A stretch of 38,509 nt of DNA from a bacterium (lineage in GTDB: Bacteria > Campylobacterota > Campylobacteria > Campylobacterales > Sulfurovaceae): positions 1 through 38,509 of the forward strand of contig JAHJJU010000116.1 of the NCBI GenBank assembly GCA_018822805.1, given 5' to 3'. A program made the translations under genes and the position numbers. The first letter of the stretch is position 1; every line of letters starts with the position of its first letter. The notes beneath the pieces are model-generated. The model was not told the origin of the DNA. It worked only from the letters and a program-made list of their open reading frames with translations, and searched no databases. Shown here piece by piece: positions 1-38,509 of the stretch.

Positions 1-43
1 AAAAATTTATATATAATAAAGAATTAATGTTTATGAGGTATTT

Positions 44-739
44 ATGAGAGAAACACATACAAATGCAGATATGTCGCATCAAAATAGAATAGGGTATAAG
101 TTGGATGTTCTTTTAAATTCACTTCGTGCAAATGGTTTTCTTCTTACCCTTCGGAAAATGTTTCAAAGAATCTATTTGAAAATTAAAGGGGTTGATTTTA
201 GTACCCAAAATATTTATGATTTAACCCGTACAGGTGAGTATCAAGAACACGGAACGGCGTTGGTCTCAAGTTCTAAAGACTTTTTAATACAGCTGATTAA
301 GGATTTGGAATCGGTTATTGAAACTCCTTTGTGTAAAGAGCTTTTTATTGACTACGGTAGTGGTAAGGGCGCAGCGATTATTCATGCAAAAAAGATAGGT
401 TTTAAACAAAGTATTGGAGTTGAGTTTGCAAAAGAGTTGCATGAGACGGCTGTAGAAAATATTAAAAAAATGAAGTTGGAGAATGTTGAATCACTGTACG
501 CTGATGCTGCGACCTATGTACCTCCTAAAAATGTTTCGGTGATCTACTTTTTTAACCCTTTTGATGAAGTGGTAATGCAGAAAGTGATTGAGAATATTCT
601 TGAACATAAAGCGTCATTTGAAAATGAGGTTTATATTATTTATGCAAATGCATCCTGCAAGGTCTTGAAAGATCGACTGACTTTGCTAAAAGAGGTGACC
701 TATCCAAGTGGCTCAACAGCAGACTTTTTTAAAGTATAA
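44..739 (+). CDS. Class I SAM-dependent methyltransferase
   Basis: Predicted soluble methyltransferase of 231 residues. Motif I of the Rossmann-fold SAM-binding site is visible as DYGSGKGAA around residues 103-111, followed by an acidic strand end (GVEFAKEL) where the ribose hydroxyls would bind. An FNPFDE segment near residue 170 fits the motif IV region. The ATG is well placed after a GAGGT ribosome site at 35-39. It sits three bases before the flippase gene and opens the visible part of the polysaccharide locus, so methylation of a sugar or other surface-polymer component is a reasonable inference. The substrate cannot be read from the sequence. Upstream context is cut off by the window edge. 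Confidence 0.85.
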   Translation: MRETHTNADMSHQNRIGYKLDVLLNSLRANGFLLTLRKMFQRIYLKIKGVDFSTQNIYDLTRTGEYQEHGTALVSSSKDFLIQLIKDLESVIETPLCKELFIDYGSGKGAAIIHAKKIGFKQSIGVEFAKELHETAVENIKKMKLENVESLYADAATYVPPKNVSVIYFFNPFDEVVMQKVIENILEHKASFENEVYIIYANASCKVLKDRLTLLKEVTYPSGSTADFFKV

Positions 740-742
740 TCT

Positions 743-2014
743 ATGCGTATAGGATTCAAGTTGTTTGATAATAGAGAGAAAAATGTATTGTTATCGAACT
801 TTCTCTCTTTGGGCATTGTTCAAGGATTAAATTTTATTTTGCCTCTTTTGGTCGTACCCTATTTGTTGTACACCTTAGGGGTTGAAATTTTTGGTTTGTT
901 GGCAATGGCAACGGCTTTTATTGCTTACTTTATGATTTTAGGTGACTATGGGTTTAATATAACGGCAACACGAGAAATATCGGTACATCGAGAGAATGCT
1001 AAGAAGTTAAATGAAATCGTTTCTTCGGTGCTTATGATTAAAATTTTGTTGATGTTGTTGGGATTTGCTATTTTGGTAATATCTCTATTTTTGTTTGACA
1101 AGTTGGGCAACGATGCTTTGATTTATCTTTTGACCTTTGGAATGGTGATGGGACAGGTATTTTTTCCCATATGGTTTTTTCAAGGCATTGAAAAAATGGG
1201 CTATATTGCGATTTTAAATATCGTGGCAAAACTCTTTTTTCTTATAGCCATTTTACTTTTTGTCAAAGAGAAAGAGGATGCCTATTTGGTTCCCTTATTA
1301 AACAGTTTAGGCTTTATTGTCGTGGGTGCGATTTCTCTCTTTTATATGTATAAAACGTTTAAGGTTCGTTTTGTTTGGCAACCCTATGCTGTACTGCGTG
1401 AATACTTTTTACTAGGCTGGCATGTGTTTCTCTCTCGGATGGCTGTGGTTTTTTATACCTCAAGCAATATCTTTATTTTGGGTCTCTTTACCTCACATAC
1501 AGTGGTAGGTTACTATGCCATTGCAGACAAGATTGTCTCGGCATTGGTCAGCTTGGGAGAGATTTTAAATCAAGTCTTTTTTCCTTATTTGTCTAAAAAA
1601 TGGGAAGAGAGTCGGCAAAACTACTATTCGATTTTCTATAAAACCCTAAAAGGTCTGGTTTTAGGCATGTTTGTTGTTGCACTTACGGTTGCATGGTGGG
1701 CTTCGGATATCGTGCAATTAATTTCGGGTAAAGAGATCGTGGTAACAACCGAACTGCTACAAATTATGAGTGTGACTGTGATCCTTTTCCCTATAGGTGG
1801 GCTTTTTTCACAGAGTTTTGTAACCCAGCAACAACCTCTCTATGTGACCAAATCGACTTTTTGGACATTGTTGGTCAATGTAATACTGGTAGGTATGCTT
1901 GTACCTTTGTACGGGGTGTATGGTTTGGCATGTGCCATGATACTGGTACAACTGTTTCATTTTTATTTAAATTATGTCTATTTTAATAGCCTTCTTGCAA
2001 AACTCATGAATTGA
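743..2014 (+). CDS. Wzx-type polysaccharide flippase (MOP superfamily)
   Basis: A 423-residue, very hydrophobic protein with about 12 predicted membrane helices. It has the start typical of the RfbX/Wzx oligosaccharide flippases, in which an NFLSLGIVQGLNFILPLLVVPYL segment is followed by a Gly-rich loop (LGVEIFGLLAMA). The family moves undecaprenyl-linked repeat units across the inner membrane. Its position between a methyltransferase and asnB-like, FemAB-like and glycosyltransferase genes supports this role. The end of the gene forms one arm of a 14-bp perfect inverted repeat that extends into the gap before the next gene. Sequence divergence in this family means the transported sugar cannot be inferred. 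Confidence 0.9.
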   Translation: MRIGFKLFDNREKNVLLSNFLSLGIVQGLNFILPLLVVPYLLYTLGVEIFGLLAMATAFIAYFMILGDYGFNITATREISVHRENAKKLNEIVSSVLMIKILLMLLGFAILVISLFLFDKLGNDALIYLLTFGMVMGQVFFPIWFFQGIEKMGYIAILNIVAKLFFLIAILLFVKEKEDAYLVPLLNSLGFIVVGAISLFYMYKTFKVRFVWQPYAVLREYFLLGWHVFLSRMAVVFYTSSNIFILGLFTSHTVVGYYAIADKIVSALVSLGEILNQVFFPYLSKKWEESRQNYYSIFYKTLKGLVLGMFVVALTVAWWASDIVQLISGKEIVVTTELLQIMSVTVILFPIGGLFSQSFVTQQQPLYVTKSTFWTLLVNVILVGMLVPLYGVYGLACAMILVQLFHFYLNYVYFNSLLAKLMN

Positions 2015-2039
2015 GAATATTCGTTAGTTTTGCAAGAAG
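1991..2039 (+). repeat. 14-bp perfect inverted repeat across the wzx stop codon
   Basis: CTTCTTGCAAAACT at 1991-2004 is exactly complementary to AGTTTTGCAAGAAG at 2026-2039, with a 21-nt loop that contains the flippase stop codon. No T-run follows, so it is not a classic intrinsic terminator. It may act as an mRNA processing, stability or attenuation hairpin between the flippase and asnB-like genes. Confidence 0.7.
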
Positions 2040-2065
2040 TCTAATCATTTATAAAAGGTGGTACC

Positions 2066-3961
2066 ATGTGTGGTATAGTGGGTTTTTGCGATTTTAGAAA
2101 AAAGAGCAACGAAGAGAATTTAAACGCGATGATGAAGGTGATTCAACATCGTGGACCGGATGCGAGTGGGCATCTCTACCATACTTTAACCGACACAACC
2201 ATCGGCTTGGGACATCAACGACTCTCTATTTTAGACCTCTCTGATGAGGGACGACAACCGATGGTGCATGAAGCTTTAGAGATTGTTTATAATGGTGAAG
2301 TCTATAACTTTAATGAGATTCGTGAAGAGCTTATAGTATTGGGGTATGACTTTCATTCCCATAGTGATACGGAGGTGGTTTTAAAAGCCTATCATTGTTG
2401 GGGATTGGATGCTTTAGAAAAGTTTGACGGTATGTTTGCCATGGCTATTTTCGATAAAGCCAAAGAGCAATTAACCCTCATTCGTGATAGAGCAGGGGTA
2501 AAACCCCTCTACTGGTACTGGAACGAGGGGCTTTTTCTTTTTGCCAGTGAATTAAAAAGTTTTCATCAACATCCCGATTTTGAAAAAGAGATTAATAGAG
2601 ATATTTTGGCACTTTATCTACAGCACGGTTACATTATGCAACCCTACTCTATTTTTAAGTTTACTGAACAGTTAAATGCAGGTCATGCATTGCATCTTGA
2701 TTTAAAGCATCACTCTATTGAAAAAACGTGTTACTGGAGTGTTCGTGAGTGGTATGAAAAACCCAAACTTATTTTAACCGATAGAGAAGCGATAGAACAG
2801 ACAGAGACCCTACTTAAAAAATCATTTGAGTATCGTATGGTCTCCGATGTTCCCGTGGGTGTTTTTTTAAGTGGGGGGTATGACAGTTCTTTGGTTACAG
2901 CACTTTTACAATCGGACAGAGAGGAAAAGATTAATACCTTTACCATCGGTTTTGAAGAGAACGGTTATGATGAAGCCCCTCATGCACGAGATGTTGCCGG
3001 GTATTTAGGAACCTCTCATAATGAGTACTACTGTAGTCATAAAGATGCACTGGATATCATTCCTAAATTGGCTGAAATCTACGATGAACCTTTTGGTGAT
3101 GATTCGGTGATTCCCACCGTTTTAGTCAGTCAGTTGGCACGAGAAAAGGTAACCGTAAGTCTAAGTGCCGATGGGGGAGATGAGATTTTTGCCGGTTATG
3201 ATTCGTATGCTGGTACAGCCAAGATGCGTCAATCATTTCAGAAAATTCCACGCCCCGTTCGTAAAACTCTCTCTTCTGCGATGGGTTTGATCTCTGCTCG
3301 AAACATTCCTTGTACGGATAGAATGTACAATTTTGAAACCCGTTATGAAAAGGTTAAAAAACTGCTAGAACTGGAGAATTGTGCTGAGATGTTTAAGTTC
3401 CGTTCCGAACAGTTTACGCAAGTGCAGCTAGAGAAGCTTTTGACCTATAGACCAGTATCACTTAAAACAGCGTTTGACAGTGATATATCAAAAATAGATG
3501 ACTGTATTGCACAAATGCTCATGGTGGATTACCAGACCTATATGGCAGACAACATTTTAACCAAAGTTGACCGAGCCACCATGAGTGTCAGTCTAGAGGG
3601 GCGTGAACCGTTCTTGGACTACAACATTATTGAGTTTGCTGCACGGCTTCCTTCTTATTTTAAGTACCGTGACGGGGAGCAGAAGTGGATACTAAAACAG
3701 ATTACCCATAAGTACCTACCGGAGTCGATGATGAATCGTCCTAAAATGGGGTTTGCACCTCCGATTACAGCCTGGTTTAAAGATGAGTTAAAGTCCTACT
3801 TTTTGCACTATTTAAGTCATGAACGATTGAGTAAAGAGGGGTATTTTAATGCTGATGAGGTGGTACATTTACGTGATGAGTATCTCTTGGGTAAAAATGT
3901 GAGCATTAAAAAACTTTGGTTTATTTTGATGTTTGAGATGTGGTATGAGAAGTGGATGTAA
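2066..3961 (+). CDS. asnB: AsnB-like glutamine-hydrolysing asparagine synthase / amidotransferase
   Basis: A 631-residue protein with full class II architecture. After the initiator Met, Cys2 (MCGIVGF) is the nucleophile of the N-terminal glutaminase, and the C-terminal synthetase domain has the ATP pyrophosphatase loop SGGYDSS near residues 268-274. The start follows an AAAGGTGG ribosome site and is fixed by the need for Cys at position 2. The family transfers ammonia from glutamine to a carboxylate, classically aspartate. Paralogues inside polysaccharide clusters probably amidate sugar acids or nucleotide-sugar intermediates. Given the flippase, FemAB-like and glycosyltransferase neighbours, a modifying role is at least as likely as housekeeping asparagine synthesis. 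Confidence 0.93.
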   Translation: MCGIVGFCDFRKKSNEENLNAMMKVIQHRGPDASGHLYHTLTDTTIGLGHQRLSILDLSDEGRQPMVHEALEIVYNGEVYNFNEIREELIVLGYDFHSHSDTEVVLKAYHCWGLDALEKFDGMFAMAIFDKAKEQLTLIRDRAGVKPLYWYWNEGLFLFASELKSFHQHPDFEKEINRDILALYLQHGYIMQPYSIFKFTEQLNAGHALHLDLKHHSIEKTCYWSVREWYEKPKLILTDREAIEQTETLLKKSFEYRMVSDVPVGVFLSGGYDSSLVTALLQSDREEKINTFTIGFEENGYDEAPHARDVAGYLGTSHNEYYCSHKDALDIIPKLAEIYDEPFGDDSVIPTVLVSQLAREKVTVSLSADGGDEIFAGYDSYAGTAKMRQSFQKIPRPVRKTLSSAMGLISARNIPCTDRMYNFETRYEKVKKLLELENCAEMFKFRSEQFTQVQLEKLLTYRPVSLKTAFDSDISKIDDCIAQMLMVDYQTYMADNILTKVDRATMSVSLEGREPFLDYNIIEFAARLPSYFKYRDGEQKWILKQITHKYLPESMMNRPKMGFAPPITAWFKDELKSYFLHYLSHERLSKEGYFNADEVVHLRDEYLLGKNVSIKKLWFILMFEMWYEKWM

Positions 3962-3962
3962 G

Positions 3963-4703
3963 ATGTTAAGTATTGCTTATAAAATTAAAGGTTTAACCTT
4001 TTGTGAAATGTGGTTTGCCTCAGAAATGCCTTTGGAAAGTGTGAGCATTTTAGGACTAAACGGTTATCGTGACAGTCGGATGGATGTGAATAACTTGTTT
4101 TTACTAAAAGAAGAGAAGTATACATTGGTTAATGATTTGCGTATGGAAAAAGAGGTAATTTTTTCTCTGTTTAAATCCAATGTTCGTAATGAGATTCGTA
4201 AATGTAAAAAGATAAAGGGCTTTACGTACCATTTTGATCAATCCAGTAAAGAGCAATTTCTACAATTTTATACCCAATTTTCCAATGCTAAAAATTTGGC
4301 ACCGATTAGCAAACGATCCATTGATAAGTATGGTGAAAATCTTTTTTATATTTCAGGCTATTTGGATGGTATATTGACGAATATGCAGGTTTATATAGTC
4401 GATCAGGAGAGTGGCGTGGTACGACTGCTTCATTCGATTAGCATACTTTATGATGTAGATGACACTTCGGTGCGTGCTAAAATAGGATGGATTAATCGTT
4501 ATTTGCATTGGCAAACAATGATGCATTTTAAAAGATTATCGTTTGAAACTTTTGATTGGGGAGGATACAACAATGGTGTCGATGCCGGTTTAGCAGGGAT
4601 TGATAAATTTAAAGCCTCTTTTGGAGGAGATAAAATTAAACTCTTTGATTACTATACCTATCCCTATTTTGTAATTAAAAAAATTCAGGAGAGACGCTTA
4701 TGA
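3963..4703 (+). CDS. FemAB/GNAT-fold aminoacyl- or acyltransferase-like protein
   Basis: A 246-residue protein starting at the ATG two bases after the asnB-like stop codon; an in-frame ATG at 3933 lies inside that gene and is unlikely to be used. The core resembles FemAB-type acyltransferases: VRNEIRKCKK, an acceptor region, then DWGGYN...GIDKFKASFGG near residues 205-230, the conserved end of the GNAT-like fold seen in peptidoglycan-bridge and polysaccharide-associated members. The family transfers amino acids or acyl groups from tRNA or CoA donors. In this locus it may decorate a polysaccharide repeat unit. The 3' end overlaps the next gene by four bases (ATGA), which suggests translational coupling. 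Confidence 0.75.
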   Translation: MLSIAYKIKGLTFCEMWFASEMPLESVSILGLNGYRDSRMDVNNLFLLKEEKYTLVNDLRMEKEVIFSLFKSNVRNEIRKCKKIKGFTYHFDQSSKEQFLQFYTQFSNAKNLAPISKRSIDKYGENLFYISGYLDGILTNMQVYIVDQESGVVRLLHSISILYDVDDTSVRAKIGWINRYLHWQTMMHFKRLSFETFDWGGYNNGVDAGLAGIDKFKASFGGDKIKLFDYYTYPYFVIKKIQERRL

Positions 4704-5794
4704 AACAACAACGTCTTGTGGGAATTATTCATGAACTGACCATGGGTGGGGCTGAACGCATGATGGTGAATATTTTGAACCATTTTTCATCACAAGGGGA
4801 TGAGGTTCATCTGATTATTGTTAAAAATATAGGAACCTTAAAAGCCTTACTCGATACCAATATTGTGGTCCATGATTTAGAGAGCTCATCGGTAAAAAAA
4901 AGTATACCAACGTGTTTACGAACGCTTTATACCATTAAACCCGATACTATTTTTACAGGTATTGGTCATGTGAACATTGCTTTGGCTCCATTTATCCCTT
5001 TAATGCGACGGTTGCTACCCAAAACACGATGGATTTCACGGGAGACCAATATTGTGAGTATGGAGAATCAAAGAGGGAAGTATCCTCGGCTCTTTAACTT
5101 TTTATATCGAAATGTGTATCACTATTATGATGTGATTATTGCCCAATCTGAAGATATGAGAAATGATTTAGCCTTGCATTATCCCAAAGCTGCGAAGAGA
5201 GCTTGTGTTATTAATAATCCTATAGATATTGAAAAAGTGGAAGCTTTGTCAAAAGAAGCAATCGATTTTACTTTTGATCCTAAAATGGTAAACTTGGTCA
5301 GTGTGGGAACGCTACGTAAGCGAAAACGTCAGGATTTGTTGTTGCAGACTTTAGTAAAATTGCCTCAAAACTACCATTTGGTTATTGTAGGTTCAGGAGA
5401 AGAGGAAGCATCATTAAAAGCATTAACCAGTAAGCTTGATCTGGAAAATCGTGTGGTTTTTGAAGGGCATAAAACCAATCCTTATCCCTATATGAAACAG
5501 GCTAATCTTTTCGTTTTAACTTCGGAACATGAAGGCTTTCCCAATGTTCTTTTGGAAGCAAACAGTTTGGGTACACCCGTGGTTGCTTTTGCGTGTCCCG
5601 GAGGGATTACAGAAATTATTGAAGAGGGGATTAATGGGGTTTCGGTTCCTAATGGTGATATTTCTGCTTTGGCTCAAACCATTCAAATGGTAGTGGATGA
5701 AACGTTTATCGAATCTAAAGTAGTAGAGTCTGTCAAACGACGTTACAGTTATGAAATTATTATGAAAAAATATGAAAAGATTTTTTATGCATAA
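4700..5794 (+). CDS. Glycosyltransferase family 4 protein
   Basis: A 364-residue GT-B fold glycosyltransferase. The N-terminal GT4 signature MGGAERMMV appears near residues 14-22. The C-terminal donor-binding half has VSVGTLRKRKRQD and the E-x7-E type motif in EHEGFPNVLLEA (around residues 275-286), which binds the nucleotide-sugar. These enzymes act on the cytoplasmic face of the inner membrane to lengthen lipid-linked oligosaccharides with retention of configuration. The start overlaps the FemAB-like gene by four bases and has an AGGAG ribosome site. Its end overlaps the next glycosyltransferase by 23 bases. Donor and acceptor cannot be assigned. Confidence 0.92.
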   Translation: MKQQRLVGIIHELTMGGAERMMVNILNHFSSQGDEVHLIIVKNIGTLKALLDTNIVVHDLESSSVKKSIPTCLRTLYTIKPDTIFTGIGHVNIALAPFIPLMRRLLPKTRWISRETNIVSMENQRGKYPRLFNFLYRNVYHYYDVIIAQSEDMRNDLALHYPKAAKRACVINNPIDIEKVEALSKEAIDFTFDPKMVNLVSVGTLRKRKRQDLLLQTLVKLPQNYHLVIVGSGEEEASLKALTSKLDLENRVVFEGHKTNPYPYMKQANLFVLTSEHEGFPNVLLEANSLGTPVVAFACPGGITEIIEEGINGVSVPNGDISALAQTIQMVVDETFIESKVVESVKRRYSYEIIMKKYEKIFYA

Positions 5795-6935
5795 AGAACC
5801 CTCAAAGGTTACATTTCTGATTAACTCTTTAGGTGAAGGTGGTGCCCAACGTGCCATAGCAACATTGGCAAAGCAACTGCTAAAAGAGGGAAAAAAGGTG
5901 ACGATACTCTCTTTGGCAAACAATGATTTTTATGAACTTCCTTCTGAAGTCAAGGTGGTCTATTTTACCAATAGTGTTAAAGACAGTATGCTGTTGATTC
6001 CCTATTATGCATGGAAGTTAAAACGTTATGTGAAAAAACATCATATTTCAAATGTTCAAAGTTACCTCTTTCGTGCCAACTATGTGAACCTTTTTTCACG
6101 ACTTCTTGGTGCAAAGCATCGCATACAGGTTGCCAATCGTTCGGTGGTTTCTCGATTTTTTAACGAGGGATTTTCTGGGAAAATTAATATTTTTCTGATT
6201 AAACGACTCTATCCTAAAGCTGATTTAATCATTCATCAATCAGAGCGAATGAAGTTGGATTTTCATACACATTTTAATAGTAATAATCCAGAGCAGGTGA
6301 TTTATAATTCTTTTGATGTTGAGGCTATTTTGTCACAAGCCCATCAAAAAGTTGAAGGATTTAGCTTTGATAGTAATAAACGTTATTTGGTTATCGTGGG
6401 ACGCTTGATTGCACTAAAACGTTTTCAAGATGTTATACGTGCAATGAAGCATTTGACTTTGGATGTGGAACTTTTAATATTGGGTGATGGAAAAGAACAG
6501 GAAAGCTTAGAATTACTGGCTAAAACGCTTGGTTTGGAGAAAAGGGTGCACTTTTTAGGGCAGGTGAAAAATCCATTTGCTTATATTAAACGCAGTGATA
6601 TCTTTATCTCCAGTTCCTCGGTTGAGGGTTTTCCTAATGTGTTGGTAGAAGCGATGTTGTGTAAAACAGTTGTCATCTCAAGTGACTGTATTAGTGGTCC
6701 ACGTGAAATTATGGCACCATCTACGGACAGTTCTAAACAGCTTTTAGACGGCATTGAAGTAGCTGATTATGGACTGTTGTATCCGGTAGGTTCAGTAGAA
6801 GATCTTAATAGGGCTATTCAACAGCTTTTAGAAGATACAGAGCAAAGAAGACGGTTGATTGCACAAGCATTTGAACGGGCACAAATGTTTTCAGTTGAGA
6901 ATATAAAGTCACAATATAAGAAACTATTTGATTAA
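5772..6935 (+). CDS. Glycosyltransferase family 4 protein
   Basis: A 387-residue GT-B fold enzyme, a paralogue of the preceding gene. It has GEGGAQRAIATLA near the N-terminus, VIVGRLIALKRFQD at the start of the donor domain, and SVEGFPNVLVEA with downstream SGPREIM as the nucleotide-sugar site. It overlaps the upstream gene by 23 bases; an ATG at 5787 is an alternative start that keeps the whole fold and shortens the overlap. It probably adds another sugar to the same lipid-linked repeat unit. The run of tightly packed genes from 44 ends here, before a 147-bp gap with a promoter candidate. Confidence 0.92.
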   Translation: MKRFFMHKEPSKVTFLINSLGEGGAQRAIATLAKQLLKEGKKVTILSLANNDFYELPSEVKVVYFTNSVKDSMLLIPYYAWKLKRYVKKHHISNVQSYLFRANYVNLFSRLLGAKHRIQVANRSVVSRFFNEGFSGKINIFLIKRLYPKADLIIHQSERMKLDFHTHFNSNNPEQVIYNSFDVEAILSQAHQKVEGFSFDSNKRYLVIVGRLIALKRFQDVIRAMKHLTLDVELLILGDGKEQESLELLAKTLGLEKRVHFLGQVKNPFAYIKRSDIFISSSSVEGFPNVLVEAMLCKTVVISSDCISGPREIMAPSTDSSKQLLDGIEVADYGLLYPVGSVEDLNRAIQQLLEDTEQRRRLIAQAFERAQMFSVENIKSQYKKLFD

Positions 6936-7032
6936 ATCTTTATTCTCTTTCTTATACTTTATTGAATATTTAAAATTTGTTTTTATTTGTTTAAAATGTT
7001 TAAAATTAAAGAAAAATTCAAAGAAAAATTGC

Positions 7033-7038
7033 TACAAT
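7033..7038 (+). promoter_or_regulatory. Candidate -10 element for the DWIGIYP-repeat gene
   Basis: TACAAT lies about 45 bases before the start codon in a very AT-rich gap (6936-7082) with repeated TTTAAAAT and AAAGAAAAATT runs but no good -35 box. Campylobacterota promoters often have a clear -10 element and only T-rich periodicity upstream. An AAGGAT ribosome site follows just before the ATG. Confidence 0.4.
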
Positions 7039-7082
7039 CATAATATATAACATATAGAAACAAAGAAAAATAAGGATTTTCC

Positions 7083-8573
7083 ATGTTAAGAAAAATAATT
7101 GTAATTGGGTGCATGTTATTAGGTACACTTCAGGCAGCAACCATAGCAACGGATAAAAGTGTTTATGGAAGTAATGAAAACGTTGTGGCAAACTTTACGG
7201 AGATGCTTGGTGATAGCCAAGATTGGATAGGAATTTACCCGGCAGGAAGTAGTAATGATTGGGGTAATGTCATTCAGTGGGAGTGGTCAGGAGGTGATGC
7301 AGCCGGATCAGTCAACTTTAACTCTCTACCTATTGGTAATTATGAAGCACGAGCATTTTATCAAAACTCATTTAATTTAGAAGCGGGTTATGCTTTTAGT
7401 GTTGAAGATAACGGAAATGGAAACGCTGTTGTTGTGATACCGGATCAAGAGAGTTATACTCCTAATGAAGTCATTGAAGTATTGTTTGAAAATATGTCAG
7501 GAAATAGCCAAGATTGGATAGGGATTTACCCGGCAGGAAGCAGTAATGATTGGGGTAATGTCGTCCAATGGAATTGGGCAGGTGGTGTGGTTAATGGCAG
7601 TATAAACTTCAGTGCCTTACCTATTGGAGCTTATGAGGCAAGAGCATTTTTTAATAACTCATTCAATTTAGAAGCGAAAAAGAGCTTTGTTGTAGAAGAA
7701 AAGGTCAATAACGATGGTGTGATATTGACAACCAATAAAACAACGTATTTACCAAATGAACTAATTGATGTAAACTTTGACAACATGTTGGGTGATCCGG
7801 AAGATTGGATAGGAATTTATCCGGCAGGTGCAAGTTATGAGTTTTCAAATGTCATTGAGTGGAGATGGACAGGTGGAACCGTACAAGGCGAACTTTCACT
7901 CAATGGTTTGCCGGCAGGAAGTTATGATGTAAGAGCATTTTTTGATAATTCCTTAACCAAAGAAGCAACGGTAACGATTAGCGTTCAAGATGTTCCTGTT
8001 ACCTCTACGGTGTATGAAAATGCTGAGAATGGATTAAATGCCAATTGGATTCGTGTTTCCGGTTCGTATACCCCACAACTTGCCAATCAAGGGTATCAAA
8101 GTAATAAAGCATTGGTATTGGTACCACAATGGGTGTCCAATACTTCTAATATAGCAGAATATTACTTACCACTTAACAGTGATGATTCTAAAAAAGTATT
8201 GGAAGTAGATGTAGGTGGTCTTTCTCAATATAAGTTACCCAACAATAGTCGATATGGTTACATGCCTCACTACAGTATAGGCTTAGATGTCCAAACGACC
8301 AATGGTCCACGTAGAATGATTTGGGATTCATTCTTTAATCATGGAAATGTGCCACCGACAATCAGTCCAAATGGGACACAGTTGAATTATCCTTCACCTG
8401 TTGAGCATGTACGAGGTTATTCATATGAGCCTGATATTACCAAATGGGAACACTTTAAAGTAAATATTGAACAACAGTTAAGAATTTTGGAACCAGATAA
8501 TAGAATTGTTAGTGTGACTAGATTTGTTGCTACAGGTGGATTTCTTGATAATTTAAAGCTCTCCAACTATTAG
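7083..8573 (+). CDS. Secreted protein with three tandem DWIGIYP beta-domains
   Basis: A 496-residue exported protein with a signal peptide (residues 1-18, likely cut after LQA). Three tandem modules of about 90 residues follow (around 19-107, 115-208 and 214-303). Each has a YxxNE start, DWIGIYPAG in the middle, W-x-W-x-GG, and a YxxRAFxxNS end. This layout suggests a beta-sandwich; the DW(I/V)G(I/L)(Y/F) core resembles the one in SKICH-type and some metallophosphatase-associated domains, but homology is not established. The remaining 185 or so residues form a different, probably beta-rich domain with many aromatic residues. Lying inside a polysaccharide locus, it could be a matrix or carbohydrate-binding protein. 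There is no PEP-CTERM or other sorting tail. Confidence 0.8.
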   Translation: MLRKIIVIGCMLLGTLQAATIATDKSVYGSNENVVANFTEMLGDSQDWIGIYPAGSSNDWGNVIQWEWSGGDAAGSVNFNSLPIGNYEARAFYQNSFNLEAGYAFSVEDNGNGNAVVVIPDQESYTPNEVIEVLFENMSGNSQDWIGIYPAGSSNDWGNVVQWNWAGGVVNGSINFSALPIGAYEARAFFNNSFNLEAKKSFVVEEKVNNDGVILTTNKTTYLPNELIDVNFDNMLGDPEDWIGIYPAGASYEFSNVIEWRWTGGTVQGELSLNGLPAGSYDVRAFFDNSLTKEATVTISVQDVPVTSTVYENAENGLNANWIRVSGSYTPQLANQGYQSNKALVLVPQWVSNTSNIAEYYLPLNSDDSKKVLEVDVGGLSQYKLPNNSRYGYMPHYSIGLDVQTTNGPRRMIWDSFFNHGNVPPTISPNGTQLNYPSPVEHVRGYSYEPDITKWEHFKVNIEQQLRILEPDNRIVSVTRFVATGGFLDNLKLSNY

Positions 8574-8575
8574 AC

Positions 8576-8609
8576 AAGAGAAGGGTTTCTCCTTCTCTTA
8601 TTTACTTTT
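8576..8609 (+). terminator. Intrinsic terminator after the repeat-protein gene
   Basis: A 9-bp perfect stem (AAGAGAAGG at 8576-8584, CCTTCTCTT at 8591-8599) with a 6-base loop is followed by a T-rich tract. It starts three bases after the stop codon. Confidence 0.8.
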
Positions 8610-8637
8610 TATCATTTAAATCCAAGGATATATACTA

Positions 8638-9666
8638 ATGTTGCTCTCTATACAATACTTGCGTGCCATAGCTGCATTTTTAGTGCTTTTAAGTCATACA
8701 GCATGGAAGAGTATACAAATAGACAACATGACACTTGCATGGTGGCATGATGCCGGAACATTTGGTGTGGATATATTTTTTATTATTTCTGGATTTATAA
8801 TGACACATACTTCGGTAAAACTTTATCAACAACCTCATGCGATTAGAACATTTTTGAAAAAACGTTTTATACGTATTGTCCCACTTTATTGGTTTTTTAC
8901 TTTGATGGCACTCAGTGCTTTTTTACTTTTTCCTCAACTTGTTAACAGTAGTGGAGGGAAGACAGAAATTTTTAAATCATTTTTTCTTTTACCTTTAAGA
9001 GCGAATGAAAATTATTTGGTTTCAGTTGGTTGGACATTGGAATTTGAATTTATTTTTTATTTTATTTTTGCAATTGGTCTACTCTTTACACAAGTTCGTG
9101 GAAATATATTTGTTTTTATACTATTAACATTCTCTTTTTTAGGCTCAATTATGTTGCCTGAGTTAATGATGAACCATATCTCTCATGCTTTTATCAATAA
9201 TCTATTTTTTGAGTTTGCTTTGGGAATGTTGCTTTATTATAGTATTCAAAATTTAAAACAGATATCTTTATTGTGTTCCATTACTTTAATTGTTATTGGA
9301 TTAGTTTGGTTTTATGCCACATTTTCCGGTTATGCACTTATGGGTGTACGTGCGATAGATAGTGGTATTCCTGCTTTTTTATTTTCATTTGGTCTAATAT
9401 CATTGGAGTATGTTTGGAAAAAGAAAGAATCGTCACTGTTCTTAAAGTTAGGAGACTCATCATACGCTCTCTACCTTTCTCATCCATTTGTGTTAGTGAT
9501 TGTCTTTTTTCTTTATCGGAAGCTTGAAAAATTACTGCCTCAAAATGAATTTTTAATGAATTTTTCAATGATTTTTGTTGCATTGGTCGTTGGATATGTA
9601 GTGCATATTTTTATTGAAAAAAAGTTAATCATATTGGCAAAGTTTCTATTTTATTCAAAGTATTGA
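8638..9666 (+). CDS. Acyltransferase family 3 (OafA/YrhL-like) membrane O-acyltransferase
   Basis: A 342-residue membrane protein with about ten predicted helices. The N-terminal YLRAIAAFLVLLSHTAW segment carries the catalytic-type His of the family, and GVDIFFIISGFIMTHT around residues 40-56 is the second conserved signature. Members transfer acetyl or other acyl groups onto sugars of surface polysaccharides or peptidoglycan. No periplasmic SGNH domain is fused. The start is supported by AAGGA about nine bases upstream. It lies after a terminator and before the chain-length gene, which fits O-acylation of the polymer made by this locus. Confidence 0.9.
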   Translation: MLLSIQYLRAIAAFLVLLSHTAWKSIQIDNMTLAWWHDAGTFGVDIFFIISGFIMTHTSVKLYQQPHAIRTFLKKRFIRIVPLYWFFTLMALSAFLLFPQLVNSSGGKTEIFKSFFLLPLRANENYLVSVGWTLEFEFIFYFIFAIGLLFTQVRGNIFVFILLTFSFLGSIMLPELMMNHISHAFINNLFFEFALGMLLYYSIQNLKQISLLCSITLIVIGLVWFYATFSGYALMGVRAIDSGIPAFLFSFGLISLEYVWKKKESSLFLKLGDSSYALYLSHPFVLVIVFFLYRKLEKLLPQNEFLMNFSMIFVALVVGYVVHIFIEKKLIILAKFLFYSKY

Positions 9667-9765
9667 TTATAAAAAATAGATACAAAAAAAATATAAGTAA
9701 AATTAAAGTTTTAAATTGTTACTATTTATGTTTAAAATAAACTTTAATATTGGTATATAAATAAT

Positions 9766-12051
9766 ATGAAATCTCTACCATTACACGCTCCTAAAGAGGA
9801 GAATTATATCATTGAACTTTTTAAAATAGTATTACCCTACAAATGGTTAATACTAAGTGTGGTAGTTCTCTCTTTGTTACTTGCGAAAGCATATCTCTAT
9901 TTTATTCCTCCTACTTATGAGTCCTATGCCCTAGTCAAAATTAAAAGTGATGACACAACACTGGGAGCACAAGATCTTTTACGGGATACCTTATTAAAAA
10001 CAAACAGTGCCGGCATTGATCAAGAGATATTGATACTACAGACCTATCAGATGAATCAAAAAGCATTAGAGAAAGTTAACTTTCAAATAAGATACTTTGT
10101 TGATGAGGGGTATAAAAATGTTGAAATTTATGAAGATGTACCCATTAGCATAGAGCGTATATCGGATATGAGTAGCCATATGGTGGGACAGTACATTACA
10201 CTTATACCAAAAGGAGATGGATTTATTTTAAAGTCTGAAGATAATCCGGTCTCAAGTACCTATAATTATAATAAAGAGGTGCAAACACCTTATTTTAGAG
10301 CTACTTTTAGAAAAAACAGAACATTTACTGAGCCTATTTACATTAAAGTGAATGGTGATCACCGTCATATTTATGAAGATACTATTAAAAAAAGACTCTC
10401 TGTGGGGAGAGTGGATTTAAATTCAAATCTTATCCATATTACATTTCATGACACCATACCTGCACGTGCAAACAACTATGTTAATGCACTCATTGAAGCG
10501 TATATTGAGCAAAGTATTAAAAAGAAAAACAGTATCAATGATAAGATTTTAAAATTTTTAGATGAGCAGTTGGAGGTGACCAAAGCTGAACTAGAAGTGT
10601 CGGAACGAGAACTTGAAAATTACCAGTCTAAAAACAAAAGTATTGATCCTTCGGTTAAGTCAACAAACTTTTTTGAAAAATTGAGTGATGTTGATTTACA
10701 ACTTTCAGAAATTACACTTAAAGAGAAATTGATTCATAATTTGACACAGTTTATTCGACATAATCGAAATCTTGATGCCATTGCTCCGACACTGTTGGAG
10801 TTTAATGATCAAAGTACCATTAAGCTTATAGACACTCTTAATGCCTTGCAAGCTGAAGAAGATGAACTTAAATTGGAGTTTACGGACAGTTATCCTCGAC
10901 TGATTCAAATACGTCAGAGAATGGCAAACATTAAAAATAAAGTTACTCTAAACATTAAAAATTTGGCTTCGGTTCTCACAGAAAAACGTATCAATCTTTT
11001 GAACCAAAAAAATAAGTACGAAGAGATTTTAACAGCATTGCCTAAAAAAGAGAAAAAACTGATTTCATTTAAACGTAATTATGAAGTTAAATCAAAAATG
11101 TACACCTATTTATTGGAGAAAAAATCAGAAAAAGAGTTGATTAAAGTGGCATCACTTGCTGATTATGAAGCTGTAGATCAAGCGTACACTTCATCTGTAC
11201 CGGTAAAACCTAAAAAAATAATTATTTTGGTGATTGCTTTTTTGATAGGTTTTGTTTTGGGGGTATTTTTTGCACTTCTACGTTTCCTGACGGTTGATAA
11301 GGTAAAAACACAAAAAGATGTTGAGCATTTAACCAAGTTGCCAATTTACGGAAATATCCCTTTATATAAAGAGAACCTCTTGTTGAATGTCTCTGTCGAA
11401 GAGGCATATCGTAAATTGGCAATGAATTTACAGTTTTTTAAAAAAGAGGATGAAGGAAATGTGGTATTGATCTCTTCTGTTGCTCAAGGAGAAGGGAAAA
11501 CGACGACGCTTGTGAATCTCAGTAAGATTTTTCAAGATACACGCTACAGATCCATTATTATCGATTTGGATATGCGTAACCCTTCCTTACATGAACATTT
11601 TGGATTAGAACAGCAGTACAGTGGCATTAGTACCTACTTAAACGGGCGTGACAATTTGGGTAATGTCATCTTTACAACCACCAACCCAAATTTGGACATT
11701 ATTACCTCTGGTCCTACGCCACCCAATCCTATCGAGTTGATGCTCTCACCTCGTTTAGAGGATCTATTGCCAACATTAAAAAGAAGGTATGATTATATTT
11801 TTATTGATACGGGTTCGTTTGATGTTGCCTTAGAGACCTTTTATTTGATGCAATACAGTGATATTAATTTGATTGTTTTTAGAGAAAACTTTAGTAAAAA
11901 ATCATCCATCACCGATCTTGAAAAGTTGATTCGAGAGAAGAATTTGAAAAATATAGGTTTGGTACTGAAAACCATGCCGAGTACAGTCGATAAGAACAAA
12001 CCCTTACCACAGCTTATTAAGGGAAAACGATCGGTTAAATTGTTGTCATAG
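9766..12051 (+). CDS. Wzc-like polysaccharide chain-length determinant / BY-kinase domain protein
   Basis: A 761-residue polysaccharide co-polymerase. Membrane helices at about 28-48 and 484-506 flank a long periplasmic region with coiled coil (roughly 250-460). The cytoplasmic half is a BY-kinase-like P-loop domain: Walker A GEGKTTTL near 575, Walker A' IIIDLDMRNP near 600, and a Walker B-like YDYIFIDTGS near 676 where most relatives have DTPP. The C-terminal tail has no tyrosine cluster, although autophosphorylation there is a hallmark of Wzc kinases. It likely controls export and length of the polymer. No clear Shine-Dalgarno site precedes the ATG, only AT-rich sequence. Confidence 0.9.
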   Translation: MKSLPLHAPKEENYIIELFKIVLPYKWLILSVVVLSLLLAKAYLYFIPPTYESYALVKIKSDDTTLGAQDLLRDTLLKTNSAGIDQEILILQTYQMNQKALEKVNFQIRYFVDEGYKNVEIYEDVPISIERISDMSSHMVGQYITLIPKGDGFILKSEDNPVSSTYNYNKEVQTPYFRATFRKNRTFTEPIYIKVNGDHRHIYEDTIKKRLSVGRVDLNSNLIHITFHDTIPARANNYVNALIEAYIEQSIKKKNSINDKILKFLDEQLEVTKAELEVSERELENYQSKNKSIDPSVKSTNFFEKLSDVDLQLSEITLKEKLIHNLTQFIRHNRNLDAIAPTLLEFNDQSTIKLIDTLNALQAEEDELKLEFTDSYPRLIQIRQRMANIKNKVTLNIKNLASVLTEKRINLLNQKNKYEEILTALPKKEKKLISFKRNYEVKSKMYTYLLEKKSEKELIKVASLADYEAVDQAYTSSVPVKPKKIIILVIAFLIGFVLGVFFALLRFLTVDKVKTQKDVEHLTKLPIYGNIPLYKENLLLNVSVEEAYRKLAMNLQFFKKEDEGNVVLISSVAQGEGKTTTLVNLSKIFQDTRYRSIIIDLDMRNPSLHEHFGLEQQYSGISTYLNGRDNLGNVIFTTTNPNLDIITSGPTPPNPIELMLSPRLEDLLPTLKRRYDYIFIDTGSFDVALETFYLMQYSDINLIVFRENFSKKSSITDLEKLIREKNLKNIGLVLKTMPSTVDKNKPLPQLIKGKRSVKLLS

Positions 12052-12059
12052 AGTTTTTA

Positions 12060-12090
12060 ATACCAATCTATTTGTATAGTAGATTGGTAT
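12060..12090. terminator. Hairpin between convergent genes, possible bidirectional terminator
   Basis: ATACCAATCT at 12060-12069 pairs perfectly with AGATTGGTAT at 12081-12090 around an 11-base loop. It lies between the convergent wzc-like and tlpA-like genes. T-runs on either side are weak, so termination is likely but not certain. Confidence 0.55.
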
Positions 12091-12099
12091 GTTCGGTTA

Positions 12100-12729
12100 T
12101 TATTCTTTGGATAGGGTATCGTAGATATTGTCAAATTGCTGAGCATTAACACCACCTACATGCACCACTTTAACTTCAGATTTTTTATTAAACCCTATTA
12201 AGAAAGGGATAGAACCTGTCCAGTTGGCTTTTTGGGCAATGTAATCAATAAATTCATAATGATTTTTACCTGTAATAAGATGGTAATTGATACCCGTTCT
12301 TTCTTGAAAAGCTTTGAGTTGTTCTTCTGAATTTCCTTGAACTTCAAGAGCTACAATCTCCAGATCATTGTGACCTTTATCCTTTAAGGCTTTGAGTACA
12401 GGAATTTCAGCCAAACATGGTGGGCATCGGTGCCCAAAGAAGATGACCAATACCACTTTCTCTTTATACTCTTGAAAGGTTAATCCTCCAACAGTTTCAT
12501 CTATATGTAGCTCTTTTCCAGTGATGGTTTTTAGTGTAAAGAGGGATGTTTCCGGAGAAACTTCTTTTGTAGAGGTCACAGACTCCGGCTTAGATACTTC
12601 GGTAGCTTTAGGTTCTATTGTGCTTTGCTTGGTTGGCGTATTACTATTCTCTTTTTGTTCTGTACCCTCCTGAGAAGAACAGGCAGAAAGTAGAAGAAGT
12701 AGAAGCAACGTGTTGACTGTTTTAAACAT
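12100..12729 (-). CDS. TlpA/ResA-like thioredoxin-fold lipoprotein
   Basis: A 209-residue lipoprotein. The signal peptide ends in a lipobox (LLSAC, Cys17), then a low-complexity Ser/Thr/Lys/Glu linker to about residue 60, then a thioredoxin-like domain with VIFFGHRCPPC (Cys102, Cys105) as the redox pair. TlpA-family proteins reduce disulfides in exported proteins or assist cytochrome maturation. A later segment (TGSIPFLIGFN) contains the cis-Pro region expected for the fold. It is transcribed divergently from the ABC exporter gene across a 90-bp gap and has no obvious partner here, so its substrate is unknown. Confidence 0.88.
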   Translation of the reverse strand: MFKTVNTLLLLLLLSACSSQEGTEQKENSNTPTKQSTIEPKATEVSKPESVTSTKEVSPETSLFTLKTITGKELHIDETVGGLTFQEYKEKVVLVIFFGHRCPPCLAEIPVLKALKDKGHNDLEIVALEVQGNSEEQLKAFQERTGINYHLITGKNHYEFIDYIAQKANWTGSIPFLIGFNKKSEVKVVHVGGVNAQQFDNIYDTLSKE

Positions 12730-12819
12730 GATATCTCTTTTTGCTTTCGATTATAACAGATTTATATTAATTGGTAATTAACGAACTTATGCTATATTGC
12801 CTTTAAAAAAGAGCATGTA

Positions 12820-14517
12820 ATGATAAGTATCAAATCGATTCTACGTGAAATATACAAACACAAAAAAGTACTGATGGTCGCCAATTTGGTAGCCATTCTA
12901 TCAACACTGCTTACCATTCCCGTACCCCTCTTAATTCCACTGCTTATTGACGAGATTATTTTAGGAAAAGGTGGGGAGATAACTCAAACAATTGACCGAT
13001 ATTTAACCATCTCTTCACCTGAATATTACATCTTAACCGTACTTATTATCACTTTGATACTCAAAGCCATTAGTCTTTTGTTGAACCTTTTGCATATTCG
13101 TCTTTTTACTAAAATATCAAAACAAGTCACCTACACCGTACGACGAAAACTGCTTAATCACCTGCAAACGGTATCCATGAGTGAGTATGACATGTTGGGA
13201 TCGGGAGCCGTATCGGCCAAGGTCATTACCGATGTTGACACGGTTGACAAGTTTGTCTCTTCATCAGTAGGAGAAATTATTGTTGAGTTTTTAACATTGA
13301 TTGGTATTGCCATTGTTATTTTGGTTCTCAACTGGCAGTTGGCACTGGTTATTTTACTTTTAAATCCTTTGGCTTTAGGCTTTTACCTACGTATTTTTAG
13401 AGCTGTTGCCAAGATAAAAAAGAGAGAAAACAAAGCCATAGAAGTATTTCAAAACTCTTTAACAGAAAGTTTGGAGCTTTATAATCAAATACGGGTACAG
13501 AACCGTGAAGCTTACTTTTTAAATGACATTGACAAAAAAGCAAAAGAGATTCGTGACAGAGGGTATCAATTTGGACTTAAAAGTGAAATGGCACTGGAGT
13601 TTTCGCGTCTACTGATTATGTATTCACATGATATCTTTAGAGCCACAGGTATTTTAATGGTTTTGCTTGGTTTCTTGACCATAGGAAAGATGTTGGCTAT
13701 TTTTGCCTATGCGTGGATTATTATGCGTCCTGTTGACAAACTTATGAATTATGTGCATCTTTACTTCAATGCAAAAACTTCTATTGACCGTTTGAATGAG
13801 ATTTTAGACCTGAAAGCTGAGCCAAAATATGAGCATAAAATTGACCCCTTTAAAGGAGAAAAAACAGCCTCTATTCGTTTAGAAAATGTTTCTTTTTCTT
13901 ATGATGGCAATGCTGAAGTATTAACGAACCTCAACTTAGAGATCAAACAGGGTGAAAAGGTTGCCATCATCGGTGAGACAGGAAGTGGCAAAAGTACTTT
14001 GGCTCAAATACTTATAGGACTTTACCCCATTTGTTCAGGAAAAATTTTCTACAATGAACATGAAATCAAAGAGATAGGATACGAAAAGATACGTGAAAAT
14101 GTAGGGTTTGTTCTTCAAGCTCCACTCATGTTTAACAACTCATTACGCTTTAACTTAACACTGGGAAAAGCGTACGAAGATAAGGTTATTTATGAAGCGT
14201 TAAAAGTAGCCCAACTCTACGACTTTGTTAACGGACTGCCCCATAAACTTGACACCATCGTTGGTAAAAACGGAACCAAACTCTCAGGAGGTCAAAAACA
14301 ACGTTTATCGATAGCCAGAGTACTTTTAGATGACCCAAAAATCATTATATTTGATGAGTCCACTTCCTCACTCGATAATGAGACCGAAGACAGACTGTTG
14401 GAAGCTTTGGAAGCGTATGTGAAAGATAAAACGGTCATTACCATCGCCCATCGACGTAACAGTATTGAGAAAGCTGAGAGGGTTATTGATTTGAGTTTAT
14501 TATGGTCAGGTACTTAA
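12820..14517 (+). CDS. ABC exporter, fused permease and ATPase (MsbA/LmrA-like)
   Basis: A 565-residue half-transporter. The N-terminal 310 residues form a six-helix exporter domain. The nucleotide-binding domain has Walker A GETGSGKST (about 385-393), LSGGQKQ signature (about 488), Walker B IIIFDEST (about 508) and the switch His in TIAHR (about 541). It would work as a homodimer in the inner membrane. No C39 peptidase domain precedes it, so it is not a double-glycine peptide processor. The cargo (lipid, peptide or glycan) is not evident. Its last 12 bases overlap the convergent radical SAM gene, so there is no room for a terminator between them. Confidence 0.9.
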   Translation: MISIKSILREIYKHKKVLMVANLVAILSTLLTIPVPLLIPLLIDEIILGKGGEITQTIDRYLTISSPEYYILTVLIITLILKAISLLLNLLHIRLFTKISKQVTYTVRRKLLNHLQTVSMSEYDMLGSGAVSAKVITDVDTVDKFVSSSVGEIIVEFLTLIGIAIVILVLNWQLALVILLLNPLALGFYLRIFRAVAKIKKRENKAIEVFQNSLTESLELYNQIRVQNREAYFLNDIDKKAKEIRDRGYQFGLKSEMALEFSRLLIMYSHDIFRATGILMVLLGFLTIGKMLAIFAYAWIIMRPVDKLMNYVHLYFNAKTSIDRLNEILDLKAEPKYEHKIDPFKGEKTASIRLENVSFSYDGNAEVLTNLNLEIKQGEKVAIIGETGSGKSTLAQILIGLYPICSGKIFYNEHEIKEIGYEKIRENVGFVLQAPLMFNNSLRFNLTLGKAYEDKVIYEALKVAQLYDFVNGLPHKLDTIVGKNGTKLSGGQKQRLSIARVLLDDPKIIIFDESTSSLDNETEDRLLEALEAYVKDKTVITIAHRRNSIEKAERVIDLSLLWSGT

Positions 14518-15594
14518 ATTGGGTGGCATCAAAAATGACCCATCAATTTTATGTGTTAAATAAGCTTTATAAAGCTTTTTAGATTCTTCAGTACTCGGAA
14601 TACCACAAGAGCGTTCTAACTCTTTGTTTGCTCCAAAAATAAGCCCTCTAGCACCACAACCACCCCAGCAGAGGTCATGTTTGTAGAATGCACAGCTTTT
14701 ACAAACAGGGTCAACTACAAAATTCTCTTTGTGACGAAAAAGATCAAAGCCTTTTGTCCATACCTCTTGTAGATTTTCATAGCCTCGTAGATTTCCTACC
14801 AAATTGTTGAGGTAAAAGAGTAGTGAACATCCGGCGAGTTGTCCATTAGGTCCAATGACCAAATCTTTGTAACCTAGAAGACAGCCTCGTTGTTGTTCTT
14901 GGCGTACTCTCCATAAAGGAGTACCGATATCAACTTTTCCATGATACGCTTGACGTAAGGTTGTTAATGTGTTTAAATCGCTTTTACTGTTGAGTGCTTG
15001 ATGGGTGAGGGTTTTTGCTGAACCTATAGGAAGCATCTCTAATATTTTGATTTTATCAAAAATATTGAGTTGGTAAATGTTCTCTACTTCCTTTTTTAAA
15101 AGGGGTAAAGTCTCTTTGTTGACAACAATGAGTGCTGTGGCTTTTAGTGGGGATTTGCATTTATAATTTTTTAGAGTTTCAATACTCTCTAATAAGCTCT
15201 GATGGTATTGACTATGACGCATAGAGGTATAGGTTTTGATGTCAATAGCATCAACTGAAAGGGCAATACGGTGGAGATAAGGTAAAAGTTTTTTAATTCC
15301 TTTTGGATTAGCACCGTTACTTACGGTTTTTACTTTGTAGCCCAATTGATGTCCCAGTTTAATATATTGTAAACTGTGCATGGGTTCAAAAGATATCTCA
15401 TCATTGTGAGGATAGATATTTAGAAACTCTATTCCCATGGCTTTCCCTTCTGTTAGTAACGTGACAATCTCATCATGTTGCAATATAGGATAGGTAGAAC
15501 GTTTAACATTTTTGTGTATGCAGTGTAGGCATGCCATGGGGCAGGTTTCACGAGGTGAAGGGAGTTCTAAGACCAGTGTTTTTGGTGGTCTCAT
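14506..15594 (-). CDS. Radical SAM protein with SPASM-like C-terminal cluster region
   Basis: A 362-residue radical SAM enzyme. CPMACLHC (Cys18, Cys22, Cys25) is the CxxxCxxC site for the SAM-cleaving [4Fe-4S] cluster. The barrel continues to about residue 230. The C-terminal third has seven or more cysteines arranged as C...GC...CKSC...CWGGC...SCG, matching SPASM/twitch auxiliary-cluster domains. Such proteins modify peptides or enzymes, or act on small molecules. The start codon overlaps the mutY stop (ATGA), so the two are translationally coupled. I found no short precursor-peptide gene beside it, and its substrate is unknown. Confidence 0.87.
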   Translation of the reverse strand: MRPPKTLVLELPSPRETCPMACLHCIHKNVKRSTYPILQHDEIVTLLTEGKAMGIEFLNIYPHNDEISFEPMHSLQYIKLGHQLGYKVKTVSNGANPKGIKKLLPYLHRIALSVDAIDIKTYTSMRHSQYHQSLLESIETLKNYKCKSPLKATALIVVNKETLPLLKKEVENIYQLNIFDKIKILEMLPIGSAKTLTHQALNSKSDLNTLTTLRQAYHGKVDIGTPLWRVRQEQQRGCLLGYKDLVIGPNGQLAGCSLLFYLNNLVGNLRGYENLQEVWTKGFDLFRHKENFVVDPVCKSCAFYKHDLCWGGCGARGLIFGANKELERSCGIPSTEESKKLYKAYLTHKIDGSFLMPPNLST

Positions 15595-16565
15595 TTGGTG
15601 TATGCCTTGAGTAATTCCAAGGCTTTTCTATCAGCACCACTCAGAGCCAATTGGTCAATCTCTTCGAGTGAAAAATAGTGGTTTTCTTTAAGCTCTTGGG
15701 TAAGAAGCAAGACTTTAGCATCAAGTCTAAAGTGGGTATAGTGGTGAACAAATGCTCCCAATTGGGTTACCTTGTTTGAGTTGGTATCAAACGCCTCCTC
15801 TTGTACAAAAGCCCACAGCCCTCCAAGCAGTTTGGTATCGTTTTGACTGAGTGCATATCGGTTATTGTAATGATAAATAATCATAAAACGCTCTTTAACG
15901 GGTTTGCTTTTTTTCACTTTTTTTTCAGGGTAGAGTAGAGGGCTCTCTTTTCCTTGACAGTGTGATTCAAAAGGACAGGCTTTACAGTTAGGGTTTTTAT
16001 GGGTACAAACCATCGAACCTATGTCCATCAAGGTTTGATTGTAGATATAGGCGTTATTTTGATCAAAAAGTTCATAGGCTTTTTCCCACAAGGTTTTTTC
16101 ATGACGCTTCTCTATGGCAAAAAAACGGTACAAAATACGTTTTACATTGGCATCAAGAATGGGTAAAGATTCATTAAAAGCAAAACAGGCCACGGCATGA
16201 GCTGTTGATTTGCCTATGCCTGCCAGTTTCTCTAACGCTTCAGCAGAGTTGGGCAGTTGACCTTGGGTGGCTTGTGCTGTTTTGTGAAGGTTTCTAGCAC
16301 GGGTATAGTAGCCCAATCCCTCCCATGCTTTAAGTACATCATCTACAGGGGCATTGGCGACATCGTTAAAGGTAGGAAAGCGTTCTAAAAAAGGGAAATA
16401 AAAGCGTTCCAACACCGTTTTAACTTGGGTCTGTTGCAACATGATTTCACTCAGATAAATTTCATAGGCACTTTGGGTATTACGCCATGGTAAGGTAACC
16501 CGTCCATGCTCTTGATACCATGATACAATGTTGTTGTGAATTTCTGTGTAGGTTTTTTTCTGCAT
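15591..16565 (-). CDS. mutY: A/G-specific adenine DNA glycosylase MutY
   Basis: A 324-residue base-excision repair enzyme that removes adenine mispaired with 8-oxoguanine. Using the ATG at 16565, the catalytic Glu lies in SEIMLQQT (Glu40), the helix-hairpin-helix in LAGIGKSTAHAV, and the catalytic Asp in ILDAN (Asp138). Cys187-x6-Cys194-x2-Cys197-x5-Cys203 bind the [4Fe-4S] cluster. The last 100 or so residues form the NUDIX-like domain that recognises 8-oxoG. A TTG five codons upstream could extend the frame, but it overlaps a TACAAT-like -10 element, so the ATG is preferred. It is followed directly by the radical SAM gene. Confidence 0.93.
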   Translation of the reverse strand: MQKKTYTEIHNNIVSWYQEHGRVTLPWRNTQSAYEIYLSEIMLQQTQVKTVLERFYFPFLERFPTFNDVANAPVDDVLKAWEGLGYYTRARNLHKTAQATQGQLPNSAEALEKLAGIGKSTAHAVACFAFNESLPILDANVKRILYRFFAIEKRHEKTLWEKAYELFDQNNAYIYNQTLMDIGSMVCTHKNPNCKACPFESHCQGKESPLLYPEKKVKKSKPVKERFMIIYHYNNRYALSQNDTKLLGGLWAFVQEEAFDTNSNKVTQLGAFVHHYTHFRLDAKVLLLTQELKENHYFSLEEIDQLALSGADRKALELLKAYTK

Positions 16566-16586
16566 CTGACATTGTAGCAAGATAAA

Positions 16587-16612
16587 CCGTAGGGTCGGTT
16601 TTAACCGACCAT
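16587..16612 (+). repeat. REP-like palindrome with GTAGG head, copy 1
   Basis: On the + strand CCGTAG is followed by GGTCGGTT-TT-AACCGACC (16593-16610), a perfect palindrome. The same head and palindrome plan recurs at 28044-28076. It lies between the DUF1501 gene and mutY and may also act as a terminator for the DUF1501 operon. Confidence 0.7.
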
Positions 16613-16624
16613 TTTATATAAACC

Positions 16625-17968
16625 TTATTTAAACAGTCCAGCGTCAATGGCTCCATACCCTTTGGTAAGTACCTCCGGATTGGTCACTCCGTACATTTTA
16701 TAAATGGTTGCAGCCACAGCATACGGCTCAAAGGTATAAGAACTTTCTGTTGGTTGGGTATAGAGTCGGTTGTTTGACTCCGTTGGACTCAATTGGGTCT
16801 CGCCTACAATACCCACATGGTTGAAGTAATCTTTTCCTCCAAAAATATAGACATTTTGGTTGTTTCCATGATCCCAACCTTCTGAATCATTGAGGTTCAC
16901 ATTTCGTCCAAATTCAGCAAAAACTATAATGTTAACATTGTTTTTATTTTCTGCTTTGAGGTGGGCTAAAGCAACTTCAATAGACTCCATAAGATCAGTC
17001 ATTCTGCTACGATAAGCACTAACAGCATTAGAGTGATCATCCCAGCCACCTAAACCACCTCCACCTAATGAGATGACTTTGGTGTCTGGATTTCCTGACA
17101 GAACATTCACTGCAGCTTTTAGTTTTTTTGCAAAACTGGTATTGGGGTATTCAATACCTTCAGGAATTGTTTTCTCTTGTTGCTCTTGCATAAAGGTATC
17201 TAAGGTTGCTCGTTTATCAAAGGCATTTTGAATGTTCTGCTGTTGGTTAATGGATTTTGCCAATTCATCCATAGTCTCAGAGATAGCTGTCTCATTTGGT
17301 CTTGGATCTGTGCTCCATTCATCATTGGCATAGAGTTCATAGCTTAAACTTCTACTGTAAGGATTGGTTAAATTTTCATTCATGGCTGCCGGTCTTAAAA
17401 ATTTTTCGACATCAAATGGTCCTATTGAAAAAAGTCCTGATTCCCCTTCCATGGTTAAAAATGGTAAGACTGTTTCTGAATGAATAACGGAATTGTTTAC
17501 TAAAACCTTTCCTAAGGTTGAAAAAATACCTGCACCATAGGTAGGATCCTCTATGTTCATAAGTCCACGTTGATTTTCAGAGGTACAGTCTCCATGTGAT
17601 TTGGTAGGATTGTCTTTTCGGTAGCAGGTTCTAAAAATGTTCATATCTCCAGCAGCCAACATCCGTTCCATCGCTTCACCACCTGCTTGTTCCCAAAAGT
17701 TATTGGTGGTTTTAGTTACATAATAAAGATCATATTTGTTTTGACTTTTTTCTTGAATCTCATCTAGATTGGTCAGGTTTCCTCCAAGTTCTGAGGCTCC
17801 ACCATAGAGATAAATCATAATGGTTTGGGCAGCATTATTGTTGTAGACGGTACTGTTAAACTGTACTTGCGACAAATCAACCAGAGTAGAACCATACGCC
17901 AAATTTGGAAATAGGGCAGCCATGGTTACGAGACTAAATCCTTTTAAAAATACTCTTCTGTTCATCAT
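16625..17968 (-). CDS. DUF1501 family Tat-exported protein
   Basis: A 447-residue exported protein. The N-terminus NRRVFLKG followed by a hydrophobic stretch and AYG is a twin-arginine (Tat) signal, so it is probably exported folded. DUF1501 hallmarks are present: GGGLGGWDDHSN near residues 300-311 and VFAEFGRN...DSEGWDHGNNQNVYIFGG near 350-382. The family resembles the alkaline phosphatase/sulfatase fold in these His/Asp-rich segments, suggesting metal binding, but no activity is established. It starts immediately after the DUF1800-like stop codon (GAGGAGTAGATGATG), so the two are coupled. DUF1501 and DUF1800 genes are commonly found side by side in other bacteria. Confidence 0.88.
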   Translation of the reverse strand: MMNRRVFLKGFSLVTMAALFPNLAYGSTLVDLSQVQFNSTVYNNNAAQTIMIYLYGGASELGGNLTNLDEIQEKSQNKYDLYYVTKTTNNFWEQAGGEAMERMLAAGDMNIFRTCYRKDNPTKSHGDCTSENQRGLMNIEDPTYGAGIFSTLGKVLVNNSVIHSETVLPFLTMEGESGLFSIGPFDVEKFLRPAAMNENLTNPYSRSLSYELYANDEWSTDPRPNETAISETMDELAKSINQQQNIQNAFDKRATLDTFMQEQQEKTIPEGIEYPNTSFAKKLKAAVNVLSGNPDTKVISLGGGGLGGWDDHSNAVSAYRSRMTDLMESIEVALAHLKAENKNNVNIIVFAEFGRNVNLNDSEGWDHGNNQNVYIFGGKDYFNHVGIVGETQLSPTESNNRLYTQPTESSYTFEPYAVAATIYKMYGVTNPEVLTKGYGAIDAGLFK

Positions 17969-20305
17969 CTACTCCTCTATCGCTTGAAATGTATAGATCT
18001 CTGTTAATCGTGATAGGTACTCCATCACAATAATGGTTACACCTATTCGATCATTATAGGTACTCATGTCGGTATAGGTTCCTCGTGCATCATTAATGGC
18101 ATAGTTGGCTAAGGTGTCTCGTTCTTCATTGCTTGGTTCTCGAGAGACAACGGTTAGGAAAAGGTGATCGATTAATGTATTGACCGTTGTGGTATTTGGA
18201 ATTTCTCTATCAATGAGAGAGAGTTGCCATCCAAAATCCCAGTCATTTCCTACATCACTTTTTCGATCAATCATGATACGCTTGTGCATAAAATCATAAT
18301 AATAAGCAAAAGAGAGGGTATCGATTGGAATGTTTGTATCGCGACCCAATTTATAGCTCAAAGGACTTTGGTGCATGTTGTCCATATTTTCACGCATGTA
18401 GATAAAGAAGTTTCGTCCATCAAAAAAGTCAATTCGTTTTCCAATTCCAAAACTTGCCTCTTCGATACTTTTAATTTTTTCTGTATTGTATAAGAACTCT
18501 TTTGAGAAGATGATTTGTAGCAATATATCTTCAAATCGTGTAGGATTACTGTTGACAATGGTGTTGATAATTTCATCTTTTTTCACTGCCGTCACTTCTG
18601 AAAAATACATGTTGACCAATCGTGTCACAACGCCTGTGGTAAAGCCTGAACTTTTAACCAATTCACGGTAAAAGTCAAATCCTGTAGTGACAGTGGTTCC
18701 AAAAAGCTCTTGTGGTTGGTCATTTTGATTAAGACCAATAATCAGTTCATTGTCTCGTCGATCAAGGCTCCAGTTTTGAAGGGCAATACCTGCTGAAGGG
18801 ACATGTGAATCATTAAAATCCAGTAAGAAAATCTCTAACATTTCACGACCATTATCTTCGGGACTTCTAAAGCGTTTCCAGTTGTCATCACTGGTCATGT
18901 GCAGATAGGTAATCATTGGCATGGAGTAGTCATCATCCATAAGAAGAGCCAAACGGTTATAAACATTAGCGATGTCTGCATCTTGTACGGTTGCCAATTC
19001 ATTGGCCGGTGAAAACATAATGGTCTGTGTTAAGACATAGGCAGCCCATCGCTTAAGATAATGCTCACCTAAGTCCAGATTAAAGAGTCTGGCTAAGATT
19101 TTTTCTCTATGCTCATTATAATAATTATAATCTTTTTGTTCTTCAATGAATCGTTCGGTTGAGGTTAAATCACTGTTGGGTGTTTGTAGTTTGGTTTGTA
19201 TGGTTGAAATGAATGTCCCTGACGCCATTAAGGTATCAAGTTCTGTTTTGGACATACCATAAAATAGAAGAGCAAGTAATTTATTGGCAACAATACGTTG
19301 ATTTTCACTGCTTAAGGCATTAAACTCATTGTCCGTAATGGCATCAAGTCCATACTCATCATAGCTAAGTGGTGTTGCAAAAACTTTTAATCCTTGGAAA
19401 TGGGCATCATTGTTGCTGTTGTTCTCATTTACAGAAGAGGTATTAAATACAATATTTCCAAAGCTTATAGGTGAAGTGGTGTATTTGAGTAAGTTTGATT
19501 GAGCTACTTCTACCTCTTCACTGTTATAGACTCTGACGATAAACCCTGTATTTAAACTGTATAAACTGTTAAGTTTCAGTTGTGCACCCACATCAACACC
19601 ATTGATACTACCAACCAAAGCGATGGTACTTGGAGATGTTTCACTGCTTGGTACGGTATTGGCAAATACTTTAAGCGTGTAAGGAACAGAGTCGATATCT
19701 ATGGTTGCAACTACAGCTTCATTTTTATTATTGATAGCTATCTCATCAACATTAAAGAGAAACTCTAAATTGCTTGCTTCTGCAACTTTAATCCAGTATC
19801 CTTGTGTGATATTAAAATCATTAAAGTCATTGGCTGAAGTGAAGCCTTGGTCAACATAAGCTTTTTGATAGGTTTGACCTCCTCCTTGAACGACCAAGAG
19901 ATTATTAAGACCAATTTGTTCGATGAGTTCGCTAATGGTTAACGATTGAGGAACGGCAATAAGGTTCCACCCTGATGTCAATGAGATACGGTGTAGATTT
20001 TGATGTTGTCCAATGGGAGTATAGGTTAAGATTGCACTGTTATTTACTTTAATCCAATACCCTTTATTCTCTTCGAGTGCTGTAAAGTCATTTAAATCTA
20101 AATTTGCATCCACATAAGCCTTTTTATAAACTTTTTCAGGTCCTTGAACAACAAGTAAATTGTCCGAACCCAGTTGAGTTTTAAGTTCATCTAAGGTTAG
20201 ATTGGCATTGATTCCAATGAGGTTCCATCCTTGTTGAAGTTGGAGTTCATTTGCAAACAGAGAGTTGAGTAAGACAGTTAGTAAAAATAGAATTTTTTTC
20301 ATCAC
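17969..20305 (-). CDS. DUF1800-like secreted protein with two N-terminal GWNL modules
   Basis: A 778-residue exported protein with a Sec signal peptide (residues 1-18). Two tandem modules follow (about 20-97 and 104-183), each running GWNLI...DNLLVVQG...Y(K/Q)KAYVD...GYWIKV. A short beta-rich domain (about 190-280) resembles the C-terminal half of the lipoprotein encoded just upstream. The remaining 490 or so residues look DUF1800-like: PEDNGREMLEIFLLDF near 480 parallels that family's ENYARELLELHTLG motif, and FLTVVSREPSNEE near 730 fits its closing segment. Recognition is by motif and by the DUF1501 partner, so it is a divergent assignment. The function of DUF1800 is unknown. The modules are close copies of those in the GH9 protein at 21551-26986. 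Confidence 0.8.
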   Translation of the reverse strand: MMKKILFLLTVLLNSLFANELQLQQGWNLIGINANLTLDELKTQLGSDNLLVVQGPEKVYKKAYVDANLDLNDFTALEENKGYWIKVNNSAILTYTPIGQHQNLHRISLTSGWNLIAVPQSLTISELIEQIGLNNLLVVQGGGQTYQKAYVDQGFTSANDFNDFNITQGYWIKVAEASNLEFLFNVDEIAINNKNEAVVATIDIDSVPYTLKVFANTVPSSETSPSTIALVGSINGVDVGAQLKLNSLYSLNTGFIVRVYNSEEVEVAQSNLLKYTTSPISFGNIVFNTSSVNENNSNNDAHFQGLKVFATPLSYDEYGLDAITDNEFNALSSENQRIVANKLLALLFYGMSKTELDTLMASGTFISTIQTKLQTPNSDLTSTERFIEEQKDYNYYNEHREKILARLFNLDLGEHYLKRWAAYVLTQTIMFSPANELATVQDADIANVYNRLALLMDDDYSMPMITYLHMTSDDNWKRFRSPEDNGREMLEIFLLDFNDSHVPSAGIALQNWSLDRRDNELIIGLNQNDQPQELFGTTVTTGFDFYRELVKSSGFTTGVVTRLVNMYFSEVTAVKKDEIINTIVNSNPTRFEDILLQIIFSKEFLYNTEKIKSIEEASFGIGKRIDFFDGRNFFIYMRENMDNMHQSPLSYKLGRDTNIPIDTLSFAYYYDFMHKRIMIDRKSDVGNDWDFGWQLSLIDREIPNTTTVNTLIDHLFLTVVSREPSNEERDTLANYAINDARGTYTDMSTYNDRIGVTIIVMEYLSRLTEIYTFQAIEE

Positions 20306-20314
20306 TTTTACCTT

Positions 20315-20848
20315 TTAGTTAATATCTATTTGACCGAAATCAACGGCAATCTGATTGGTTAAACTGAGCTCTTTTTTTGCAACAAGCAGCTGACTGTTTT
20401 TATAGACTTCTATGGTCAAATTACTTTCACGATAGTGACTGTTTATTTTTAGTAAAGCTTTGGTTGAGAGACCATTAATCGTACCATATACAGCAATGGT
20501 TTCTTGTGATGTTTGATCACTCTCTGTTAAGTTTTTATCGCTGAGTACTCTTATTTCATACTCATTAAAAGGTTTTTGAACATTGTTACCCATATTGTCT
20601 AAAGCTACCTTTTGCAAAGAGGGAGTTAGTGTAGTTGTTGTTGAATCAGGTAAAGATGTAGTTACAGCTGTATTTGGCGTGTTCGTCGTCACTGTCGAAT
20701 TGTTTGCTGTAGTTGTTGAGTTACTTGTTGTGGTATCAGTGAATTCACTTTGTGTAGTAGAGGAGGTCGGAGAAGATCCACCTCCTCCACAAGCTGTTAA
20801 AATAAGCGTAATAAGAGTAAAACCAAGCGTTTGTTGAAGTAGATGCAT
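20315..20848 (-). CDS. Ser/Thr-rich lipoprotein sharing a domain with the DUF1800-like protein
   Basis: A 177-residue lipoprotein. The lipobox LTAC (Cys20) is followed by GGGG and a Ser/Thr/Asn-rich linker to about residue 75. The last 80 or so residues form a beta-rich domain that aligns with residues about 205-280 of the next gene's product: both read I(R/K)V...TIA(V/L)xG(T/S)INGx...LK(I/L)NSxY...V(Y)(N/K)S...FG. It is nine bases upstream of that gene, so the two are co-transcribed. An outer-membrane or surface anchor that partners with the DUF1800/DUF1501 proteins is a reasonable guess. No known family was recognised. Confidence 0.82.
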   Translation of the reverse strand: MHLLQQTLGFTLITLILTACGGGGSSPTSSTTQSEFTDTTTSNSTTTANNSTVTTNTPNTAVTTSLPDSTTTTLTPSLQKVALDNMGNNVQKPFNEYEIRVLSDKNLTESDQTSQETIAVYGTINGLSTKALLKINSHYRESNLTIEVYKNSQLLVAKKELSLTNQIAVDFGQIDIN

Positions 20849-20965
20849 AAGTTATTTCCTTTAAGAGATATCTATCACATTTATATCACATTCAGGCTTA
20901 ATTGGGAGTCAAAAAACTGATTTTAATATAAAAAAAAAGTATTAATTTTTTTTGTGATATTTTAT

Positions 20966-21421
20966 TTATTCTATAAGTAATCCATTTCGATCTATTTTTT
21001 TCCACTCTCCACCATCAAGCATAGAGTGTTCACCCTCTTGTTTTTCTTTACATCCCATACAGATTTCGGCAATACCGTTGTGAAAAGGGAAAGCAAAATC
21101 ATAGACCGGATTTAAAACAATCTCTAGATTTCGGTTAAAAAAACCAATTTTACCATTAATTTTGGTTCGGGCTAATCCATCTGAGAATGCATCTGCTCCA
21201 TTGTCGTAAGTAAGGGTGAGCATCTTCTTACCATCTTTTCTAATATAGTAAAAGTGGGTACCAATAGGTACAGCAATCAACTCTTTACCTTGAAAATCTA
21301 GTGTTTTTAGATACTCTTGGCTGATAAATTGGTCTGGGTAGTGTATTTTGTCTTTGATTTTAGGTGTGTTACTACAGCCCATAATAAATAGGCTAACAAG
21401 AAGTGTAACAAGTTTAGTCAT
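20966..21421 (-). CDS. WG-repeat-like lipoprotein
   Basis: A 151-residue lipoprotein with lipobox IMGC (Cys16). The middle and C-terminal parts contain beta-hairpin repeats of the WG (KWG) type: FSDGLARTKINGKIGFFN followed by NPVYDFAFPFHNGIAEIC. WG repeats are usually surface or periplasmic and lack assigned activity. There is a Cys pair in CMGCKEK. It is divergent from the giant hydrolase gene across a 129-bp gap, so the two may share regulatory sequence. It is separated from the downstream lipoprotein operon by 117 bp. Confidence 0.75.
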   Translation of the reverse strand: MTKLVTLLVSLFIMGCSNTPKIKDKIHYPDQFISQEYLKTLDFQGKELIAVPIGTHFYYIRKDGKKMLTLTYDNGADAFSDGLARTKINGKIGFFNRNLEIVLNPVYDFAFPFHNGIAEICMGCKEKQEGEHSMLDGGEWKKIDRNGLLIE

Positions 21422-21550
21422 GTGAAACCTTTTTTTGGATTATAGCACCATTCATATAAAAATTAATTTTTAAAAAGAAGCTTAATTTACACTTTTTTAG
21501 TCTAAAAATTTAAGTAACTACGGATAAAATAGAGGGATAAAGGAGAGGAG

Positions 21551-24500
21551 ATGAAACAGTTTATAACGATATTTTTAACCTTGATATGCACGGTGGTTGT
21601 ACATGCTGATACGTTACAACTCAAAAGTGGTTGGAACTTGGTAGGGGTCAATGCCAACTTAACCTTAGATGAAATCAAAAATCGGGTTGGTAGTGATAAT
21701 TTATTGGTGATTCAGGGAGAATATCGAACCTATCAAAAACGTTATGTGGAACAGAACCTTAGCTCTTTAAATGACTTTACAGCGTTTGAAGAGGGGGAAG
21801 GGTATTGGGTCAAGGTGGTTACGGATGTGAATTGTTCTTATACCCCCATAGCGTACAGCAATATGAAAATGGTCGCACTCAAGGAAGGGTGGAATCTGGT
21901 TAATCCTCTCTCTTCTTTGTTACTTGTTGAGATTTTGGCTCAAATTGGTAGTGACAATGTCGAGGTGATTCAAGGAGAGAAGCGAACCTATCAAAAACAT
22001 TACATGGAGCAAAATCTCTCTTTTTTAAATGATTTTGAAACCTTTGAAGAGCCAAAAGGGTATTGGATAAAGGTTCAAAACAGTAGTGACTTAACCTTTG
22101 AGTTTACGTCAACACACGTTTATGGCAGTGACTTAACAGCAGAGGAACACCAAGCCTTAAGTCGTAAAATCGTTCGGATGCAAAAGCCCAATGAAATCAA
22201 TATTGATGCCATTACGCCAACTATTGTTGAGATAGCATTGATTCCCAAATATGATGATAATGGATTTGAACGCTTACCGATTGATATTAATGCGACCCAT
22301 AATGTTTTAAATTTTTCTATTACTTCCGTAGAGGACAGCAACTATGCAACCAATACCCATCCAATAGAGAGTGGATTAAAAAGACGGCTGATGTATGCTC
22401 CTCTGGTTAAGAATGATTTGCGAATTTTGGAACGGGTCTATCTGCAGTTGCCGTATGCGTTAAAAGAGGGAAGCAGTTATAGTGTTGCTATTGATGATAA
22501 TGTAAGTGGTGAAAATCATGCCTTAGCGTTTACCTACAGTCAAGATAGAGTCTCATCCATTATTCATATTGACCCTGAGGGGTATCTACCTACCGATACC
22601 AAAAAAGCCTATATGGGTATGCAGTTGGGCAGTTTAGGTGAAGTGGTGGCGAACGATTTATCTTTTGTGGTGAAACGGGTCGATACCCGAGAGGTGGTCT
22701 ATTCAGGTGTGGGAACCATCGAGGTTTCAACAGGTTGGCGAGAAAATTTTAGCAATTTGGATACCCTCTATCAAAATGTGCTTGAGTTTGACTTTTCAGC
22801 GCTGATGCAAGAGGGAGAGTATATAATTGAAAGTCCTGTTGCCGGGATTTCTCAACCCTTTCCTATTAATGCCAATGCGTACCGAAAAATACTCAATACT
22901 TTAGCCCTTGGGGTTTACAATCAACGACGGGGTGAAGATATAACCATGCCCTACAGTCGGCATGAGCGATTGGCAACGATTGAGAACAATACGTATATCT
23001 ATAGCAGTGACGATTTAGACCCATTTGTAACCGATGACCCTGAATTTACAGGTATCAAATACCCCACCACCAATGAGGGGAAAAAGGTAACTTTTGAGTC
23101 AGCAGGTCACATGGATGCAGGGGATTACTCCCCTTATGCCTACAACAGTTCAGAGTTTACATGGACACTCTTGGCTGGGTTAGACCTGTTTGGTGATAAG
23201 TTGGGGCATGACAATTTGGGTGTGCCAGAGTCCAATGACAACATTCCCGACATCTACCAAGAGATGATGCTGGAGCTTAAATGGCTCATGGGGATGCAAG
23301 ATGATGATGGAGGTGTTTTTGGCATGAGTAAACCCAAAGGGTCAAGTTATCAAGGGAAAATGACAGGGCTTGACCCCAATATTCATCGATATTTAACCCC
23401 CAAAGATACCCCACATACAGCCAGTTTTACAGCCGTGATGGCACGAGGGGCTAGAAGTAAAATCATTCAAAAATACAATCCTGAACTCAGTAGTATTTTG
23501 AGAGAGAAAGCACTCAAAGCGTGGAGCTGGTTGGAGCAAAATGAAGGCTTTGATGGGTGGCACCACTATGGAGCACGAGAAGGTTCCGAAGATGATAGGG
23601 TTTGGGCTGCCATTGAACTTTACGCTTTGACAGGTGAGCAGAAGTATCATGACCATGTTGTGGCACAGCATCAACCTGAACTCCGAGACAATGGCGTGGC
23701 ATGGTTTAATCATGGGTACGGTTACACCAACCGAGCGATTGCAATATGGGAGAAAGAGGGAATTCCGTATCCTTTAGATGCCACCTTAAAAGAGCAATCG
23801 ATGAATCGATATCAAGCAATGTTGGAACACTATGTCGACTTAGCCAACACTACGCCCTATGATTTGATTTTAGAGGGGGCTGCCAAACGCTGGAATCAAT
23901 TGGGGTGGTTTTTTCCTCTCTATCCCTACTCAACCGATTTGATTATCGGACACTTTTTGTATGGGGAGGCAAAATATTTAGAGTTGGCCAAAGACCAAAT
24001 ACATTTCACTTTAGGAGCCAACCCTAATAACCAATCGTTTATTACAGGTATTGGGAACAAGCGACTGCATACACTGGTCGATGGGAAGAGCAGGTTTGAT
24101 AACCTTGACCAACCTGTTAATGGATTACCTGTCTCTCCTGTGGTGAGTGGGGCAAGTTGGTTAAACAGTTATGAGCGTAACTTGACCAACTTTACCTACC
24201 CACAAACCACCTATGATTTTAGTGATGGTCCAGCTTATGGTTTGCTTGATGAGAGTTATGATGGCTGGAATGTAAATGCTGAATTTACCATAGAGAAGTT
24301 GGGAGCGATGTTGGTGACCTTGGGCTATGTGACCGAAGTAGAAAACAAGGTTTATTCTTATCCTCAATTTGACATTGTTACAACCCCAATTGCCAATGGA
24401 AAGTTTCAAGCTTCTCTGAATTTTCATGGGAATCCAGTTGGTGGTAAAGTGGTTTGGTACGCCAATGGTGTGCCTGTTTCGGTTAATCCCAACTTTATTT

Positions 24501-26986
24501 TAGAGCAAGATTTTAGTGAACCAACCTATAAGTTGGGGGCTGAGTTTATCGACAGCAATGGACGACGATGGTTTGATGAGACCCTCATCAATACCCGAGA
24601 CTACAGCAATACAAACATTCCTTTGGAACCTTTTACGAGTTCATCTTACAGCAATATTTGGCACTTTGATACCAATCTGAGTAGTGATATGGGTATTGAT
24701 TTGAGCTTTGAGGGGAATGCAAAGCTGGATGATACCAATCTCTACTGGATGCAAAATGCACGTGGAAAAGCACTGCGAGTAGAGAATTATGGAGATGGGG
24801 TAAAAGGCTCTATTGTGATGGAGGATATTCTTGAAGGTCATAGCTTAGCAGAGCTTGATGAGGTGAGCATTGAAGCCCTGATGTATCCTGAAAAGTTTTT
24901 AGCACGAGGTGAGCAGACAGCCGAGATGATAAAGTTTGAACAGTCTTGGGGTGCCCAACTGCAACTGTTACGATTTACATGGGATTATGATACCCAAACC
25001 CGATTGGCACGACACGTTTTGGGTGAAGACAAAAAGATAAGTGAAGCCCTAAGAGAGCATGAGTGGCACCACATCAAAATGAAAATAGACCGATATAAGG
25101 TCTATCTCTATATTGATGGAAAAGAGATTTATAATCAAGATAGGGTAGAAGCCAATTTAAAAACACTTTTTGACTCCCGAACGGTCTCTATTGCTTTGGG
25201 GGATTTTATGGGCTGGATTGATGAGTTTAAAATCTCTGTAACGGTTGGTGGGGTCAATCAAGACAGTGACCGTGATGGATTGCCTGACAGTTGGGAGAGG
25301 GCTTATGGTTTTAATGTGTTGAGTGCCGATGATGCCCTGCAAGACAGTGATGGAGATGGGTATAGCAATCTGCAAGAGTATCAGAGGTTAAGCAACCCTA
25401 CCGTTCAAGACAAATATTTAGAACCGATAGGAACCAATCTACGCTCTGTGGTTGATTGGACAACACAGCTACCCTTTGTGGACTACTTTAAATTTGCACG
25501 AACATGGATTACCCAGTGTGAAGTGGGAAGTGATGCAAACTGTACATGGAGCAACAGTTGGGATACCCAAGAAGAGGAGGGTTTAGACTTAGATGAGAAC
25601 GGTTGGGTAAAATCGTTGCCAATTCCAGAAGATGGCAGACGCTACTCACGTGTTTCAACGGTGTGGGACATGCCCGACACTTTGCCAAAAGGGCGATATA
25701 TTGTACTCTATGAGGGTGAAGGGGTTATCAACTATCGCTTAGGGGCTACAAAAGTAGTAGAGGCATCCACACATGGTAGAGATGTGGTTGATGTCGATAT
25801 TGGCAATGGGTTGATACAGCTCCAAATTGTTTCAACCGACCCCAATAAAACAGGGGAGTATCTACGTAATATTCGTATGGTTAAAGAGGAAGATGAGAGC
25901 AACACGGCTAAATTTAACCGTCAATTCTTAGAGCTTATTAAGCCATTTAGTGTACTACGCTTTATGGATTGGCAACGCAGCAACAACTCAAATTTATCGA
26001 CATGGCAAGATAGAGCTTACCAAGATAATGCTACTTATGCAACCAATAAGGGGGTTCCTGTTGAAATTATGGTGGAACTCTCTAACACTTTACAGCGACC
26101 ACCTTGGTTTAATATCCCTCATCAAGCCGATGATACGTTTATACGTGAATTTGCAAAAACAGTCAAAAAGTATTTAGACCGAAATATTCCCATCTATATC
26201 GAGTACTCCAATGAGGTGTGGAATGGACTGTTCGAGCAGAGCAGTTGGGTCGAGCGTCAAGCAGAGGCGTTGTGGAGTGATTCTACCGAGAGTGGATTTA
26301 CTAAAAAAATTAATTGGTACGGAATGCGAACAGCACAGATGTGTGCAATATTTAAAGCAGAGTTTAGCGATCAACCTAAGAGGGTTACTTGTGTTTTAGC
26401 CTCACAGGCTACGAACAGCTGGACAGCATCACAAGCGTTATTGTGTCCATTGGTACTAGATAAAAACTGTAGTGAAAATATTGATGCCTTAGCCATTGCC
26501 CCCTATTTTGGAAACTACTTAGGCAGTCCTTCAAACCAAAGTGAAGTAGAAAATTGGACAAGTGAGCCAGATAATGGCTTAGAGATGCTCTTTACTGAAT
26601 TAACAGAGGGTGGTATTTTAAGCAATTCAAAAGAGGGTGGAGCGTTAGGTGAATCTTTGACGTGGATGAGTCAGAATAAAGCCGTTGCGAATGAGTATAA
26701 TTTGAGTTTAATCGCTTATGAGGGTGGGCAACATTTGGTAGGAATAGGTGGTGTTGAGAATGTTGAGCCAATTACCAATCTGTTTATATCAGCCAATCGA
26801 GATGCACGAATGGGAAGACTCTATATCGACTATCTGAACGGATGGAAACAACAAGGAGGAGGATTGTTTATGAATTTTTCGGATATTGCTTCTCCTAGTA
26901 AATATGGAAGTTGGGGTGCATTGGAGTATGTGGATCAAAATGGGTCTACTAAATATGATGCGTTGATGGAGTATATGGGGAATTAG
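21551..26986 (+). CDS. Giant secreted GH9 glycoside hydrolase with a second TIM-barrel-like glycosidase domain
   Basis: An 1811-residue exported protein. Order: signal peptide (1-19); two GWNL...GYW(I/V)KV modules (about 21-98, 107-184); a linker domain; a CelD_N-type Ig domain (about 334-438, DPEGYLP start); a GH9 (alpha/alpha)6 domain to about 925 with base Asp in DAGDY (Asp522, Asp525) and candidate proton donor Glu911 (NAEFTIEK, where NE is usual); an Ig/PKD-like stretch; a LamG-like domain (about 1030-1230); calcium-loop repeats DSDRDGLPD and DSDGDGYSN (about 1237-1280); then a 500-residue C-terminal region. That last part has YIEYSNEVWNG (Glu1555) and AYEGGQH (Glu1724), the spacing expected of acid/base and nucleophile in clan GH-A barrels. 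It probably cuts beta-glucans such as cellulose. The ribosome site AAAGGAGAGGAG is strong. Confidence 0.88.
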   Translation: MKQFITIFLTLICTVVVHADTLQLKSGWNLVGVNANLTLDEIKNRVGSDNLLVIQGEYRTYQKRYVEQNLSSLNDFTAFEEGEGYWVKVVTDVNCSYTPIAYSNMKMVALKEGWNLVNPLSSLLLVEILAQIGSDNVEVIQGEKRTYQKHYMEQNLSFLNDFETFEEPKGYWIKVQNSSDLTFEFTSTHVYGSDLTAEEHQALSRKIVRMQKPNEINIDAITPTIVEIALIPKYDDNGFERLPIDINATHNVLNFSITSVEDSNYATNTHPIESGLKRRLMYAPLVKNDLRILERVYLQLPYALKEGSSYSVAIDDNVSGENHALAFTYSQDRVSSIIHIDPEGYLPTDTKKAYMGMQLGSLGEVVANDLSFVVKRVDTREVVYSGVGTIEVSTGWRENFSNLDTLYQNVLEFDFSALMQEGEYIIESPVAGISQPFPINANAYRKILNTLALGVYNQRRGEDITMPYSRHERLATIENNTYIYSSDDLDPFVTDDPEFTGIKYPTTNEGKKVTFESAGHMDAGDYSPYAYNSSEFTWTLLAGLDLFGDKLGHDNLGVPESNDNIPDIYQEMMLELKWLMGMQDDDGGVFGMSKPKGSSYQGKMTGLDPNIHRYLTPKDTPHTASFTAVMARGARSKIIQKYNPELSSILREKALKAWSWLEQNEGFDGWHHYGAREGSEDDRVWAAIELYALTGEQKYHDHVVAQHQPELRDNGVAWFNHGYGYTNRAIAIWEKEGIPYPLDATLKEQSMNRYQAMLEHYVDLANTTPYDLILEGAAKRWNQLGWFFPLYPYSTDLIIGHFLYGEAKYLELAKDQIHFTLGANPNNQSFITGIGNKRLHTLVDGKSRFDNLDQPVNGLPVSPVVSGASWLNSYERNLTNFTYPQTTYDFSDGPAYGLLDESYDGWNVNAEFTIEKLGAMLVTLGYVTEVENKVYSYPQFDIVTTPIANGKFQASLNFHGNPVGGKVVWYANGVPVSVNPNFILEQDFSEPTYKLGAEFIDSNGRRWFDETLINTRDYSNTNIPLEPFTSSSYSNIWHFDTNLSSDMGIDLSFEGNAKLDDTNLYWMQNARGKALRVENYGDGVKGSIVMEDILEGHSLAELDEVSIEALMYPEKFLARGEQTAEMIKFEQSWGAQLQLLRFTWDYDTQTRLARHVLGEDKKISEALREHEWHHIKMKIDRYKVYLYIDGKEIYNQDRVEANLKTLFDSRTVSIALGDFMGWIDEFKISVTVGGVNQDSDRDGLPDSWERAYGFNVLSADDALQDSDGDGYSNLQEYQRLSNPTVQDKYLEPIGTNLRSVVDWTTQLPFVDYFKFARTWITQCEVGSDANCTWSNSWDTQEEEGLDLDENGWVKSLPIPEDGRRYSRVSTVWDMPDTLPKGRYIVLYEGEGVINYRLGATKVVEASTHGRDVVDVDIGNGLIQLQIVSTDPNKTGEYLRNIRMVKEEDESNTAKFNRQFLELIKPFSVLRFMDWQRSNNSNLSTWQDRAYQDNATYATNKGVPVEIMVELSNTLQRPPWFNIPHQADDTFIREFAKTVKKYLDRNIPIYIEYSNEVWNGLFEQSSWVERQAEALWSDSTESGFTKKINWYGMRTAQMCAIFKAEFSDQPKRVTCVLASQATNSWTASQALLCPLVLDKNCSENIDALAIAPYFGNYLGSPSNQSEVENWTSEPDNGLEMLFTELTEGGILSNSKEGGALGESLTWMSQNKAVANEYNLSLIAYEGGQHLVGIGGVENVEPITNLFISANRDARMGRLYIDYLNGWKQQGGGLFMNFSDIASPSKYGSWGALEYVDQNGSTKYDALMEYMGN

Positions 26987-26999
26987 AAAGTGAGGAAGA

Positions 27000-27022
27000 G
27001 GGTAGGTGATGGCGACCTACCC
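27000..27022. terminator. Bidirectional terminator-like hairpin between GH9 gene and nifU
   Basis: GGGTAGGT at 27000-27007 pairs with ACCTACCC at 27015-27022 around a 7-base loop, between convergent genes. No T-run is obvious on either side. The stem also carries a GTAGG sequence like the palindromic repeats elsewhere in the window. Confidence 0.6.
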
Positions 27023-27040
27023 ATTATGTTGTTAAGAGGT

Positions 27041-28012
27041 TTAAATCGGTAAAACGCGAATGTTTTCGTCCACTTTTTCTTTGAGTATGTTTTCAATGGC
27101 AAAGAGTGTACCCGTACTTGAACTGGCACATCCACTACAGGCACCAAGGTATCGAATGTAGATGTCAAAGTGAGCACCGTTCTCTTTGATGTCCAAAATT
27201 TCCATGTCACCACCGTCCATAATAAGCATTTGACGGATGTTGTCATCAATCACTTTATCAACAGCTTTAAGACGTTGAACCACCGTCATTTGAGCAAAAT
27301 CAACATCTGCACCGGCTGCCATGCTGTCAGCTGTCGTTGCCATTTTTTCTTTTTCATACTCTTCAAGTAAATCAACCAAATAGATATCTTTGGCTTCATG
27401 TCCACCCGGTTTAATACATGATTTACAGAACGCACCGGCTTTGGTATAGTCCGTAATTTGCTCAATGGTGGTAAGGTTATTTAGACGAATAACCTCTTTA
27501 AGTGTTGAGAGGCTTACTCTTGCACATTCACAAACAATAAACTCTTCTTCAAAGCTCTCCATATCAACATTGAGGTATTGACCGGCTGCTTTTTTAATAA
27601 CATCGTATGCCATGACTGAACAGTGCATTTTTTGAGGTGGAACCGATGGTACATCCGGAGTATCACGCATGGCCATTTCCACATCAATGTTGGTAATTTT
27701 TACAGCTTCTTGAACGGTTTTACCTTTACAAAGTTCTGCCATGGTATCCGAAGAGGCAATGGCTGTACCACAACCAAAACTTTTAAATTTTGATTCGACA
27801 ATCACATCACTCTTTGGGTCAACTGCCCAATATAGACGAACGGCATCGCCACAACTCTCTGCACCAAAGTCAGCCACAATAAGTTTTGCACCCATTGCCT
27901 CTGCTTCTTCTTGTTTAATGTCACCCATATTTTTTGGGTTGTTCATCAACTCTGCTACTTTATCACTGTATTGGTCCCAAATGGTACCACCAATTAAACT
28001 GTCCATTCCCAT
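27041..28012 (-). CDS. nifU: NifU-type Fe-S cluster scaffold protein
   Basis: A 323-residue, three-domain scaffold. The IscU-like domain has its cluster cysteines in AESCGD (Cys54), FGCGTA (Cys81) and MHCSV (Cys131). The central BFD-type [2Fe-2S] domain has CEC (Cys161, Cys163) and CKSC (Cys196, Cys199). The C-terminal Nfu domain has CSGC (Cys292, Cys295). It receives sulfur from the cysteine desulfurase encoded upstream and hands clusters to apoproteins. In Campylobacterota this NifS/NifU pair serves general Fe-S assembly, and no nitrogen-fixation genes are present here. AAAGGA precedes the ATG. The 82-bp gap after nifS holds two REP-like palindromes. Confidence 0.95.
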   Translation of the reverse strand: MGMDSLIGGTIWDQYSDKVAELMNNPKNMGDIKQEEAEAMGAKLIVADFGAESCGDAVRLYWAVDPKSDVIVESKFKSFGCGTAIASSDTMAELCKGKTVQEAVKITNIDVEMAMRDTPDVPSVPPQKMHCSVMAYDVIKKAAGQYLNVDMESFEEEFIVCECARVSLSTLKEVIRLNNLTTIEQITDYTKAGAFCKSCIKPGGHEAKDIYLVDLLEEYEKEKMATTADSMAAGADVDFAQMTVVQRLKAVDKVIDDNIRQMLIMDGGDMEILDIKENGAHFDIYIRYLGACSGCASSSTGTLFAIENILKEKVDENIRVLPI

Positions 28013-28043
28013 ATTTTTTCCTTTGTGTTTTTAATCTTATGTT

Positions 28044-28076
28044 GTTCGATAAAATCGAACCTACGGTTTTTAAATA
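28044..28076 (-). repeat. REP-like palindrome with GTAGG head, copy 2
   Basis: On the - strand ACCGTAG is followed by GTTCGAT-TTT-ATCGAAC. Head, length and A/T core match copy 1 at 16587-16612. It lies between nifS and nifU, where it could shape the relative expression of the two genes. Confidence 0.65.
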
Positions 28077-28085
28077 TTATCTCTA

Positions 28086-29297
<1,212 letters not shown>

Positions 29298-29680
29298 TTA
29301 ATTCCTTTGAGTTCAACTCATTATTTTTTAAATCAGACAAATTTTGTCCTAATTAACTTTGCCCATACTACATGATGAAACCTTAAAGTGTCATAAAGTG
29401 GGAAAATTTTTGAAATTATAATCCTTTTGTGGTTAAAAAGGAGTTAGAAGCCTTTTTTTAGTGAAGATCGTCAAAAATTAAAATGTTTTTTTATATTAAA
29501 GTCTAATTGTTTTTAAAATATTAAAAAATAATAAAAATAATTATTATATGTATAGAGTTAAACATAATATGCATATTTTTTTATAAATCATTGATGTTTT
29601 TAGAAAAATAAGATAATAATTTTAAATAAAATAGGTATACTTTAAATAAAAATATAAGTAAAGAATGCAAAGGTTTAAAA
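29298..29680. other. 383-bp AT-rich intergenic region between nifS and TPR gene
   Basis: Divergent promoter region. Besides the two palindromes near nifS it holds a TATAAT (29417-29422) and, just after it, a 7-bp stem AAAAAGG/CCTTTTT (29435-29441 and 29451-29457) followed by T residues on the + strand. That hairpin could be a leader attenuator or a remnant terminator. The rest is nearly pure A/T with no supported gene. Confidence 0.5.
29308..29348 (-). promoter_or_regulatory. Two odd-centred palindromes upstream of nifS
   Basis: TGAGTT-C-AACTCA (29308-29320) and GACAAA-T-TTTGTC (29336-29348) are perfect 6-1-6 inverted repeats within 51 bases of the nifS start. The second sits where a promoter-overlapping operator would be expected and has the general size of Rrf2-family (IscR-like) sites. 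The regulator is inferred, not shown. Confidence 0.4.
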
Positions 29681-30544
29681 ATGGTTGATAATGTTTCTAG
29701 TCTAAGTAGTGTTATGGAAAATAATGGTTCTTTGGCATTATCATCATTGAAGTTTCAACAAAAATTAAAAAAGCCTACAGCTGAAGAGTATAATGCATTG
29801 GCCGGTCTTTATAAGAGTAGAAATTTAAATAAGAAAGTTATTTATTTTTATACAAAAGCTTTAGAAGTACGAGAGGCAACTTTAGGTTCGATGGATAAAA
29901 AGATTGCAAACTCATATAAGAGTTTAGCTGAAGCATACTATAAAGATGGCTCAAATCTAAAAGCAATTACTTTATATAAAAAAGCATTAATCATTATAGA
30001 AAATATTTATGGTACTGAACATACCGAATCTTCTACGATATACAGCAATTTAGCCAACATATATTTCTCAAACGATAATTTTAATGAGGCATGTAAACTT
30101 TATAAAAAAGCATTAGAAATTCGAGTTAGAGACTTAGGTGAAGAGCATCCACATACAGCAAAAAGTTATCATGATTTGGCCTATTTTTATGCAACATCTG
30201 AAGAGTATGAATTGGCATTGCCTCTATTTAAACAAGCATTAAAGATAAGAAAAAATTTATTGAGAATGAGTCATCCTGATACAGCAACAAGTTATAACAA
30301 TTTGGCCATCTGTTATTATCATCTTTTTGAGTATGAAAAGGCATATGATAATTTAATGAAAGCTATTAAAATTAGAGAGTTAATATTAGCTCCAAAAGAT
30401 CAGATTTTGTTAAGTTCAAAAAAGAATTTATTAGAGATAGAAAAGAAGTTCTCTAAAAATTACAAAATTAGTAAAGAAACATTATTAGAAAAAATAATTA
30501 ATAGTTACAGACTTGTGTTTGGAACCAATAAGCTACGGGCATAA
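29681..30544 (+). CDS. Tetratricopeptide-repeat protein (kinesin-light-chain type)
   Basis: A 287-residue protein made of about five TPRs with 42-residue spacing, typical of the TPR_10/TPR_12 (kinesin light chain) type: repeats of SYxxLAxxYxxxxxYxxAxxLYKKALxIR. No signal peptide or membrane segment is present, so a cytoplasmic protein-protein interaction role is likely. Local sequence is very A/T-rich. A poorly conserved, basic C-terminal tail (about 240-287) follows the repeats. The next gene encodes a shorter relative, suggesting a duplicated pair. No enzymatic domain or specific partner is identifiable. Confidence 0.82.
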   Translation: MVDNVSSLSSVMENNGSLALSSLKFQQKLKKPTAEEYNALAGLYKSRNLNKKVIYFYTKALEVREATLGSMDKKIANSYKSLAEAYYKDGSNLKAITLYKKALIIIENIYGTEHTESSTIYSNLANIYFSNDNFNEACKLYKKALEIRVRDLGEEHPHTAKSYHDLAYFYATSEEYELALPLFKQALKIRKNLLRMSHPDTATSYNNLAICYYHLFEYEKAYDNLMKAIKIRELILAPKDQILLSSKKNLLEIEKKFSKNYKISKETLLEKIINSYRLVFGTNKLRA

Positions 30545-30603
30545 GATATAAAAAATACTATTAATTAATGCGTTGAATGAATGGGGAAGACCTACAGGAG
30601 TTA

Positions 30604-31080
30604 ATGATGCTAGAAAAAAGTTTAGAGTTTTATCAAGAGGCGTTATATTTACGAGAGCAATCCTTAGGCTCCAAACATCTCTTTACGGCAGAGCTCCATC
30701 AGAAGATAGGTAAACTTTATGAGCAAGGTGGAGCATATAACGAAGCTTTAAGACATTATAAAAAAGCGTTATGGATGCGTAAAGAACTCTCTTACGTAGA
30801 AAACAATCTTTTAATCGCAGAAAGTTACAATAATCTTGCTGTACTCTATTACTACATGCAGCAATATGCCATAGCAAAGAGCTACATAGATAAAACGGTA
30901 AATATTAGAAAGAAGCTATTAGCTCCAGATAATGAGCTTTTAATGAACAGTTATTACAATCAAAAATTTATTTATAAAGAGTGTCAATCCAAAAGAGATT
31001 ACCTATCTTTTTGTTTTAAATATTTATATGAGAATATAGCAGCATTTTTTCGACGATTTTCATATAAAAAAGAGTTTTAG
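30604..31080 (+). CDS. Short tetratricopeptide-repeat protein, paralogue of the preceding gene
   Basis: A 158-residue protein with about three TPRs of the 42-residue type. Its segment KTVNIRKKLLAPDNELL matches AIKIRELILAPKDQILL of the upstream protein, so the two are paralogues. The ATG pair at 30604/30607 is favoured because AGGAG (30596-30600) lies just before it; an in-frame ATG at 30577 would add nine residues without a comparable ribosome site. The C-terminal 40 residues are aromatic and basic, without a clear membrane helix. It is probably co-transcribed with the first TPR gene. Function unknown. Confidence 0.78.
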   Translation: MMLEKSLEFYQEALYLREQSLGSKHLFTAELHQKIGKLYEQGGAYNEALRHYKKALWMRKELSYVENNLLIAESYNNLAVLYYYMQQYAIAKSYIDKTVNIRKKLLAPDNELLMNSYYNQKFIYKECQSKRDYLSFCFKYLYENIAAFFRRFSYKKEF

Positions 31081-31086
31081 TATAAT
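31081..31086 (+). promoter_or_regulatory. Candidate -10 element for tRNA-Val
   Basis: A consensus TATAAT begins directly after the TPR gene stop codon, 48 bases before the mature tRNA. A small hairpin GTGGAAT/ATTCCAC (31097-31103, 31113-31119) lies in the predicted leader. Confidence 0.5.
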
Positions 31087-31133
31087 CTCTATTTAAGTGG
31101 AATAAAAATATAATTCCACCCCTTACAATATGT

Positions 31134-31209
31134 GATCGCGTAACTCAGTTGGTAGAGTACTTCCTTGACATGGAAGAAGTCGTTGGTTCAAGTCCAATCG
31201 TGATCACCA
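31134..31209 (+). tRNA. tRNA-Val (anticodon GAC)
   Basis: A complete 76-nt cloverleaf. Acceptor GATCGCG pairs with CGTGATC (one G-T pair). The D-arm is ACTC/GAGT and the anticodon stem CTTCC/GGAAG, with loop TTGACAT presenting GAC at 31167-31169. The T-arm is GTTGG-TTCAAGT-CCAAT. Discriminator A and an encoded CCA end the gene. It stands alone rather than in a tRNA cluster. Confidence 0.97.
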
Positions 31210-31315
31210 TTTTTTATAGCACTTTTCCCTTTACTCTGCGTTGTTGTCCTTCGTCACGTACAGGAGTACGCTTCCTTGTACACGCCTTGATTAAAGAAAA
31301 AATTGCTATAAAAAA
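31210..31315 (+). repeat. 106-nt palindromic element with 12-bp terminal inverted repeats
   Basis: TTTTTTATAGCA (31210-31221) is the exact reverse complement of TGCTATAAAAAA (31304-31315). Between them lies GC-richer sequence with an internal hairpin CGTAC-AGGA-GTACG. It begins directly after the tRNA CCA end. It has no ORF and resembles a short interspersed (MITE/REP-like) element; it may also terminate tRNA transcription. No flanking target duplication is obvious. Confidence 0.6.
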
Positions 31316-31414
31316 GCTTTTTTAATGTATTTATCATAGTAATAATTTTCTTTATTATTACAAATCATAAGTGAAACATTCATTTTTTTACACTTCTATG
31401 CTAAAATTTATCTT

Positions 31415-33109
31415 ATGAAGCATTATATATTTATTTTACTCCTTGTTACGGCAGTAGTTCAGGGGAAGAGTTTTAGCAATATCAAGTTTACGGGAGATAT
31501 TGACAGATTGACTGGTGAGTTTGATCGGGCAACCCTGTTGAAGATTTGTCACATAGAGTATCCTGCAATTTATAAATTATGGAAAAGTGATCCTACTTTT
31601 GAAGAGGATCAAATTAAAGAATTTGTGGAGAACTTAACGGACTACGCACAGAGTATGGGATATTATCGTGCTGAAGTGAATGCTACTATGACTAACGATA
31701 GTATTTATTTAAATATCAAAAAAAATTTACCCATTAAAGTGACTTCGGTAAACATGAATGCTGAGTTCGAGCATTTTGCTCTTTTTAAGAAAAGTGAACG
31801 TTTTAGAACCATTGATTTTACAGAGACCAAAAAGAAGATTGTTCGTTACCTTGAAGAAAGTGGGTATCCTACTTACCAAATGAATGCCAAAGCTTTTGTA
31901 GATCTTGACGTATATAAAGTTGATATTAATATGAGTATCGATAAAGGAGTTAAACGTTATTTTTCCAAAACCGACATCCATAACAGCTCTCACGTTGACA
32001 ATGAATTAATACTTGAAGAGATTGAGTATGCTGAAGATGAACTTTATAATGTTTTAAAACTTGAAGAGAGTTATGACAATATATATAGACTGGGTGCCTT
32101 TGAAAAGATAAAAATGGAAGCTGATTTTAACAACAGTGAAGGAAAGACACCTATTCATATTGTGCTTGAAGAGGGAAAAACAAAAGAGTTTGCTTCAAAC
32201 TTGGGATACGATACCGAAGAGGGTGCAAGAGGTGGAGTAGCATATATTGACCACAATTTCTTCGGAAACTTACGTGAATTTAGAGCAGGATTAAAAGTTT
32301 CACAGAGGGGTTATAAAGCGGATACTTCTTTTTATGACCCCAGAATTAAAGTACCCTTACTGGAAAAAATAAGTTTTAGAAATGAGTTGGGTTACAGTAA
32401 ATGGGATTATGATTCCTATGTTGAAAACCTTTTTACTGAACGTGTTACTTTTGGAAAATCTTTTATTGGCTTAGAGCACTTTTTTGGATTTCAATTGGAA
32501 CACTCTGAGATTGAATCGGGTATACCGGCTTTTTTAAGTGGAAATTATCTGATTAACTCTCTTTTTTATCGTGTGTTGATTGATAAACGTGACTCTGCTA
32601 TGGATGCTAAAAATGGATATTACACCTCACTTTATGTTGAAAAAGCAATGAAAGAGATAGCTTCAGAGATTGATTACTTGAAAGTATTGGCAGAGGCACG
32701 TTATATTAAAGAGTTTAAGCCTATGGTTTTTGCTTTTAAAGTCAAAGCTGGAACCATCTCTGAGGAAACACCACCTTTTAAACATTTCTTTTTAGGTGGA
32801 GCCATGAGTAACCGTGGGTACGAGTATAGAGATTTAGGCCCTCATAGTTCGGGTTATCCTCTGGGTGGATTGAGCATTATTGATGGTTCTTTTGAATCGC
32901 GTTATTATGTGACCGATAACTTTTCACTGGTTGGTTTCATAGATGCCTCTAAGCTTTCTGAAGAGGTCAATGATTTTTCTGGGGATTGGTACCGAAGTTA
33001 TGGTTTAGGTTTACGCTACCTGTCGGTTATTGGTCCTTTACGTTTGGATGTTGGTTATCCTACAGAGGGTGGTTTTGCACTGCATCTTGGAATAGGACAA
33101 GTATTTTGA
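31415..33109 (+). CDS. tamA: Omp85-family outer-membrane protein, TamA-like
   Basis: A 564-residue exported protein with a signal peptide (residues 1-17), an N-terminal region with POTRA-like alpha/beta repeats to about residue 265, and a C-terminal beta-barrel of the Omp85/BamA superfamily. Barrel features include LGGAMSNRGYEYRDLGP (the conserved lid-loop R-G-[YF] motif), GSFESRYY, LRLDVGYP and a terminal Phe. TamA works with TamB to assemble autotransporters and maintain the outer membrane. The next gene encodes TamB, overlapping by four bases, which separates this from housekeeping BamA. It is slightly shorter than enterobacterial TamA. Confidence 0.9.
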   Translation: MKHYIFILLLVTAVVQGKSFSNIKFTGDIDRLTGEFDRATLLKICHIEYPAIYKLWKSDPTFEEDQIKEFVENLTDYAQSMGYYRAEVNATMTNDSIYLNIKKNLPIKVTSVNMNAEFEHFALFKKSERFRTIDFTETKKKIVRYLEESGYPTYQMNAKAFVDLDVYKVDINMSIDKGVKRYFSKTDIHNSSHVDNELILEEIEYAEDELYNVLKLEESYDNIYRLGAFEKIKMEADFNNSEGKTPIHIVLEEGKTKEFASNLGYDTEEGARGGVAYIDHNFFGNLREFRAGLKVSQRGYKADTSFYDPRIKVPLLEKISFRNELGYSKWDYDSYVENLFTERVTFGKSFIGLEHFFGFQLEHSEIESGIPAFLSGNYLINSLFYRVLIDKRDSAMDAKNGYYTSLYVEKAMKEIASEIDYLKVLAEARYIKEFKPMVFAFKVKAGTISEETPPFKHFFLGGAMSNRGYEYRDLGPHSSGYPLGGLSIIDGSFESRYYVTDNFSLVGFIDASKLSEEVNDFSGDWYRSYGLGLRYLSVIGPLRLDVGYPTEGGFALHLGIGQVF

Positions 33110-36100
33110 AAAAATTATTTTTAATAAGCTATTCATTAATTGCCTGGTTGATTATCGTATTGATACTCTTATCAGTTTTTCTCTTTTTTGTAGTTGAGTC
33201 CCCGTCAACGGTTTTGAATTTGGTCAAAACACCGTTGAAAGAGCAGGGTATTAATTATGCTTCAATGGATGGAGGGTTTCTCTCTGGATTTGTACTTAAA
33301 GATGTGAACTATCAAGACAAAATAAAAGCCAAAGAGCTTCGGTTAAAAGTAAATGTTAAACAGCTGAACAAGAGGGTTTTATACATTGATAACGTGGTGA
33401 TTGATAATTTAGAAGTTGATCAAGAATTTTTAGCCTCATTAATGGATGCCAATGCCACAGAAGATGGAAATAAAAGTAGCCAAAAAGTGACCTTACCTTT
33501 TGATAGGGTAATCGTCAATAATGCCGATATCTCTCTACACAATACGAGTTATCAAGCCTATCATGTGAATAATGCAAAACTGCACATTGATAAACTGGAT
33601 ACCGATATGAAAGAGGAGTACGAGGGAGAGGTAACTTTTGTAGTAGAGAGTAATGTGACAGAGCTTGACCTTAATGCAACATTTAAAAATGAAGCATATA
33701 GCGTGCATGCCAATATTGAAGGTGAAAAATCATTTTTAGCTCCTTTTGTTGCTGAACAGAATATCACTTTCCTTTCAAATCCAAAAATCACGGTAGAAGT
33801 AGAGGGAAACTTAGAAGCATTAGACTATAAACTAACAACACATCGTTTAGAGCTTCAACAAAATGAGTATCGTGTAGCGAGCAAAGTTCTAAATGCTTTT
33901 GGTCACTACAACATTAAAACAAATGATTTAGAGAGCACCTTTAAAACCGAGCTTGATGCCAATGTAGCACAGTTAAAGTTGGATGCCCATGCCAAATTGA
34001 ATTTTGATGATGTGAACAACAGTCTGGTGTTTAATGCCGATATGAAGTTTGAGCCTAAAGAGGGTCTAGTTAAAAATGAATTAAAAGAGCAAAATATTAC
34101 GATAGATAGGTTACCATTAATCACCTTGATGGCAAAAGGTAGTATGAAAGAGATTGACTTCTCCACAATAATAGAAGGTTTAAAAGCCAAACAAAATGAA
34201 CGCTCTTTAGATTTGAAGGTATTGAATATGAGAGGAAGTACCAATGTGCTTAAAGGAGATACCACATTAATAGCAGATACCTATTTTGATTCATCGGTAG
34301 CCAAGGGAGAGGTGAATGTAAACACAGCACTAAATTTTAAAGATTTGAACAGTACTTTAGTGTTTGATGGTAGAGCCACGTTGAATGCTCATACTGCTTT
34401 TATAAATCCATTTTTAAAAGATGCTGACCTAATTTTACAAGGGGAAACCCCAATTAATCTTGAAGCCGTTGGAAATAGGGAGAAGTTAACGGTTAAGCTG
34501 AATGCCAGTTCCATGCTTTTAAAAGATAAAGTACTTTCCAAAGCAACACTTCAAAGTGAACCCATTGTATTCAATCTAAAAACAGATCAACTGAAAGGAG
34601 CTTTAAATCTTTACTCTGATGCTAAAAACATGGATTTAAAACTCAATACCCGGTTTGTAGGGGATTATACGAAAATTGATAAATTTGAGACAGCCACTCA
34701 TGTTGTGGTCAATAATTTTAATGCATTTGGCGTGAACTTAACAAGCCTTGCACCATTGGTACTTGATGCTAAAAGTAACAGTAAAGGGGTCTTGTTAACG
34801 CTGGATTCTAAAAAGATAAATATGCATGTTCAAAGTAGTGACCATGATCAGTTGACATTTGATATAAAAACAGACAATATATATCTTTCTAAAATAGTAG
34901 AGGTTCCTGATGAACTCAAAAATAAATTTGTAAAGTTGGATTTAGAAGGTAATGCCAAACTCTCAAAAAAGTATTTTTCACTTAAAGGGGTTTTGGCGTC
35001 CAATAAGCAGTTTAAAGTAGATGTCAATGCTCATAATAGTAATAAAGGTTTAGAAGCAAATTTCTATAGTAAACATTTAAAAGTTCAAGCTATGGGTAAT
35101 TTAGAAAGTAAAAACATTGAAGCGACAGTAAACATTGACTCTTTAACAAAGGTACAAGAAGAGTTTATGGCACTCTATCCATTTTCTGCTGTACCGGTTG
35201 ATGGATCATTGGTATTGAAAGCAAGGCTTAAAGGGGAGGAGATTTTAATAACACTTGATTCACCAAAGTTAAAACTGGATGGATTTAATGTGGAACAGTT
35301 ACAAATAGAGGGTGATTATAAAAATGAATTGTTAACGCTCAATACATTGAAATTCAAAACCACAGATTTTAAAGATGAGCGTCTAAATAAAGCATTTTAT
35401 CTGAATCAAAAAGGGAAAATTCATTTGGGCAAAAAACGAGATATATTCTTAGACATGCATCCAAAAATTTTAATAAAAGCAGAGGGAACAGCAGAGAACT
35501 TAGAAGGGGATTTTAGTATAGAGTCACTGCCTCTTGGTTACCCTGCTTATGGAAGTACGGTTTTTAGTTCACAGATTCATTATGAGCAGTTTGGTAAAAA
35601 GAAAAAGATTGTAGGAGGAATCTCCTTAGAGAAGATGAAACTCTTTTATGAAGCAAAATTTTTAGATGCAGCACATGACCCTGATGTTGTGGTGATGACG
35701 AAAAAAGATAAAAAAAAGAAAAAAGAGAGGGATACCTTTTTAGAAGATACCTCTATAGACCTTGCTATTTATGCACCGGATGCTCTGTATAAAACACGAG
35801 ATATTGATTTAAAATTTACGGTGGATGTCAAAGCAAAAAAAGAGTTTGGTAAACGTTTAGGTATGTTAGGAAAAGTACATGAAATTCAGGGGCGTGTGGA
35901 ACAAGCACCTAAACTTTTCAAGGTGCTTGACTCTAGTATTGTATTTAGAGGAACCAAAGAGATTAATCCTCTGTTAGATATTCAAGTCGAACATGAGTTA
36001 CCTGATGTGTTGATTAGCATTGATATTCACGGTGATGCCAATCGTCCTAAACTGGATTTTTCATCAGATCCACTCATGCCTAAAAAAGATATTTTATCTT

Positions 36101-36444
36101 ATTTGTTGTTTGGCGTCTCTACAGCCAATCTTGCAGAAGGAGAAGGTTCTTTAGGACGAGAAGCACAACTTTTTATTATGAATCAAGCAGCCAGAGATTT
36201 TGCTTATGAAGTTGAGTTGGATCGAATTTTTATTAAAGATGACGGTACAGGTGAGGGCTATGCTGTGCAAATAGGTAAAAAAGTACAAGACGATACGATG
36301 TTTGTGATAGAAAATGCCAAAGAGGGAAACAGCTATATTTTAGAGTACGATGTGAGTAAAAGTATTAAAGTAGAGCTAGGACAGCACCAAAAAACAGTGC
36401 CGTCGCAAAGTTTAGATATCTTCTTTAAAAAGAAGTTCAAATAA
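33106..36444 (+). CDS. tamB: TamB-like translocation/lipid-transport protein (DUF490)
   Basis: A 1112-residue, AsmA-like envelope-spanning protein. The likely start is a TTG at 33106 that overlaps the tamA stop codon as TTGA, giving MKKLFLISYSLIAW and one N-terminal inner-membrane helix (about residues 4-30). An upstream in-frame ATG lies deep inside tamA and adds no membrane signal. The long middle is repetitive beta-sheet, which forms a hydrophobic groove in this family. The C-terminal DUF490 domain shows LDSSIVFRGTKEINPLLDIQVEH and PKKDILSYLLFGV. With TamA it links inner and outer membranes and probably moves phospholipid. A Lys-rich run (DKKKKKERD) sits near residue 868. Confidence 0.9.
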   Translation: MKKLFLISYSLIAWLIIVLILLSVFLFFVVESPSTVLNLVKTPLKEQGINYASMDGGFLSGFVLKDVNYQDKIKAKELRLKVNVKQLNKRVLYIDNVVIDNLEVDQEFLASLMDANATEDGNKSSQKVTLPFDRVIVNNADISLHNTSYQAYHVNNAKLHIDKLDTDMKEEYEGEVTFVVESNVTELDLNATFKNEAYSVHANIEGEKSFLAPFVAEQNITFLSNPKITVEVEGNLEALDYKLTTHRLELQQNEYRVASKVLNAFGHYNIKTNDLESTFKTELDANVAQLKLDAHAKLNFDDVNNSLVFNADMKFEPKEGLVKNELKEQNITIDRLPLITLMAKGSMKEIDFSTIIEGLKAKQNERSLDLKVLNMRGSTNVLKGDTTLIADTYFDSSVAKGEVNVNTALNFKDLNSTLVFDGRATLNAHTAFINPFLKDADLILQGETPINLEAVGNREKLTVKLNASSMLLKDKVLSKATLQSEPIVFNLKTDQLKGALNLYSDAKNMDLKLNTRFVGDYTKIDKFETATHVVVNNFNAFGVNLTSLAPLVLDAKSNSKGVLLTLDSKKINMHVQSSDHDQLTFDIKTDNIYLSKIVEVPDELKNKFVKLDLEGNAKLSKKYFSLKGVLASNKQFKVDVNAHNSNKGLEANFYSKHLKVQAMGNLESKNIEATVNIDSLTKVQEEFMALYPFSAVPVDGSLVLKARLKGEEILITLDSPKLKLDGFNVEQLQIEGDYKNELLTLNTLKFKTTDFKDERLNKAFYLNQKGKIHLGKKRDIFLDMHPKILIKAEGTAENLEGDFSIESLPLGYPAYGSTVFSSQIHYEQFGKKKKIVGGISLEKMKLFYEAKFLDAAHDPDVVVMTKKDKKKKKERDTFLEDTSIDLAIYAPDALYKTRDIDLKFTVDVKAKKEFGKRLGMLGKVHEIQGRVEQAPKLFKVLDSSIVFRGTKEINPLLDIQVEHELPDVLISIDIHGDANRPKLDFSSDPLMPKKDILSYLLFGVSTANLAEGEGSLGREAQLFIMNQAARDFAYEVELDRIFIKDDGTGEGYAVQIGKKVQDDTMFVIENAKEGNSYILEYDVSKSIKVELGQHQKTVPSQSLDIFFKKKFK

Positions 36445-36452
36445 ACCTGTAG

Positions 36453-36474
36453 GGGCAGAGCCAAGTCTCTGCCC
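36453..36474. terminator. Bidirectional terminator with GTAGG-headed hairpin
   Basis: GGGCAGAG (36453-36460) pairs with CTCTGCCC (36467-36474) around CCAAGT, preceded by TGTAGG. It lies between convergent tamB and the DUF420 gene. The head matches the REP-like repeats at 16587 and 28076. Confidence 0.7.
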
Positions 36475-36486
36475 TCTGCTTTTACA

Positions 36487-36966
36487 TTAATAAACAAACA
36501 GCAGTAAATAGACCCAAATACCGGTAAATGAGGTAAGAATAATACCAATAAAGGTACGCATACCGGCTCTTCTATGTGTCTGAGAAAATTGTCCGGGTAA
36601 TTTATGCTTATTATGGTCTTTTCGTGCAGAGACGAGTGTACTGATCCAAATTCCTAAAGTAATAACAGCAATAATAATGTGCACAATAAGTACCCAAAAT
36701 GCATAGGTATGTGAAGTTGTACTCTTTTCCATAAAGGCATTAAAGCCACCACCTAAACGAACACCATACTCAAAATAGCCTACAACAATAACCGAAACAA
36801 TAAAAAGAAGCGTTTGTGTTAAAGCATGCAGTTTGTATGATTTTATTTTTGCTAAAAAAATAGCTCCCAATATCAATAGTGGTAACAATGCCACAATAAG
36901 TGTAACAAAGTCCATAAAAAAAGGTGCTCTTGTTCCTAAAAATCCAGATTCAAACATATAATCCAT
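36487..36966 (-). CDS. DUF420 family membrane protein
   Basis: A 159-residue protein with four to five membrane helices. Its N-terminal GFLGTRAPFFMDFV and scattered histidines (HALTQ, TSHTYAFW, VHIIIA, THRRAG) match DUF420, the YozB/CtaM family. CtaM-type proteins are needed for maturation of haem-copper oxidases in Firmicutes; whether the Campylobacterota members do the same is not known. No oxidase genes lie beside it. An AGGAAA ribosome site precedes the ATG at 36966. It is downstream of, and on the same strand as, the LysM gene pair, but a hairpin between them suggests a separate transcript. Confidence 0.82.
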   Translation of the reverse strand: MDYMFESGFLGTRAPFFMDFVTLIVALLPLLILGAIFLAKIKSYKLHALTQTLLFIVSVIVVGYFEYGVRLGGGFNAFMEKSTTSHTYAFWVLIVHIIIAVITLGIWISTLVSARKDHNKHKLPGQFSQTHRRAGMRTFIGIILTSFTGIWVYLLLFVY

Positions 36967-37036
36967 CGTTTTTCCTAATTAAAAAAATTTGTTCTGAATA
37001 TAGCATTTTTTGCTTAATATTGATTTGTTTTAATTG

Positions 37037-37056
37037 AGGTGCTTCTAAAAGCACCT
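37037..37056. terminator. Hairpin at the end of the LysM operon
   Basis: AGGTGCTT (37037-37044) and AAGCACCT (37049-37056) form an 8-bp stem with a 4-base loop, directly after the LysM gene stop codon. On the - strand the following bases are A/T-rich without a strong T-run. Confidence 0.6.
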
Positions 37057-37060
37057 TTAT

Positions 37061-37993
37061 TTATGATGGAATACGTAATCGTTGCCCTGCATAAATTTCA
37101 TCCGGATTTTTGACTACCTCTGGGTTAGCATTAAAAATTTTAACATAATCATCATAATTTCCATAAGCTTCTTTTGCTATCTTAGAGAGTGTATCACCTT
37201 CTTTAACGACAATAGTTCTCATCTCATTTGAACGTACGACAACCTCTTCTGAAATAGCTTTCGAGTAATCTGAGCCTTCACTTTTTTCAGTGTTTTCTTC
37301 GAGAGCATCATTGAGAGAGTTTTGCAACTGCATTAATTCATTCGATGTATCTGTTACAGGTTCATTGGAAGAGACGATAACTTTGTTGTAATGGTTACTC
37401 TCTTTTAAGGTCTGTTTTTCCATAACTTGTTCTTCAGCAGCAACCAGTTGTTCTTCCAAACTGCCGGTTGTATCTGTCGCAATTTCTTCTTGTGGTGCTT
37501 GGTTCATTTGTGACATAATGATTTTAACAATCAGCTCAATATCTTTAGGATTGATGTTTGATGAGCCTGTAACACTGCTGATGGTCTCTTTAATGGAAGT
37601 ATCATTGCTGCTGTTTTGAGCAACGTGTGTAATGGTTGCATTTTGTTTAATTTGTGCGATGGCTTGTGCACCAGACTCTTGCAGTTGAATGCTTTGAGGC
37701 AGTGTATCTTCCGATAGCTTTATAGCAGGAGATTCATCTTTTTTTACTTGAGTTGTATCTGCTTCAACCATTTTACTTGTGGTTAGGATCGAGGTGTTTT
37801 CTTTTAGTTCGCTTGAAAAATAATTGAAAAAATAGAGGACACCCACTGCGAGTAAACTTAGGGATAGAATCATTAATCCCGGTTTTAGTATCTGATTATG
37901 AACCTTACTGTCTTGAGATTTGCTACTGTTACCCATCTCTTCTTTATAGGCGCTGTAGTAATCGTTACTGTTTTGATTTGAATTATAGTACAT
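37061..37993 (-). CDS. LysM-domain membrane-anchored protein
   Basis: A 310-residue protein with one membrane helix at about 40-58 and a C-terminal LysM domain (about 261-310: [18 protein letters not shown]...[13 protein letters not shown]). The intervening 200 residues are polar, rich in Gln/Glu/Ser and probably extended or coiled. LysM binds peptidoglycan glycans, so the protein likely tethers the inner membrane to the wall. The start at 37993 is set by AAGGAGACAAAA before the ATG; further upstream ATGs lie within the preceding gene. It overlaps that gene by 11 bases, showing co-expression. Confidence 0.85.
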
Positions 37994-38417
37994 TTTTGTC
38001 TCCTTCATTTTGAGTATATTTGATTTTGTTAGGTTGTTCTTCAATTTTATTGACTACTTTTTTAATAATGCTTTTTAGTTCGGCATCATTAATGGTTTGT
38101 ACGGCTCTTTGCGATTGAAGATTTTTAACCACACTTTGAGTAATGGCTTTACTGAGTTGCATGTGTGAAAGTTCTGTTTCTTTGGAGAGAACTTTTTGTT
38201 TAGCATGTTTCAATAAAATCTCTTTTTGAGCACTATGGTTCTGATAGGTCTTTAATGAAAAGACACCGGCCATAAAAATAGCAAGTGTCAAAACTATAAA
38301 AAAGAGAGTATTGCGTATTTTATTTAACGAATCCTCCTCTTCTTCAACAGGTTGTGTATAGGTTTCATAGATGTTGAATCGTTGCTGATCATTGATTTTA
38401 TGTTTAAAATCGTACAT
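37983..38417 (-). CDS. Small single-pass membrane protein, partner of the LysM protein
   Basis: A 144-residue protein with an acidic, cytoplasmic-looking N-terminus, one membrane helix at about 36-57 ([19 protein letters not shown]) and a charged, probably helical periplasmic part. The next gene's product has the same topology, and the reading frames overlap by 11 bases, so the two may form a complex. AAGGAG lies seven bases before the ATG. No known family was recognised. About 90 bp of AT-rich sequence upstream would hold the promoter. Confidence 0.75.
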
Positions 38418-38509
38418 ATGCCACTCCTTTTAATAAAATATAACTCAATATATTTAATATTGTTTTATTTTAACATTTTTAAACTTAAATAATATTTTAA
38501 TTATTTAAA

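Follow-up and report, generated by a model that had tools for sequence, protein, structure and literature searches.

This locus raises the question of what a probable chemolithoautotroph of the family Sulfurovaceae would cut with a secreted protein of 1811 amino acids that joins a glycoside hydrolase family 9 (GH9) domain to a second domain of catalytic type. The window (the whole stretch of DNA analysed, 38,509 nucleotides) is contig 117 of a genome that comprises 121 contigs and 2.79 Mb and is 99.8% complete. The open reading frame occupies positions 21551-26986 of the plus strand, the same limits that had been given in a preliminary description made from the sequence. Since the flanking genes on both sides lie on the opposite strand, the gene is transcribed alone. 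A strong ribosome-binding sequence, AAAGGAGAGGAG (21539-21550, plus strand), was read directly from the sequence immediately 5′ of the ATG, and a terminator-like stem-loop, recognised only by its match to the consensus, is located 3′ of the gene (27000-27022, plus strand). A promoter scan returned sites no more numerous than those found in shuffled sequence.

The open reading frame is not a chance one, since a full-length copy exists in another genome and dN/dS between the two is low. This ortholog, 74% identical, belongs to a different genome of the same genus (G009) and stands at an unrelated locus: no other genes around it are common to the window locus, and no polysaccharide cluster could be recognised around it by eye. 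Both halves of the protein are under purifying selection: relative to the ortholog, dN/dS is ca. 0.15 over the whole protein, 0.11 over the GH9 part and 0.16 over the C-terminal domain, and none of the catalytic residues has changed.

The encoded protein begins with a signal peptide, read by eye from the translation (residues 1-19, MKQFITIFLTLICTVVVHA, 21551-21607; this and all features below are on the plus strand), followed by two GWNL...GYW(V/I)K repeats (residues 20-188, 21608-22114), an Ig-like region with no Pfam match (189-330, 22115-22540), CelD_N, the Ig-like domain of GH9 enzymes (336-429, 22556-22837; Pfam PF02927, E 2e-7, above the cut-off), a divergent GH9 catalytic domain (444 to ~925, 22880-24325), an Ig-like (936-1060) and LamG-like (1061-1232) region (24356-25246), calcium-binding TSP3-like loops (1233-1290, 25247-25420) and the C-terminal catalytic-type domain (1291-1811, 25421-26983). 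Of the linker modules proposed earlier, the calcium loops held up (repeats at residues 1241-1289 match two NCBIfam models, E 3e-6 and 6e-6), whereas the LamG assignment remains below the Pfam cut-off (Laminin_G_3, E 0.0015), as does TSP3, and the GWNL repeats had been overlooked. The latter form a surface-protein module that has no Pfam model, copies of which (42-52% identical) occur in other proteins of the same and related genomes. In the window itself, a DUF1501 protein adjoins a 778-amino-acid protein whose N-terminus is of the same GWNL kind and whose remaining sequence matches nothing in Pfam (16625-20305, minus strand). A Pfam scan of the 1811 residues found no recognised cellulose-binding module.

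Residues 444-843 match the GH9 model well above its threshold (Pfam PF00759, E 6e-33, 115 bits against a curated cut-off of 27.7), and solved GH9 structures match the domain as well, the nearest being 3X17, the xyloglucanase BoGH9A and CelD. With these enzymes, which carry an N-terminal Ig domain (CelD 1CLC, 3X17, BoGH9A 6DHT), the window protein shares the order of CelD_N and GH9, the DAGD base pair and the catalytic Glu. It differs from them in its low identity (~25-30%), in the loss of the PHHR motif, in an extra segment before the catalytic Glu and in the tail of Ig, LamG and calcium-loop modules. A further member of this arrangement is encoded on a contig of a viral collection (L224, 2566-5736): its 1056 residues comprise Ig, CelD_N, GH9, Ig and LamG, without the C-terminal barrel, and are co-linear with residues ~201-1228 of the window protein, the Ig-like region upstream of CelD_N and the conserved Ig-LamG region included. 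A scan of viral contigs for GH9 with a two-row query gave no matches.

The structure model of the GH9 half, for which an (alpha/alpha)6 fold would be expected, was built on a four-row alignment and reached a pLDDT of only 46, and the description of its active site therefore rests on alignment. Asp522 and Asp525 of the DAGD motif (23114-23125) align with the two base residues of the GH9 enzymes that were compared and are invariant in the divergent subgroup. The catalytic Glu, which in GH9 opens the last helix, was placed, by alignment alone, at Glu911 (24281-24283, in the motif NAEFTI). This residue (motif EFT) is invariant in 8/8 members of a wider alignment made up of the L224 protein and subgroup members from genomes that carry the C-terminal family. 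Alignment with classical GH9s alone would shift the acid to Glu901, a candidate that we rejected because other members of the subgroup have Arg or Ala there, whereas Glu911 never varies. The three residues had been numbered correctly in the preliminary description. A His/Arg substrate-binding motif, PHxR, is a signature of GH9. It is present (as PHxR or PHHR) in the aligned classical enzymes, is replaced here by KRLHTLVDGKS, and is gone from the whole divergent subgroup, so that the specificity of this subgroup probably differs from that of classical cellulases. The GH9 half would be an inverting, endo-type hydrolase with Asp522/Asp525 as base and Glu911 as acid, acting on a backbone of beta-glucan type. 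The GH9 xanthanases (PspXan9, 6FHJ/6FHN, and MiXen), which cut exopolysaccharide backbones, are likewise multi-modular GH9 proteins; the profile match to 6FHJ is weak (E 2e-23), and they are not the closest match of the window domain.

Residues 1291-1811 were modelled with high confidence (pLDDT 95.8) as a (beta/alpha)8 barrel. The best structural matches of the model in the PDB belong mostly to clan GH-A (GH79, GH53, GH26 and GH5), at ~10% identity and TM scores of at most 0.56. Clan GH-A enzymes are recognised by an Asn-Glu acid/base after strand 4 and a nucleophile Glu after strand 7. In the window protein, with strand order taken from the model, Asn1554-Glu1555 follows strand 4 (Glu1555 at 26213-26215, in YSNEVWN), Glu1724 comes after strand 7 (26720-26722, in YEGGQ), and none of these residues varies across 45 homologues drawn from many phyla. 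The barrel and the invariant Glu pair, the latter already suspected in the preliminary description, thus predict a domain of clan GH-A type. It resembles GH5, GH26, GH53 and GH79 in the barrel and in both Glu positions, and differs from them by a beta-sandwich inserted between strands 1 and 2. No sequence match to the domain was found in Pfam, NCBIfam, PHROGs or among solved structures, and none of the profiles for GH families 5, 26, 39, 53 and 79 in Pfam and NCBIfam gave a significant match; a literature search with the SNEVWN motif found nothing. Judged by sequence against these four collections (CAZy and dbCAN lie outside the comparison), the family is uncatalogued. The C-terminal half would be a retaining hydrolase with Glu1555 as acid/base and Glu1724 as nucleophile. 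The gene product, as had been proposed, is a real and conserved secreted hydrolase with two catalytic-type domains, a GH9 of a divergent subgroup and a member of an uncatalogued family of clan GH-A type, each with a predicted activity.

Relatives of the C-terminal domain are encoded at at least 583 loci of species-representative genomes, which belong to Cyanobacteria, Myxococcota-like bacteria, Planctomycetota, Verrucomicrobiota, Armatimonadota, Pseudomonadota and other phyla. Homologues were also found in 25 plasmid records and in 96 stretches of viral contigs, some of which adjoin terminase, portal and head genes. On the metagenomic phage contigs (loci L132-L211, e.g. L171, L174 and L178), the barrel sometimes carries an N-terminal extension of 200-330 amino acids. 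These proteins are candidate phage depolymerases. The domain was not found in isolated phage records, and a structure search against viral proteins returned distant barrels only.

Most homologues are stand-alone secreted proteins of ~520-620 amino acids. The 80 best homologues of the C-terminal domain yielded no fusion with GH9, the longer ones that were scanned being without GH9, and to our knowledge no such fusion has been known before. A parallel two-catalytic fusion is encoded on a Paracoccus marcusii plasmid (L046, 3459-10364): this secreted protein of 2302 amino acids contains the same C-terminal family joined to another glycoside hydrolase, with GH16 in place of GH9, and has RTX repeats.

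Within the phylum, the C-terminal domain is rare: among 397 genomes it was found in the window genome and G346 only, to which G009 has to be added. It was therefore probably acquired. In a tree of the domain, the window and G009 sequences group with Myxococcota-like sequences and G346 is placed elsewhere, which suggests separate acquisitions. The module seems to have entered from another phylum and to have been fused within this genus. The GC content of the gene (0.421) is the highest within the set of window genes compared, which fits a transfer but does not prove it.

The GH9 half is less foreign to the lineage. It had been suggested that GH9 and multi-catalytic cellulases do not belong in such bacteria, which is at most partly true, since cellulase-type enzymes do occur in the lineage: GH9 passes the Pfam cut-off in 13 of 100 genomes of relatives, among which it is scattered, and the window genome encodes three further GH9 proteins (four in all) and one GH5. 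One of the three is a CBM2-GH9 protein. Another, on contig C14 (L007, 7359-11357, minus strand), is a second two-catalytic enzyme, whose 1332 residues comprise CBM4_9, GH5, GWNL-type repeats, CelD_N and GH9. The third, on contig C25 (L005, 6076-14511, plus strand), is a 1916-amino-acid fusion of GWNL repeats, GH9, CBM2, fn3, cytochrome c and planctomycete-type PSD, an odd union of a cellulase with electron-transfer modules. After it come genes for a DUF1552 protein and a flavocytochrome c sulfide dehydrogenase, so that a GWNL protein next to a gene of DUF1501/DUF1552 type is common to C25 and window positions 16625-20305. In the related genome G008, an open reading frame of similar size and start (L038, 164-8000) also has a DUF1552-like gene after it. 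A literature search on polysaccharide degradation in Campylobacterota found nothing.

The genes that surround the C-terminal homologues bear on the substrate. Of 13 annotated plasmid loci, 8 have two or more polysaccharide-synthesis genes within 8 kb; for control stretches taken from these plasmids the figure is 1 of 6. The sample is small, its members are not independent, and plasmids are rich in polysaccharide clusters. In genomes, glycosyltransferases and sugar-nucleotide enzymes rank first among the neighbour families. Exopolysaccharide operons commonly include hydrolases (PMC9894940). Many of the barrel homologues resemble PslG, PelA and PgaB in being secreted and encoded together with polysaccharide synthesis; those enzymes belong to other families, and the window gene, unlike them, stands alone outside a cluster. 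The window does contain a polysaccharide-synthesis cluster (743-12051), with genes for a flippase, an asparagine synthase-like protein, two GT4s, an acyltransferase and a Wzz-type chain-length/kinase protein. It lies upstream of the hydrolase gene, ~9.5 kb and several unrelated genes away. Many homologues are located inside such clusters, but the window gene is not, and none could be recognised around its G009 copy.

We propose that the protein is a secreted, surface-associated, two-site hydrolase that would act on an exopolysaccharide of beta-glucan type rather than serve for feeding on crystalline cellulose, a proposal for which we see about equal reason to believe and to doubt. The GWNL, LamG and calcium-loop modules may anchor the enzyme to the surface or to its substrate, and both halves, the barrel as a member of an exopolysaccharide-linked family, would together cut a heteropolymeric exopolysaccharide, namely the matrix made by the cell itself or by its neighbours. 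Searches of the 99.8%-complete genome covered GH1, GH3 and GH94 as beta-glucosidase families and found none of them; BcsB was not found either, which makes self-made cellulose an unlikely substrate. ATP-citrate lyase was found and fits the chemolithotrophic life suggested in the preliminary description. GH9 xanthanases, moreover, act on the beta-1,4-glucan backbone of an exopolysaccharide (PMC10881899). These observations, with the xanthanases and operon hydrolases as precedents, make exopolysaccharide the likelier substrate, which we hold with moderate confidence. Further support comes from the neighbourhoods of the homologues, which favour for the C-terminal half the exopolysaccharide target suggested earlier, from the cluster at 743-12051 and from the lack of a recognised cellulose-binding module. 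Against this stand the ~9.5 kb gap, the G009 copy with no recognisable cluster, and the CBM2 or CBM4_9 modules on the other GH9s of the genome, which leave room for a cellulose diet.

Such a diet is the alternative that survives best, although we consider it rather unlikely. The protein would then be one of a set of enzymes that degrade cellulose and hemicellulose of plant or algal detritus, with the barrel cutting a hemicellulose side polymer. The four GH9 proteins, the GH5 and their binding modules would fit this, as would a xyloglucanase among the closest solved GH9 relatives; Sulfurovum, a plausible relative, was dominant in coastal rice-straw enrichments (PMC10469889). However, the genome has none of the three families for cello-oligosaccharides, the protein itself is without a recognised cellulose-binding module, and the C-terminal family is tied to exopolysaccharide loci, not to plant-polymer loci. 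It is less probable still that the target is exclusively the exopolysaccharide of competitors or neighbours, e.g., phototroph slime, and not the producer's own polymer: the rarity of the C-terminal domain in the phylum and the homologues beside phage terminase and portal genes fit an attack on foreign coats, but the genes for many of the cellular homologues lie close to those with which the carrier makes its own polysaccharide. That one half alone is active, with GH9 as a binding or scaffold domain or with a non-catalytic barrel, is the least probable, since the replaced PHHR motif and the low pLDDT of the GH9 model are outweighed by invariant GH9 catalytic residues, a dN/dS that is lowest in this half, and a C-terminal Glu pair kept in all 45 homologues.

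Returning to the exopolysaccharide proposal, we consider the wider C-terminal family its more interesting part and one that merits characterisation, given that its genomic loci and viral-contig stretches amount to a barrel family outside Pfam, NCBIfam, PHROGs and the sequences of solved structures. The invariant Glu pair and the siting near polysaccharide-synthesis genes make its members testable as matrix-processing or phage-depolymerase enzymes, and GH9 as a natural fusion partner hints at a substrate of beta-glucan type. Tentatively, and with the balance tilting slightly against us, we suggest that residues 1291-1811 represent a large, phylum-spanning and undescribed clan GH-A family for microbial exopolysaccharides, which would serve producers in processing their matrix and phages as a depolymerase, and which is fused here to a GH9 of altered specificity as a bifunctional cutter. 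The window fusion would then represent matrix-cutting enzymes acquired by a probable chemolithoautotroph.
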